Shown one piece after another: positions 1-64,000 of a stretch of 64,000 nt of DNA (the first letter of the stretch is position 1; every line of letters begins with the position of its first letter). The DNA is from Armatimonadota bacterium (GTDB taxonomy: Bacteria; Bacteroidota; Ignavibacteria; OLB7): the NCBI GenBank assembly GCA_020850315.1, contig JADZEY010000030.1:35312-99311 (forward strand). The letters run 5' to 3'. Under the pieces are notes generated by a model. It saw only the letters and a list, made by a program, of their open reading frames with translations. It did no database searches and was not told the origin of the DNA. The translations under genes were made by a program, and so were the position numbers.

Positions 1-314
1 AGCTCAATCCATCCCTGCCGCAAATCCAAACTGGCCGCCCCGCTATTCAGCACCGAGCGGCTTGCGCCAAACGTCCGCGCATCCTGCAGCTCAATCATTG
101 CCCCCAAATTGTCGTTGAACGAAATCGCCCCCCCAACCCTGCTTCGCAGCAGATGAAAGGGGTCAAGATGCGGGTTCGGGGCAAACGAGCGGTTATCAAG
201 CTCCGTCCGCTCCCGTACCTGCCCGATGATTTTTACAGTCTGGGCCTGAGCTGTTTGGCTAAGTAGCAGCAGGCCAAGCAGTGTGAAAAAAACCGTTGCT
301 GTGAAAGTTCTCAT
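1..314 (-). CDS. Alginate-export-like outer membrane porin, N-terminal part (3' end truncated by window edge)
   Basis: Absent from ORF track. Reverse complement from ATG (cat at 312-314) reads MRTFTATVFFTLLGLLLLSQTAQAQTVKIIGQVRERTELDNRSFAPNPHLDPFHLLRSRVGGAISFNDNLGAMIELQDARTFG...; signal peptide plus xGQxRxRxE / QDARxxG pattern. Confidence 0.7.
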   Translation of the reverse strand, partial: MRTFTATVFFTLLGLLLLSQTAQAQTVKIIGQVRERTELDNRSFAPNPHLDPFHLLRSRVGGAISFNDNLGAMIELQDARTFGASRSVLNSGAASLDLRQGWIE

Positions 315-433
315 GATAGTGTTGCTCCATGTAGGTAGTAGTTCCGTTGGCGCAGCGCAAACAAGCGAAGGGATAGTGAAAATTTCTAACCCCAACGCCC
401 TGCTGCTAACGTAGCGCACTTATGTAGCGCGAA

Positions 434-451
434 ATATGATTCACGTCATAT
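434..451. promoter_or_regulatory. Candidate operator: inverted repeat ATATGA-TTCACG-TCATAT upstream of nirK
   Basis: Perfect 6-bp arms, 6-bp spacer, ~105 bp upstream of the nirK ATG, in the divergent intergenic region. Confidence 0.35.
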
Positions 452-556
452 ATCACCCAAAACCTTTGGCATAGTTTGCACCTGTGAAAATAAAACTGGG
501 TAGCGGGGGGGAAGTGGTGGGAGCGGCATCGAATAACAGCTAAACCGATTAACGTC

Positions 557-1996
557 ATGAGATTTTTCACACAACACGGACAACGCCTGCTATGGGCATT
601 GGGTCTTAGCCTTCTGATTACGGCCTGCAGCGATCAGAAGCAAGCAGAACCACAAAATGATGTAGAAGAAATTCAAGGCCAGGAAATTGCGGTCTTGACT
701 GACCCGCCAAGCGTTCCACCGCCGATTACCCGGAAGCACGCCACAAAGGTTATTGTGAATTTAGAGGTGATCGAAAAAGAGATGCAGATGATGGATGGCG
801 TTAGCTACGTCTTCTGGACGTTCGGCGGAACTGTTCCGGGGAAATTTATCCGCGTTCGCCAGGGCGATTTTGTGGAATTTCACCTGAAAAACCACCCGGA
901 TAATAAATTGCCGCATAACATTGACCTTCATGCTGTAACCGGGCAAGGTGGTGGTGCCGCAGCAACGTTCACGGCACCTGGGCACGAAACTCAGTTTTCT
1001 TTCACAGCATTAAATCCTGGGCTGTACATCTACCACTGCGCAACAGCCCCAGTGGGTATGCACATTGGCAACGGCATGTACGGGTTAATTTTGGTGGAAC
1101 CGAAAGAAGGATTGCCAAAAGTTGATCGCGAATTTTATGTCTGCCAAGGCGATTTTTACACAAAAGGGAATTACGGCGATGCTGGATTACAGCCGTTTGA
1201 TATGGCAAAAGCAGTGCGCGAAGAACCGGATTATGTGGTGTTCAACGGAAAAGTTGGGGCACTTACTGGCCCTAATGCATTAAAAGCAAAAGTTGGAGAA
1301 AAAGTACGGATATTTATTGGCAACGGCGGGCCTAATCTGGTTTCCAGCTTCCATGTTATTGGCGAGATTTTCGACAATGTTTTCCGCGAAGCTGGAAGCG
1401 TGCCGGATCACAATATCCAAACGACTCTAATCCCTGCTGGTGGTGCATCAATCACCGAATTTACATTGAATGCTCCCGGGGAGTTTATTCTTGTAGATCA
1501 CTCGATTTTCAGAGCATTTAACAAAGGTGCGCTGGGAATACTACAAGCAGAAGGGGATCCGAACAAGCTGATTTTCTCTGGGCAACAAGATGACCGCATT
1601 TATCAACCAGAAGGTGGTGCAATTCAGTCAATGCCAGAAGAGCCAGCACCAGAAGCAAAGCCGATGACAAAAGAGGAAAAGCTAACGCAAGGGAAGAATA
1701 TCTACGTCAGCAACTGCCAAGCCTGTCACCAGGCCGATGGCAAAGGTATTCCCAACGCGTTCCCGCCGCTGGCCGGTTCGGATTATTTCGCCAACGACCC
1801 ATCAAAAGCAATTATGGCTGTCTCGCATGGGTTAAGCGGAAAAATTACGGTGAACGGAAAGCAGTTTGACGGCGTGATGCCAAAACAAAACTTAAGCGAT
1901 GCTCAAACCGCAGCAGTAATCACCTACGTTCTCAATAATTTTGGGAATAAAGGCGGCGAGGTGAACCCCGAGGATGTGACGAAGCTGCGGAAATAG
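557..1996 (+). CDS. nirK: Copper-containing nitrite reductase with C-terminal cytochrome c domain, putative lipoprotein
   Basis: Two cupredoxin domains with HNIDLHA and [15 protein letters not shown] Cu-ligand motifs; C-terminal CQACHQ haem c motif; lipobox-like LLITAC. Confidence 0.93.
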
Positions 1997-2023
1997 TAGA
2001 GAGGGTAATCCCACAGTAAGGAT

Positions 2024-2791
2024 ATGACTATGATCTGGTTTGTTTTAATGTTTGGTTTTGCTGCGGGTATCGCACATCAAGAGCCTGCAACAAGAACAAT
2101 GGTAGAGATACAGGGGGGGATGTATTCCCCCCTGTACTCCTTGGACAGCCAGAAAGTAAAAGTGCAGCCATTTCTGATGGACGCTTATCCGGTCACAAAT
2201 AGCGATTTTTTAGCGTTCGTTAAAAAATACCCTGACTGGAAGAAAAATTCCGTAAAACGGCTGTATGCTGACTCCAGCTATTTGCGCCATTGGGCAAATG
2301 ATACAGCATTCCCGCAATATCTTGCTAACAGCCCGGTGGTGAATGTTTCTTGGTTTGCGGCAAAGAAGTATTGCGAATGCGAAGGGAAGCGATTGGCAAC
2401 AACAGCCGAGTGGGAATTAGCCGCAAAAGCCAGCCCAACCAACAAAGACGGAAGTCGCGACACAGCCTTCCGCCAGTGGATTGTTGGGGTGTTGTCGAAA
2501 CCAAGCGGAAGCAGTACTCCATCAATCGGCCAAACGCCACGGAATTATTATGGAGTATATGATTTGCACGGGCTTGTGTGGGAGTGGACGTACGATTTTA
2601 ACAGCGCGTTGACAACCGGTGAATCTAGAGGAAACAGCAGTTTAGATAATACTCTGTTTTGTGGCGGTGGATCGTTTGCATCAAAAGATGTGGACAATTA
2701 TCCGGCATTTATGCGGTTTGCAATTCGCTCTAGCGTGAAGGCGCGCTACTGCGTGCCAAACTTGGGATTTAGATGCGTGAGGTCACAATGA
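2024..2791 (+). CDS. nirV: SUMF1/formylglycine-generating-enzyme-like protein, NirV type
   Basis: MVEIQGGMY, YPVTNSDFLAFV, PVVNVSWFAAKKYCECEGKRLATTAEWELAA, GLVWEWTYD, CGGGSFAS, FRCV are SUMF1 landmarks; directly after nirK. Confidence 0.8.
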   Translation: MTMIWFVLMFGFAAGIAHQEPATRTMVEIQGGMYSPLYSLDSQKVKVQPFLMDAYPVTNSDFLAFVKKYPDWKKNSVKRLYADSSYLRHWANDTAFPQYLANSPVVNVSWFAAKKYCECEGKRLATTAEWELAAKASPTNKDGSRDTAFRQWIVGVLSKPSGSSTPSIGQTPRNYYGVYDLHGLVWEWTYDFNSALTTGESRGNSSLDNTLFCGGGSFASKDVDNYPAFMRFAIRSSVKARYCVPNLGFRCVRSQ

Positions 2792-3429
2792 AAAAAATCA
2801 CAATAATAGGATCATTGCTGCTCTGCATGGTGCTGCTTTCGTGCGAAAGCAGCGTTAGCGAAAAAGTTGGTGAAAAGCAATCGAAAGAATGCTGCACAAC
2901 ATCAGCCGATGAGCCAGCATCGGCAAAACTTCCTGACGAGTCGGTGTACAACCTGAACTCAACGTGGAAAACCCAACAAGGTGAGTCCTTCCCATTTAAT
3001 CATTTTCGGGGGAAGGTGACGGTGGCGGCAATGGTATTTACACATTGCGCTTCGGCTTGTCCGCGAATTGTGGCCGATATTCAAAGAATCGAGAAAGCGT
3101 TATCGGCTGAGGAGCGGAAGCAGGTGCAATTTTTGCTTATCAGCATGGATCCTGAGCGCGACACCCCAGAGCGGATGCAGGAATTTGCAGGGCAATTCCA
3201 GTTGAATACGCAGTGGACGCTGATCTCTAGCACGGAAGATGCGACAATGGAAATGGCGAACATCTTGGGAGTGCGGGTGAAAAAACTTTCTGATGGCGGC
3301 TTCGACCACTCGAACGTGATTCACCTTATCAACCCGGCTGGCATCATCGTCCACCAACAACAGGGGTTGTCGGTGGACCCGACTGAAACGGTGACGGCAC
3401 TGAAGCAGTTGCTCCGTCCGGCGGCGTAA
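2773..3429 (+). CDS. SCO1/SenC family protein, lipoprotein
   Basis: HCASACPRIVADIQ (CxxxC) and thioredoxin-like fold motifs; lipobox LLSC; overlaps the nirV 3' end by 19 bp. Confidence 0.9.
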   Translation: MREVTMKKITIIGSLLLCMVLLSCESSVSEKVGEKQSKECCTTSADEPASAKLPDESVYNLNSTWKTQQGESFPFNHFRGKVTVAAMVFTHCASACPRIVADIQRIEKALSAEERKQVQFLLISMDPERDTPERMQEFAGQFQLNTQWTLISSTEDATMEMANILGVRVKKLSDGGFDHSNVIHLINPAGIIVHQQQGLSVDPTETVTALKQLLRPAA

Positions 3430-3661
3430 AATTCTGCGGCTGTTGGTCTGATATTGAACCGTAGCTGTTCTTTGGTTTCACCGGGAATGGCTACGGTTTT
3501 CTTATTCGCCATCACACAAATGCCGTGTACTGCTGGCCAAACCATAAACCTATGTACTTTTGCACCCGTTGCAACACTTGCTATCGGGTTGGCTGGCAAA
3601 CGACTGCGTGAGAAAGGGATGACCGCACACTGCCACCCGCTTCTTATGACCAAAGCTGTTC

Positions 3662-4525
3662 ATGCGTACAACACACAACACCAGATTAGTTGGGATACTA
3701 TGCCACCCGGTTGCCGAGGAGTTAATCCATGAGATATTCTCATGGGGTGTGGAGATCACCGATGCCGATGCAGCTTGCTTGCAGTTCGATGCCCAGGCCA
3801 AGGATATGCGCGGGGTGATTGCTGGGCTTCATGCCTTGAAGGCTACCGGCGTATATCTAACAGGCCGGCTGCGAACAGCGGCTACGGGCATTGCCGATTA
3901 CCTTTCCGATGAAGCGCACGGAACAGGGGTTATCAACACCATCACTTTCGACCAAGACCGCACCACCGGACACAACACCGAAGCAAGCGCGATTATTTCC
4001 GTGCTGGAACCGTACCAGCATATTTTCGCCCGCGGAAGTGCTGTTGTGATTGGAGGGGGGGCGATGGCTCGCTCGGTGTTGTATGCGTTGGTGCGCCATT
4101 TCCGGGTTAAAAATATCGCCATTGCCGACAGGACGTTGCAGCAGGCACAACTGCTGCGGCAAGTGTTTAGCGAGATGGCCAATCCAAGCGCGCGAATCGA
4201 AGCGCACGAGCTGTTCCCTCCCGATATTGCCCAGCTTCTTGCCGAGGCTCGCTTGATTGTCAACACTACGCCAATCGGAACCATCACCAGCATAGATCAA
4301 TCCCCCATCACGGTTCCCGATATCTTTCACAATCGCCAGTTGGTAATGGATGTGAATTTTGGTCCAGCAATCACGCGAATGTTGGCCGAAGCTGCCGACA
4401 ATGGGTCAACCATTATCAGCGGTGCAGAAGTTCTGATTCGCCAAATTGCGCAGGCCTACGAGCTTCTGACGCATTCCCAGTTTCCCGCCGAGCGGATTCG
4501 TGCGATGCTGGCCGCGCATGAATAA
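3662..4525 (+). CDS. Divergent shikimate dehydrogenase (AroE)-like protein
   Basis: GVINTI, VVIGGGAMARSVLYAL (Rossmann), VNTTPIG; substrate motifs degenerate. Confidence 0.72.
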   Translation: MRTTHNTRLVGILCHPVAEELIHEIFSWGVEITDADAACLQFDAQAKDMRGVIAGLHALKATGVYLTGRLRTAATGIADYLSDEAHGTGVINTITFDQDRTTGHNTEASAIISVLEPYQHIFARGSAVVIGGGAMARSVLYALVRHFRVKNIAIADRTLQQAQLLRQVFSEMANPSARIEAHELFPPDIAQLLAEARLIVNTTPIGTITSIDQSPITVPDIFHNRQLVMDVNFGPAITRMLAEAADNGSTIISGAEVLIRQIAQAYELLTHSQFPAERIRAMLAAHE

Positions 4526-4530
4526 CTCAC

Positions 4531-4655
4531 CTTACGCAGAACTTGAAGAGTGAAAGATTGCCCGTTCGGGTGCTTACTTCGGTGCTTTGGCAAGCTCAAC
4601 ACTCAGCATGAGCGGATTGTGTTTTCCGGTGGAACACCAAGCTACTGCAATCACA
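4531..4655. repeat. Dispersed MITE-like element, copy 1 (right end degenerate)
   Basis: CTTACGCAGAACTTGAA...TTTTCCGGTGGAACACCAAGCTACTGCAAT aligns with 59970-60112. Confidence 0.6.
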
Positions 4656-4695
4656 AAACGGAGTAGGAGGGGATGATGATCTCCGGCTTCCGTCT

Positions 4696-7008
4696 TTACC
4701 TGAGCCGTGGCGCTCCCATGTTTAGCTCGGCGCGTTGGCTTAGCTCCGATTCGGCCCCGTCGTCGTCGAACAGGGCGCGGATTGCGTACTGGTGGCTGCC
4801 CCCCATTTCGGTGGCGGTGTCAACAAACAGGCGTTTGTCGCCGGGGACTGCTTTGTACTGCTGCAATGGCCCAAGCCCCACCGCGCGGTAGATGATAAAC
4901 CGCATCTTCACCCCCGGGGCTGGCTTTGGATATTCCCACGTTAGCGTTGCGGTGTGGGCGGCAGTGTCCCCTTTCACTGCCACCTTCGTTACCGGCGGGC
5001 GAACCCCATCATCGTAGGGCCGGGCGGTAAAGGAGACAGCTTCCGGCGAGCGGAACCCTGTGCTGTCCAACGCCACCACAGTGTACTCATACACCACGCG
5101 CTTTTTCACGTCGCGATCGGCAAAGGTGCTATCGGTTCGCCCCATTGTTTTGCCGATTTGCTTCCACGTTGTGTCGCGGCTTTGGGCCATGCGGCGGTAC
5201 AGGATGTGCGATTGCACATCGCGGCTGCTGCTGGGAACCCACGATAGATAGACGGCGGTGTCGGCCACAAGCACATCGGTGAACATCGGCGCAACCGGCG
5301 GAAGAAGATCGGGACGCTCCAGCCGAAGTTGATCCGAAAATTCGGAGTTGTTGTAGTTCCGATCCACCGCCACCACTCTGTAGAACACTTCGGTGGTCAG
5401 CGTCCGCACCACTACCGTATCCACAAACGTTGTTTGGGCGATTGGCTCCTTGGTGATCTGGATAAACTCATATCCTTTCACTGTGCTGTTGGTCCGATAG
5501 ACGCGGTATCCAAGCAAGTCCCGCTCCTTCCCTTTTGCCCAACTCAGTTTCACGATTCCGTTGGTGTCAATTGTCCCTTTCAGCCCCGCAGGAATTGCCG
5601 GGGGGATGGAGTCAACCCGGTAGCCGTAGGTGGCCACCGATGCCGAGAAATTCCCCGCTGTGTCCCATGCCTGAACCATGTAGAAATTGGTGGTGTCGCC
5701 ACGGGGTGATTTGTCAACAAAAGCGTTCACAGTGGCCGGAAGCACACCGGTGTGGATTGGCTTGTACTGGCCATCGTAGGAGGTGCTGCGGACGATGATA
5801 AAGCCTTTGAAATCGGAGGGGATCGCCTCGGCACGCCACGTCACCGTCAGCTCGCCCGGCCCCGATTCCTGCGCCCCCAACACCACTGGCGGGGGTGGAA
5901 CTTCGTGGTCGCGGATCATCACCGCTACCTCGCTGGATGGTTCGGTTTGTTCACCAAACGGCGTTAGCCCACGGACGCGGTAGCGGTATTGCTTGTACAT
6001 CGGGATGCTATCGCCAAAAGCAACTTTCCCGCGCATCTCTATCGGGATGCTATCCTGCGCCCCTTCATTCTGGAACCCCACAATCGGCTCGCTGCTGACA
6101 GCCCGGAACTGGTTGCTTCCCGGCTCGGCACGCTCGACAACAAACGCTGAGTATGGCGGGGCGTTCGGGGTTTGGGCATCCCACGTTATCAGCACCCGGC
6201 CTTGCTTATCCTGGCTTGCGACGTTGGTTGGTGCTGGTTGTGGTTTCTCATCAACGGCAGCTGCCACCATGTATGCCGAGGCGACGGTGTAGGTGCTGTC
6301 GAAAAATGCTTTTGTTACGCGATAGAGGTAGTGCTGCCCCGGCTTCACGTTGCGGTCAACAATCCGAAGCGCCAAGCCTTCGGCAGCAACGGGGTCAACA
6401 TCGGCAGCAAGGTGGGCAAAGCTCCAGCGGTTGGTAAGCTCGTCGGCACGGTTGCGAAGCGAGGCCACGGTCCCCTGCTGCGAAGGCTGGAACGATTCGC
6501 CGTACAAGGCGTGGGCCGCCACCGCCCGCATGGTGATGGTTGCTGCGTCGCGCTTCTCCCATTCGGCCAGCGGCCAGGGGAAGATCGGTTCGGGGGTGAT
6601 CGGCGTGAAGCCTTTTGTGGAATCAATCCTGAGGCTGTCGTCCAGCTCGGCACGCTCCACAAAAAATCCATCCTTGTTGGCAATCACCCATCCCCCCGGC
6701 TTTGTGATGCCCCACCGCAGGACGATGGAGTCCTTGTAGTTCCGTGTGGTCAGCACGATTGCGGCGGCGCGCGGATTTGCGCTGTCCTCCTTCATTTTTC
6801 TGATTGCCTGCACAATCGAGTCAACCCCTGCCGGAACCTTCATTGGGGCTTCGTTCAGGATTGGATCGGTCGGTTTTTGTGGCGGCTTGGTTGGTGGCTT
6901 GGGCGGTGTGCCACGCTGGGCCTGGGCCGAAGCAACCGCCAGCATCGCAAACAGCAATGCCAGAAAAAGTGCGCGTACCTGCCGTGAAGCTGTCAGAATG
7001 GTGTTCAT
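4696..7008 (-). CDS. Secreted multi-fibronectin-type-III protein
   Basis: Signal peptide MNTILTASRQVRALFLALLFAMLAVASAQAQ; repeated FN3-like strands (VLITWDAQ, LTVTWRAE, VKLSWAKG, VYLSWVPS, ATLTWEYP). Confidence 0.85.
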   Translation of the reverse strand: MNTILTASRQVRALFLALLFAMLAVASAQAQRGTPPKPPTKPPQKPTDPILNEAPMKVPAGVDSIVQAIRKMKEDSANPRAAAIVLTTRNYKDSIVLRWGITKPGGWVIANKDGFFVERAELDDSLRIDSTKGFTPITPEPIFPWPLAEWEKRDAATITMRAVAAHALYGESFQPSQQGTVASLRNRADELTNRWSFAHLAADVDPVAAEGLALRIVDRNVKPGQHYLYRVTKAFFDSTYTVASAYMVAAAVDEKPQPAPTNVASQDKQGRVLITWDAQTPNAPPYSAFVVERAEPGSNQFRAVSSEPIVGFQNEGAQDSIPIEMRGKVAFGDSIPMYKQYRYRVRGLTPFGEQTEPSSEVAVMIRDHEVPPPPVVLGAQESGPGELTVTWRAEAIPSDFKGFIIVRSTSYDGQYKPIHTGVLPATVNAFVDKSPRGDTTNFYMVQAWDTAGNFSASVATYGYRVDSIPPAIPAGLKGTIDTNGIVKLSWAKGKERDLLGYRVYRTNSTVKGYEFIQITKEPIAQTTFVDTVVVRTLTTEVFYRVVAVDRNYNNSEFSDQLRLERPDLLPPVAPMFTDVLVADTAVYLSWVPSSSRDVQSHILYRRMAQSRDTTWKQIGKTMGRTDSTFADRDVKKRVVYEYTVVALDSTGFRSPEAVSFTARPYDDGVRPPVTKVAVKGDTAAHTATLTWEYPKPAPGVKMRFIIYRAVGLGPLQQYKAVPGDKRLFVDTATEMGGSHQYAIRALFDDDGAESELSQRAELNMGAPRLR

Positions 7009-7390
7009 ACGCTGGTCTAAAAAGGAAAACGATGGATATCGAAGCGGGAAGCCATCTCCATTGCCATCAAGGTTCGCGATAAAATGGTGTTCATCCGCTG
7101 ATTAAACGGAAGAATTGATGCCGAACGGAGAGAGAAGCCTTCTCCACACCAACCAATCTACACGCCGAAGGCCAAGATCTTTGGGGAAGGATGCCAAGAT
7201 TGAAGAAAGTGAGGTGGGATTGATAGGAAGCCTACGAGTAAATCGCGAAAATGGAGTTCATCCGATGCCCGCACCATGCGAGGCAGCGAGCGTAGCGTTC
7301 TTTCAAAAATCGGCAAGATCGGCTTGCATGGCTGCGTTGTGGTGTTTCGTCAAGGTTCAAAAAAACTCCAACCTGTCAGGGCGATAACGG

Positions 7391-7420
7391 GGCGGGGGGA
7401 GTGAACTCACTCCCCCCGCC
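7391..7420. terminator. Strong hairpin downstream of the giant gene
   Basis: GGCGGGGGGAGTGA-AC-TCACTCCCCCCGCC; perfect 14-bp arms; weak T tract. Confidence 0.5.
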
Positions 7421-7442
7421 TTCCTTTGCGTCGCTGTTTTTA

Positions 7443-10400
7443 TCAGAATCTTCCCGCACGATTGTTGTGCATAGTCCCGTTGTACTGCCACATGATTGAG
7501 CGCGGGTTGCGGGTCACCGACTCGAAAGTTTCCCCACGGGATTCGTAGAAATTCATCTGATACCACCCCTGCGGCAGTGAGTAGAAACGGCTGAGCGCCG
7601 AGCGGTCGTACTCCAGCTGGCCCAGATGCAGATACCAGTAGGGCTTCAGGAAATCATCCCAGTACTCGGTTTTTATCAGCAACTGCTCCGTCCGTCCGCT
7701 TGCTGCGCGGAACCACTGATACTCACCCCAAACCGCCATTGAGTAGGCTTGGCTGGCGGCGTTCACCATCCGCATTCCCAGGTTCCAGGCGTGTTCTTCG
7801 TAGCGGTACTGGACCCAGAGCGTGCCGGGCGCGCCGCCGGGGAATCGCTCGGGACCACATTCCCAACATGCCCCCTGGCCGTAGGACCAGCGCGAGCGTG
7901 GGTTCGGGTTCAGTGTCCCACCGGCAAGCTCCCAATCGGCGATTGGCTCCACCGCTGCCGAGCGATCAATGTAGGCAAGCCACGACGGCACTTGATAGGC
8001 CGCATCCTGAAGGTTCTCGCCGATGTAGCGGGTCATCGGAAGGTTCTGCACGCGGTTCCATTCCACCCGCCGCCCGTTGGTGTAGTAGTAGCCCAAGTGG
8101 TAGAAGTATCCGGTGTAGGCCGGCGGCTTGGGAACGTCGTATTGCAGAATCCGGTTTTGGATGTTCCGCATAAACATGTTGTAGTTCCAATCCCCCGGGA
8201 CGTTGGCCTCCACGGCAATTTGGCCGATGTCGTATCCATCGAACGGCTCGAAGCTATCGAAGTGGAACACCAACCGGCGGTCGCTTTGGCGATCAACCCG
8301 CTTGGCGCGGACCCCCATCATCTTCGTCTGCAGGTCGCGGTAGGCGCTTGTGGCAAAGTCGTTGTACCACAGCATCTTCTCCTGCGCGCCGGTCATTGGG
8401 TTCACCCGCACCCCGCCCAGCTTGCGGTTTTCACGCTCCAGCGTTGCCTGCACGATTCGGGTTTGCGCGTCGGTTTCGGCGCCGCCAGTTTCTTGAACCA
8501 CTGCGGTGAAGGTTGTAGTGTCAATTTTATCCAGAAGCTGGCTTGTTTGCCCTGCTTTTCCGGCAAGGTAACTGGTCTCGCGGAAGACATCCATCCGGTA
8601 GAGGGTGGAGGTGCTAAGCTGCGAAACCGAGAAGCTGAGCCCAGCTTTTTGGCGGTCGAATGCTGGGTAGTACTTCACATCTTCCACAACCGTATCCTTT
8701 CCGGTTCCGCCGCGCGGGATAAACCGCACTCGCAATTTCTGCTGCACAACTCCATCGCTTTTTTCGGTCAGCAAGTAGCCCTGGTCGCGCCGTAGCTGGA
8801 TGAAGCCATTGGTCCCCATGTTGTACGGCCCCGGATGGCTTGCCAAGTAATACCGTTGGCGCGCACCTGGCATCGAGAACTCCACGTTGTCCCAGGGGAT
8901 GTAATCCGGCTGCGGGCCGGTTGTGAAGTAGGTCTCTTTGGTCTGGTCGGCAATCGGATCCAGCTTGCTTGGGTCGTTCGGGTTCGGGTAGGTGGCCGGG
9001 GCCCACACGCCACCGAAGGTTGTCCGGTGCGGCGCGTACTCTTCGGCGTACGCTGCAATCGAGAGCTTGTACTGCTGATACCCGTTCAGCATATTCTGTG
9101 GGTTGATCTGCGATGCCCGGCTTCCCTGCGTCCAGAAGATGGAGGTCGGTTCGGTGACGGTTCCGCCGCTGGGCGGGTTGTAGGTCATCACCGGATTGCG
9201 ATCCAGTATCCGGTAGGTGTGCACAATCTTCTCATCGTTCAAATCCTTCAGCTCGAACGGTGTGCCCAATGGGAAATTGTGGCTGACTTCGGGCGTTACC
9301 AGCACCGGGATATTTGTGGCCCCCGCCTTTGGCGAAATGTCCTCGATCATCGGAACCGACTCGGTGAACGGATCACCCTTGCGCGGGCGGCATTGGTCGC
9401 CCACCGAAAATTCGTAATGGCAGGTCCCTTTAATCAACCCGAACAGGATTTCATATTTGGCGGCCAGGTAGCCTTCAAACCATGTTGGGTTTGGCAATCC
9501 CATCCGCAGCAGTGCCGCGCCGCTGAAGGCGATAATCGGGAACTTCCGCTCGGCTCCGAACAGCTTGATTTTGATCCCGATGCTGGCATCTATCCAAGCG
9601 TAGGCTTGCCCCTGGGCGTACCATCCATCGTTGAATCCAATCTGCCCGCCGCCGTCGGAGTTCCCGCACGACATCCCTTTGAACTGCTTGACTTCAACAT
9701 CGAACCCAACGCCCAAATCAAGGCTGCCGTAGAAGATCAGGAACTCACCACCAACCGGGCCAACTTGGAAAATTGTCCCGAACATGAACCCGCTTGCCGA
9801 GCGGCCAATCATCGGCTTCGATTTGATCTTTGCCCGCTGATCCTCGGTCAGTTTGCTCAGCACCTGATCGGGCGGATCGGGAAGCGGCGGAAGGCTGTCG
9901 CCAGCCATGATGTAGGATGCAAACTTCATCTTGATGATCGCCAAATTCACCTCCAGCGTCATCCGGTTTTTTGGCTCGCCCAACTTCACCTGCCACCATT
10001 TTGGCTCAACGTGAATCACCGCTGGGATATGCGCTTTCACCACCTTGAAATCAAGATCAACCTCGAACGCAGCATGGAAGATTTTGTTGACGTTATCGTA
10101 CAGGATCGAGACGCTGGCCTTCAGCGCGGGGTCTTTCCGTTCGGTAACGTCGCAGGCCATGTACAGGCTTCCGTCGAAACGGATCCGCTCCAGTCCGCCG
10201 CTGCTGGTGAAGCTGATGGCCAGCTGCACGTCGGCATTCACCGGCTTCGGGTCGGGGACGGTCCCGATTGTCACCGATGCTTTGAATCCGAACAGCGTCC
10301 CTTCGTTCGGCACGTATTCTTCGCCGCTAAGGGTTGCGCCAACTTTGCTGGGCAATCCACTTTTGGAAGCGTCGCTGTTTTCCGGAACCTTCATCAACAA

Positions 10401-13400
10401 GGTTGGATCAAGTTGATTTTTTGGGGCCATGTGATACCACGCGCCGCCGCCAAACCCGTAGATGCCGATTGCCGGGCCAAGCACAATCCCCGGATTGAAT
10501 CGCGCCATTGCGTCAACGTACCAGTAGCGGAAATCCTCGCCCGGGTTCACCTCGCTTGGCTTGGTGCCGAACTGCACGGTCACGCCAACGTAGATGTTCT
10601 TCAGAATCCAGCACTCCACAATGCCACGGAAGCCATCGCCGAAGGTGGCATCCTTCTTGTAGAACTCAATCAACCCCTTGATCTTCACCGCCCCCATGTC
10701 GGCTTCAACGGCGATTTTCGTCAGGTCAATCCCGTCGAACTCTAACTTCTGGCCCCACTCCTTTGCATCAAGGTTCAGCTTGGCTTTCACCATCAATCCC
10801 ATCTTCCCGCCGATGCTGGTTTTCTCGCCAGCAAGTGCCAGGGTGATGTCGAACTTCAGCCCGATGCTTGCGTCGTCGGTTGCGAACTCGATATTCTCGA
10901 TGGAGAGTGGGAATCCCCCCATTTTCTTCGGCGGCGAGGTGAAGCTGAAGGCTTTGTAGCTGAAGCGTTTTTCCCCTTTCGGTGGGTTCGATTGCACCAC
11001 AAGATTCTCGAACCGCAGGCCCTCCATCTTCAGTTTGTACTCCTCGTAATCAATGCTGAAGTAGCCTATCAGATCGGCTTTTGCGTTGAACTTCCCTTGC
11101 CCTGCCACGTTGCCGATGGTGATGTTGCTTCCTGGCTTCAGGTGCAACGCGGCTTTCCAGAACGTGGCTTTCAGCGGCTTGTTCTCTTCGATCTTCAACT
11201 GGAACTGCCATTGCAGTTGGCTTTTTCCGGTGGCGGCGTTTTTCCCCTGCTGAATCAGTGCCGAGTAGTACATGGATTCATCGGCAATCGGCGTTTTGAA
11301 ACTGCCGTTCAGATACCCTTTCTTGAAGCTGCTGCTGACGATCTCCACGCCGATTTTATCCAACGTGAAGCCCCACCCGGCCAGCTTGCCGTAGTTCACC
11401 ACATTCTCCACCATGAAGTTCGCGCTCAGTCCGGTTTTGTCAACCAGCATATGCTCCACCGCGAACGCAATCCCTTTCCCTTCTTGATCGGTAGCAGACC
11501 ACGCGGTGGGAAGCGAAATTGCCGCACGCTTGATGTAGAAACCGCGCCACAGATTGCTTTTGTCCTTGGCGTAGCCGTCGGGGAACTTGATCCCTTCGGG
11601 GTTCACAACATCGCTGTGGTCGTAGGCCATTTCCTGCACTTCCAGGCCGAAGCCGTCGTTGCTGGCAATGAAGCATTTATCAAGATTGACCTTTGCAATC
11701 CAGTTGTTCCAGTCGCGGATTTGGGCAACGAAGTTGGCTTGCACCTGCTTGGTTTCGTCGCTGTTCGGGGTGCCGTCCGCGTTGCGCGGGACAAGCCAAT
11801 CGCGTGGGAAGATTGCCGAGGCATCAATCCGCAATCCATCGAACTTTCCGCACTTCAGCTTCACGTAGGTTCCCTTGTTGTCGTCGTCAAGCTCGGTATC
11901 CTTTGGGGCGTTCAGCTTCAGTGCCATTCCGCCGCCAAGTTGCAGCGTGAAATCGCCGGCAACGTACAGCTTCATCGTGCCGTTGGATGCGCCGAATGAG
12001 CTTGGAGTGAAGACAAGATCGCGCGCGCCGAAGTCAATGAAATTGGTGCTTTGGCCGTTGGTCAAATCGGGTGTTTCCAATCGGAAGGCACACGCCATTG
12101 TCCCTTTTTTGGGGGTGAAGGTCATGCCGATAATTCCCAACGTGTAGTTCTTCCCCTCCACGTTCGCATCGAAGCCAATCGGCAGGCCAATCGGGTCGCT
12201 GCTGGCCAGCATGGATACCAACCGTTTTCCGCTTTGGATTGCTTGGTCAATGGCTTCTGCCTTCCCCTGGTCAAGATCCATTTTCCGCCCAACGGCGTTC
12301 ACCAGCGAGGTGATGGTGCTGTTCTTTACGTCCATCACCGCTTTCACCACGCCGTCGTACATGGCGTTGTCGGCGTTGACCTTGATTCCGCTGAACTCCA
12401 CTTTGATCGGCCCTTTCACGCTCTTCATCTGGATGGTCCCTTTCCCCGTCAGGCCCGCGCCGTCGCCGCTGGCTTCGGTGACGTTCATGCGGAACAATCC
12501 AACTTTTATCTGGGTCCCAACAAAGCTGGGCGCTTTCGATGGAGTCTTGTCGCTGATGTCGGGCGCTTCGGTTCCGGTGCCGCCGTCGTCGCAGTTGTTG
12601 TTGGATGGAGCCTGATACTCGAACGCCGCCAGCTTCCCAACGATTGCGTCCTCGGTACAGGTTGCCGAACGGTCTTGCAGGATTTCCTTTCCGTCAATCT
12701 TCAGCGTGAACCGCCAGACGTAGGTTGCCCCAAAGTCCTTCAGCTGGAAGGTCTTCTTTGCATCCTTTGTGTTGACGAAGGTTAGCTCCAATCCGGTAGT
12801 GTTGGCGGTGTTGGAGATGATGCGGACGTTGGCCGAGTCGTTCCCGGCAAACGATTCGTCGAAGATTGGAGTATCCTTCACCACCGAATCCATTTTCTGG
12901 AACTGCGCCAATTTCCACACCTGCAGCCGCCCGCCGGTGATCCCTTCCTTGCGGATTCCTTCCTGCACAATCACGTTAAAAATTGGCTTGTCGTTCAGGT
13001 CATAAACTCCGCCGGGATCGGGGGTTCCGGCTTTCACGGTTAGGCAGGCTTGGTCGTCGGCGGATTTCTTGTAGCCGAAGGTGGCCAGCTTGGTTTCGAC
13101 TTGGCTGCTGCAAGTGTCACCCGTTTTTGTGAACTGGTCGGTTGTCAGTTTCCAAGCGTACTCCATCCCCTCTTCCGGCTTGAATCGGCTGCTGTCCTGG
13201 GTCATCCGAAGCTCCCAATCGGTGGCTTTGCCGTCGGCCAAATTCAGCGGGGCAATCACGTAATCGCCGCTGGTGGTGACGGTTACGCCACCCATGCTTT
13301 TTGATTGGCCAGCACGCGATGGCTCAACAAACAGCTTGTTGTAGATCGGGGTTCCTTTTGCTGCGTCGGCGGCGGTTTGCCCCGCGCTCTTCTTCCAGAT

Positions 13401-16400
13401 GAACAACTCCACTTGCCCCCAATCGTTCGGGTCAACCGCCGGGGAAATCCGGACGGTGAGCTTCGGTTGCTTCTCCACGTTCTCCGCTTCCTTCGGTGTC
13501 AGCGGGACGATGTAGCGGCAGCCGCCGTAGATGAAGGTTGTGGGGTCGCTTTCCACAATCGTGTTTGGGTCGCCGCAGCTGCTACCGTCGGCCAAGGCGT
13601 TTTCGCCGTTGTAGGTGATGCGGTAGAACCAAGCGTAGCGTTCCCCTTGCTTCAGCTTTTTGCCAGCTGGAAGCGCGGCGTTGTATTTGCCCACCATCCC
13701 TCTCAGCACATTAAAAGTTTCAGGAGATTTGGTGTGGTCAATTGGTATCTCATAAGCGATGATCGTCCGGCCATCAGGCTGCTCGAAATCAATATCCTCT
13801 ACGTTCTCTCCATCCTTCATGGCCGCAAACAGAATCTCCCGTTTGCTGACCGCTGCGGTTTTCATCGAGGTGTTCAATCGTGCTTTGAACTCCTCGGCAT
13901 CGGTCATTACTGCACCGTCGGGGGGGAAGGCGTTGTTCAGCGTCAGGCAGGTGTTGCCGCCGCCGATGAAGCTCATCAATTTGGAGGTTGCGTCCCGTTT
14001 GCAAGCAACCGAATCGGGGGTGTAGATCGTGGTCTCGACGTGCCAGACGTACTCCTGCTCGGCCTCGGTGCGGAACTTGTATTTGTCGTCGCCCATCACA
14101 ATGCGCCACTCGGTTGGGCGCTTCTGGGTGTTGTCAACCGGCTGGAAGTAGAACGCCAAGCGTGTCGCGCTGATTCCATCGCCCAAGTCTTTTTTCACAC
14201 CGATGTCGCGGCTGTCGCCAGCAAGGTGGTCGTAGATTGGTGTTCCCTTTGCTGCGTCGTCGGCGCTTTGCCCCGATTTCTTTTTCCAGATTTTTAATCT
14301 GACACTGGTAAAATCATCGGGGTCCACGCCCGGTGCGGTGCGGAAGGTGAAGGTTGGAACGCCGCTGACGGTGTCGCCAGTTTTTGGTGTTGATCCGGCC
14401 ACGGCAAAGCAGCCGCCATAGACGAACGTTGTTGGCCGTGTCAGAAGCTCCTCGTTCTTCCCGCCGCAGGAGCCGCCCTTTTCTAAGATTTCATTACCAT
14501 CAAATTGAACGCGCAATCGCCAGGCGTAGCGTGCGCCGATTTTCAGCGACTTTCCTTGCTTGGCAAGCTCCTGATTCAAATTTTTGATCGGGAGGTTATA
14601 GGATATTGTTTTGCTTCCGGCATACAGCAGATCGTTGATGCTGGCATCGTAGCGGATCAGATCCATTGGGGATTTCATCAGAAGAGTAAGGGAATCTTCT
14701 TGCCCAACTAACTCGCACAGCTCGTAGATATGCCCGTCAACATTAGCAGCGTTGATTAGCTCGGAGAAATCAACCGATAAAGCATCACCATCGGCGGCAG
14801 TGATCCCCCCCACAGGCGCGATGTTCCGTGCTGTAAGGCATCCACCGTAGATGAAACTGGTTGGGGTGCTTTCCACCACTGCATCCTTTGCGCACGACTC
14901 TCCACCTTCGATTGCTTTATCGCCGTCGAAATAAACCCTCATCTTCCAACCATATCGTTTGCCAGCCACCAGCGATAATCTAGATGGCATCCCCTTGATA
15001 AGGTCCTTTAGATATACCCCAAATAGAGACCGATAAGCTGCAGGATCGCTTTGTGTAGTAAAGGGGATCTCAGATTCGTATTGATATCGCCCGTCGTTGA
15101 AATCAACGCTATTCGCTTGTTCCCCTTCCTCTAGTTCACATAGGACAAGGACACGACGTTTCACTGAACCCGCACGAATTTTCTTCGATAGCTTTACTCT
15201 AAAATCGCCTGTGCTATCGGTAATGGCCTCACCCTCGGCGGGAAGTGTATTAGTGGCTGTAATACAGCCACTATACATAAAACTGGTGGGGATGCTTTCC
15301 CATGTGCTAACGCCGCCGCCGCAGTCGCTACCATCGGCAAGAAGTTCGGCAGCGCTGGCTTTTAACCGTACTCGCCATCCGTAGCGTTGTCCTGGCTTTA
15401 ATGATTCCCCTTGCTTTGCCAGGTTGCCAAAAAGTGACCGAACGCTCATTGCTATAATTCTGAATGTTGCATCAGGAGAATAGACATCATCGGTGGCCAT
15501 CACTATGCTGTGATATTCGCGTCCATCTTTTGGGTTTACCATGTCGGCTTTTTCATCAGCTTTCAACGCAAACACTTCCCACTCACGCAAGTAGCTGCTG
15601 GAAGCACGGTAAGCCTTTGATAACTGCACTTGCAGATCCCCATCGCGGTCATTGATGGCTGCGCCGTCGGTAGGAAGGATATTCTTGATCGTTACACAAC
15701 CGCCATACACAAAACTCGTTGGGGTGCTTTCTACGGTGGCCTCCGGCTCACCGCAGGAGCTACCGTCGCTGAAAATCGCGTTGCCATTGTAGGTCAGGCG
15801 TGCACGCCAGCCGTAGCGTTGCCCAATTTTTAAGGATTTCCCTTCTTCATCAAGGGCTTTATTGATAGCATTAATCTTATAGACGATGCTTTTAGTACTA
15901 GCTTCCGGGGCAAACACATCGTCGGTTAGTTTATCTACGATGAAATACTCACGCCCATCCTTTAGTACAACATTCCGTGGGTCTTCGCCGGGGCGAAGCG
16001 CGAAAATCTCCCATGTCCGTTTGGAGGTGTTGGCAAGCCGGATCGGTTTGTTGAATGCTACCTGCAAATCAGTGGTATCCTCAGCCATTGTTCCGTTGCT
16101 TGGCCAGACGTTGGTTAGTGCAATGCACCCCATATCCTTGCGGAAGCTGAACAGCGGGCTGGCGGTAGTGGTCCGGGCGCAGGCTTGGCCATCCATCCGG
16201 ATGGCGGTGGTGTGTTTCAGCGTCAGTTGCCACAGGTAGTCCTGCTTGTCGTTGGCCACAAACTCCACCGGAACCCCTGCATCGTTGATGCGGAAATGGA
16301 TAACGTCGCCAACGATGTTCAGATATGGAACTCCGCTGCCGTCCATGTCGCGCAGGGCCGCGCCGGCGGTTTTTTGCGTGCGGGAAAAATTGATGTCGCG

Positions 16401-18344
16401 AACCAAGTTTGCTTGTGTGGTGTCGGCTGCGGTTTTGCCCCGCCACACCCGAAGCTCACCCTCCAGAACCTCAGTTGGTTTCACCGAATTGGAGACCCGA
16501 ACCTTGAACGTTGGGCGGCCTTCCTCAATCGCCGATTTATCCTTCGGGAACTCGGCAGCAAGCGCAAAACAGTTGGCGTTCGGGTCCACCACAAACCGCT
16601 GCACGGGGCTGCTGTTGTAGAACTGGCCTGTGGTGTCGTTGCCGTCGTTCGGGTCAACCATCCATTTCACCCGCCAGTAGTATTCGCCGGCTTTGCTCAG
16701 TTTTGGCCTGACGGTTTCCTGGCGGTAAATCTCCTTCTGCAACAACGCTGCCGAGGTGCTTGGCGACATGGCATCAAGCAGCATTCCGCCAACGCGCCCG
16801 GTGTCGCGGAACAGCGGGTTTTTCATGTCGGGCGTGCGCGAGATTTCCAGCACCCATTTCTCGTTGACGGTCATCGCGTAGAACTTCGCGCCCCCTGCCT
16901 TCGGCTCGGCCTTCAGGTCCAGCGGCAACGTCAGCGCGCTTTTATCTACTGGCTCGCTGGTCAGGAACCGGAGCGTGACGGTATCGGGAAGGACGGAGCT
17001 TCCGTTGGCGGGTTCGTTCAGCACCGGCGCGCCCATCCCGACGCTGAACCGCCCTGTCACTTTCCGTTTGGTGGCCGTTTCTTTCTCCCCCTCTTTCTTG
17101 GTGATCGTCACATCTGCCGTCCACGAATAGCTTTTCAGTGGCGATAGAAATTGATCTTTCCGTTCGCCCATTTTCTCGTTCTGGTCTGGGCCAACAACCA
17201 CGTAGGATGCTCGGTTCTTCTCGAACATATCCGGTTGGCGGGTCGCGTTGTTGAACGGGCCATGCTTCCATTCAATGATTCGTTCCTTGCTGCCAGCGCT
17301 GTTCCCGGTGTTCTCCTTCAGTGAGTAGGTGGAGGTGAATTTGGTGAGGTCACGGCAGTACGGCGCAAACTGCACAAGCACCGGCACAAAGCGGTACGGA
17401 ATGCGGATGTCGTCCTTTGGATAGGCGGCGGTGATGTAGGTCGGTTTCTTGCAGTCGGGGTCTTCCGGTTTCGGTTCGGTGCTGTCGCCATAGACAAACG
17501 TGCAGACCTCGCTGTTGCCATTGTTGCGGAAGTTAGTGGCGGCGGTGGGGTCAATGGCTTGCACCCGCCAGGCGTATTTTTTTCCCTTTTTCAGCTGCGG
17601 GTCGGCGGCTCCATATTGATAGATGGGTGCGGTCAGCCCTTCTTTCTTGAAAAGCGTGGGGGCGACGGCGGTCAGCAGTGCTTCTTCCGGGTTGCGGTCG
17701 TCGGGGATCACCTCGGCCATCGTCAGGGTGTAGGTGATTCCGCCGGTGGCCCCGGCTGGCGGAGTCCATTGCAGCAGCAGCAGTTGCGGATCCACCGTCT
17801 GCGTCACTTTCGTGTTGCATGGCGGGGCTGTCAGCTTTGGGGCCTCGATGGTGCGGATGGTGAAGCTGGCGCAGCCGCTTGCCGGGGAAAGCTCAGCTTT
17901 TGTGCTGTGATCCAGTGCCTTCAGACAGATGGTGTACGTCCCTTCGTTCAGCTGTCCCGACCGCGCAACGGTTCCTTTGTCGGAGCCGCTGATGGAGACG
18001 GCGTTGGCGTTGAAAATCTTCAACTCACTTCCGTTCACCGTTCGGACTCCGCCGGCTGGGACGGTGATTGCTGCGACCGGGTAATCGTCGTTGGTGGTGA
18101 CTTTTATCCCCCCCAAGTTATCCTGCAACGTGCCGGAAAGCCGGACGCTGTAGCTTGTTGCGGGGTCGGTGTTGGTCATCGTGATGATGATCCGCTCCGG
18201 GTGGCGATCCCACTCCGATAGCGTGGCTGCATACGGGGGGACCACCGTCACGTTCACAACAATGGGTTTGCTTTGGGCTGCGGCTGCGGCTGTCAGCAAC
18301 ACAAGGGTGACGAAGCTCTGGAAGAAGTACCGGAAAGTCTGCAT
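7443..18344 (-). CDS. Giant (~3633 aa) secreted TANFOR-like repeat protein
   Basis: Likely start at 18344 (MQTFRYFFQSFVTLVLLTAAAAAQS signal peptide), not 18668: the ORF-track extension runs through a dispersed non-coding repeat. N-terminus (VNVTVVPPYAATLSEW...) resembles TANFOR-type modules. Confidence 0.85.
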   Translation of the reverse strand: MQTFRYFFQSFVTLVLLTAAAAAQSKPIVVNVTVVPPYAATLSEWDRHPERIIITMTNTDPATSYSVRLSGTLQDNLGGIKVTTNDDYPVAAITVPAGGVRTVNGSELKIFNANAVSISGSDKGTVARSGQLNEGTYTICLKALDHSTKAELSPASGCASFTIRTIEAPKLTAPPCNTKVTQTVDPQLLLLQWTPPAGATGGITYTLTMAEVIPDDRNPEEALLTAVAPTLFKKEGLTAPIYQYGAADPQLKKGKKYAWRVQAIDPTAATNFRNNGNSEVCTFVYGDSTEPKPEDPDCKKPTYITAAYPKDDIRIPYRFVPVLVQFAPYCRDLTKFTSTYSLKENTGNSAGSKERIIEWKHGPFNNATRQPDMFEKNRASYVVVGPDQNEKMGERKDQFLSPLKSYSWTADVTITKKEGEKETATKRKVTGRFSVGMGAPVLNEPANGSSVLPDTVTLRFLTSEPVDKSALTLPLDLKAEPKAGGAKFYAMTVNEKWVLEISRTPDMKNPLFRDTGRVGGMLLDAMSPSTSAALLQKEIYRQETVRPKLSKAGEYYWRVKWMVDPNDGNDTTGQFYNSSPVQRFVVDPNANCFALAAEFPKDKSAIEEGRPTFKVRVSNSVKPTEVLEGELRVWRGKTAADTTQANLVRDINFSRTQKTAGAALRDMDGSGVPYLNIVGDVIHFRINDAGVPVEFVANDKQDYLWQLTLKHTTAIRMDGQACARTTTASPLFSFRKDMGCIALTNVWPSNGTMAEDTTDLQVAFNKPIRLANTSKRTWEIFALRPGEDPRNVVLKDGREYFIVDKLTDDVFAPEASTKSIVYKINAINKALDEEGKSLKIGQRYGWRARLTYNGNAIFSDGSSCGEPEATVESTPTSFVYGGCVTIKNILPTDGAAINDRDGDLQVQLSKAYRASSSYLREWEVFALKADEKADMVNPKDGREYHSIVMATDDVYSPDATFRIIAMSVRSLFGNLAKQGESLKPGQRYGWRVRLKASAAELLADGSDCGGGVSTWESIPTSFMYSGCITATNTLPAEGEAITDSTGDFRVKLSKKIRAGSVKRRVLVLCELEEGEQANSVDFNDGRYQYESEIPFTTQSDPAAYRSLFGVYLKDLIKGMPSRLSLVAGKRYGWKMRVYFDGDKAIEGGESCAKDAVVESTPTSFIYGGCLTARNIAPVGGITAADGDALSVDFSELINAANVDGHIYELCELVGQEDSLTLLMKSPMDLIRYDASINDLLYAGSKTISYNLPIKNLNQELAKQGKSLKIGARYAWRLRVQFDGNEILEKGGSCGGKNEELLTRPTTFVYGGCFAVAGSTPKTGDTVSGVPTFTFRTAPGVDPDDFTSVRLKIWKKKSGQSADDAAKGTPIYDHLAGDSRDIGVKKDLGDGISATRLAFYFQPVDNTQKRPTEWRIVMGDDKYKFRTEAEQEYVWHVETTIYTPDSVACKRDATSKLMSFIGGGNTCLTLNNAFPPDGAVMTDAEEFKARLNTSMKTAAVSKREILFAAMKDGENVEDIDFEQPDGRTIIAYEIPIDHTKSPETFNVLRGMVGKYNAALPAGKKLKQGERYAWFYRITYNGENALADGSSCGDPNTIVESDPTTFIYGGCRYIVPLTPKEAENVEKQPKLTVRISPAVDPNDWGQVELFIWKKSAGQTAADAAKGTPIYNKLFVEPSRAGQSKSMGGVTVTTSGDYVIAPLNLADGKATDWELRMTQDSSRFKPEEGMEYAWKLTTDQFTKTGDTCSSQVETKLATFGYKKSADDQACLTVKAGTPDPGGVYDLNDKPIFNVIVQEGIRKEGITGGRLQVWKLAQFQKMDSVVKDTPIFDESFAGNDSANVRIISNTANTTGLELTFVNTKDAKKTFQLKDFGATYVWRFTLKIDGKEILQDRSATCTEDAIVGKLAAFEYQAPSNNNCDDGGTGTEAPDISDKTPSKAPSFVGTQIKVGLFRMNVTEASGDGAGLTGKGTIQMKSVKGPIKVEFSGIKVNADNAMYDGVVKAVMDVKNSTITSLVNAVGRKMDLDQGKAEAIDQAIQSGKRLVSMLASSDPIGLPIGFDANVEGKNYTLGIIGMTFTPKKGTMACAFRLETPDLTNGQSTNFIDFGARDLVFTPSSFGASNGTMKLYVAGDFTLQLGGGMALKLNAPKDTELDDDNKGTYVKLKCGKFDGLRIDASAIFPRDWLVPRNADGTPNSDETKQVQANFVAQIRDWNNWIAKVNLDKCFIASNDGFGLEVQEMAYDHSDVVNPEGIKFPDGYAKDKSNLWRGFYIKRAAISLPTAWSATDQEGKGIAFAVEHMLVDKTGLSANFMVENVVNYGKLAGWGFTLDKIGVEIVSSSFKKGYLNGSFKTPIADESMYYSALIQQGKNAATGKSQLQWQFQLKIEENKPLKATFWKAALHLKPGSNITIGNVAGQGKFNAKADLIGYFSIDYEEYKLKMEGLRFENLVVQSNPPKGEKRFSYKAFSFTSPPKKMGGFPLSIENIEFATDDASIGLKFDITLALAGEKTSIGGKMGLMVKAKLNLDAKEWGQKLEFDGIDLTKIAVEADMGAVKIKGLIEFYKKDATFGDGFRGIVECWILKNIYVGVTVQFGTKPSEVNPGEDFRYWYVDAMARFNPGIVLGPAIGIYGFGGGAWYHMAPKNQLDPTLLMKVPENSDASKSGLPSKVGATLSGEEYVPNEGTLFGFKASVTIGTVPDPKPVNADVQLAISFTSSGGLERIRFDGSLYMACDVTERKDPALKASVSILYDNVNKIFHAAFEVDLDFKVVKAHIPAVIHVEPKWWQVKLGEPKNRMTLEVNLAIIKMKFASYIMAGDSLPPLPDPPDQVLSKLTEDQRAKIKSKPMIGRSASGFMFGTIFQVGPVGGEFLIFYGSLDLGVGFDVEVKQFKGMSCGNSDGGGQIGFNDGWYAQGQAYAWIDASIGIKIKLFGAERKFPIIAFSGAALLRMGLPNPTWFEGYLAAKYEILFGLIKGTCHYEFSVGDQCRPRKGDPFTESVPMIEDISPKAGATNIPVLVTPEVSHNFPLGTPFELKDLNDEKIVHTYRILDRNPVMTYNPPSGGTVTEPTSIFWTQGSRASQINPQNMLNGYQQYKLSIAAYAEEYAPHRTTFGGVWAPATYPNPNDPSKLDPIADQTKETYFTTGPQPDYIPWDNVEFSMPGARQRYYLASHPGPYNMGTNGFIQLRRDQGYLLTEKSDGVVQQKLRVRFIPRGGTGKDTVVEDVKYYPAFDRQKAGLSFSVSQLSTSTLYRMDVFRETSYLAGKAGQTSQLLDKIDTTTFTAVVQETGGAETDAQTRIVQATLERENRKLGGVRVNPMTGAQEKMLWYNDFATSAYRDLQTKMMGVRAKRVDRQSDRRLVFHFDSFEPFDGYDIGQIAVEANVPGDWNYNMFMRNIQNRILQYDVPKPPAYTGYFYHLGYYYTNGRRVEWNRVQNLPMTRYIGENLQDAAYQVPSWLAYIDRSAAVEPIADWELAGGTLNPNPRSRWSYGQGACWECGPERFPGGAPGTLWVQYRYEEHAWNLGMRMVNAASQAYSMAVWGEYQWFRAASGRTEQLLIKTEYWDDFLKPYWYLHLGQLEYDRSALSRFYSLPQGWYQMNFYESRGETFESVTRNPRSIMWQYNGTMHNNRAGRF
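12600..16140 (-). repeat. Eight ~430-470 bp internal coding repeats in the giant protein
   Basis: Recurring unit starts near 16133, 15700, 15270, 14840, 14411, 13950, 13520 and 13050, with consensus QRYGWRxRLxYNGxxxxxDGSSCGxxxxxxESTPTSFxYGGC. Confidence 0.85.
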
Positions 18345-18554
18345 GGTGTGCGTTCGATGTCTGAAATCGCCTGAAAGAAATCGCCACATCGGCTTGGCTG
18401 CCAGATGGGAGAACCACCTGCTTTCAAGGTATTCGCCGCGCACCAAGATTTCCGGCAAATGATGCCAAGATTGGAGAGGAAGAGAAAAAAAGTGGCAACT
18501 TTGGCAGAGAAGGAATGGTGAGTGGTTGCTTCGTGCGATTGCAGAGTGGGTGTT

Positions 18555-18605
18555 CACGCAGAGGGCGCAGAGCCAAGAAACGCAGAGAACGCGGAGAAGA
18601 GAAGA
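18555..18605. repeat. CGCAGAG-type dispersed repeat
   Basis: cacgcagagggcgcagagccaagaaacgcagagaacgcggagaagagaagag. Confidence 0.6.
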
Positions 18606-18739
18606 GAGTAGAAGAGGGGGAGCTTGCCCGAAGCAGGCTGGGGGAAGGGGGGCCGGAAATGGGCGCAACCTTTAGAAGGCAGCCGCGAACAGCACGGCGG
18701 AAAGGCCACACACAACAACAGATTCACGACCGACATACA

Positions 18740-19237
18740 ATGGATATCACCGAAGGACTAAAGAAACTTCAGCAACTGCATCTTGCTGGCGGGCTGACCG
18801 ATGAAGAATACGCGCTGGCAAAGCAGGCGTTGTTCGATCATGTAGAGACGCGATCGGAGGATAGCCTGATGTTGATGGATGAAGACACCGACACCATCAC
18901 CGACCCCGAAACCCAGCGGTGGGGGATGTTCCTGCACCTTTCCATGCTTACCGGATTTGTGATCCCCTTTGCCGGTTTCATCCTCCCGTTTGTGATTTGG
19001 CAGTCTAAGAAAAACGACTTGCCGGGGATTGAGGTCCACGGGCGGAATGCTGCCAACTGGATTATTTCGCAGGTTTTGTACTATATCATCTTTGGTGTTC
19101 TCAGTTTCCTGTTGATTGGCATTCCGTTCCTTGTCATCGTTTTCGTTCTCAGCATCATCTTCCCAATCATTGCGGGGGTGAGGTCTAGCAATGGTGAGGT
19201 CTGGAAGTACCCGTTAAGCATCCGGTTTTTGAAGTAA
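18740..19237 (+). CDS. DUF4870-like membrane protein with SHOCT-like N-terminus
   Basis: LQQLHLAGGLTDEEYALAKQALF then WGMFLHLSMLTGF...HGRNAANWIISQVLYY..., hydrophobic helices. Internal ATG at 18740 preferred over 18515. Confidence 0.75.
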   Translation: MDITEGLKKLQQLHLAGGLTDEEYALAKQALFDHVETRSEDSLMLMDEDTDTITDPETQRWGMFLHLSMLTGFVIPFAGFILPFVIWQSKKNDLPGIEVHGRNAANWIISQVLYYIIFGVLSFLLIGIPFLVIVFVLSIIFPIIAGVRSSNGEVWKYPLSIRFLK

Positions 19238-19443
19238 ACGTCAATGATGAACAACAGCACAGCGGCATCTGCGCGGTACGTCGGTATCCCTAATCCTTGT
19301 ACTTGCAGATGCCGCGTGCTTGTTAGGCAGGGCTGGCTTCTCTCTCTCTCAATTCTCCTTGAACGGTAGCAGATACGAAGCAGAGGAAGGATTGGATTTG
19401 CTACCATTGTTCCCCAGCATCAGCGGCTGAGCTTGGCGGCTGG

Positions 19444-19995
19444 TTAGCGCGCCGGTTCATGCAGCTGCATGGAGATCACGCGCCACCGTTTATCGCGCAT
19501 CTGTGCCAGCACGGCTTCCACTTTCCCATTTCCTGCTTTCCCGTAGCTCACGCTTCCGGTCACGGATTTCCGTTTTTGTCCATCTACTTCGTCTGCTGGC
19601 TGGGTTCGCACGCTGCTGCCACGGTGGTACATCAGGAAGTGGCGGTGTGGAAGTATCACCTCATCAATCACCCAATCCCGTGTTGCATCGGGTGGGGCGT
19701 AGAGCATTGCAATTTCCAGATCACCTTCCGACAAGGTTTTCACGTAGCGTTGCAGTGCGCGTCCGGCTGCGGGGCGGGTCCAGGCGGCAATCAGCGTCCC
19801 GATCACCAGGGCAACCACCGCCACAACTCCGAAGATGCTGAAGGATTCATCGCCGCCGCCGCCGTGGGTGCGGTAGTCGTAATCAATAAAGAACAGCACC
19901 GCAGCGATCAGGATCAACAGCATCCCGGATAGTCGGCGGGTAAGATCCATGAAGATGGCGGGCAAGTCGGATGAGGTTCCTGATTGTGGAGGCAT
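19444..19995 (-). CDS. Hypothetical protein with two N-terminal TM helices
   Basis: 183-aa ORF; two hydrophobic segments (LSGMLLILIAAVLFFI, IFGVVAVVALVIGTLIAA). Confidence 0.55.
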   Translation of the reverse strand: MPPQSGTSSDLPAIFMDLTRRLSGMLLILIAAVLFFIDYDYRTHGGGGDESFSIFGVVAVVALVIGTLIAAWTRPAAGRALQRYVKTLSEGDLEIAMLYAPPDATRDWVIDEVILPHRHFLMYHRGSSVRTQPADEVDGQKRKSVTGSVSYGKAGNGKVEAVLAQMRDKRWRVISMQLHEPAR

Positions 19996-20199
19996 AAGCG
20001 GTTAAGAAAAGAATGAGTTGTTGATGAAGGGGAACGTTTGCAGGCTGCCGCATCACCTTCATAGTTAGTGGGAACATACGCGAACGGCGGCCACAACCGC
20101 AACCAAAGAATCGCCACAATCCACATCGCAAGGTTGCGCCGCAAGTCCTGGCACAATGCCGTGCTAACCGTAGGTTATTGCTGCGTAGCTTGCAGCCCC

Positions 20200-21117
20200 A
20201 TGGATACTACTCCGTTATTCGATCTTCTTTCCATTGGCGAGTGTTTGGTGGAATTTTCACAGCAGCCGAGCGGCCAGTTCCGTCCGGCATTTGCTGGCGA
20301 CACAGCCAACACGCTTTTCTACGGCGCACGGCTTGGTCTGCGGACAGGGTTCATCTCGGCTGTTGGCGATGACCTTTTTACTGAGATGATTGTTAGCGGG
20401 TTAGAGTCCGAACGGATTGATATCACCCACACACTGCGGCTTCCCGGGCGGCGCAATGGGCTGTACTTTATTGAATTAGACGAAACCGGGGAGCATCATT
20501 TCCACTATTGGCGGCACGATTCAGCCGCCACCGAAACGTTGCTCCATTACTCCACCGAGCGGTTAGCGAAGTTTGTTTCTTCTTCACGGATGCTGCTGGT
20601 CTCGGGCATCACCCTTGCGGTGATGAAGGAGCCAGCGCGGTTGATTGCGTTGTTGGAAGCGGTTCGCGATACCGTCACGGTTGTTCTGGACACCAACTAC
20701 CGCCCGCGATTGTGGAGTTCGCCGGAGGAGTATCATCGCCGTATCGGGCAAATAATTCCCCACGTGGATATTCTGCTGCCGTCGCAAGCCGATTTGGAAG
20801 CCGCCTGGCAAGGGGTAGCGATTGAAAACCTGTTGTGGCATTTTGCCGAGCAGGGGGTGGGCACCATCTGCATGAAAGCTGGCGGCAACGGCTGCGCGCT
20901 TTGGGACGACGGCATATTGGAGTGGTTCGCTCCGCCAAACGATGTCCGCGTAGTGGATGCCACCGGTGCCGGCGATGCCTTCAACGCTGGATTCATTACT
21001 GGGGTGGTGCAAGGTCGCAGCAAGGAAGAATCCTGCGCCCTTGCCCAACAGACCGCATCGCACGCGCTGACGGTTCACGGGGCATTAAATCAGGAGTTCG
21101 GCGCGGGGGGAGCGTAG
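20200..21117 (+). CDS. PfkB-family sugar kinase (2-keto-3-deoxygluconate kinase-like)
   Basis: SIGECLVEFS, GDTANTLFYGARLG, LPSQADLEA, VVDATGAGDAFNAGF. Start at 20200 preferred. Confidence 0.85.
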   Translation: MDTTPLFDLLSIGECLVEFSQQPSGQFRPAFAGDTANTLFYGARLGLRTGFISAVGDDLFTEMIVSGLESERIDITHTLRLPGRRNGLYFIELDETGEHHFHYWRHDSAATETLLHYSTERLAKFVSSSRMLLVSGITLAVMKEPARLIALLEAVRDTVTVVLDTNYRPRLWSSPEEYHRRIGQIIPHVDILLPSQADLEAAWQGVAIENLLWHFAEQGVGTICMKAGGNGCALWDDGILEWFAPPNDVRVVDATGAGDAFNAGFITGVVQGRSKEESCALAQQTASHALTVHGALNQEFGAGGA

Positions 21118-21143
21118 CGGGCTTGGGTGGCTATTTCATCATT

Positions 21144-21198
21144 GAACAGTGTTCTCACTGCCACACGCAAGAATGCTTCGACAGGCTCAGCATGAGCG
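21144..21198. repeat. 55-bp dispersed repeat, copy A
   Basis: GAACAGTGTTCTCACTGCCACACGCAAGAATGCTTCGACAGGCTCAGCATGAGCG; near-identical to 23546-23600. Confidence 0.85.
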
Positions 21199-21351
21199 GA
21201 AGGTGGTGTCCGGTGAAAAGCGGAAGGTGATGTCCGGTGAAAAAACGAAGCATTGAAATTTGCTAGGTTCAGCATGAGCGGAGGGTGGTGTCCGGTGAAA
21301 AAACGAAGCATTGAAATTCGCTATATCCAGCATGGTTTTGCGTAAGGTGGG

Positions 21352-23385
21352 TTACGATTCTGCAGGTGAGTTCATCACCAAGTAAAGATCATCCTGCTTA
21401 CCCAACCTCATTTTCTTTCGGATATTCAATCGGTGGAACTCAATCGTCCGTTTCGATAAAAACAGGATGGAGCAGATATTTGAGGAAGTGAGTTTCATCT
21501 TCAGTAGCGCGCAAATTTTCAACTCCATGGTTGTTAGTGTTGGGTACTGTTTTTTAAGCAAGTTCATAAATTGGCCGTGAACTTCAGACCATTGTTGTTC
21601 AAGGTCTAATTTGTCTTCCAGCGGAATGATATTCCGTTCAAGGCGACCTATCAACCGCTCTACCACATCGTGCCCTTCCCGCACAATATGCTTGGAAAGT
21701 TCCCGAACATCCTTACGTACCTCATGGAGTAAGTTGTTTTTATTGACAAGCTCATGAACGGTTATCTCTACTTCTCGTTGTTGGGAAGCAAGTTGTTGTT
21801 CTAACTTCTTTGCTTCGGCTTCGGCTCGTATCTTTTCTATCTCCTTCGCTTTCTCCATCTCAGCAATTTTCTGCTCCCAACCAAAACGATCTGCCTGCTT
21901 CTGTACCGCTTCAGTCTGAACTTCCTTGTACACCTCTATTGCTTTTTCAATGTTCGCAGCATACTCCTCCCATCGGTTCTGCTGCTTGTAGAATTGGGCG
22001 ATGTGATGGGTAGCAGTATAAACTCCATGTTTATTACCTACTTCAAGAAATTTCTCTATGGATTGCAGATAGTACTGTTCAGCTAATGCAACATTGTACT
22101 CAGTAAAGTCTGGGTTGGCATACAGTTGGCCAAGCAGGCGTAATGAGTTGGGGATTTCATCATTGCGGCTGTGTTCGCAAAATACTTGGTAACTACGGAG
22201 TGCTATTCTTTTGGCTTTATCGAATTCGTTGTTATGAATGTAAATTTGACATATATAAAAGCTGTACTGGCATTCTTGAACAACTTGTTTTGATTCTTGA
22301 AATGAACTGATTATTTGTGTTAAGTATTCTTCTGCTTTTTTATACTGTTTTTGTTCATACAGCATAATTGCATAGTTGCCAAGAAACTCTCCGCCATTGC
22401 TTCCATTTTTACGAATAAGAATTTCAAATGTTTTTTCAAAATATACCTCTGCCAAGTCATAACGCTCTAATTGGCGATAGAGGATGGCGATATTCCCCAA
22501 TATATTTGATATGTTTCTTTGGTCGTTGCACTGCTGTTGAATCTCTAAAGCAATCTGGTAATATTCAAGGCTTTTTTGCAAGTCACCCATTCCACGATAA
22601 CAGTGCCCCATGTTCACATAGATAATACCTTTAAATGGCTTAATATCAATATCCTGAATAAGCTGTAGCTCTTCTTGTAGCCATTTCATGGATAATAGAT
22701 ATTCACCTTGTACCAGATATACTGCGCCTATATTTGCCATAGCTGTGGCTTGGCCAATGACATTGTTTAAAGCCTTGTACATCTCCAGTGAACTCTCACA
22801 TAACTCCAGAGCTTTATCATACTCTCCTAAAAATATATAGCAGACCCCTAAATTTTTTGTTGCGACAGCTACATAGTCATCCATTCCGTACAACGTAGCC
22901 GATTCGATTACTTCATTGAATATGGTAGCAGCTTCTTGCATGGGACCAACTTCTCGATAAAATTCCCCTTTTATGCTTTTCACCCTTACTAAATCTTCCT
23001 CTCTACCATGCTCCGTAGCAATAGCCTCGGCTTCATCTATATATGATAAGGCTGTTTTATATTCTGATATTCGTAGATAGATGGTGGCAAACAGCAATCT
23101 ATAGTGGATGCTGTATTCAATGCTTTTTAGCTTCTCGCTGCAAGTGCGTGCAGCCTCGGCAAACGGTATTGCCTCATTAGAATGTCCACGCCGCCACAAC
23201 GTTTCCCCGATAAGAAGATTTCCAATAACGCGCAGACGATCAATATCTTTTTCCTTTTCTTTTCCCTGCAATTCACCACACTGCTGCATCACTTCTTGTG
23301 CAATCTCTTCGGCCTTGGCATACTGCCCCTGTCTGTTCTGTTCTTTGGCTTCCTGCAACCGTCCCTGTAATTGCTCGATTGTCAT
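21352..23385 (-). CDS. TPR protein with coiled coil and C-terminal LuxR-type HTH
   Basis: Multiple TPR motifs; C-terminal LTTMELKICALLKMKLTSSNICSILFLSKRTIEFHRLNIRKKM. Confidence 0.85.
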   Translation of the reverse strand: MTIEQLQGRLQEAKEQNRQGQYAKAEEIAQEVMQQCGELQGKEKEKDIDRLRVIGNLLIGETLWRRGHSNEAIPFAEAARTCSEKLKSIEYSIHYRLLFATIYLRISEYKTALSYIDEAEAIATEHGREEDLVRVKSIKGEFYREVGPMQEAATIFNEVIESATLYGMDDYVAVATKNLGVCYIFLGEYDKALELCESSLEMYKALNNVIGQATAMANIGAVYLVQGEYLLSMKWLQEELQLIQDIDIKPFKGIIYVNMGHCYRGMGDLQKSLEYYQIALEIQQQCNDQRNISNILGNIAILYRQLERYDLAEVYFEKTFEILIRKNGSNGGEFLGNYAIMLYEQKQYKKAEEYLTQIISSFQESKQVVQECQYSFYICQIYIHNNEFDKAKRIALRSYQVFCEHSRNDEIPNSLRLLGQLYANPDFTEYNVALAEQYYLQSIEKFLEVGNKHGVYTATHHIAQFYKQQNRWEEYAANIEKAIEVYKEVQTEAVQKQADRFGWEQKIAEMEKAKEIEKIRAEAEAKKLEQQLASQQREVEITVHELVNKNNLLHEVRKDVRELSKHIVREGHDVVERLIGRLERNIIPLEDKLDLEQQWSEVHGQFMNLLKKQYPTLTTMELKICALLKMKLTSSNICSILFLSKRTIEFHRLNIRKKMRLGKQDDLYLVMNSPAES

Positions 23386-23545
23386 TGCTGTGCCTGTAGT
23401 GGTATTGAATAGAGAGTATTCTGGTTGGAGTTGAGTTCGTATGGTTAATCAGCCAATTACTTCGACGGGTCGTGGGCTTCGACAAGGAGCCAGCGATGAG
23501 GCATCGCGAAACAGTGGCGCAAGCCAATCTGGCGGGTTTCTCAGA

Positions 23546-23600
23546 GAACAGTGTTCTCACAGCCCCCCGCGAGAATGCTTCGACAGGCTCAGCATGAGCG
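23546..23600. repeat. 55-bp dispersed repeat, copy B (same orientation as copy A)
   Basis: GAACAGTGTTCTCACAGCCCCCCGCGAGAATGCTTCGACAGGCTCAGCATGAGCG. Confidence 0.85.
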
Positions 23601-23782
23601 AGTGAGCAAGCTCACCCGTCAGCACAGAAGCGCGGGTGAGTTCACCTCGCCCCCGTCATTGCCCCGACCGATGTCGGGGGCTTCGACAAGGAGTCGGCGA
23701 TGAAGCACCGCGAAGCCCCTCTCATCACAATGGCGAATGAGCATAATGTCTAATCGCCACGAAAATTTTTTCTATTAAAAAA

Positions 23783-24031
23783 ACCAGTATAGCCCAGTAC
23801 CCCCCAGCGGCATCAGGAACAGCGATGTTTGTTGGGGTTCAAAAAAGGGGGAAACATGGGGCAGGAAAAAAAATCTGCAAAACCAGTATAGCCCAGTACC
23901 CCCCAGCGGCATTAGGAACAGCGATGTTTGCTGGGGTTCAAAAAAAGTGGGAAACATGGGGCAGGAAAAAAAATCTGCAAAACCAGTATAGCCCAGTACC
24001 CCCCAGCGGCATCAGGAACAGCGATGTTTGC
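23783..24031. repeat. CCAGTA repeat array, cluster 1 (three units)
   Basis: Unit ACCAGTATAGCCCAGTACCCCCCAGCGGCATYAGGAACAGCGATGTTTGYT at 23783, 23882, 23982; spacing 99 and 100 bp; inter-unit tails also conserved. Confidence 0.95.
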
Positions 24032-24369
24032 TCCGAGTTTTGAACAAGGGATTTGTATCACCACCAGTCAAGCAAAAGAATCAAAAGGACGAGCCGCTGT
24101 AAACCGTCGCTGGCCAAAAGTACTGCGTAGCCTTGCTTATAGCAAGAGGTTGAACGAAGAAAATTATACAGAACGCTTTCTGAAGAAAGAACTATGGATA
24201 CTAAGCAAGTATTTATACCAATCTCAGCTGTGAGTATTCTGGTAGCACAAGGCTACCAATGGATAACAGGTCGGCAGGAAATGATTGTATCGGCAGCGCT
24301 GACCTTGATTGCGCTATATCTGTTAGTGCGGTATGCTACCAGTATCCACCGCCAAAGAAAATCTGCAAA

Positions 24370-24617
24370 ACCAGTATAGCCCAGTACCCCCCAGCGGCAT
24401 TAGGAACAGCGATGTTTGCTGGGGCTCAAAAAAGGGGGGGAACATGGGGCAGTAAAAAAAACTGCAAAACCAGTATAGCCCAGTACCCCCCAGCGGCATC
24501 AGCAAGAGCGATGTTTGTTGGGGTTCAAAAAAGGGGGAGCATGGCGCAGCAAAAAAAAGCTGCAAAACCCAGTATAACCCAGTACCAGTTGCAGGCGCTC
24601 ACAAGAGCGATGTTTGT
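24370..24617. repeat. CCAGTA repeat array, cluster 2 (three units)
   Basis: Units start at 24370, 24469, 24567 (spacing 99 and 98 bp); last unit diverged. Confidence 0.93.
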
Positions 24618-24783
24618 GCCAGTTAGAAAGTTCACAACGCACGGAAGGGGAACAGGAATGTTCTACCTACCAATAAAAAAACTCCATTTCACAGTCATGG
24701 AGAAATAACAGTAGCCAACACTATCAATGCTACTGATTACGGCCACCGACGACACCGACGTTTAACCACAACGCCGCCGCTGC

Positions 24784-24836
24784 GATCCCGCTGATATCCG
24801 GAGATCACGGGAGAGCTATGCTCAGAATGGAATTCT
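24784..24836. promoter_or_regulatory. Conserved leader palindrome, copy 1
   Basis: GATCCCGCTGATATCCGGAGATCACGGGAGAGCTATGCTCAGAATGGAATTCT; internal CCCG(C)TGATaTCC|GGAgATCACGGG; matches 29929-29982. Confidence 0.75.
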
Positions 24837-24969
24837 AACGACTTACGCAAGGTAGAGCAGTACGCCTTGCCCGTTCAGCGAACAACACCCACGCAAAAGC
24901 GCGGAGGGAGGGTCAAGAGCCATGATCGGCAGAAATCGTACAGATCTACATCGCAATTGAGACACCGCA

Positions 24970-26766
24970 ATGCAAGCTAATAACATCACCAGACGATCAC
25001 GAAGGGATCAGTCTATGGTATGGATGCTTCTCCTTCTGCTGATTATATCTAGCAGAGAACTCCGAAGCCAAGAAGACAGCTCTTCAGCAATAACGATCAG
25101 CGGTAGCACGGCAATTGAGTCCGATTTCTACTCTCTTCAGTCAACACCCGGCAACGCAGTTCCGACACGCCGTCCCGGTTCGCTTGTGCGGTTGACTGTC
25201 GCGCCGACAATCACCTTCGGCGATGTCCTCACGCTGCCGCTCGAATTCAGTATGACATTTCCAGAGACGACAACCCTGTTTCCAATTCCGGCGACAACAA
25301 GCGTCAGCGACTTTGTGCAGAATCTTGCGAACCGTTTCGGCATTACACCGACGTTCGGTTGGGCACGGTTCAATCTGGGAACACACACACCGCAGCTCTC
25401 GCCGCTCTCCGGTGGTGACATCCAACTCTTCGGTGCTGGTGTTGACCTCTCCCCGGGCCACTTCAGAATCGTTGCATCGGCGGGGGCCGTGGGGCGGCGT
25501 GTGATGACCGATACCGTGGCGGGAACCGAAGGTGAGTATGCACGGCACGCCTACATGGGAAAGCTGGCATATGTTGATAGCCTGACAGAGATCGGATTGA
25601 ACCTTGTCCGTGTTCGCGACGATGGCGCGTCCATTCCGGTGGTTATGAAATCCCGGGTCATCCAGCCAGATGGGTTTGACCCGACGATTCTTGACACCCT
25701 TGTTGAGCGCGACCCGCTGATGCCTGTGCCGGAGGAGAGCTTCACGGCCACACTCAACGTTCAGTTCCCGATCACCAAGGGTGTTCGTGTGGCAGCAGAG
25801 GTGGCAAGCTCGCTTTTCACACGGGATATGGAATCACAGCCTGTCTCCAAGCCTATCAGTGCCATCGAACCTCTGCTGGCGCAACGATTATCCACACGAG
25901 CCGATCTTGCTGGGAATTTCTCCGTGATGCTGGAGCAGGAGGCTTGGGGGCTTAACCTTAAATCCAGTTATATCGGCCCGGGCTATCACACCCTTGCTTA
26001 TCCGTGGATGGAGGCCGACAAAGTTGATGTCACAATGGAACCGCACATAGCGCTCTTCGATGATGCGCTTCGGGCAAGCGGAACAATCGGCTGGCGCAGA
26101 AACAATCTGGCAGATCAGGAGGAGGCGACGACAACCCAGTTGCTTGGTTCTGCAACCATTGATGCACGCATAGGCGATGCCCTCAGCATCAACGGACAAT
26201 ATGCCAACTACGGAATAAGGACACCAGTCAGGAACGACACGTTCAGGGTGGAGACGGTCTCCCAGTCGTTCAGCGTGACACCGGTTCTGGTTCTGCCGAC
26301 CGAGAACCTTACGCACGTCATCACGGCCAGCGTAGGTTTCGACACCTACACCGATCTCAATCCTGTGAGCGGTGCGGATGGACGGAGCCAGACGCGGAAC
26401 CTCTCGACCAGTTATTCAGCATCACTCGCCTCCATTCCCCTCTCTCTGGAACTCTCCGGCTCGTGGCTGGTGAACCAGTTAAGTATTGGCGAGATGGAGG
26501 TCACAGGGGTTGGGCTGGGCGCGGGCTACAGGTTGTTGGGCAACGATGTGACGCTGGGAGCCTCAGCACAGCTAACGCAGACAGCACTGGGCAATATCGC
26601 TCCCGACAACGACCTCATGCTACGGCTAACCAGTACCTGGCGGATCACGGAATCGCTCCAGTTTCGGGCGCAGGCATCAACCATCAGCTATCGCTACGGC
26701 GACTCACGTCCGGGTGTCTCGTTCCGGGAAAACTTGCTTCGGGCATCGCTGCAATGGCAGTGGTAA
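24970..26766 (+). CDS. Putative outer-membrane beta-barrel protein
   Basis: Hydrophobic N-terminus, alternating beta pattern, terminal FRENLLRASLQWQW. Confidence 0.75.
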   Translation: MQANNITRRSRRDQSMVWMLLLLLIISSRELRSQEDSSSAITISGSTAIESDFYSLQSTPGNAVPTRRPGSLVRLTVAPTITFGDVLTLPLEFSMTFPETTTLFPIPATTSVSDFVQNLANRFGITPTFGWARFNLGTHTPQLSPLSGGDIQLFGAGVDLSPGHFRIVASAGAVGRRVMTDTVAGTEGEYARHAYMGKLAYVDSLTEIGLNLVRVRDDGASIPVVMKSRVIQPDGFDPTILDTLVERDPLMPVPEESFTATLNVQFPITKGVRVAAEVASSLFTRDMESQPVSKPISAIEPLLAQRLSTRADLAGNFSVMLEQEAWGLNLKSSYIGPGYHTLAYPWMEADKVDVTMEPHIALFDDALRASGTIGWRRNNLADQEEATTTQLLGSATIDARIGDALSINGQYANYGIRTPVRNDTFRVETVSQSFSVTPVLVLPTENLTHVITASVGFDTYTDLNPVSGADGRSQTRNLSTSYSASLASIPLSLELSGSWLVNQLSIGEMEVTGVGLGAGYRLLGNDVTLGASAQLTQTALGNIAPDNDLMLRLTSTWRITESLQFRAQASTISYRYGDSRPGVSFRENLLRASLQWQW

Positions 26767-26833
26767 TGCTGATTGGCGACAACAGATCTATTTGCAAATA
26801 CAACCATCATTCAACGTCCTATCAAACACGCAC

Positions 26834-29461
26834 ATGAAACAAACATTCGCGTTACTGATGCTATTTCTCTTGCCGTTCATTGCGCATGGACAACAGATGC
26901 GCATTTCTCTGAACGTCACATCGAACCCCAGTCCCTATCTCTCGGACTGGACGACACGAAAGCAGACGGTAATCCTGACCGTTGTTAACAGCGATGCAAA
27001 ATCGGTCGAGGTCAAACTTGCTGCGCGGATATCTCGTGATGGGGTGCTGCAGGTGGATACGAAGCTCGACAAGCTGCCAATCTTCACAGTCCGCCCCGGT
27101 GTCAACACCTTCTATGGTGAGAATCTTGTCCCGGAATCGGCAGTGACGTTCTACGGGGATGTGGACAAGAAAGTGGTACGATCGGGGAGGCTTCCTTCCG
27201 GCTCATATCAGTTCTGCCTAAGGCTACACAACGCTGCTACGCTTGCCCCGCTTGGCGAGGAACAGTGTCGTCCTTTCAAAATACAGAGTTATCAGGGGCC
27301 GCGGCTGATTGACCCGGCAGCGTCGGCAACGGTGCCACCACCATACATGCGTCAGACGTTCCGGTGGAGCCCCGTGGCACCAGCATACTCGCCAAACCAG
27401 CAGTACCAGCTTGTTATCATGGAGGTGCGGAGCGGGCAGACACCAACACAGGCGTTCCGTGCGAACCGACCGATCCTTACACGGGATATCAAATCAGCAA
27501 CACAGATGATCTGGCCAACCGATGTTGCGCTCGACACACCCATGACCTACGTCTGGAGCGTGCGGGCATTGGATGATGCGGGGGATCCACTGGGGGAACC
27601 AAAAGATGGTTGGGCAGAACCACGGAGTTTTTCGTTGGGGCGTGGGGCGCATACTATGGCTGATGCAGCAATGCTACGTGACCCAGGTGCTATTCCGCTA
27701 ATTCCGTTTGATGATACCCCACCAACCTTCACCGATGCAACCAACCGAGACGGCATTGATCGTTCACCGCAGAAAAGTATCCGCCATCTACAGGGTGACG
27801 AAGTGGAGCGGGGAGTCACATCCGGCAAGATTGCCAGGTTCAAGGTACGGACCATCGAGATCGAAACCGACGACGAGGAGCTTGAGGCGACCATTGCAGC
27901 AACGTTCGGGAAGCAGATGACCTTTATCCCCGCGGTATATGGCACCGAGAATGGTGATCTGCTGATCATTCCTCAAGCCGTGCTGAATGCATTTGCCCCG
28001 GATGGGGACAATGCTGACATAGGCAAGACTTTCGGAGTGTGGGAACCAGAACCCGCAGCGAAACAGGCAGGCGGCGATTCCGGGAAGAAAACTAAATTTT
28101 GCTACAGAATTCTCCCGCTCGATAACCCGTCGATTACGTTCCCACCTGATACTGAATGGCTGTGCCCCGTTATACGCATAAAAACACCGCAGCATCGTAT
28201 CATCACACCAAGCACACCGAACGGAAGCGTCATCACCTATACGAGCAGTATCAATGGGAGGCGCGTACAGATCTATCTAGAGGGTACTGTCACTGAACCA
28301 GAGGCGATTGTCATCGGCGGCTTTGAATACTGTGTGTGCTGTGTTTATAATACTCGCACAGGAACGCCCTACTGCGAAGTATGGGTGCGGGATCATGAGG
28401 CAAGCTGTGACGCAGTTTGCACCGGGCTACGCAAATGGTATAAAAATCTAACAGATAATGCCATGAGGGTACTTCCAAACGACAGCGGCTCCATTCGTTC
28501 CGTACCAACAACGAACCCAACACCAACACCAAAACCAAAACTGGTTTCGCTTGGTTGCTACCCGGCTGAGCCCAAGTCATGCCAGAAGAAAGGTGACGGC
28601 TGTCTTGTGATGTTTCCTCCAGATGATACTTGGATAGTTGATAAGGTAGGGGTTAGTACTGTGATGACAGGGCAAGCAGAGGTGATTACTGGTGCTTCCA
28701 GTGTGCTTGTGTATCGCCCTACTACACCGAATGTCAAGGATGAACCAATTCATTTGGAACAGGATGTTGTTCTCGATAGCAAAGTTGCTGCGCTGTTGGG
28801 CTACACCAGCCTGACGCTACAGAAGGGGACGTACCCATTGGACAAAAGCACTGGTAGCTTCCAGTTTGCAATTAGCGATACTGGCAAGCCCCTTCTTGCG
28901 GTACCAACGCCGCATGGGATAATTGTTGGTGGTGATCCCCCTGAATGCCACTGTTGTGGTACAATTCTTCGTCGTTCTGACCACCACGACTCTATCCTCT
29001 GCTGTGAAGAGAAACGCAACAATCCCAAAATGCACTACATCGTTCCGCAAACTGGTGCGATCAGGTACTTCGAGTACGATACGGATTTCGCGATTGACAA
29101 CCCTGAGTTCTGCAAATATCTTGGCGTGAAGCAGGTGGTCATTGCCAAGGGCATCTATCGTGTGGAGCGATCAACCCCGGAAGCAGGTGGGAAAATAACC
29201 CTCACGCTGGCTGAACCTGTCTCTGCAGAAAAAATACGTGGCCGATCATCCTTCACCTTCAGGGGGACCAACCCGAAGGGCAAAGATTGCAAGGGCATTG
29301 GGAACGCCTGCTTCTGGGCAACGGAGCCAATTGCGCCTGGGGATACTTGCATCTTATCCGTCACACCCATTATCAACGATGGGAAGTGTGTTGCAATCAA
29401 ACTTCAGTATCCAGATCCCAATGGCAGGGGAGTCGGCTCGCCAAAGTCGGCAGGATTTTAA
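26834..29461 (+). CDS. Secreted TANFOR-like protein with Cys-rich C-terminal half
   Basis: Start at 26834 (MKQTFALLMLFLLPFIAHGQQ). Module MRISLNVTSNPSPYLSDWTTRKQTVILTVVNSDAKSVEVKL...SGSYQFCLRLHN parallels the giant protein's N-terminus. Confidence 0.8.
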   Translation: MKQTFALLMLFLLPFIAHGQQMRISLNVTSNPSPYLSDWTTRKQTVILTVVNSDAKSVEVKLAARISRDGVLQVDTKLDKLPIFTVRPGVNTFYGENLVPESAVTFYGDVDKKVVRSGRLPSGSYQFCLRLHNAATLAPLGEEQCRPFKIQSYQGPRLIDPAASATVPPPYMRQTFRWSPVAPAYSPNQQYQLVIMEVRSGQTPTQAFRANRPILTRDIKSATQMIWPTDVALDTPMTYVWSVRALDDAGDPLGEPKDGWAEPRSFSLGRGAHTMADAAMLRDPGAIPLIPFDDTPPTFTDATNRDGIDRSPQKSIRHLQGDEVERGVTSGKIARFKVRTIEIETDDEELEATIAATFGKQMTFIPAVYGTENGDLLIIPQAVLNAFAPDGDNADIGKTFGVWEPEPAAKQAGGDSGKKTKFCYRILPLDNPSITFPPDTEWLCPVIRIKTPQHRIITPSTPNGSVITYTSSINGRRVQIYLEGTVTEPEAIVIGGFEYCVCCVYNTRTGTPYCEVWVRDHEASCDAVCTGLRKWYKNLTDNAMRVLPNDSGSIRSVPTTNPTPTPKPKLVSLGCYPAEPKSCQKKGDGCLVMFPPDDTWIVDKVGVSTVMTGQAEVITGASSVLVYRPTTPNVKDEPIHLEQDVVLDSKVAALLGYTSLTLQKGTYPLDKSTGSFQFAISDTGKPLLAVPTPHGIIVGGDPPECHCCGTILRRSDHHDSILCCEEKRNNPKMHYIVPQTGAIRYFEYDTDFAIDNPEFCKYLGVKQVVIAKGIYRVERSTPEAGGKITLTLAEPVSAEKIRGRSSFTFRGTNPKGKDCKGIGNACFWATEPIAPGDTCILSVTPIINDGKCVAIKLQYPDPNGRGVGSPKSAGF

Positions 29462-29624
29462 CTCAGCAGGGATTGCACAAGATATTCGGTGAGATAATCC
29501 TCCGCTCATGCTGTGCTTAGTCACAGCATGAGCGGGGCCACCGAGCAGGAACGTTTTTTTGCAGAAACCTTATTCCACTTGTGCCAAGCCAGCCACAGCA
29601 CACGCCAGAAAAAAAACTTTGAAA

Positions 29625-29789
29625 ACCAGTACCACCCAGTATTGCCAACGGCACTGCAAAACAACGATGTTTGCACCAGAAAAACTACACAGACACAACC
29701 ACCACTGAATAAAAGCCTGCACAGCCCAAAAGCAAAAAACAGTACCACCCAGTATTGCCAACGGCATTGCAAAACAACGATGTTTGTAT
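29625..29789. repeat. CCAGTA repeat, cluster 3 (two diverged units)
   Basis: ACCAGTACCACCCAGTATTGCCAACGGCACTGCAAAACAACGATGTTTGCA near 29625 and a second copy near 29739. Confidence 0.85.
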
Positions 29790-29928
29790 ATCGGAGAAAA
29801 GGAAACAGACGTGCGATACCAAGCACACTGCATCCAGGAAAATCGCTCTATTATTCAAATAATAGGGAACATCAGAACAGTATAATTATACCACTCTGAT
29901 TCGGCATCTACCACCACGATAGCATTGT

Positions 29929-29982
29929 GATCCCGCTGATATTCCGGAGATCAATGGGAGAACTTTGCTTGAAATGAATCTC
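29929..29982. promoter_or_regulatory. Conserved leader palindrome, copy 2
   Basis: GATCCCGCTGATATTCCGGAGATCAATGGGAGAACTTTGCTTGAAATGAATCTC. Confidence 0.75.
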
Positions 29983-30017
29983 AGTACAAAACCACGAAAG
30001 GAAAGGAGACAAACGCA

Positions 30018-32963
30018 ATGGAACAGCAAACAGCTACTAAAAAAATGATGAGGTTATTCTCGCTTAAACAGAGAAAATTTCATCTACTTATGGCCATCTT
30101 CGCTTTGGCTATATGTAGCAGCATACAGACTTGGGGGCAGCTATCTTCTAGGGTTTCAGTATCGGTTCAATACACCCAAAATCAATTTGGGTGCGCAACC
30201 GAACTGTATATCACCAATAACCGAACTGATGTTTTTGCAATACGCATTACCCCGCCTAATCCAGCAATGACAACGCTGGTGACATCGGTTGCTTCTGGAT
30301 ATTCAGCATTACCGATAGGTTCATCTATTGAATTTTATCGCACACCAATTGCTGTATATCCTTCATTATCTAATTTCAAATTGGCAGCAATTTCACCAAA
30401 GGGTGGCTCTGTCTTACCACTCTATACTGTTCAATTTTTAAATTCTCGGGGTAATGAGGTGGCAAAAACACAAATCGGCATTGATTGTCGGCCTGATTCA
30501 ATTAATAGCTGCACTACCAATAGACTGAATATCAGCACGGGGTATAATGCAAATACAGGGATGCTATATCCCGTTGCTGGACAAGCACTTTCGGTTCCGG
30601 CGATAACACAAGACCTGTTCTGGAATATCGTTGCAAGTCCGAATAGCAATCAATTCAACGGCAATCCTTGGGTCTCATCATTTGGATACAGTGGGGCTGG
30701 AGCACGTACGCTACAGCCAGTACAGAACATGGCTGCAAACTCGTTTTTACCTGGTGGTATTTACGATTACCGTCGCTGCCAAATATGCGTAAACAAAGCC
30801 GACAGCATAACAATTGATATAGATATTATTGCTGACAATGCAGCCAGCATCAATTTGTTGAATAGTAGCACAGGAGCAGTAGTGGCAACTATTGCTCCAA
30901 TGACGGTTGCGATAGGTTGGTGGACCTATCGGCATTACAACACTACGGTGTACTTACAACCAGATGAATATTGTTTGCAAGTACAAGTACAAAATTACAG
31001 CTCTCCTACCTCTGTTCAAGTAGTAGGCTCTGTCAGCAGCAACAATCTATCCTTAACCTCACCGAAGTGCCCTTGCAACGCTACTGCTCAAATTGGCCTC
31101 TGCAAATACTGGGATAAAAATTGCGATGGGATTATTGATGATGGCGATGAGTCAGTGCCAGGGTGGACAATGAATATCAAGGGGCTAAGCGATACCAGCT
31201 TCAACAAAACGGTGACGACTTCCAAGGGTGGCTGCAAAACCGTTGATGTGCCAGCACCAGGCACATACTTCATTACGGAGACGCAGCAGTCAGGATGGAC
31301 AGCAAGCACACCTGATAGCGGTTACGTCGTCAGTGTGGAGCCAAATACAGCATACTCATACTCCTTCCTGAATTGTAAGAAACCAACCTGCGAACAGCTG
31401 TTCAGCGTTCCTGAGCAGGAAGGAGAATGCTGCGCAACAAGGTTGAATATCAGCAATGCCGATGGTGCTTCATTGCAATCGCTGAGCTACACGGTAACGG
31501 GTGGCGTAGTGAACTCGGTAGCATCGTCGTCCGTATGCGGCATTCTTTCTACAGTGCCAGCAAACATTAACGGAACCACCAGCGGGACGCTCAATTTCAA
31601 CACGGCTTGCACGATGTTGAACCCGATGAGCCTGAGTATCCAAACCACTGCCACAAATGCTACCGGAAACGTTTGCATTACGTGGGTTGGGACATTTAAG
31701 CAGGGGAACCAGACGTTTACATGCAGCACCCAAAGCTGCATCCAATGCCGCCGGATGCCGAAGGATTGCGGAAATCCGCTGACAGTTACGCCGTACAACT
31801 TTGCTGGCACCCAGACCGACTGGCGTACCTTCACGATCAGCAATGTGAAGATGCCTGTATCGGAGATTTCGTTTGTGGACATCAAGTTTGTGAACGAGCC
31901 AGCACTGCACCACAATGGCGGACAGTTATTGGCACCAACGTCCCGTTCGTGGACCGTGGCAAACTCTGGCGGGGCGATTGATCCATACACCCAAATTCGT
32001 TTGGGATGCAATGGCGCGCAAGCAACCCACGGTGCGGCTTCGGGAAGCTACGTGAAGTTCAATCTGGGCGTTGATAGCACGCTGAACTACACAGGCACGG
32101 TCAAGCTGAAAATTGGCTACTGCGATGGTGATACCTGCGAGGTTGAGTACTTGTGGCAACCGCCGCGCCGTATTCGGGATGACAGCGCTATCAGCATCTC
32201 TGGTCCAGACCGCATCCGTTCACTGAATCCACACATCTTTGAACTCAGCGTTGATCCTCCCGATAGCGCAGCCTCAATGAGCGTTGTGCTGGGTGATGAA
32301 GAGGCAACGATCCTTGCAGTATCGGCACCGTACCCAGCGGGGGATAGCACCAAAGACAGCTCGGGACACAGCACCGATTCCGTGCCCGCATGGATGAAAG
32401 TGCAAACAGCTGGAAACGTTGCTTGCTACCTCCCAGCAGAGTCGGAGGGCTTAGGCTTGGGACCGAAACCACGGAATTGGCCACGCTCTATGCCTGGTTG
32501 CACACTACGTCTGGTGTATCGCCCTGATCCGAAGAAAATCAAGAAGGATCCTAAGGCCCCTGATAGTCTTTCGGTATCGGTACGATTCTACGATGCAGAC
32601 GGGAGATTGATAGGCTTTACTGACAAGGATGTGGTGGCAGGGATCAAACTTGAGTTGCCAAGCGATGCCCCTGCCGGAGCAATCCAGCCGATTGGTGGCG
32701 GGATGAGCTTGGATATTCAACCGAACCCAACCAGCACCAATGCAGTGGTGAATCTTGGGTTAGCACGGAGCGAGATTGTCAGCATCACGCTGACCGATAT
32801 GCAGGGAAAAGAAATCCGGCAGCTACTTAACGCACAACCAGTGCAGGCCGGAAACCACACGCTCCCCTTGCCAACCGATGAGTTAGCCAATGGCAGCTAC
32901 ATCATCACCGTCCGAACGCTGGACGGGCGCACCGTAACCACCCTTCTGAAGGTGGTCAAGTAG
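30018..32963 (+). CDS. T9SS-secreted surface protein with SdrD-B-like domain
   Basis: Purine-rich RBS aaaggaaaggagac; GLCKYWDKNCDGIIDDGDESVPGWTMNIKG...; C-terminal LDIQPNPTSTNAVVNLGL...GNHTLPLPTDELANGSYIITVRTLDGRTVTTLLKVVK (type A sorting domain). Confidence 0.9.
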   Translation: MEQQTATKKMMRLFSLKQRKFHLLMAIFALAICSSIQTWGQLSSRVSVSVQYTQNQFGCATELYITNNRTDVFAIRITPPNPAMTTLVTSVASGYSALPIGSSIEFYRTPIAVYPSLSNFKLAAISPKGGSVLPLYTVQFLNSRGNEVAKTQIGIDCRPDSINSCTTNRLNISTGYNANTGMLYPVAGQALSVPAITQDLFWNIVASPNSNQFNGNPWVSSFGYSGAGARTLQPVQNMAANSFLPGGIYDYRRCQICVNKADSITIDIDIIADNAASINLLNSSTGAVVATIAPMTVAIGWWTYRHYNTTVYLQPDEYCLQVQVQNYSSPTSVQVVGSVSSNNLSLTSPKCPCNATAQIGLCKYWDKNCDGIIDDGDESVPGWTMNIKGLSDTSFNKTVTTSKGGCKTVDVPAPGTYFITETQQSGWTASTPDSGYVVSVEPNTAYSYSFLNCKKPTCEQLFSVPEQEGECCATRLNISNADGASLQSLSYTVTGGVVNSVASSSVCGILSTVPANINGTTSGTLNFNTACTMLNPMSLSIQTTATNATGNVCITWVGTFKQGNQTFTCSTQSCIQCRRMPKDCGNPLTVTPYNFAGTQTDWRTFTISNVKMPVSEISFVDIKFVNEPALHHNGGQLLAPTSRSWTVANSGGAIDPYTQIRLGCNGAQATHGAASGSYVKFNLGVDSTLNYTGTVKLKIGYCDGDTCEVEYLWQPPRRIRDDSAISISGPDRIRSLNPHIFELSVDPPDSAASMSVVLGDEEATILAVSAPYPAGDSTKDSSGHSTDSVPAWMKVQTAGNVACYLPAESEGLGLGPKPRNWPRSMPGCTLRLVYRPDPKKIKKDPKAPDSLSVSVRFYDADGRLIGFTDKDVVAGIKLELPSDAPAGAIQPIGGGMSLDIQPNPTSTNAVVNLGLARSEIVSITLTDMQGKEIRQLLNAQPVQAGNHTLPLPTDELANGSYIITVRTLDGRTVTTLLKVVK

Positions 32964-33106
32964 AACCGTGCATCACACATCCGACGTTGCGTGCATTACC
33001 ATGCGTGAGGAGCAGAAGGTGAGTATTCTCCCCGGTAACGCCGAACGCTCGTCGTCAACAGTATTCCTCCTACACGGGTAGGTGCGAGTCATTGATGCAC
33101 AGCAAT

Positions 33107-33145
33107 CGCCCCCTTGTAGCAATGCAAGGGGGCGTTTGTTTTTGG
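33107..33145 (+). terminator. Rho-independent terminator
   Basis: CGCCCCCTTG-tagcaatg-CAAGGGGGCG followed by TTTGTTTTT. Confidence 0.85.
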
Positions 33146-33258
33146 TGGGCGCGGGCTTCGCTTCCCGTATATTGCTGCACGCTCCAGCAACGCACAAGCA
33201 TCGCCCCAACGCTGCTGCTTGTAGGCGTAGTATCAACTCTATTTTCTGCTATCTAACC

Positions 33259-36200
33259 ATGCGTCCCATCACTCTAGAAATCACTGGCCTGCACAGCTTC
33301 CGCCAGAAGCAGGTGATCAATTTCGATCGCTTGCTGGCCGATGGCTTGTTCGGCATTTTTGGCCCCACCGGAAGCGGTAAGTCCTCCATCCTGGATGCCA
33401 TTACTCTGGCGTTGTATGGCAAAGTCCGCCGCGCCTTGCATAGCATTCATGGGGTGATTAACGAGCAAGAAAACAATGCTTCCGTAAAATTCACCTTCGA
33501 AATTGGCCACGGAGCCCAACGCCAACGCTACACCGCCGAACGCCACCTTGTTCAGAAAAAAGAGAAAAAAGAGGCTGCTCAGAAAAAAGAAAGTGTCCAA
33601 GTCCGCAAAGTCCGCTTGATCCACCACACCCCCGATGGTGACGTTCCGCTGGCGGAAAAAAAAGGGGAGATGGATCAGGCAATCCAGAAGATTATCGGCA
33701 TCAGCCTGCAAGATTTCCAGCACGCGGTGATGCTTCCGCAAGGGGAGTTTGCCAGCTTCCTTGCATTGGCATCCGGCGAGCGGGGCAAAACCTTGCAACG
33801 CCTGTTCGGATTGCAACAGTATGGCGACCAGTTGGAGGCAAAGGTGAAACGGATGGAACAGGCACTGAAGTTGGAAAATGCAGAGGCTGAAGGATCGCTG
33901 AAAATGCTGGAGCAATACAACGACCAAGCTCTGGAAGCCTGCCACAACCAAGCCCAAGCCGCTGCCGAAGCATTGACCGCTGCCGAGGCCACACTGCGCC
34001 AAGCAACAGAATCCGCCCAAGCCGCCCGCGCCTTGTTGAGCTTGATTGAGGAACTCTCCGATTTGAATCACTCCATTGCCAAGGTTCCCAGCCAGGAGGA
34101 ATTGCTGCAATCGCACAAGGCCAAACAGCAGCGCGCCCAGCAAGCCGAAGCAACCCGCCAAGCCATTGACAGCGCGGCGGCGGCCCGCCAGCGGCACACC
34201 GAAGCCGAAGGCAACTACCAAGAAATAATCAAGCAACTGAAGGCCCACGAGCCGACATTGACGCAAGTCCGTGAACGGTTTGAACGGGCCGAAAAAGCCT
34301 TCAAACCGCAAGAGGAACGGAAGCAGGTGATAGAGATGTTGCGATTGCTGCGGCAGCAGAAGGAGAAGCTGAAACACGACATCAAAAAACTGCGCAGCTG
34401 CGAAACTGATCTTGCTGAAGCAAACAATCAGCACCAAGCCGCAGCCAACGCACGCGAAGCCGCCGAAACCAAAACCCGCGATGCCGAAGCCAACCACACC
34501 CAGGCGAAGCTGAAACTGAAATCGTTGGAGTTGGATGCCCAGCAACGGGAGCGGATGCGGTTGCTTGCCGACCGATTGAAGGAGCGCAACAACGCGGCAA
34601 CGGAGCTTGAAAAACAACAAACAGAGCTTGCAACGGCGCAGCAACAACACGCGGAGTTTCAGCAAGAACGACAGCGTATCAGCCACAACATTCAGCCGTT
34701 GCAATCGGGCATTGATGATGCCAAGCAACTGCTTGAGCAACAGCGCAACCACCAGGCGAAGCTGGCAACTACATTGGAGGAGTTGCGCACTGCGCATGGC
34801 CACCTTTCAACGGCAAGCAAAGTGATTGCCACCTATCGCATAGATCACCTGCGGAAGCAACAGGAGGAGGAGGGGCCAGCCTTGAACCGCCTTCGCCAGC
34901 AGTTGGAAACGGAGAGCGAAGCAACGGCCCAAGCCGAAACCAGCTACCAAACGGCCCGCCGCCAGCGTGAGGAATTGGAGCGAAAAATGGGGCTTGCCAC
35001 CGCCGTTGCTCACCTTCACGATGGCCAGCCTTGCCCGCTGTGCGGGGCCACCGAACACCCCGCCCCCTACCATCCCGAGGATGACGAACAGGAGCAAGCC
35101 GCCGCGCTACGGAATCGCGAACAGCAGTGCGAGACTGCGCTGAAACAGGCAAAGGAGCGCCAGCAGAAAACAACTCAGCAGCTTGCCACCGCCGAAAGTG
35201 AAGTGCAGCGCATCCAGCAAGGTATTTCCACGGCAGAAAACAGCATCGCTACCGAGCTCCAACACCTTCACAATCGGCTGATAGAGTTGCAACGCCCGAT
35301 GGTGATAGCCACAGCAAGCGAACTGCAAAAAGCGATTGAAGACGTTACCGGGGAAGGAACAGCAATCCGGCATCAGCAAGAATCGGCCCAGAAAGAGGGG
35401 AAAGAAATGGAGGAACAGATCAGCAAGAACCAGCAGCGATTGGGGCAGGCACAGAATGAGTTGGCAAGAATTGAAGAAAGGGTGGCCAGCCTTGCACAAA
35501 GCTGCCAGAAGCTCAGCGATGCCATCGCCCAGCAGCAATCCCAGTTAGCCGAAGCCGAGCGGAAGCTGGCCGAACACAGTGGGAGAAAATCGCTGGAGGA
35601 AATCCAGACAGAGTTGCGTGAGCTTGCCAACCGCGAGCAGCAGATTGATGAAATCAACAAACTCTGCACAACGTTGGAGGCCCAGGTGAACACCGCTCGC
35701 GAAGAGGAGAAACAAGCGCGTGCTGCCGAGCAAGATTCCCAAAACAAGCTGACCGCTGCCAAAACCGCACACGACCAGTTGAACGCCGAAACCGAGACCA
35801 GCAGAATATCCATTGCTGAACGGTTGAACGAAATTGCCCCCAACCGCGCAGAGGGGGAAGCAGTGGAGCATATATTGAGCAATCGTGAAGCAGAGGCGGA
35901 GCGAATTGAGAGCGAGCATACCGCTGCCAAATCGGCCTACGATGTGGCCCAGACCACGCAACGCCATCTGAAGAAATCTGCCGACGAAGCCTACAACAAA
36001 CTCTGTAGCCAGGAACAACAGCGCGACGCAGCCACCGCCGATTGCCGCGCCGTGATTGCCCGCGAAGGCTTTGCCAGCGAGGAAGAAGCCACCGCAGCAC
36101 TGCTACCGCCGGGCGATATTGCACAACTTGCCCAAGCAATCACAACGATTGAGCGGGAGATAAGCGATGTGCGGAAACGGGAAGCTGAGTTGCGCGAGCA

Positions 36201-36885
36201 AGTTGCCAACAAAACGGTGGCTCCCGAAGAAGTGGAACACTTGGAGCAAGCCAAAAGGGGCGCAGAAGATGCGGTGAAAGAGGGGATCAGCAGCAAAGGG
36301 GTGGCCGAAAGCACACTGCAAGTATGCCAAGAACAGAACCAGAAGTGGAAACAGCTGCAAGCCGCAAACAGCACCGCCGCCAAGCGGATTGCCACAATCC
36401 GGCAGCTATCGAAATATCTTCACGGCAGCAAGTTTGTGAATTATCTTGCCAACGAGCGGATGGACGACGTTTGCCGCCGCGCCAGCCAGCTGCTGTCGCG
36501 GTCAACGCAGCATCGGTTCCAGGTTCGCAGCGACCAGAACAGTGGTTTTTACATCATTGACAACCGCGACGGCGGCGTTCAGCGCGAAGCAGGCACGTTA
36601 TCGGGTGGGGAAACCTTCCTTGTTTCCCTTTCCCTTGCATTGGCCCTTAGCGACACTATCCAGCTTGGCCACGCGCCGTTAGAGTTCTTCTTCCTTGATG
36701 AAGGGTTCGGCACGCTGGACAACGAGCTGCTGGATGCTGTGATGAATGAGTTGGAGCAGCTTCATTCCCCCAACCGTGCGATTGGCCTTATCTCCCACGT
36801 CCGCGAGCTTCGCGAACGCATCCCACGGAAGCTGATTGTGAATCCAGCAACAACCGAAAACGGGACAACGGTGGGATATGAGTGA
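33259..36885 (+). CDS. sbcC: Exonuclease subunit SbcC (Rad50-like SMC ATPase)
   Basis: Walker A GPTGSGKSS; long coiled coil; zinc hook CPLC; C-terminal LSGGETFLVSLSLALALS and FFLDEGFGTLD. Start at 33259. Confidence 0.95.
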   Translation: MRPITLEITGLHSFRQKQVINFDRLLADGLFGIFGPTGSGKSSILDAITLALYGKVRRALHSIHGVINEQENNASVKFTFEIGHGAQRQRYTAERHLVQKKEKKEAAQKKESVQVRKVRLIHHTPDGDVPLAEKKGEMDQAIQKIIGISLQDFQHAVMLPQGEFASFLALASGERGKTLQRLFGLQQYGDQLEAKVKRMEQALKLENAEAEGSLKMLEQYNDQALEACHNQAQAAAEALTAAEATLRQATESAQAARALLSLIEELSDLNHSIAKVPSQEELLQSHKAKQQRAQQAEATRQAIDSAAAARQRHTEAEGNYQEIIKQLKAHEPTLTQVRERFERAEKAFKPQEERKQVIEMLRLLRQQKEKLKHDIKKLRSCETDLAEANNQHQAAANAREAAETKTRDAEANHTQAKLKLKSLELDAQQRERMRLLADRLKERNNAATELEKQQTELATAQQQHAEFQQERQRISHNIQPLQSGIDDAKQLLEQQRNHQAKLATTLEELRTAHGHLSTASKVIATYRIDHLRKQQEEEGPALNRLRQQLETESEATAQAETSYQTARRQREELERKMGLATAVAHLHDGQPCPLCGATEHPAPYHPEDDEQEQAAALRNREQQCETALKQAKERQQKTTQQLATAESEVQRIQQGISTAENSIATELQHLHNRLIELQRPMVIATASELQKAIEDVTGEGTAIRHQQESAQKEGKEMEEQISKNQQRLGQAQNELARIEERVASLAQSCQKLSDAIAQQQSQLAEAERKLAEHSGRKSLEEIQTELRELANREQQIDEINKLCTTLEAQVNTAREEEKQARAAEQDSQNKLTAAKTAHDQLNAETETSRISIAERLNEIAPNRAEGEAVEHILSNREAEAERIESEHTAAKSAYDVAQTTQRHLKKSADEAYNKLCSQEQQRDAATADCRAVIAREGFASEEEATAALLPPGDIAQLAQAITTIEREISDVRKREAELREQVANKTVAPEEVEHLEQAKRGAEDAVKEGISSKGVAESTLQVCQEQNQKWKQLQAANSTAAKRIATIRQLSKYLHGSKFVNYLANERMDDVCRRASQLLSRSTQHRFQVRSDQNSGFYIIDNRDGGVQREAGTLSGGETFLVSLSLALALSDTIQLGHAPLEFFFLDEGFGTLDNELLDAVMNELEQLHSPNRAIGLISHVRELRERIPRKLIVNPATTENGTTVGYE

Positions 36886-36989
36886 TGAAAAAAGCAGTTT
36901 GCGGGTAGCCGATTCCTTCCCGTGAAGTGGAGTGTACAGAGTGCTTGGTGAATGTCGGGATTGCACCGACCTTTCTTTTCCCCGCTCTG

Positions 36990-37075
36990 TGTCCTCTGTG
37001 CCTCTGTGGTTTCTCCTCATGTTCAGTGACGAAGAAGAGAAAGAACCACAGAGACACAGAGAGCACAGAGGGAAG
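36990..37075. repeat. CACAGAG-type inverted repeat
   Basis: ctctgtgtcctctgtgcctctgtggttt ... aaccacagagacacagagagcacagagg. Confidence 0.8.
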
Positions 37076-37168
37076 AAAGAGAGAAAGAAGAAAGAGGGTT
37101 GGAGTATCGGCACTCGCTACCTTCATATGATCCCAAATCCCTTTTCAAGACAACCGATTCGCGTAATT

Positions 37169-39439
37169 ATGCCTTCCGATACACCAACATCTTCTCCCGG
37201 TCTTCGTGGTTCCTATTTCCGTTCGGCAATGGGCATCACGTTGGTGGTGGCCGCATTTATTCTGTTGGTGGTGGGGGTCTTTGCTGTGGAAATTTTCAGC
37301 GGCCTTCCCGACTTGGAAGAGCTTGAAAACCCACGCCCCGATCTCTCCACCCGCATCTACAGTGCCGACGGCCAGCAGTTGGATCAGTTCTTTGTTCACA
37401 ACCGAACGTACATCACCTTCGACTCCATCCCCCGCAACTTCATCCACGCGCTGATTGCTACCGAGGATCAGAAGTTCTACGACCACTGGGGGGTCAACCT
37501 TGAGCGGATTATCAAGGCGTTGGTGAAAAACGTCCTTTCGATGAACCTTACCAAAGAAGGGGCCAGCACCATCACCCAGCAGCTTGCGCGGAACCTCTAC
37601 TTATCGCAGGAGGTTTCCATGACCCGCAAGCTGCGCGAACAGCTGACCGCCGTCCAGATTGAACGCACCTACACCAAAGATGAAATTCTGGAGATGTACG
37701 CCAACACCGTCTATTTTGGGCGCGGGGCCTACGGGCTTCAGGTGGCGGCGGAAATCTACTTCGGCAAACGCCCGATTGACCTTTCGCTGGACGAATGCGC
37801 CTACCTTGTTGGCGTGCTGAAAGGGCCCGAGAACTACGACATCGAACAGCACTACGACCGCGCCATTGACCGCCGCAACACCGTCCTGGCGTTGATGCAG
37901 GAGATGGGCTACATCACCACAAGCGAGTACAGCAAGTTTGCCGGAATGCCGATCAAGCTGGCAAAACGGAAACGGGTTCCGAACGTTGCCGGGCATTTTG
38001 TGGAAGCCGTTCGCCAAATCCTTTCCAAAGAACCAAAATTGGAAGGCTACAACCTGTACCGCGACGGCTTGGTGATCTACACCACGATTGACAGCCGGAT
38101 GCAGAAATACGCCAACCAAGCCGTCCGCGAACATCTGGAAGGATTCCAACGCCAGTTTGAATCCGGATGGAGTTGGCGCGGGCGCGAGCGTTTGCTGAAG
38201 CAGATTGTGGAGCGCGCAGCCCGCAACACCGAGGAGTACAAGGCCGCAATCAACGATGAACACCGCGCAAAAATCTTGAAGGCACTGGCCAGCCGCCCCG
38301 ATTTTATTGACTCGGTGAAAAAAGAAGCAATCCAGATTGAGACAGGGTTTGTGGTGATGGAAGCAAAAACCGGATACGTCCGCGCCTTGGTTGGCGGGCG
38401 GGACCCTTCCACCGGAATGGGCCTGAACCACGTCACCCAAATCCGCCGCCAGCCGGGGTCTTCCTTCAAGCCGTTCGTCTATGCTTCGGCATTGGAGGAA
38501 GGGATGAACCCAGGCTCGGGGGTCTCCGCAGGAACCTTCGTCTATCGAATGCCCGGCGGCGAAACTTGGCAAGTGCTGGGAACCGGCGGCGCGCTAACCC
38601 TGCGCAGCGCGCTGAAGTTCAGCGTCAACTCCGTTGCTGCCCGCCTGATCTGCGAGCGGACAACCCCGGCAAAGGTGGTGCGACTGGCAAAAAATATGGG
38701 GATTAAATCCCCCATCCCGGAGCTTCCCTCCATTGCGTTGGGAAGCGCAGAAGTCACCCCGTTGGAGCTCACCGCAGCCTACACCGCCTTCCCCAACGAT
38801 GGCGTTGCAGTGGAGCCAATTCTGGTCACAAAAATTGAGGATCGTTGGGGGCGGGTGATCTACCAAGCACCGCGTGTGCTGCACGAAGCCTTGCCAGCCA
38901 AAATCGCTGGGCAGATGGTCTCGATGATGCGTGGCGTGGTGGATGGCGGCACGGCAAGCTCGGTTCGCCAATGGTTCAACTATCCAGCCGCCGGAAAAAC
39001 CGGAACCACCAACGACTTTGCCGATGCCTGGTTTGTTGGCTACACGCCGGAGCTGGTGGCTGGTGTGTGGGTTGGATTTGACGACCACCGGATCAAGTTC
39101 ACGGGGTGGTACGGCCAGGGGGGGAAAGCCGCTGCGCCGGTCTGGGGGCGGTTTATGGCGATGGTGTATAAAGATGACCGCTTGCCCTACGACGTGCGCG
39201 AGTTCAGCGGTGCGGCAAAAAGCTCCGGCGGCGGCGGAATCCTAACCCCGGGCGACGCGCCGATTGAGAACGCCGCCCCGCCAACCGATGTGTTGGGCAC
39301 CGATGCCACCGAAAACCCAGACAATCAGGTTGATGGTGGAAACGAAAAACCGGATGCCCCGCCCCAGGGTGATATTGACAAAGACAAAGCCTTATCCCCC
39401 AGCAACGACAAAGATTTTGGCGGGGATAAGCCGAAGTAA
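37169..39439 (+). CDS. Penicillin-binding protein 1A (transglycosylase/transpeptidase)
   Basis: ATEDQKFYDHWGV, GASTITQQLARNLY; transpeptidase motifs PGSSFKPFVY and AAGKTGTTNDFADAWFVGY. Start at 37169 preferred. Confidence 0.93.
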   Translation: MPSDTPTSSPGLRGSYFRSAMGITLVVAAFILLVVGVFAVEIFSGLPDLEELENPRPDLSTRIYSADGQQLDQFFVHNRTYITFDSIPRNFIHALIATEDQKFYDHWGVNLERIIKALVKNVLSMNLTKEGASTITQQLARNLYLSQEVSMTRKLREQLTAVQIERTYTKDEILEMYANTVYFGRGAYGLQVAAEIYFGKRPIDLSLDECAYLVGVLKGPENYDIEQHYDRAIDRRNTVLALMQEMGYITTSEYSKFAGMPIKLAKRKRVPNVAGHFVEAVRQILSKEPKLEGYNLYRDGLVIYTTIDSRMQKYANQAVREHLEGFQRQFESGWSWRGRERLLKQIVERAARNTEEYKAAINDEHRAKILKALASRPDFIDSVKKEAIQIETGFVVMEAKTGYVRALVGGRDPSTGMGLNHVTQIRRQPGSSFKPFVYASALEEGMNPGSGVSAGTFVYRMPGGETWQVLGTGGALTLRSALKFSVNSVAARLICERTTPAKVVRLAKNMGIKSPIPELPSIALGSAEVTPLELTAAYTAFPNDGVAVEPILVTKIEDRWGRVIYQAPRVLHEALPAKIAGQMVSMMRGVVDGGTASSVRQWFNYPAAGKTGTTNDFADAWFVGYTPELVAGVWVGFDDHRIKFTGWYGQGGKAAAPVWGRFMAMVYKDDRLPYDVREFSGAAKSSGGGGILTPGDAPIENAAPPTDVLGTDATENPDNQVDGGNEKPDAPPQGDIDKDKALSPSNDKDFGGDKPK

Positions 39440-39443
39440 TCCT

Positions 39444-40421
39444 ATGCCGCACAACCTCCTTCTTGCCTTCGACATCGGCGGGACTAAGCTGGCGGTGGGG
39501 ATTGCGCAGATTGCCCAGTTCCGCCAAACGGGAACGTTTGATATGCTGGTGAAAGAGCCGATCCCTTCCCCGGGAACGCCAGATGTTGTTGTCCAACGGC
39601 TGATGGAAATTGGCCGGCAGCTGATTGCCAACGCCAATGGCCAACTTGCTGGAATCGGTATCTCCATCGGTGGCCCGCTGGATCATCTCACCGGAACTGT
39701 CCTCAATTTCCCTCACCTTCCCGGCTGGCTGAACATCCCCCTTCGGCAGCAGCTTTCCGAAGCCTTCGGCGCGCCCGCTTGGTTGGATAACGATGCCAAT
39801 CTAGGCGCGCTGGCCGAGCATCGTTTGGGCGCGGGGAAAGGCGCGGACACCATGGTCTATCTCACCATCAGCACAGGGATTGGTGGCGGGGTGATTGTCA
39901 ACGGAAAACTCCATCACGGGGTGGCTTCCGGCGCGGGCGAGATGGGGCATATCACCGTGCAAACCGATGGCCCCCGCTGCGCCTGTGGCAATCACGGATG
40001 TTTGGAAACAATGGCAAGCGGAACCGCAATCGCACGCCGTGCCGGCCACGCTCTATCTGCCTATCCTGAGCGGGGCGGAGTGTTGCGCCAGATGCTGGGG
40101 GCGCAATCGCAGCCAACCGCCCAGCAGGTGTTTGCCGCCGCCGCTGCCGGCGACCAGCTTGCCCAAGAACTGTGGGAAGAAACCGCGAAGTATCTGGCGA
40201 TTGGTTTGGGGAGCATCATTCACGTTCTTGCGCCGGAGGTTATTGTGCTGGGTGGAGGGGTGGCGCAAACGGGTGAAGGGTTGCTGGATCCCGTGCGTCG
40301 CAATCTTGCCAACCATGTGTTCTACATCCCACTTCCCTCCATTCAAGTTCTTCCCGCAGCCCTGGGTCACAACAGCGCGGTGATTGGGGCGGGGCTGCTT
40401 GCAGCCGAACGACTGACGTAA
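39444..40421 (+). CDS. ROK-family sugar kinase
   Basis: LLAFDIGGTKLAVGI, LDNDANLGALAE, STGIGGGVIVNG, CACGNHGCLE. Begins 4 bp after PBP1A stop. Confidence 0.93.
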   Translation: MPHNLLLAFDIGGTKLAVGIAQIAQFRQTGTFDMLVKEPIPSPGTPDVVVQRLMEIGRQLIANANGQLAGIGISIGGPLDHLTGTVLNFPHLPGWLNIPLRQQLSEAFGAPAWLDNDANLGALAEHRLGAGKGADTMVYLTISTGIGGGVIVNGKLHHGVASGAGEMGHITVQTDGPRCACGNHGCLETMASGTAIARRAGHALSAYPERGGVLRQMLGAQSQPTAQQVFAAAAAGDQLAQELWEETAKYLAIGLGSIIHVLAPEVIVLGGGVAQTGEGLLDPVRRNLANHVFYIPLPSIQVLPAALGHNSAVIGAGLLAAERLT

Positions 40422-40426
40422 AAAAT

Positions 40427-41764
40427 ATGCTAATCCACTGCTGTTTTCCCTTCCTGATGTTCCTGCTGTTTGGTGTTGGCCAGCTTGCCGCCCAAGCCAT
40501 TGATCCTGCCGCGCTTCGCAACGACAGCCTGCTGTTCCGCAAGGTGTTGGAAATCCCCGGCGGCTACATCAACGACCATTGCTTGATCCGCAAAGATTCG
40601 TTGTGGCATTTGTTCTACACCACTGGCCAGATCAGCAGCAAGAAATGGTATCGCGACGGCAACGAAGCTGAAATCGGCCACGCGGTCAGTCCGGATCTGT
40701 TGGCGTGGAAGGTGCTGTCGCCGGCGTTCCGCACGGGCCCTGCGGGGTCGTTCAATGCGGGCCATGTCTATGCGCCCTACGTGATTGAGCGGAACGGTGT
40801 CTATGTCATGTTGTACACCGGAACGCCAGGTTCGCCAATGGCGGGGGAGCATCTCTGCTTGGCCACCTCGATCGATTTAACAACCTGGGTTCAGCATCCC
40901 GATAACCCAATTTTTCGCAATGCCAGCGGCGAAGTCATTCGGGTTTCCGAGCGCGATCCGCATATCTATTTCGAGCCGGGGGTTGGCTACATCATGTATT
41001 TCGTTGCACGGTTACGTGAGGATGAAGCAAAGGGGCGTACCGATCAGGAGTTCAGTTGCGTGGCTGCGGCCACTTCCCCCGATTTGCTGAATTGGACCGA
41101 CCACGGCCCGGTGATGGTTCGCCGAACCAACGGCTACGATGCCTTCAGCTACATGCACCCGGAGTCGCCATGTGTGATAAAGAAGGATGGCTTGTACTAT
41201 CTGTTCTACAAAAGCGGGTCGGGGATGCGGTACATCATCAGCGAAACCCCGCTTGATTTCCGCGACCGCGCCGAATACTTTTTATCCACCGCGCACGCGG
41301 GTGAAATTGTGGAGTGGGAGGGGCGTTGGTATCTCACCTCATGTAGCCGCCAGGTGAACGACATTGCTCACAAATGGAGCGACCGCACGCAGGGGCTGTT
41401 TCTTGCACGGCTTACGGGGGTTGGGCTGCACCCAATGGTTGCGCGCATTCCCGACGCGCCGAAGGAGCCGATGACGTTTTCTATCCTTCCCAAGATCGCT
41501 ACTGGCGGGGCAGTTGCTTGGCTGCGTGTGCCGCTTGGCGAGTGGTCTGCCGACACTCCATGCAGTGCCACAATTCTCAATCTGCGCACGTTCAAGGTGC
41601 AAACACTTGGCGAGGTGACGCTTCGCCAGCGATACAACGAGGAAGGGGCAACAGGGTTTGGAATGTTTTGGATGAAAACGTGGCTGATAGGGGAGGGGAG
41701 CTATCTGGTGACGGTGCAATCCCCGGTAGGGCAGCTGCACGCAACGGTGGCGATTACGCCGTAA
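40427..41764 (+). CDS. Secreted five-bladed beta-propeller glycoside hydrolase-like protein (GH32/GH43-like)
   Basis: Signal peptide; NDHCLIRKDSLWHLFYTTG, VYAPYVIERNGVYVMLYTG, ERDPHIYFEPGVGYIMYFVAR. Confidence 0.75.
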   Translation: MLIHCCFPFLMFLLFGVGQLAAQAIDPAALRNDSLLFRKVLEIPGGYINDHCLIRKDSLWHLFYTTGQISSKKWYRDGNEAEIGHAVSPDLLAWKVLSPAFRTGPAGSFNAGHVYAPYVIERNGVYVMLYTGTPGSPMAGEHLCLATSIDLTTWVQHPDNPIFRNASGEVIRVSERDPHIYFEPGVGYIMYFVARLREDEAKGRTDQEFSCVAAATSPDLLNWTDHGPVMVRRTNGYDAFSYMHPESPCVIKKDGLYYLFYKSGSGMRYIISETPLDFRDRAEYFLSTAHAGEIVEWEGRWYLTSCSRQVNDIAHKWSDRTQGLFLARLTGVGLHPMVARIPDAPKEPMTFSILPKIATGGAVAWLRVPLGEWSADTPCSATILNLRTFKVQTLGEVTLRQRYNEEGATGFGMFWMKTWLIGEGSYLVTVQSPVGQLHATVAITP

Positions 41765-41786
41765 CTGGAGGGGGGGACAGACCGGA

Positions 41787-41884
41787 TGAAGGGTGAAGGG
41801 TGAAGAGTGAAGGGTGAAGAGTGAAGGGTGAAGAGTGAAGGGTGAAGGGTGAAGGGTGAAGGGTGAAGGATGAAGGGTGAAGAA
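41787..41884. repeat. Heptanucleotide satellite (TGAAGGG)14
   Basis: 14 tandem TGAAGGG/TGAAGAG-type units counted. Confidence 0.97.
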
Positions 41885-41904
41885 CATCCTCTTCACTAAT
41901 AACC

Positions 41905-41946
41905 ACTGACTACTGACTACTGACTACTGACCACTGACCACTGACT
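41905..41946. repeat. Heptanucleotide satellite (ACTGACY)6
   Basis: Six tandem ACTGACT/ACTGACC units. Confidence 0.95.
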
Positions 41947-42000
41947 TCCTTTGGCGAATGGGGAAATGCTGAAGGCTTTGCGTAAGCCCTAAAAACAACA

Positions 42001-42032
42001 AAGGGGGAATCATCCATGGATGATTCCCCCTT
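42001..42032. terminator. 32-nt perfect palindrome, probable bidirectional terminator
   Basis: AAGGGGGAATCATCCATGGATGATTCCCCCTT between convergent genes. Confidence 0.7.
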
Positions 42033-42056
42033 CTGCTGATCTGCTGCAACTGGCTA

Positions 42057-42830
42057 CTATTTCGTTGGGGCAGCTGGGGGGGCCGGGGCTGTTGCTGGTG
42101 CTGGCGCGCCGGGGGTATTCGGTGCGCCTGGTGCGCTGGGGGCAGCCATTGTGGGCGCGCCGGCTTCGGTGAATTTGACATCGGCAGGGATCTCAAATTT
42201 TTCAGCTGGGATGCTGATGTCGGTTTCCAATTTTGTGGCGGTCATGGTCATGGTCATTCCGTTGGCACTTGATTCCAACAGCAGCGGGATGTTTTCCCAC
42301 ATCCAGACTTTTGCCGCTATGCCATCTTTGGTGAAGCTGTAGCCTTTGCACGCCTTCCCTAACAGTTCCTTCTCCCCAATCTCCTGAAGGTTAATGGCTT
42401 TTTTCTCTGCGTCGCTCAGCTTCGTGATATCTGGGGCTCCATCTCCCATCAGCCCACCTTGTGCTGGCAGTTTGGTTCCGGTTTTTTTTGTGGCATCGTA
42501 GCTGTACTGGGTGCCATCTTTTTCGATCATCCTCATATTCATTTGCTGCCCCATCACTTCGGTGTTCATTTCGCCGGATTTGCGTGCGCCGTTGTCGTCC
42601 CAGTACATCACCATTTTCATGGTCTGGCCCATGGCTTTCATATCCATTTCGATCATGCCAGATTTAATTTTCATATCCCCTTTCCCGCTGCCAGTTGTTG
42701 TGGCTGTTGCCTCGGCGGCGGGTTCTTTCATCTTGGTGGTGTCGCCAGCGTTCTTTGGCTCGTCGGCTTTTTTGCCACAGGCGGCAATCGTTAAGCAAAG
42801 CAGAAGGAGCGTTGCGGAAATGCGTTTCAT
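42057..42830 (-). CDS. Hypothetical lipoprotein with Pro/Ala-rich C-terminus
   Basis: MKRISATLLLLCLTIAACGKK lipobox; GAPTMAAPSAPGAPNTPGAPAPATAPAPPAAPTK tail. Confidence 0.75.
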   Translation of the reverse strand: MKRISATLLLLCLTIAACGKKADEPKNAGDTTKMKEPAAEATATTTGSGKGDMKIKSGMIEMDMKAMGQTMKMVMYWDDNGARKSGEMNTEVMGQQMNMRMIEKDGTQYSYDATKKTGTKLPAQGGLMGDGAPDITKLSDAEKKAINLQEIGEKELLGKACKGYSFTKDGIAAKVWMWENIPLLLESSANGMTMTMTATKLETDISIPAEKFEIPADVKFTEAGAPTMAAPSAPGAPNTPGAPAPATAPAPPAAPTK

Positions 42831-42972
42831 TACGGCTTGTTGATTGTGTGTGTGTTATGATGCGTACTCCCGCAGCCAGAGTGTGTGGCCACGGGATTGA
42901 GTTATCCATGAATGTGCGCTCACACTCGGTTCGCGGTGGAATGTTACCGCCGTTGGGAATCACCAGTGCGGC

Positions 42973-43737
42973 CTACTCCTGCGAGGTCTCTTGGGCAATG
43001 CTCAGCCCGCCGTCAATCAGCAGCGTTTGGCCGGTGATGTAGGTGGCATCGTTGGCAAGGAACCAGACGGCGTTGAAGATGTCGTCAATCGTGCCGTAGC
43101 GGCGGGCGGGGATTCGGTCGGCAGAAAGCAACGTGCCGGGGGCTGGGTCTTCGGGTATCTCAATGGTTCCCGGGGCAATGCCGTTTACCGGAATGGTGGG
43201 GGCCAACGCCCGCGCCAAAGCGCGGATTAGCTGAAGCACCGCCCCTTTTGCAACGTTGTACGGCAGTCGGTCGCGCCAGATCTGGTAGGCTCCCAACGAT
43301 GCAAAATTGATGATTCGCCCCTGCTCCCCGCGCTGGTTTATCGGCTGCTGCTGCATGATCTGGGCGGCGGCTTGTGCCGCAAAAAATTCGCTGGATAGGT
43401 TGGTCTCTATCACCTGATCCCACAACTCCTGGGTCACATCGGCAATGGGGCGGGTTGGGGGATAGATTGCTGCGTTGTTCACCAGCACATCAAGGCTGCC
43501 AAAATGATTGGCACCGGTGGCAATGGCGTTCCGGAACGCGGCGCGGTCGCGAACATCGGCCTGCACCAGCAGCCCGCGCGCGCCAAGCGATTCAACATCG
43601 CGAAGGGTTTGCTGGGCGGCTTCTTCTGAACTGCCGTAGTGGATCACAACGTTCCACTTCCGCTGCGCAAACCGCAACGCCAGCCCCCGCCCAATTCGGC
43701 GACCCGCCCCGGTGATAACAATGGTGTTGTTCTGCAT
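42973..43737 (-). CDS. SDR-family oxidoreductase
   Basis: TGAGRRIGRGLA, NNAAIYP, YNVAK catalytic motif, PG. Confidence 0.9.
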   Translation of the reverse strand: MQNNTIVITGAGRRIGRGLALRFAQRKWNVVIHYGSSEEAAQQTLRDVESLGARGLLVQADVRDRAAFRNAIATGANHFGSLDVLVNNAAIYPPTRPIADVTQELWDQVIETNLSSEFFAAQAAAQIMQQQPINQRGEQGRIINFASLGAYQIWRDRLPYNVAKGAVLQLIRALARALAPTIPVNGIAPGTIEIPEDPAPGTLLSADRIPARRYGTIDDIFNAVWFLANDATYITGQTLLIDGGLSIAQETSQE

Positions 43738-43755
43738 AACGTTTGGCCGATATGG

Positions 43756-44766
43756 TTACAGCGAAAACGGTAAACTCACCAACTCCCCGCGCCCCACTAC
43801 TCCCCCTTCTTCGCCAACCGAGCGAAGCTCCACTTGATACCCGGGAATTGCATACTGCGTGCGGATGTACGCCAACGCAATCCTTTTGCCAATCGCTGGT
43901 GATGCTGTGAGTGAGGTGATGTTGCCGATTTTCTTGGTTTCCACCGGGTCGTGCACCTCAAGCTCCATCGCTGCATTCTCCATCACTCCGTTTTGTAGCC
44001 CTTCAAGTACCATTCCCATCAAGTGGCGTTGGACTTTATCGTAGGTGTCCAGCCGGGCAATAATTTCCTGGCCGATGTAGCAGCCTTTAGTCCAGGAAAT
44101 AAACTGCGAAAGGCCGGCCTCCAGCGGGTTGTAGTTTTGGCTAAGTTCCGCGCCAACCCACGGCTGGCCGGCCTCGATCCGCAAGGTGTGCCAGGTTTCG
44201 GGGTTGATTTCCGCAATGCCTTGCTGATGCAGTTGTTGGGTCGCAGCGGGAAGGTCAGCCGTTGGCACCAGAAGCAGAAACGCCCCCGCGCCGTTCAATC
44301 GTGCGTCGCGCAAGATGATGACTCCTGTTTCGGAAACGGCGCACGTTCCGGCATCCGGCGGTGCGATCCCAAACATGGCGGCAAGCTGCGATTTTGCTTG
44401 TTCGCCATAAACGCCAATCACCGCAACTTCGGCGGTTGCATCGGCAGTGGTGAAGTCATCCATGATGGTATATTTATCCAGCCACGCCCGCACGCCAGCT
44501 ACGTCGTCCCCAAGCAGCACCATCAGCAGGTGATCGCTGAACGCCAGCACCCGGGGAACCTCAACAACGCGCCCTTTGTCGGAACTGAGTATCGTGATTG
44601 CTTCCTCGCCAGGCTGAAGCTGGCCAACGGCGTTCGTGGAAAGCCGATGCAGAAGGTCAAGCCGGTCGGTGCCGGTCCCGCGGATAACCCCACGCTGGAA
44701 CCGCACGAACACCGTGCCGCTGCGCCCGGCGGAATAATGCTCAGGATCAGGAATGCTGGTAAGCAT
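43756..44766 (-). CDS. ygfZ: YgfZ/GcvT-like folate-binding protein
   Basis: KGCYIGQEI signature. Start at 44766 (MLTSIPDPE) preferred over 44934. Confidence 0.87.
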   Translation of the reverse strand: MLTSIPDPEHYSAGRSGTVFVRFQRGVIRGTGTDRLDLLHRLSTNAVGQLQPGEEAITILSSDKGRVVEVPRVLAFSDHLLMVLLGDDVAGVRAWLDKYTIMDDFTTADATAEVAVIGVYGEQAKSQLAAMFGIAPPDAGTCAVSETGVIILRDARLNGAGAFLLLVPTADLPAATQQLHQQGIAEINPETWHTLRIEAGQPWVGAELSQNYNPLEAGLSQFISWTKGCYIGQEIIARLDTYDKVQRHLMGMVLEGLQNGVMENAAMELEVHDPVETKKIGNITSLTASPAIGKRIALAYIRTQYAIPGYQVELRSVGEEGGVVGRGELVSLPFSL

Positions 44767-44836
44767 CAGTTGATGAATAAGTGAGTGATGTTGAAAGCCT
44801 TGAACTCCACACAATAACGTTCCATCCCTTCCGGTA

Positions 44837-47800
44837 ATGCCGCTTCTTTTTCGATCTCTTTCCCTGCTGATTCTTCTTTCACTGCTTCCGGCTTCGGCTG
44901 CGGTTGCTTGGCAACAGCGGGTTGAATATACCATGGAGATTGCGCTTGACGTGCCGGCCCACAGTTACGATGGGAAGCAGACGCTGCGCTACACCAACAA
45001 CTCACCCGATACGCTCCGCGAAGTTTTCTATCACCTCTACTACGAAGCCTTCAAACCCGGAAGCGTGATGGATCGGCGCAACGCCGCGCTTCCCGATGGC
45101 CATTTGCGCATTGGCGACTTGCTTCCCGATGAACAGGGGGAAGTGAAGGTTTCGGCAATGGCGCAGGATGGGCAGGCGGTGGTTTGGAGTGTGGAGGAAA
45201 CCATCCTGCGGGTTCAGTTAGCGCAGCCGATTCCCCCGGGCGGGGCCACAACGCTTTCCATGGTCTGGCGCACACGCATCCCACAACTGACGCGGCGCGG
45301 CGGTTGGATCAGCCGCGAAGGGGTGGAGTTTTCGATGTCGCAGTGGTATCCAAAACTGTGTGAGTACGATGCCAGCGGCTGGCACAACGATGAGTACGCC
45401 GGGCGCGAATTCTACGGGGTCTGGGGGGATTTCAACGTGGCGATTACCCTTCCGGCACGGTACGTTGTTGGCGGGACTGGAGTGGTGACAAACCCGCAAG
45501 AAGCCCGCTGTGGCTACCAGGTGAAATTCCCCAACAGCAACGCGTCCGAATCGGGCATTCGCGGCTCGCGTGCGGGGAACGTTGACACACGAATTGTTGA
45601 CCCACTCGCCGACCCAATCCCATCCAGGATTGACTACCGTGACACCACCATCACCCAACCAGCAAAAGGGGAAACGGGGCTGAAGACCTGGCGATTCCGT
45701 GCTGAGAACGTCCACGATTTTGCGTGGGTTGCCGACCCCGACTACATCCACCAAATCGCAGAATGGAACGGCATCACCGTCCATCTTTTGGTGAAGCAAA
45801 GCATTGCCTCCATTTGGCGTGATGCAGCCGAATACACCATCCGCTCGATGAAATACTTCACTGAACATTTTGGGGAATACACGTGGCCGCAATTCACCGT
45901 GGCAATGGCGGGGGATGGGGGGATGGAGTATCCGATGCTGACGATGATCACTGGCTACCGTGGCCCGCAATCGCTGGCATCGGTGATTGCCCACGAGCTT
46001 GCGCACCAGTGGTTCTACGGAATGGTTGGCAACAACGAAACCCAAGAAGCATGGATGGATGAGGGGTTTGCGCAGTTCATGACCGAGGAGGTCATGCGGA
46101 ACGCTCTGTTCCCATTGCAGGGAAGCCCCTACACTGGGCTGGATGCAATGATCTACCCCTGGGACGACCACCCGTGGCACGACGTAGAATCCACCTACGG
46201 CCTAACCGTTGGCGGATTTATCGAACCCCTTTCCACCTTCCACGATTGGCACAGCGATGGCCGCACCGCCGGCGAGGTCTATTACAAAGGAATGGCAGTG
46301 CTCCGGATGCTGCGCGGGATGGTGGGGGATTCGCTGTTCAATCACGGGCTCCGAACCTACGTGAGCCGCTGGCGATACCGTCACCCGGGCTACCGCGACT
46401 TCGAGAAGGTGATGGAGGATGCGACAGGGATGCGGCTGGATTGGTTCTTCAATCAGTGGATAATCCGGAACGTGACCTGCGATTATGCGATGGACGCGCT
46501 TGGCTCCCAGCAATCGCCAAACGGAACCTGGCAGACGACGCTGGAGCTTTCCAACCGCGACCAGATTGTGATGCCGTTGGATATCCAACTCTACTACGAC
46601 GACGGAACGGTGGCCACCGCCAACATCCCGGTGGAGCTTTGGCGGAAGCCCGGGGTGACCTTCAACCTTCCCCGTTGGAAATGGATGGAACGTGAGTACA
46701 CCACCACCTTCGCCACCCCAAAGCGTGTGGTGAAAGCCGTGGTGGACCCGTCGCTTGCCATGCTTGATGTGGATCGCACCAACAACACTGCCAGCGGACG
46801 GTTTCTGGGAAATCTGCTGCCGGAAAGCAGTGTCGGCTGGTGGACCCGCTGGGACTACGCGCAGCCGCTGGATAAGTATGCCATTCGTCTGCGCCCAACG
46901 CTCTGGTATTCCCAAGCCGATGGAGTTCAGCCTGGTTTTGTGGCCGATGGCGGCTACATCTACGACCGCTACAACGCAAAAGCAGGAATCTACTACAACC
47001 TCAAATCGGGGCGGGCCGATTACGACCTCCGGTACAACAGCACGTTCGGCCTGCTTGGCCGCCAGTCGCGGGTGGAGCTGTGGGCCACCAACAACGATGG
47101 CGTGGGGGATTGGGGGGTGCAGCTCACAAAAAAAATTCCCCAACCAACCGCTGGGCAATACTCACCTCACACCTTCCGTCTTGCCGCCCAACGCCAGATG
47201 CTGGTTGGGGGAAACTATCCAAACGCCGTTGCGCCGTGGGGGGATCAATCAACCAACATCATCAGCGTTGGCTACCAGTTTGCCACGCGGCAACGGTTGG
47301 GGAACTCCTTCCGCGCCGATGCAAGTTTCGATGCCAGCGTTGCCAGCCGCAGCAGCTTTGCCCAATGGACGTTGCAAAGCCGTGGCGGGTGGCGTTGGTT
47401 GGGGTTGCAATTTGGTGGCGACCTGTTTGCCGGAACCAGCGACGGCCAGCCGCCAGCCGAGCGGTTGTTCAACGCAGCGGGGGCGCGCTCGGGCCAGATG
47501 CACCAGAATCTGATTCAGCGGTTGGCAATGAACGCACGACCCGAGTTTGCGGCGCGGAATCATCTTGCGCTTCCAACGGAAGGTTTCCTTCTTTCGCTGT
47601 TGGATAGCGATTCGGCATCTTCCCGTTATGGCCGCAGTCTGCTGAACGGCAGGGTGACGTTCGGCAATCTGAACCCATTCAGCTGGCTGATCCCGACCCC
47701 GTACCTGCGTGAGTTCGACGTTTCGGCGTATGGCGCGGCGGGGTGGCTGTTCCCGGGCGAAGTGAGGCTTGATGCGTTCAACACCATCCATGCTGAAGCA

Positions 47801-47986
47801 GGGGTTATTGCATCGGTAGATCTGTTGGAGTTTCTGGATGAACTCTTCCTTCCCTCGGCCATTGTTGCCGCGCTGGATGCCCCCGCCCCGGTTCGCCTAA
47901 GCCTGCACCTTCCGCTCTGGGCAAGCTCACCATTGCTTCGTGAAGAAGGGGTGAAGTATCGGTTTGCTGTGGGGGTAAGTTGGTAA
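44837..47986 (+). CDS. Secreted M1-family metallopeptidase
   Basis: Signal peptide; AGDGGMEYPM and HELAHQWFYGMVGNNETQEAWMDEGFA (HExxH-18-E). Confidence 0.92.
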   Translation: MPLLFRSLSLLILLSLLPASAAVAWQQRVEYTMEIALDVPAHSYDGKQTLRYTNNSPDTLREVFYHLYYEAFKPGSVMDRRNAALPDGHLRIGDLLPDEQGEVKVSAMAQDGQAVVWSVEETILRVQLAQPIPPGGATTLSMVWRTRIPQLTRRGGWISREGVEFSMSQWYPKLCEYDASGWHNDEYAGREFYGVWGDFNVAITLPARYVVGGTGVVTNPQEARCGYQVKFPNSNASESGIRGSRAGNVDTRIVDPLADPIPSRIDYRDTTITQPAKGETGLKTWRFRAENVHDFAWVADPDYIHQIAEWNGITVHLLVKQSIASIWRDAAEYTIRSMKYFTEHFGEYTWPQFTVAMAGDGGMEYPMLTMITGYRGPQSLASVIAHELAHQWFYGMVGNNETQEAWMDEGFAQFMTEEVMRNALFPLQGSPYTGLDAMIYPWDDHPWHDVESTYGLTVGGFIEPLSTFHDWHSDGRTAGEVYYKGMAVLRMLRGMVGDSLFNHGLRTYVSRWRYRHPGYRDFEKVMEDATGMRLDWFFNQWIIRNVTCDYAMDALGSQQSPNGTWQTTLELSNRDQIVMPLDIQLYYDDGTVATANIPVELWRKPGVTFNLPRWKWMEREYTTTFATPKRVVKAVVDPSLAMLDVDRTNNTASGRFLGNLLPESSVGWWTRWDYAQPLDKYAIRLRPTLWYSQADGVQPGFVADGGYIYDRYNAKAGIYYNLKSGRADYDLRYNSTFGLLGRQSRVELWATNNDGVGDWGVQLTKKIPQPTAGQYSPHTFRLAAQRQMLVGGNYPNAVAPWGDQSTNIISVGYQFATRQRLGNSFRADASFDASVASRSSFAQWTLQSRGGWRWLGLQFGGDLFAGTSDGQPPAERLFNAAGARSGQMHQNLIQRLAMNARPEFAARNHLALPTEGFLLSLLDSDSASSRYGRSLLNGRVTFGNLNPFSWLIPTPYLREFDVSAYGAAGWLFPGEVRLDAFNTIHAEAGVIASVDLLEFLDELFLPSAIVAALDAPAPVRLSLHLPLWASSPLLREEGVKYRFAVGVSW

Positions 47987-48140
47987 TTGGGGGAAGTGCA
48001 ATGGCGGGGGGAGTGACGGAGATGGGACTGGCGGGTGAGCCCACTCACCCGCTCATGCTGAGCTTGGGGGAAGTGCAATGGCGGGGGGAGTGACGGAGAT
48101 GGGACTGGCGGGTGAGCCCACTCACCCGCTCATGCTGAGC
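47987..48140. repeat. 77-bp tandem duplication (x2)
   Basis: ttgggggaagtgcaatggcggggggagtgacggagatgggactggcgggtgagcccactcacccgctcatgctgagc at 47987 and 48064, identical by eye. Confidence 0.95.
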
Positions 48141-48173
48141 TTGTCGAAGCATTCTTGCGAGCGACAGTGAGAT
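48128..48173. repeat. 55-bp-family dispersed repeat, copy C (inverted)
   Basis: Reverse complement reads TCTCACTGTCGCTCGCAAGAATGCTTCGACAAGCTCAGCATGAGC. Confidence 0.8.
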
Positions 48174-48374
48174 CAGTATCCTTCGGAGAAGTTCGCGAGA
48201 TGAGCTTGCGCCGCTGCTTGTCGAAGACCCCGACATCGGTCGGGGCAATGACAAGGAGGTGACGGGTGCTGAGATTGCCAAAGCATTGAAACATCTACCT
48301 CTACCACAAACTCCATTCAAAACAACTTCCACACACACTCTCTTTTTGCAACTGGCCACTAACCACAAACCACC

Positions 48375-49040
48375 ATGAACATTGCAGTGCTTGGGACCGG
48401 AGTTGTTGGCAGAACGATTGCCACAAAACTTGTTGAGCTTGGCCATTCCGTGCGGATGGGATCGCGTAGTGCCGATAATCCAAAAGCCATTGAATGGGCC
48501 GCATCGGCAGGGGAGAACGGATCGCACGGGACGTTTGCCGATGCCGCAGCGTTTGGCCAGGTTGTTTTCCTTTGTCTGCTTGGGGCGGGAACATTGGAAG
48601 CATTGGAGCTTGCCGAAGAAGACAACGTGGATGATAAAATCATCATTGACATCACCAACCCGCTTGACTTTTCGAAGGCAGATTTTGCGCGTGGGATCGG
48701 CCCAACGCTGTACATCAGCGGCGGCGGTGATTCGCTGGGGGAGCAGGTGCAGCGGCGGGTTCCGGGGGCGCATGTGGTGAAGGCACTGAACACCGTCACC
48801 GCAAATATCATGGTGAACCCAGGGATGCTTTCGGGCCATCACCACCTGTTTATTTGCGGCAACAATGCCGAAGCGAAATCGCAGGTTAGCGGCTGGCTGC
48901 GGGAGTGGTTCGGCTGGGAATCTATTCTGGATATCGGCGACATCACCGGCGCGCGCGCCACCGAAGGGCAGATGCTTCTGTGGCTGAAGCTGTGGGGCGC
49001 GTTGGGAACGCCGAACTTTAATCTGCAGGTGGTGAGGTGA
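48375..49040 (+). CDS. NAD(P)-binding F420-dependent NADP oxidoreductase-like protein
   Basis: MNIAVLGTGVVGRTIATKLVELGHSVRMGSR Rossmann; KALNTV motif. Confidence 0.82.
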   Translation: MNIAVLGTGVVGRTIATKLVELGHSVRMGSRSADNPKAIEWAASAGENGSHGTFADAAAFGQVVFLCLLGAGTLEALELAEEDNVDDKIIIDITNPLDFSKADFARGIGPTLYISGGGDSLGEQVQRRVPGAHVVKALNTVTANIMVNPGMLSGHHHLFICGNNAEAKSQVSGWLREWFGWESILDIGDITGARATEGQMLLWLKLWGALGTPNFNLQVVR

Positions 49041-49055
49041 TGAGAAAATAGCCAC

Positions 49056-49090
49056 AAAAAAAAGCCCCCGGCGGTGTTGGCCGGGGGCTT
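49056..49090 (-). terminator. Rho-independent terminator of the 49116-51218 gene
   Basis: GCCCCCGGC-ggtgttg-GCCGGGGGC; T8 tract on minus strand. Confidence 0.82.
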
Positions 49091-49115
49091 CGGGAGGGAG
49101 AAAAGTGCAGCAGAT

Positions 49116-51218
49116 TTAGTTGTTCGAGCGGCCTACTTCAATCCAGTTCGTGCCATTCCACATGAGGATCAAGGTGTCTTCGTTTTGCATCGAATAGACC
49201 GGGCCAAGAATGTTTGTATTCACATTGGCATCGGCATCAAGCACGCGGAAGCCATCACCAGCAGCTGTCTCGACGCACTCAATCACTAGCACTTGGCCAA
49301 CCTGATTACCACTGGTCAAGGTGATCGAGCGTTGTGTTGTGCCCAGTCCAGTTGCAACGCATCCAATTCCTGTGCAGGCCACACCATCGGAGGTTACACG
49401 GATATACGAGCGGTCGCCAACTGTCACGTTCAGCACTTTTGGTGACGCTCCTGCTGGGAACGATACGTTGGCGTTCCGCACGGCCAACCCACCATTAACA
49501 TCCATTGCCACTTGTGGATTGTTTGCTGCAACGCCTACGCGGGTTGGTGTGCCGGTGGTGTGGTTAAACACCACGCTGTTGTCTTGGGACACGTTGGCTC
49601 CGTTGCCGAAGGCCATGGAGTTATCGCCGGTGACGGTGTTGTTCTGGCCACCAACGATTGCCGAGCCATTGGCGCCGTCAATCATGTTCGTATTGCCACC
49701 GCTAATCGTGGCGTAATCGGACTGGTCAACGGTGTTATCAAATCCACCGCCGATGGTGTTGCTGGTTTGGGGAGCTATGCCAGCTCGGATAAAGTTGCTT
49801 TCACCGCCGCCGATGGTGCTTTTCTCTATCAACCCGCCATTGGCGCGGATAGAGTTTTCGTTCCCGCCACCAATGGTGTTCATTGCGGCAAACCCTCCAT
49901 CCCCAGGGCCGATAAAATTATCTGTACCGCCACCAATGGAGTTACCGGGATAGTAATCCACGACATCCAATTCGGAGTTGATAACATTCCCCCGTCCGCC
50001 AGCAATCGTTGCGGCTCCGCTGTTGTAGATACCGTTGTTATCGCCGCCGCCAATGGTGGACGCTGTCGTCACAGCAGCATTATTGGATTGGATAATGTTT
50101 GCCGAGCCGCCGCCAATCGTTGCCACACTTACATCGCTACCCGGGAAGGATTGGATACGGTTATCATCCCCACCGCCAATGAAGGAGGAGGTGATGGTTC
50201 CACCATCGTTGGGGGTAATAGTATTGCCAACACCACCGACAATGGCGTTGTGTTCCCCCCCTGCTGTGGTGTTTTCTTGTCCGCCACCAATAAAGTCGTA
50301 ATTGCCCTCGACATCGTTATCATCGCCGCCGGCAACAGTGCTGAAATCGCCATCGGTATCGTTATTCAAACCGCCGCCAATAAAGCTGTGAGCACCCTCG
50401 GCCTCATTATTATCGCCGCCGCCAATAGTGCTATGCTCGCCATCAGCATCGTTCTCTTCGCCGCCGCCAATAGTGCTGTGATCGCCATCGGCATCGTTAT
50501 CATCGCCGCCGCCAACAGTGCTGTGAGCACCAGTAGCATCATTATCATCGCCGCCGCCAATTGTTGCTGCTAACGCACTGGCAATGTTCCCGGAACCACC
50601 ACCAATTGTAGCGAAATCACCTGTTGCAGTGTTCAAATTCCCTGCCTGGCCACCACCAGAAATCGTCACGCCCGCACCCGAAGCAGTGTTGCCGCTAAAC
50701 CCACCGATGATTGTTGGGCTTGTGGCATTGGGGACAAGGCGGATGGTGCGCTGGCCGTTGGCCTGGATGTTCACTTGCCGGTCGCCCGCGCCAGCGTTGG
50801 TCCCCAGCAGGTTGTTGGTTCCGTCGGTGAACGGACCGTTGTTTCCGGTCAGAATCCAGGCGGTGTTCCCCGCGTTGGCTCCGTCCAGAATTGGCCGCCA
50901 ATCGGGCACCGCAGGGGTCCCCCAGTTGTACTGGAACTCGTTGGCATCGGTGTTGAAAATCAGCAGGGATTTTGCCGGCAGCGCAATGGCATTGCGCTGG
51001 GTTGTGGTCAGCCGTGGGATCAGCAATCCCACGTCGGTTCCGGTTAGGTCAAGCAGTGCCGAGCGGTTGGGAGCGATTGTTCCAATGCCAACATGGCCGT
51101 AAACATCGCTGTTGGCTGCCGGGCCCGGAACTTGGGCCGTGGCGGTGGTTACCACAAGCGCGGTGGCAATAGCACTGTGTGCAAGCAGTGAACGAAAGTT
51201 CATTCGTGTGTACCTCAA
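49116..51218 (-). CDS. Secreted YadA-head-like repeat protein (paralogue of 60925-64000)
   Basis: YGHVGIGTIAPNRSALLDLTGTDVGLLIPRLTTTQRNAI..., then 15-aa STIGGGxxNDADGxH repeats. Confidence 0.85.
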   Translation of the reverse strand: MRYTRMNFRSLLAHSAIATALVVTTATAQVPGPAANSDVYGHVGIGTIAPNRSALLDLTGTDVGLLIPRLTTTQRNAIALPAKSLLIFNTDANEFQYNWGTPAVPDWRPILDGANAGNTAWILTGNNGPFTDGTNNLLGTNAGAGDRQVNIQANGQRTIRLVPNATSPTIIGGFSGNTASGAGVTISGGGQAGNLNTATGDFATIGGGSGNIASALAATIGGGDDNDATGAHSTVGGGDDNDADGDHSTIGGGEENDADGEHSTIGGGDNNEAEGAHSFIGGGLNNDTDGDFSTVAGGDDNDVEGNYDFIGGGQENTTAGGEHNAIVGGVGNTITPNDGGTITSSFIGGGDDNRIQSFPGSDVSVATIGGGSANIIQSNNAAVTTASTIGGGDNNGIYNSGAATIAGGRGNVINSELDVVDYYPGNSIGGGTDNFIGPGDGGFAAMNTIGGGNENSIRANGGLIEKSTIGGGESNFIRAGIAPQTSNTIGGGFDNTVDQSDYATISGGNTNMIDGANGSAIVGGQNNTVTGDNSMAFGNGANVSQDNSVVFNHTTGTPTRVGVAANNPQVAMDVNGGLAVRNANVSFPAGASPKVLNVTVGDRSYIRVTSDGVACTGIGCVATGLGTTQRSITLTSGNQVGQVLVIECVETAAGDGFRVLDADANVNTNILGPVYSMQNEDTLILMWNGTNWIEVGRSNN
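50340..50560 (-). repeat. 45-bp coding repeats (15-aa STIGGGDDNDADGDH units)
   Basis: Consecutive units STVGGGDDNDADGDH / STIGGGEENDADGEH / STIGGGDNNEAEGAH. Confidence 0.85.
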
Positions 51219-51506
51219 TTGTGAACGTTATATGTTTCAGTTATAGAAATTCAGCGGAAGTGGGTAAAAAGTGTGCGGATAGCCGCCTGTGCGAAGACCA
51301 TGCTGTGTACCATCAACAGGGTCTTTGTATTAATTGCCTGTACCAAGTACAGGCTTCGTTGGCAAAAATTATGCCCTGTCCGAAATACACTCTCCGGGCT
51401 ACCTCCCCCGCAGTGGATATTTTTTGCCAGGCCAAGCGTGCAGTAGCTACTATTCCCGTAATTTTTGGCCAGCACCTATCAACCGACAAAATCTGCCAGA
51501 AAACTG

Positions 51507-51962
51507 ATGAAAACTACTCTCTATGCTGTTTGCTCCCTGTTGGCCCTTGCATTGGCATCATGCAGCGAGGAAACTGGGCCGGAAACCACTGTCGTCAACG
51601 CAAAAGTTGATGGTGTGGCGTTTACCTCCCAGGCCGTGACGCATCTTCACGCTACTTCATCGCTACGGTTCACTGCTGTGCAGGCCGCAACTTCGGATAC
51701 GCTCATCATTGATATGCCAAAAATCCAGGGGACTGGGTCGCTGGTGATTGGTGGAAATGGCGGAGTGGTGGCCGAGTATCGCGCACCCGGGAAGTACTTC
51801 ACCAGCATTGACACGGTGAACACGGTGCAAGGAAGCGTGCAGCTTTCGCAGTTCGATGACAAAGGAGCCGTGGGGATTTTCACCTTCCAAGGATATCGAA
51901 ACAAGGATGCTAACGGTGACATTGTTGTGGTGAACGAGGGGAGTTTCAGCATCAAGTTTTAG
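51507..51962 (+). CDS. Small lipoprotein (DUF6252-like)
   Basis: MKTTLYAVCSLLALALASCSEE lipobox; compact beta-rich sequence. Start at 51507 preferred. Confidence 0.65.
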   Translation: MKTTLYAVCSLLALALASCSEETGPETTVVNAKVDGVAFTSQAVTHLHATSSLRFTAVQAATSDTLIIDMPKIQGTGSLVIGGNGGVVAEYRAPGKYFTSIDTVNTVQGSVQLSQFDDKGAVGIFTFQGYRNKDANGDIVVVNEGSFSIKF

Positions 51963-51976
51963 AAGCAGTCCGATAA

Positions 51977-53374
51977 TCACTTCTTTGCTGAAGTCGCCGT
52001 TCCAAATCGGCGTTCCAAACGCATTGCCATGGCCGCGCCAACGGCGCGTGCTTGGTGATTCAGCCGTGCCAGCATGGGGCCGTTGGCCAGCTTGTGGGCC
52101 TGCACTTCATGGCTGATGCGGCTGATTGCAAAACGGTAGTAGCGGCGCGAATACGGGCGTTGGAACTCAAGATCGCGGTCGGTGCTGGCGGCCCATTCGG
52201 GGGGGCTTATCAGCATCGGCTGCACTTGGTTGAACAGCGGTGTTCCGGTGATTGGGTAGGCAACGGTGATGGTGTAGTGGTCGGGGTCGCTCACCTTCAA
52301 GTGGTGGATCGTCTCCAAAATATCCGCCTCCGTTTCCCCGGGATATCCAACCATGATGAACGTGCCGGTCTGGATGCCGTGGCGTTTGCTTAGTTGGATC
52401 ATCTCGCGCACTTGCTCCACTGTCACTCGCCTGTCCATCGCATCAATCACCCGTTGGGATCCGCTTTCGGCACCAATCCAAACGCGGAAACAGCCGCTGG
52501 TTTTTAGCAACTCCACAGCACGCTCGTTCAGTCGGTCGGCACGGGTGATGCACTCGTAGGGGATGCGGATATTCCGCGCCGAAAGCTCGGCAGCAAACCC
52601 CTCCAGCCAGCGATGGTTGATGGTGAACACGTCGTCCACAAACCAAATCGCGTCGGGGTTGTAGCGGTCGCGTATCTGCTCCATCTCATCGGCCACCACC
52701 CGTGGCGAACGCCGCCGGTAGGTTCCGCCGTACACCGCACGGCTGCACCAACGGCAGGTGTACGGGCAGCCCCGCATGGTGCTGATGGAAACAGAGCTTG
52801 CGCCGTGATGCTGCTTCCACGTTTCCAGATACCGCTCCAAGTCAATCCCTTCGCGGAACGGAATCGGCAGATCGTCAATGGAACGGAGCAGCGTTCGCTC
52901 GGCGGTTTGGATAAGTTGGTTATCGCGCAGAAACGCAATGCCCGCAACCTGATCGAACTCCCCCCCTCCCTTCATGCACCGCAGCAGTTCCTCCATTGTC
53001 TGCTCCCCTTCGCCAATGGCCACAACGTCGGCACCATGCTGCAAAAACCGTTCGGCGTGGTGCCGGATTTCCGGCCCACCCAGAACAACTTTTGTTCCAC
53101 GCAACGCGGGCGTTCCCTTGATGAATCCGATAGTCCGAAGCACGTTCAGCTTGGTCATCAAGTTGGTGTAGATGCCGATAACATCGGGGGGATTGTCAAG
53201 CAGATGCTGCTGGAACTGAGGCCATGTTGCGAACGTGGTGTCGAACAGCTCGACAGCAACCCCACGCTGGCGCAACCACGCAGCAATGGAGAGAATGCCC
53301 AGCGGAGGGTACGGCTTCATAATCCGCTGCTCGCGCTGATCCTCGGCCAAAAAATATCCGTGGGTTAATAACAT
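51977..53374 (-). CDS. B12-binding-domain radical SAM protein
   Basis: N-terminal cobalamin-binding-like region (PPLGILSIAAWLRQRG); MRGCPYTCRWCSRAVYGG (CxxxCxxC). Confidence 0.92.
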   Translation of the reverse strand: MLLTHGYFLAEDQREQRIMKPYPPLGILSIAAWLRQRGVAVELFDTTFATWPQFQQHLLDNPPDVIGIYTNLMTKLNVLRTIGFIKGTPALRGTKVVLGGPEIRHHAERFLQHGADVVAIGEGEQTMEELLRCMKGGGEFDQVAGIAFLRDNQLIQTAERTLLRSIDDLPIPFREGIDLERYLETWKQHHGASSVSISTMRGCPYTCRWCSRAVYGGTYRRRSPRVVADEMEQIRDRYNPDAIWFVDDVFTINHRWLEGFAAELSARNIRIPYECITRADRLNERAVELLKTSGCFRVWIGAESGSQRVIDAMDRRVTVEQVREMIQLSKRHGIQTGTFIMVGYPGETEADILETIHHLKVSDPDHYTITVAYPITGTPLFNQVQPMLISPPEWAASTDRDLEFQRPYSRRYYRFAISRISHEVQAHKLANGPMLARLNHQARAVGAAMAMRLERRFGTATSAKK

Positions 53375-53693
53375 GGTCGGGAATCAGGTTTCGGGTTTCG
53401 GTAGTCTGGGATCAGAATGTGCTGTCTTTCCCACCACGCTTGGGGGGAACGATCTGCTGCTTGCAGCAAGATCAAGGGGGGCGTGGGTCGGGAATCGGGT
53501 TTCGGGAGTTGGGGATTAGAGGTCGAATGATTTCTCAGGAACATTGGGAGATGGGCTGCCGCCGCTGCTTCGCGGTGCTTCGTCGAAGACTCCTTGTCGA
53601 AGACCCCGACCATTCGGGGCAATGACAACACCCTTGAAGGATCAATGACCAATGACGAAGGACCAATGCCCCAAAACCAACCCTCTCCTTGCA

Positions 53694-53724
53694 ACTGACC
53701 ACTGACCACTGACCACTGACCACT
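53694..53724. repeat. Heptanucleotide satellite (ACTGACC)~4.4
   Basis: actgacc x4 plus act. Confidence 0.93.
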
Positions 53725-53776
53725 CCCCAATAACCCCACTCCTCCCTCCAACGTTTCCTCCCTCAACGCTCTTTCA

Positions 53777-55012
53777 CTATTTCTTCTTTTTCTTTGGCTT
53801 CGGCTTCGGCGGCGGGGCTGGTTTGGGTGAAGCCGTTTTGTACGGGCAGGGGGCGGTGTCCAGCGTAATCGTTATGGTGGGATATTCGGTTGGGTTGCTG
53901 GTATTGCCGCGTGCGACCATCACCCGCACTGCTTGCTCAATATCTTTTGCACAGATGCGGATTGTTTGGCCATCGCGCAGCACCGTCCCATCGGCCAGCG
54001 CGGCCCACGATTGGCTTCCGGTAAGGTTGTTTGGTGTCACCATCACAACGCCCCCTTCGGGGATTTCCTGCACGGTGATGGTATGGAAACTTACCGCAAT
54101 CGGAGCCGACTCCAGCCTTGCTGTTCCGCCACGCGGCATGAAATACTCATACTCATTCTTCCGCCAGATTGAGCCGTGATCGGGAAGGGGCGAAAGGGTG
54201 CGTTTGGAGATAGCAACGGCAAAACGGATCATCAAATCTTGCAGGTCGGGGAAGAGCTTGCGCAGATACTCCATCTGCTCATCGGGGGCTATCGGCATTC
54301 CGCGCAGAATCTCCATCGGCTTGCTCCCTTGCGATTCCAGAAACGCCCAGAAGTAGTAAGTATGCGGCCCCATTTCGGTGATTGATTTCCCCAACGCTGC
54401 GGCAAATCCAATCTGAAGTTTTGGCAGCCGTTCCCCCCACTGTGGTAGCTCGTACACCTTGCTGGCCATCCAATCGGCAATGCCCCTGGTGTACCACTGG
54501 GATTCTTCGATGGTGGAGCGCCCTTCTTCGGTCAAATCGTGATCGTTCCACTGCTGAACGCCAATGGCGGTCGCATGTGTAATGAAGTAGCGAGTGCTTC
54601 CTTGCGAGTACTCCTCGTGTCCGCTGGGGTGGCGGCGCAGGGTGATTCGGCAAACGTCAGCTTCGTCTTGGGCCGCCACGCCCCCGTCGCTGGTTTCGGG
54701 AAGCTCGGCTTCGCGATCCCGGGCGATTTCAAGTTCTGGGTGGTCATCGTCCGCTTTTTCATCAACCAGATCAATGAACAGCGTGGGCATTGCCCAGTTT
54801 GGGCCGCAGAGTTTTGCGTAGCGTTCCAGCGATGCAATGGCCGCCTCGCGCGCGGGCTTCAGCAACGCCGCACGCTGCGCCGCAACGCGAATCAGGTGTT
54901 GCTTCCCAGCAGCAGTGAAACCAACAACGGTTTCCTGCGCGCTGGCCGCCGCCGGAATCAGTAGAAAAAGTGCGGCAACCCAATGCCGCCGGAAGGTGCA
55001 GAAGTTCATCAT
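53777..55012 (-). CDS. Secreted protein of unknown function with Pro/Lys-rich tail
   Basis: Signal peptide ALFLLIPAAASAQ; tail KPAPPPKPKPKKKKK; no HExxH found. Confidence 0.75.
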   Translation of the reverse strand: MMNFCTFRRHWVAALFLLIPAAASAQETVVGFTAAGKQHLIRVAAQRAALLKPAREAAIASLERYAKLCGPNWAMPTLFIDLVDEKADDDHPELEIARDREAELPETSDGGVAAQDEADVCRITLRRHPSGHEEYSQGSTRYFITHATAIGVQQWNDHDLTEEGRSTIEESQWYTRGIADWMASKVYELPQWGERLPKLQIGFAAALGKSITEMGPHTYYFWAFLESQGSKPMEILRGMPIAPDEQMEYLRKLFPDLQDLMIRFAVAISKRTLSPLPDHGSIWRKNEYEYFMPRGGTARLESAPIAVSFHTITVQEIPEGGVVMVTPNNLTGSQSWAALADGTVLRDGQTIRICAKDIEQAVRVMVARGNTSNPTEYPTITITLDTAPCPYKTASPKPAPPPKPKPKKKKK

Positions 55013-55087
55013 ACGCGATCAGCCTTCCCCGACAAGCGTTCGGGATTGTGGCTTATTGGGTGCTTCGAAGAAGGTTATCCTTGAAGA

Positions 55088-55894
55088 TTATCCTTGAGGA
55101 TCATCCTTCAGCAAGCAGTGGAGCAACGTGTGGTCGCCAAGCCGATTAAACGGGAAAACCCCCATCAATCGTTCCTCGGCTGGGAACAACCACCGGAACA
55201 ACCGCTGGTGACGGTGGTACCAATTCCGCATCAGCGTTGGCGGTGTTGTTAGCCCGATTGCTGCAATGGTACGGAACCGGAAGCGTTTACCGAACGCCCG
55301 TTTCACTTTCCAGACTGGATGGAACCACGTTCGGACGGCTTCTCCATCGCCAATGTGCGCCGCCACGCCCCCGCGCCGCAGCCGTTGCACCGCCATCTTG
55401 AACCGCCCACGCAAAGCGAAGCCAACAAGCTCCATCAGGCAGATCGGGTTCATCAGCACCACCATCGCCCCACCACCCGGGCGCAGCAGCCGTGCAACGG
55501 CATCTGGGAAAAAGCTGAGATCAGGAAGGCAGTTTAGGCCGTCAAAATTGGAGAAGATCAGATCAAATCCTGGGTGGCCCGGCGGCAGTTCCAACGAACT
55601 TAGATCCTGCAGCCGAAGCTGCTGAAACGTGATGGTTGCCCCAGCAGAGTGTGCTTTTTCGGAAGCAACATCCAACATCCCGATGGAGATGTCGGTGGCT
55701 GTGACGTTCGCGCCGCGTGTGGCCATCCAGAGTGCATCTTCGCCAGTTCCGCAATTCAATTCCAACACACGCATCCCGGGGCGGATAAGTGGCTCCAAGT
55801 ATCGGTACACAAGCTCCCGCTGCCGCCGCCCCAGCGGGGTGTCGGTAAAATCAGCATCGTAGCGGTAGGCAACGGGATCGAAGGGAGCAGGCAT
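55088..55894 (-). CDS. Class I SAM-dependent methyltransferase
   Basis: VLELNCGTGEDALWMATRGANVTATDIS; FDLIFSNFDGLNCLPD; LLRPGGGAMVVLMN. Start at 55894 preferred. Confidence 0.88.
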   Translation of the reverse strand: MPAPFDPVAYRYDADFTDTPLGRRQRELVYRYLEPLIRPGMRVLELNCGTGEDALWMATRGANVTATDISIGMLDVASEKAHSAGATITFQQLRLQDLSSLELPPGHPGFDLIFSNFDGLNCLPDLSFFPDAVARLLRPGGGAMVVLMNPICLMELVGFALRGRFKMAVQRLRRGGVAAHIGDGEAVRTWFHPVWKVKRAFGKRFRFRTIAAIGLTTPPTLMRNWYHRHQRLFRWLFPAEERLMGVFPFNRLGDHTLLHCLLKDDPQG

Positions 55895-55958
55895 GGGAAA
55901 GGAGAGTGTGTGTTCGGGAATGAAGGATATTGAATGATGGATGGAAGTTTGGATATCG

Positions 55959-57206
55959 CTACACCCGCACAAACGTTGGTGCAACAACGGCAGAATAGTC
56001 GGTGGCCTGTTTGCTGAGTCTGGTGAAAATCCCAGCGGGCTGGCCAGCAATGACATAAACGCCAAAGTTTGGCACTGCCTGATCTACCAACTGGGGCTGG
56101 AAATACCGTTGTGCAATCCAACGCTCAGGAACCGATTCCCGCAGCGATGCTGCCCAGATAGTTTCGCTGACTTGCGGCCCAATTATCACTTCATCGCCCT
56201 CGCATCCATAATCCGATTTCAGCACCCAGTCGTCGCGTTGTGGCATTCCAAGCGGCATATCATCTAAGCGTCGTGTTTCCGGCAAATATGTTCGGATAGC
56301 CTGCTGCGTGGCCTCGGAAAATCGTTCTATCTGATCCCAAAAAAATGCCATTGATAATTTATTCTGTGTCAGCACCGATCCAAACGGATTTATTACGGCA
56401 ACATATCCTTCAGCATCAGCTTCCAATAGCGGAAGCAGCTGTTTGCTGAGCGGGTCGGGATCGTTAAATGGTTCTTCATCCAGCCAAATTGGTAATCGTT
56501 CTCCCCACCAATCGGTTTTGTAATGGCGAATTATCACTTGAATTGGAATACCGAACAGAGTAATGTTCCCATTAGTCAATCGGCCTAAATTGTAGGGTGA
56601 GCCAAGCACCACACGATATCCACGTTTTTGAAACCATTGTTGGTACAGCGCAATCATTGAAAGATCTTCGGGGAGATCGGTCGGATATAAAATTCCGATG
56701 GTTGGCGGTAGCGAAGCCGCAGTGGGATGCAATGATGCTGCACAGGTCGCAATCATCTGAGCAAAATGTTCTTCAAACTGAGCATTCGGGTTAAGTAATG
56801 TTGGGTGAAAATGGTGCAATAATTGATTGATAATAACGGTTTCCGCTTCGCCGCTTGGGGTGTCGCTGTTCATCTCGCAAAAATTGATGCTGCCATCTTC
56901 CAACACAAAACAATCAATCCGAGCAATGCCGTGCCAACGTCCCCCCGAAGCCAGCCACATGCCACGTTGAAATGGGGTTAAGTGGAAATAATTATCAAGC
57001 AATTCAGGTTCGTTCCAGACAATTCTTGCTAACTCATCGTGCATCAGGGCGATTGCTTTTGCGGCAAGGTAAAGCCGGTCGAACATCACACTATCCAGCA
57101 CCACTGGCGATAACTGAAACCTCTCCACACCGTTCAACCAAGGGTCGCTGATGATATTGGTGGCCACCAACTGGCGGGCAAAATCGTTGTAGCTGAGGTT
57201 GTTCAT
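55959..57206 (-). CDS. Glutathionylspermidine-synthase-like ATP-grasp protein
   Basis: ARIDCFVLEDGSINFCEMNSDTPSGEAE; WVLKSDYGCEGDEVIIG; RWIAQRYFQPQ. Confidence 0.75.
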   Translation of the reverse strand: MNNLSYNDFARQLVATNIISDPWLNGVERFQLSPVVLDSVMFDRLYLAAKAIALMHDELARIVWNEPELLDNYFHLTPFQRGMWLASGGRWHGIARIDCFVLEDGSINFCEMNSDTPSGEAETVIINQLLHHFHPTLLNPNAQFEEHFAQMIATCAASLHPTAASLPPTIGILYPTDLPEDLSMIALYQQWFQKRGYRVVLGSPYNLGRLTNGNITLFGIPIQVIIRHYKTDWWGERLPIWLDEEPFNDPDPLSKQLLPLLEADAEGYVAVINPFGSVLTQNKLSMAFFWDQIERFSEATQQAIRTYLPETRRLDDMPLGMPQRDDWVLKSDYGCEGDEVIIGPQVSETIWAASLRESVPERWIAQRYFQPQLVDQAVPNFGVYVIAGQPAGIFTRLSKQATDYSAVVAPTFVRV

Positions 57207-57417
57207 AGTAGCGATTGTTGGATTTTTGCCTGAAAAAGCAATACGGCAGCGGCAGACATAAGCCGTACCAGAATTTACCTGCTTACTTTTCTACAAGCAT
57301 TCTGTAAAGGTTACGCCTATGTTCCGTGCTATTTTCAGCAAGATACTCCGCTCAAGGATACGCAGGAGTGTCGCTGAATCTGTTATGTTGTTGCCGTAAA
57401 TATCCTTGTAACCTGCC

Positions 57418-59985
57418 ATGCACTACGCGCCATTAGTTGATCTTGTTCATAACGCCAAGCTCCCTTTTATTGGCAGAGAGGAAGAGCGTGCCCAGCTGCA
57501 TCAGTTTTGGGAGGATGTAGAATCCCAACAGCGATTGGTAGTTGGGCTTCTGGTAGGAGAAGCAGGGATAGGAAAAAGCACGCTGTTAGAACAATTTTTG
57601 AGCGAATTAGGGGATGACTGCACCCTCCTTCATATTCGATTTATCCCCGGAGCATCCACCTCCCCAATACGGGCAATAGCGCGTGCAGTGGCCAGCTACC
57701 TTTCGGGTGGAATGCTGCATCCTGCAAGTGATCTTAGCGAAACTTTGATAGAAATAGCCGCAACCAAACGGCTACTGATTGTTTTGGAAGATATTCATTT
57801 GCTATCAGATGAAGGGCTTGGCCAACTATTAGCATTGCTTGCTACGCTACGCACAACACCGCTGGCTCTGCTGTGCTTATCGCGCCCCTTGCCGATCGAA
57901 ACAATGCAGCAACTATCGGCAGTGGTGGATTGCACAATTGTGCTGCATGGATTGCAGCCTGCAGAGGTCTCTACGCTGTGGCATCGGCTGTTTAGTGAAT
58001 ACCCCTCATCAGCCATTGTAAACTCCATCACTGCCGCCACGGTAGGAAATCCATTAGTGATACGCTCAGGGTTGCTGCGGGCATTACACAACAACGCAAT
58101 CTCCCCCATAATTCGTCCTCAGCAGGTTGCCGTGGTGGTACACCTGCAAGATTTTCAGCAATTGCTACTGGATAGCACCCGCTCGATCTCCGGTGTGATT
58201 ACTCAACACCTTGCAAAAGGTGCGTTGCGGCAACTCCAAGCGTTAGCCACGTTGGGAGAGGTTTTTTCCATTGAGGCAGCCAACATTGTCACATCGAATA
58301 TTAGTTCCTTGTTAGCGGAATTTCAGCAGCGTGGAATACTTGCTGTTGCTCCTGCAGCTCATACCTCATTGATTCCTACCCATTCTTCACTCCCTCAACT
58401 ATTGGCTTTCAGCCATACGATATTGCATCGTGAACTTCTGAACGATGCCACGCCAGATTCAGCAGCATTGCTTGCAGTTTTTGGTGCAAAAACTCCGTTA
58501 TACTCCACAACTCCATTTTCTCTGATCGCAGCCGCTACCGACCTGAATACGTTGACATCGGAGCTGTTACTACAGGCTTTGGAAGGGATCCATTTTTATT
58601 TAGGGTCAATTTTTGCATCGGATGATTGGCGGCTTTCCGAACTCTTGTTGTTAGCTGCCGAGAAAGTGCTGGCTGCAATTCGTGATGACCCTAATAATAT
58701 CAGTCTAACAGAAGCGCGAATTTCGTTGGTAATGCTGCAGATGGAACGTAGCTCACGCCTGCATGATCTTCAGCTGTATAGCGATCAGATGTCTGATCTG
58801 ATACGACTAACATCGTCCACTCTTCCTGCTTCGTTGCAGCATTACCGCCTTGTTGGGAAATCTGCAAAGGCGCGACATATAGCATTTCACCAACCGGAAG
58901 AATTGCTTGCAGCGATTAATGAATTATATGACGAAGCACGGCAATGGAAGTCGCAGCACCTCCGTGGCCAGCAGTATCCCGTCGGATTTAAAACTACGCT
59001 TGTGGCGTTACTGGCATTAGCAAGGCGCTGTCGCCATCATGAAGTAATCTACTGGGCTGCCGAGCATTTAGAAACAGTGCTGGAGTCATTAGACTTGCAT
59101 GATCCGGTAGAGATAGAGGAATACACCGAAACCCTTCCGTTTATTTTGTTCGTGCGACGTTCGGAAGCTGAATTCCAGAAACGCATAGCAACCCTTCAGC
59201 GGCTGGAATCGTTTGGCCCGCTACCAACCACGTTGCTGGCAACCAAAGGACACCTACTTGTTATTGCAGGCCAAGCAGTACAAGGATTGAGCATATTGGA
59301 GCAAGTGCTCGGTAGGCTGCAAAAGAATCAACAATTTGTGCATCTCATCAGTGCTGTTGGGTCATGGTGTTTGGCGCAGGGAATGATCGGAAAACCATTG
59401 CAGAAGACCATAGAAAATGCTGCCTTGCTGTTGCGTGATGTCCCCCCTAGTTTCCCGAACATGGCTGTTGATACTGCCATTGCCACAACTGCTATCCTAT
59501 CGTACAATATCGAGGATCAGCATAAGGTGGAAGAATTGCTGCCGAGAGTAGAAAAACAGGCTAATACAAAAGTACTCCGTTATTTTGCCACTGTTCGTCA
59601 TGATAGCTATGCCATTACTGAGCTTGCTCCTCCATCAGAAGAAGAGAACGATTTATACATAATTGTGGCAGCTGTATTTCAATCAACAGCACTGACTCCA
59701 TTACTGGAAACAGCTATCATAGAAAAATTGAAAATGGAAATTGTGGAAGCAACAGATTTACTCCATTTTCGTGATCTTCTGCATTGTGTGGAGTGGATGG
59801 TACAACACTCCTATCCATGCCAGAAACGTATCCTTCCTGTAGCCACAGAAGAGGCTCGAAAATGGCTGCGTTGGCTCTATCAACATGAATTATTTACCTA
59901 CGCAAATGCCTTGGTTGTTCGCTTCGGTGGGCTGATACCAGAAATGAAAAAGGAAATGGAATTACTTGCCTTACGCAGAATTTGA
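57418..59985 (+). CDS. STAND-type P-loop NTPase with helical C-terminal region
   Basis: FIGREEERAQLHQFW; Walker A GEAGIGKSTLLEQF; Walker B LLIVLEDIH; long alpha-helical C-terminus, no recognisable HTH. Confidence 0.8.
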   Translation: MHYAPLVDLVHNAKLPFIGREEERAQLHQFWEDVESQQRLVVGLLVGEAGIGKSTLLEQFLSELGDDCTLLHIRFIPGASTSPIRAIARAVASYLSGGMLHPASDLSETLIEIAATKRLLIVLEDIHLLSDEGLGQLLALLATLRTTPLALLCLSRPLPIETMQQLSAVVDCTIVLHGLQPAEVSTLWHRLFSEYPSSAIVNSITAATVGNPLVIRSGLLRALHNNAISPIIRPQQVAVVVHLQDFQQLLLDSTRSISGVITQHLAKGALRQLQALATLGEVFSIEAANIVTSNISSLLAEFQQRGILAVAPAAHTSLIPTHSSLPQLLAFSHTILHRELLNDATPDSAALLAVFGAKTPLYSTTPFSLIAAATDLNTLTSELLLQALEGIHFYLGSIFASDDWRLSELLLLAAEKVLAAIRDDPNNISLTEARISLVMLQMERSSRLHDLQLYSDQMSDLIRLTSSTLPASLQHYRLVGKSAKARHIAFHQPEELLAAINELYDEARQWKSQHLRGQQYPVGFKTTLVALLALARRCRHHEVIYWAAEHLETVLESLDLHDPVEIEEYTETLPFILFVRRSEAEFQKRIATLQRLESFGPLPTTLLATKGHLLVIAGQAVQGLSILEQVLGRLQKNQQFVHLISAVGSWCLAQGMIGKPLQKTIENAALLLRDVPPSFPNMAVDTAIATTAILSYNIEDQHKVEELLPRVEKQANTKVLRYFATVRHDSYAITELAPPSEEENDLYIIVAAVFQSTALTPLLETAIIEKLKMEIVEATDLLHFRDLLHCVEWMVQHSYPCQKRILPVATEEARKWLRWLYQHELFTYANALVVRFGGLIPEMKKEMELLALRRI

Positions 59986-60112
59986 ACGGTGAAAACTTGC
60001 TTGTTCGGTGGCTTGGCCAATACTACAACGGAGATCAGTATAAGCAGAGGGTATGTTCCGGTGGAACACCGAGACACTGCAATTCCCAATCTCTATCACG
60101 ATTGTGCGTAAG
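59970..60112. repeat. MITE-like element, copy 2, with 8-bp perfect terminal inverted repeats
   Basis: CTTACGCAGAAT...ATTGTGCGTAAG; body aligns with 4531-4655. Confidence 0.7.
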
Positions 60113-60163
60113 TCAGGGAATAATGGAGTTTGCACAAGGCCAACATCTGCGCTGCCGATACCG

Positions 60164-60697
60164 CTATCCATTTTTTGGCTCCCAGACTTCAGTAAGAACA
60201 GAATCCCACGGGAACTTAAATTCATCGGCAGGATCGTAGGGAAGCGTTTGGAAATTGACGACGATTGTTTCCGGCTGGCTAAGTGCTTTCCATCCGTGCA
60301 TCACGCCGGGGGGGATTAAAATTAGGGCAGGGCGTTGGATGCCGATAATGAAGCTGTTGACCTCCCCAAATGTTGGCGAATCTTGGCGAACATCGGCGCA
60401 CACCACCTGCATTTTTCCACGGGTTACGGTGAACTGGTCGGTGTGAAGTTCGTGCAGATGCCAGCACTTCACCACACCGTAATCGGTGGCCGATTGGTAG
60501 GCATGTTGCGGAACTGCCAGCCCTTCCGATTCCACCCAGGGTAAACTCCACAACTCAATCACATCGCCACGCCCATCCACAATGGTTTTCAACTGCTTAA
60601 ACCGTACGCCGCTGATTGTTGGCCCATTAAACGTTGAGCGTTGGCGGAAAGGGATGTGGAGCAAATCCTCCACAGTAATTTCTGATGGTCGTTTCAT
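60164..60697 (-). CDS. RmlC-like cupin / dTDP-sugar epimerase-like protein
   Basis: KCWHLHELHTDQFTVTRGKMQVV, LILIPPGVMHGWKAL. Start at 60697 preferred. Confidence 0.8.
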   Translation of the reverse strand: MKRPSEITVEDLLHIPFRQRSTFNGPTISGVRFKQLKTIVDGRGDVIELWSLPWVESEGLAVPQHAYQSATDYGVVKCWHLHELHTDQFTVTRGKMQVVCADVRQDSPTFGEVNSFIIGIQRPALILIPPGVMHGWKALSQPETIVVNFQTLPYDPADEFKFPWDSVLTEVWEPKNG

Positions 60698-60924
60698 GGC
60701 GGCAATATAGGCCAAAGGAAGCGCAACTGCCGTTTCCCGGTTCTCCTGCTTATGCTGGGCTTGTTGAAGCATTCTGCTGAAGTGGAACCAGTAGCATCAC
60801 CAGCTTAGGTGAGGGCAGGCAGCAAATCGCCGAATATTTTCCCCTTTGCCATCTCACATCATTCCCCCATTTTTGCGCCGATTTTCCAAACAAGTAGTGC
60901 TTGTACCACTTCCTCAGACTCAAC

Positions 60925-63900
60925 ATGAAACTGCCATTCCTGTTACGCCTATCGCTTCGCTCGTTCCTGCTCCTGCTCCTGCTTCTTGCCGCGCCATACG
61001 CGCTGGCGCAAACCCCGGGTTCCCACCCGATGACCGACATCTACGGCCACATGGGAATCGGAACGACCGCCCCAGACAAATCAGCCATCCTTGATCTGAA
61101 CTCTACCACTGCTGGCTTCCTGATGCCACGGCTGACCAACGCCGAACGCAACGCCATCGTCAGCCCAGCAACGGGGCTGATGATCTTCAACACCGACACG
61201 AAAACCATTGAGTTCAACATCGGAACCACGTTCGCACCGATCTGGGATCCGGTGGTGACCATCAGCAGCGGAAGCGGCCTGTACTGGCAGTTGCTTGGCA
61301 ACGCTGGGACGAACCCAGCGGTGAACTTTATCGGAACCACCGACGGGCAGCCGTTGGTGGTGCGCACTAACAGCGTTGAACGGCTGCGAGTGGCAACCAC
61401 GGGTGAGGTTGGCATTGGCACAGCTGCACCAACGGCAGGACGGTTGTTGGAGGTTGCCGGAACCGCCGGGGCAGCAAACGTGCGATTGGGATCAACCAGT
61501 GGCGCGGCGGACCCCAGCGCGTGGGCACCAACCGCCAACGATGGATTCCTCACTGCTGATGCGAATGGCGATCTGCTGAAGCGATCAGCAGCGGCAGCGG
61601 TTGGCGCGGTTGCATGGTTAAAGACAGGCAACGGTGGAGCGTTCACCGATGGAGTGGACAACCTGTTGGGAACCACCAGCAACGCAGCATTGAACGTGAT
61701 CGTGAACGGTGCGCGAGCGATGCGGTTGGAGCCGAACGCTACCAGCCCGAACGTGATCGGTGGGTTCAATGGGAACAACGTGACGGCGGGTGCGGTAGGA
61801 GCAGTGATTGCTGGTGGCGGGTCCAGTGGGAATCTGAACAGCGTGACGGATGATTATGGGTTTGTGGGTGGCGGATACAACAACCGAGCAGGGAATAACG
61901 CTGGGGCCACCAACAGCCACCCGTTTGCGACGGTAGGTGGTGGTCTTGACAACGTGGCATCGGGGCAGCGTTCGATGGTGGGTGGCGGCTCAAGAAACAC
62001 GGCATCGGGAAGCTATTCCACCGTAGGTGGTGGCGATACGAACAGAGCAACGGGGTTGTACTCTACCGTAGGAGGGGGGGATACGAACACAGCATCGGGG
62101 CAGCGTTCAACGGTGGGTGGTGGCCGCAGCAACGTGGCATCGGGGGGCTTCGCAATGTTGGGTGGTGGTGACGACAACACAGCATCGGGATTTCTTTCGG
62201 TGGTGGGTGGCGGCAACGGGAACACCGCAACGGCAACGGTGACAACGATCAGTGGTGGTGTGAACAACATAGCATCGGGGGTAGGTGGAACAGTGGGTGG
62301 CGGACGAAGCGACACGGTATCGGGTCAATATTCAACGATTAGTGGTGGTATCAGCAACATGATAGCGGGGGAGTATTCCACGATTGCTGGCGGTCGTGGC
62401 TTAGGGCTTGATGCCAGTGCCGACCGCAGCTTCGGCTTCCACGCCAACAACGCTGGCGGCACACTGCCGATGGCCATTTCAGCTCCCGATGTGGCCGTCT
62501 TCGGCAACGCCGATCTCTGGCTTGCCAACAACGACGGCGCAGCAAGCGAGCTCCGGTTCTTTGAAGACTACAGTGGGTCTGGCGCATTCCCGAACACCGC
62601 CAACTACACAGCGTTCAAAGCACAAACGCAGGGGGGGGATATCACCTACACCTTGCCAGCGTCCAGTGGAGCCTCAGGCCAAGTGCTGTCGGTTGCGGCT
62701 GTGCCAGCCCCGACAGCAACCGCTGCAACGTTGGAGTGGGCAACCGTTAGTGGGATCGGTACGGCATGGCAGCTTACTGGCAACGCCGGGACCACCGCCG
62801 GAACGAATTTTTTGGGGACGACAGATGACGTGGCAATGGAGATCCGTGTGAACGACACCTCGGTTATGCGATACCTGCCGCATCCAACCAGCCCAATGAT
62901 TTTGGGAGGGGTTTATGAAAACGTTATTGACACTGGCTCCTACGGCTCGGTTATTGGTGGTGGTGGATCGGCAGCATTCCCCAACCATATTGATACCAGT
63001 GCAGTGTACTCAGTTATCGGTGGTGGCAGTGGCAACTTCCTTTCGGCTGATTACGCGGTTATTAGTGGTGGGCGCGTCAATTCCCTCTCAGCCAATTCAA
63101 CGTCGTCAACCATCTCCGGCGGCGATTCGAACATCATCACCAATGCTTCAACATACAGCACAATCGGCGGTGGTCGTCGGAACCTGCTAACGAACGGTTC
63201 AACCGCATCGGTGATTGCTGGTGGCGATTCCAACACGGTGACCGGGGGCTCGCAGTATGGCACGATTAGCGGCGGACGACGGAACCTGATCACCAACGTT
63301 AGCGATGCCACGATCGGTGGAGGTGACTTGAACCAAGTGTCGTTTAGTGCGCAGTATGGCACAATCGGTGGCGGCCGTCGGAACCTGTTGAACAACACTT
63401 CAACGTCGTCGGTGATTGCTGGCGGCGATTCCAACACGGTGACCGGTGGCTCGCCGTATGGCACGATTAGCGGTGGCCGTCGGAACTTGATCACCAACGT
63501 TAGCAATGCAACGATCAGCGGTGGCGACTCGAACCAAGTGTCGTTTAGTGCGCAGTATGGCACAATCGGCGGTGGTCGGAAGAATGTGGTGAACAACACT
63601 TCAACGTCGTCGGTGATTGCTGGCGGCGATTCCAACACGGTGACCGGTGGCTCGCCGTATGGCACGATTAGCGGCGGCCGTCGGAATCTGATCACCAACG
63701 TTAGCAATGCCACGATCAGCGGCGGTGACTCGAACCAAGTGTCGTTTAGTGCGCAGTATGGCACAATCGGTGGTGGCCGGAAGAATGTGGTGAGCAACAC
63801 GTCAACATCGGCGGTGATAGCTGGTGGTGATTCCAACACGGTGACCAACGGTTCGCAGTATGGAGCGATTGGTGGTGGCCGTCGGAACGTTGTTGCCAAT

Positions 63901-64000
63901 GCCAGCTACGGGGCAATCGCTGGTGGCGACTCGAACCAACTGTCATCGGGGGGAACGTATAGCTCGGTAGGTGGTGGCTACGGAAACAACAACGGTAGCC
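60925..64000 (+). CDS. Large YadA-head-like repeat surface protein, 3' truncated by window end
   Basis: Not in ORF track. ATG at 60925 (MKLPFLLRLSLRSFLLLLLLLAAPYALAQ) read through with no stop seen; N-terminus YGHMGIGTTAPDKSAILDLNSTTAGFLMPRLTNAERNAI; many xTIGGGxxN repeats. Confidence 0.9.
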   Translation, partial: MKLPFLLRLSLRSFLLLLLLLAAPYALAQTPGSHPMTDIYGHMGIGTTAPDKSAILDLNSTTAGFLMPRLTNAERNAIVSPATGLMIFNTDTKTIEFNIGTTFAPIWDPVVTISSGSGLYWQLLGNAGTNPAVNFIGTTDGQPLVVRTNSVERLRVATTGEVGIGTAAPTAGRLLEVAGTAGAANVRLGSTSGAADPSAWAPTANDGFLTADANGDLLKRSAAAAVGAVAWLKTGNGGAFTDGVDNLLGTTSNAALNVIVNGARAMRLEPNATSPNVIGGFNGNNVTAGAVGAVIAGGGSSGNLNSVTDDYGFVGGGYNNRAGNNAGATNSHPFATVGGGLDNVASGQRSMVGGGSRNTASGSYSTVGGGDTNRATGLYSTVGGGDTNTASGQRSTVGGGRSNVASGGFAMLGGGDDNTASGFLSVVGGGNGNTATATVTTISGGVNNIASGVGGTVGGGRSDTVSGQYSTISGGISNMIAGEYSTIAGGRGLGLDASADRSFGFHANNAGGTLPMAISAPDVAVFGNADLWLANNDGAASELRFFEDYSGSGAFPNTANYTAFKAQTQGGDITYTLPASSGASGQVLSVAAVPAPTATAATLEWATVSGIGTAWQLTGNAGTTAGTNFLGTTDDVAMEIRVNDTSVMRYLPHPTSPMILGGVYENVIDTGSYGSVIGGGGSAAFPNHIDTSAVYSVIGGGSGNFLSADYAVISGGRVNSLSANSTSSTISGGDSNIITNASTYSTIGGGRRNLLTNGSTASVIAGGDSNTVTGGSQYGTISGGRRNLITNVSDATIGGGDLNQVSFSAQYGTIGGGRRNLLNNTSTSSVIAGGDSNTVTGGSPYGTISGGRRNLITNVSNATISGGDSNQVSFSAQYGTIGGGRKNVVNNTSTSSVIAGGDSNTVTGGSPYGTISGGRRNLITNVSNATISGGDSNQVSFSAQYGTIGGGRKNVVSNTSTSAVIAGGDSNTVTNGSQYGAIGGGRRNVVANASYGAIAGGDSNQLSSGGTYSSVGGGYGNNNGS
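63199..64000 (+). repeat. 201-bp (67-aa) higher-order coding repeat, about four copies
   Basis: Equivalent tcaac(g/c/a)...gtgatt positions at 63199, 63400, 63601, 63802, exactly 201 bp apart. Confidence 0.93.

What the first reader, a model, noticed from the sequence alone, without database searches (positions are those of the whole stretch)
4696..18344. Giant TANFOR-like protein plus FN3 protein as a candidate uncharacterised secreted system
Seen: a ~3633-aa secreted protein followed on the same strand by a 770-aa FN3 protein with a signal peptide. The giant has an N-terminal module, an eight-repeat zone, a long beta-rich central region and a C-terminal region lacking a recognisable T9SS domain. 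Inference: a co-inherited surface or extracellular apparatus of unknown function.
Basis: partly seen in the sequence, partly recalled or inferred. Interest (0 to 1): 0.62.

Follow-up and report, generated by a model that had tools for sequence, protein, structure and literature searches.

The report
Giant TANFOR protein with dedicated partners
The giant protein and its FN3 neighbour are two of three proteins that travel together across the Bacteroidota, the third being a large outer-membrane channel-like barrel found only in genomes with TANFOR proteins, which suggests how this little-understood toxin-related family may reach the cell surface.

Summary
Both genes are real: a 3633-aa secreted giant (7443-18344, -) and a 770-aa FN3 protein (4696-7008, -), in a Chlorobiota/Kapabacteria-type genome. 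The giant starts with a TANFOR region (the class Jana et al. 2020 called polymorphic toxins). It continues with nine ~145-aa repeats (not eight), a ~1000-aa conserved all-beta body ("c0") and a conserved C-terminus. That C-terminus is not a variable toxin tip and not a T9SS sorting domain.

c0 is followed by the FN3 gene ("c1") in 97 of 101 loci read (some counted twice). A third, unnamed family ("c2", predicted 24-26-strand outer-membrane beta-barrel, fold class of MtrB and pilus ushers) is strongly present in 42 of 47 TANFOR genomes and 0 of 151 others. In 46 of 66 cases it lies directly upstream of the TANFOR gene. TANFOR is also fused to c0 or to c2.

In this genus giant, c1 and one c2 are dispersed, yet all three carry one rare promoter motif: three copies per genome, no other match within two mismatches in the window's genome.

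Best reading: a three-part surface module in which the barrel docks, exports or anchors the TANFOR giant. Co-inheritance is shown; export route and function are inferred. T9SS dependence is not excluded.

The parts
7443..18344 (-). Giant TANFOR-c0 fusion protein, 3633 aa
18276..18344 (-). Signal peptide of the giant (residues 1-23, read by eye)
17445..18344 (-). TANFOR N-terminal region (residues 1-300; TIGR02542 core 31-163)
12600..16574 (-). Nine repeats of about 145 aa (residues 591-1915)
9471..12461 (-). c0 central all-beta domain (residues 1962-2958); its first ~50 residues are a motif also found in separate TANFOR proteins of Bacteroidia
7446..9470 (-). c0 conserved C-terminal region (residues 2959-3633), not a variable toxin tip
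4696..7008 (-). c1: FN3-array protein, 770 aa, signal peptide, N-terminal ~250 aa without database match
18443..18471 (-). Shared rare promoter/operator motif upstream of the giant
7172..7200 (-). Same motif upstream of c1 (third copy: G000:C42:8985-9013, upstream of a c2 barrel gene)
7391..7420 (.). 14-bp perfect hairpin between giant and c1, suggesting separate transcription units
   Evidence: read by eye
24970..26766 (+). c2: outer-membrane beta-barrel, 598 aa, of a second TANFOR unit in the window
26714..29461 (+). Second TANFOR protein, 915 aa (TANFOR region 41-319), directly after c2
30018..32963 (+). T9SS substrate (SdrD_B plus Por_Secre_tail), 981 aa, next to the second TANFOR gene; membership uncertain

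Best explanation
The giant and the FN3 protein belong to a three-part surface module. Part 1 is a TANFOR giant exported to the periplasm by Sec. Part 2 is c1, a secreted FN3 array. Part 3 is c2, an outer-membrane beta-barrel of about 24-26 strands. Proposed working: the TANFOR region docks the giant on its own c2 barrel, which exports or anchors it so that the beta-rich body is displayed at the surface, with c1 bound to it as a brace or linker. In Bacteroidia the same parts are split. There the TANFOR region heads separate proteins whose ends vary (one here ends in a toxin deaminase), while the body protein plus c1 and c2 are encoded beside them, so the module probably serves as their platform. 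In this organism TANFOR and body are fused and there is no toxin tip, so the giant is more likely a structural or adhesive component than a toxin. SHOWN: co-inheritance, gene order, domain fusions, shared rare promoter motif, predicted barrel. INFERRED: docking, route of export, surface location, function.
For: c0 followed by c1 in 97 of 101 loci, gap at most 100 bp in 85 (a dozen or so loci are counted twice). c2 beside c0-c1 in most Chlorobiota/Kapabacteria-type loci and beside TANFOR genes in Bacteroidia. In 198 complete genomes of the phylum: TANFOR in 47, c0 in 19 (all within the 47), strong c2 in 42 (all within the 47, none in the other 151; Fisher P 8e-38); 46 of 66 c2 genes directly upstream of a TANFOR gene, same strand, within 1 kb. 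Fusions: TANFOR with c0 (this giant), TANFOR with c2 in single 947- and 895-aa ORFs. One c2 per TANFOR gene in both genomes of the genus (7:7 and 6:6, strong c2 only). The giant is the only TANFOR gene without a local c2, one c2 has no TANFOR gene directly after it, and these two plus c1 carry the same motif. The third site, not used to build the pattern, has 1 mismatch; by my own estimate about 0.002 such hits are expected per genome by chance. c2 model: pLDDT 84.4, nearest solved folds MtrB and FimD/PapC ushers. TANFOR toxins: PMC7073777, and a Toxin-deaminase end in L160.
Against: No experiment shows location or export. Fold resemblance of c2 to MtrB/ushers is moderate (TM 0.40-0.50, about 10% identity). 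The c0 model has no global match (TM about 0.2 at most, pTM 0.53). All 47 TANFOR genomes also have the T9SS translocon gene sprA, so T9SS may do the export. The E-value gap that separates strong from weak c2 hits was chosen after seeing the data.
Confidence: 0.5

Rival explanations
1. The giant and other TANFOR proteins are type IX secretion substrates without a classical sorting domain; SprA does the export, and c2 is an accessory barrel that works like PorP/SprF does for SprB-type adhesins.
For: All 47 TANFOR genomes have sprA, against 107 of the other 151. SprB-repeat and Por_Secre_tail proteins sit beside c0-c1 in Bacteroidia. Jana et al. 2020 proposed T9SS export (PMC7073777).
Against: No sorting domain found in giant, c1 or c2; c2 has no PorP/SprF match in Pfam or NCBIfam. 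sprA is common in the phylum, so the association may only reflect lineage.
Confidence: 0.3
2. The giant is a surface adhesin or filament-like structural protein with no link to toxins; TANFOR and FN3 are ordinary adhesion modules.
For: Repeats, conserved non-variable C-terminus, FN3 partner, no immunity gene.
Against: The same body, c1 and c2 genes accompany TANFOR proteins with variable ends in Bacteroidia.
Confidence: 0.15
3. The giant is itself a polymorphic toxin whose C-terminus is an unrecognised toxin domain.
For: TANFOR proteins are described as polymorphic toxins (PMC7073777).
Against: Its C-terminal ~670 aa is a co-linear, conserved part of c0 across the phylum, including proteins without TANFOR; the next gene is c1, not a small immunity gene; no toxin family matches.
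Confidence: 0.04

Closest known systems
TANFOR polymorphic toxins of Bacteroidetes (Jana, Salomon and Bosis 2020, PMC7073777)
   Same: N-terminal TANFOR region, signal peptide, large size, FN3 and T9SS-substrate neighbours, T9SS-positive genomes
   Different: Giant carries a conserved c0 body and C-terminus in place of a variable toxin; dedicated barrel c2 and body protein c0 are not named in the parts of that paper read here
PorP/SprF barrels with SprB-type T9SS adhesins
   Same: Outer-membrane barrel encoded beside a giant secreted protein in T9SS-bearing Bacteroidota
   Different: c2 is about twice as large (general knowledge of SprF size) and matches no PorP/SprF model; TANFOR proteins have no sorting domain
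Two-partner secretion (type Vb)
   Same: Pairing of one large exported protein carrying an N-terminal family domain with one outer-membrane barrel
   Different: c2 has no POTRA domain and about 24-26 rather than 16 strands; no match between TANFOR and the TPS domain was seen
Chaperone-usher pili (FimD/PapC)
   Same: Barrel size class; fold search places ushers among the best matches of c2
   Different: No usher family match, no chaperone gene recognised; secreted partner is one giant, not pilin subunits
MtrB outer-membrane conduit
   Same: Best structural match of c2 (TM 0.50)
   Different: No multihaem cytochrome partner recognised; 11% identity

Membership tests
TANFOR polymorphic toxin class | N-terminal TANFOR domain (TIGR02542) | tested here: met
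   E 2.8e-6, 27.3 bits but below the curated 67; family profile A6 E about 6e-114
TANFOR polymorphic toxin class | Variable C-terminal toxin domain | tested here: not met
   C-terminus conserved across the c0 family; no toxin match
TANFOR polymorphic toxin class | Immunity gene directly downstream | tested here: not met
   Next gene is the FN3 protein c1
TANFOR polymorphic toxin class | Sec signal peptide | tested here: met
   Read by eye; no prediction program run
T9SS substrate | C-terminal sorting domain (type A or B) | tested here: not met
   None in giant, c1 or c2
T9SS substrate | Export lost in T9SS mutant | not testable with these tools
   needs a mutant
PorP/SprF barrel | Sequence match to PorP/SprF family models | tested here: not met
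   No match for c2 in Pfam or NCBIfam
Two-partner secretion TpsB | POTRA domains and 16-strand barrel | tested here: not met
   No POTRA match; about 24-26 strands in the model
Chaperone-usher usher | Usher family sequence match, plug, chaperone gene | tested here: not met
   No usher match; only fold-class resemblance, TM 0.40-0.49 for the best usher entries
Outer-membrane beta-barrel (c2) | Closed meander barrel with C-terminal aromatic | tested here: met
   Model pLDDT 84.4, pTM 0.70; most members end in F, window copy in W

The most novel reading that the evidence does not exclude
TANFOR proteins and c2 barrels form a distinct two-partner-like outer-membrane secretion or assembly system of the Bacteroidota, with TANFOR as the recognition domain, c2 as the conduit and toxins or giant surface bodies as passengers, independent of the SprA channel.
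Probability: 0.22. Interest if true: 0.85.

Novelty: new variant of a known kind. Interest (0 to 1): 0.62.

Why it matters
How TANFOR proteins leave the cell is an open question since 2020, with T9SS only hypothesised. A barrel family that is found only in TANFOR genomes, is usually the next gene, is sometimes fused to TANFOR and shares a promoter motif when unlinked gives a concrete, testable partner. It also defines two large unnamed families (c0 body, about 1500 aa, and c2 barrel, neither with a solved relative by sequence) spread over the phylum.

Tried and rejected
C-terminal toxin of the giant: rejected, region conserved and co-linear. RHS/Tc-type shell for the c0 body: no RHS match in Pfam or among the best fold matches. 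c0 body as an LptD-like protein: Foldseek E 3e-6 but TM about 0.2 at most, so treated as a generic beta-meander resemblance. Relation of the middle part of TANFOR toxins to the c0 body: profile comparison aligned well only over the first ~45 columns. Viral fold library: nothing useful. Sequence search of c0 and c2 profiles against the PDB: no hits. T9SS-independence test by finding a TANFOR genome without sprA: none among 47. FN3 partner lost in the sister species: rejected, it lies on another contig with the same motif.

Full report
Observation. The giant is one open frame from ATG 18344 to 7443 (minus strand, 3633 aa) with a signal peptide; the 770-aa FN3 protein (7008-4696) also has one. 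NCBIfam finds TANFOR (TIGR02542) at residues 31-163 with E 2.8e-6, under the curated cut-off. Nine repeats of 142-158 aa fill residues 591-1915. Pfam gives only marginal matches in the giant (a Big_5 Ig-like domain just over its cut-off) and one FN3 domain above cut-off in its neighbour; a family profile shows a tandem FN3 array in the latter. No T9SS sorting domain is present although the genome is rich in them.

The body of the giant is a phylum-wide family. Residues 1960-2960 match 20 of 80 relatives (27-38% identity for the full-length ones, the sister species at 96%), and a scan of GTDB genomes with an alignment found 278 relatives, from Chlorobiota, Kapabacteria and Ignavibacteria-type MAGs to Chitinophaga, Flavobacterium and Aquimarina. 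The following ~500-670 aa are conserved as well in most members (a few end right after the central domain).

Co-inheritance. Reading the neighbourhoods and counting, the FN3 gene c1 follows c0 on the same strand in 97 of 101 loci; some loci were fetched by two routes and are counted twice. A third family, c2, lies beside c0-c1 in most of the first 28 loci; in the window the local c2 belongs to a second TANFOR unit at 24970-29461. In Bacteroidia c0 lacks the TANFOR region, and separate TANFOR proteins with variable ends lie nearby; one such protein ends in a Toxin-deaminase domain. Those proteins keep the first ~50 residues of the c0 profile. The giant of the window is thus a fusion of what is two proteins elsewhere.

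The barrel. c2 has no Pfam or NCBIfam match above cut-off and no PDB relative by sequence. Most members end in an aromatic residue. The AlphaFold2 model (24 sequences, pLDDT 84.4, pTM 0.70) is a meander of about 24-26 long strands; the best solved matches are MtrB (TM 0.50) and FimD/PapC ushers (TM 0.40-0.49 for the best entries). In 198 complete genomes of the phylum, strong c2 matches (E at most 1.7e-41; the next genome is at 3e-27) occur in 42 genomes, all of them among the 47 with TANFOR, none among 151 without. Of 66 such c2 genes 46 lie directly upstream of a TANFOR gene within 1 kb and 60 lie within 20 kb of one. Two genomes of the window's class carry TANFOR fused to the c2 barrel in one ORF. 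The weaker c2-like hits that were examined are a separate barrel family between FecR and CHASE2-cyclase genes.

The dispersed trio and its motif. In the sister species the giant, its c1 and one c2 lie on three contigs. The giant and c1 of the window share ATCTTGGCATC-N-TT-NN-CC-NN-A-N-ATCTTGG upstream. Searching the whole genome with a looser form and up to two mismatches gave one further site, one mismatch away, directly upstream of a c2 gene at C42:7231-8931; the reversed control gave none. The sister genome has three exact sites, upstream of exactly its three unlinked orthologues, plus one three-mismatch hit elsewhere. Two of the three sites defined the pattern, so only the third is independent evidence in the first genome; the sister sites are related by descent. 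TANFOR and strong c2 genes number 7 and 7 in this genome and 6 and 6 in the sister. The giant is the one TANFOR gene without a c2 gene directly before it, and the c2 with the motif is the one without a TANFOR gene directly after it.

Mechanism. A barrel that is restricted to TANFOR genomes, usually adjacent, sometimes fused and sharing a promoter motif when unlinked points to a direct partnership. A domain N-terminal to an outer-membrane barrel normally lies on the periplasmic side, so TANFOR may be a docking domain there (inference from general knowledge). Whether c2 exports, anchors or only supports the giant is not decided; T9SS remains possible because all 47 TANFOR genomes have sprA, as do 107 of the other 151. 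The c0 body is modelled as all-beta with no global structural match.

Prior art. Jana et al. 2020 (PMC7073777) described TANFOR proteins as polymorphic toxins, noted FN3, SprB, PKD and sorting-domain neighbours, and hypothesised T9SS export. In the open library searched, that is the only paper found that treats TANFOR, and it does not describe a barrel partner or the c0 body in the sections read; subscription journals and preprints were not searched, so priority cannot be claimed.

Noticed in passing
L178:8635-11478(-), L179:3122-5809(-): TANFOR region fused in one ORF to the c2 outer-membrane barrel (947 and 895 aa).
   Followed up: partly
L173:3-4998, L174:456-5772, L176:310-5745: Conserved trio: FecR-domain protein, 800-900-aa c2-like barrel with its own N-terminal extension, CHASE2-adenylate cyclase; weak c2 hits of similar size occur in many Bacteroidota genomes.
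   Followed up: partly
window 21127-33255: Segment carrying a TPR-LuxR protein, c2, the 915-aa TANFOR protein and a T9SS substrate has no counterpart at this place in the sister species.
   Followed up: no
window 7091-7008 (-): The start of c1 (ATGAACACCATT) is preceded by a near-duplicate start with a 26-codon ORF.
   Followed up: no
L040:1890-12131, L044:9057-19328: A second giant of about 3400 aa in both genomes of the genus, with several TANFOR-region-like repeats and a c0 body, in an intact c2-giant-c1 order.
   Followed up: no
L125: A contig titled Phycisphaerales MAG carries a Bacteroidia-type c0-c1 pair: misbinning or transfer.
   Followed up: no
L183:6340-19998, L184:1218-13379: TANFOR giants of over 4000 aa without a c0 body match; in L184 c2 and a c1-like gene flank it.
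   Followed up: no
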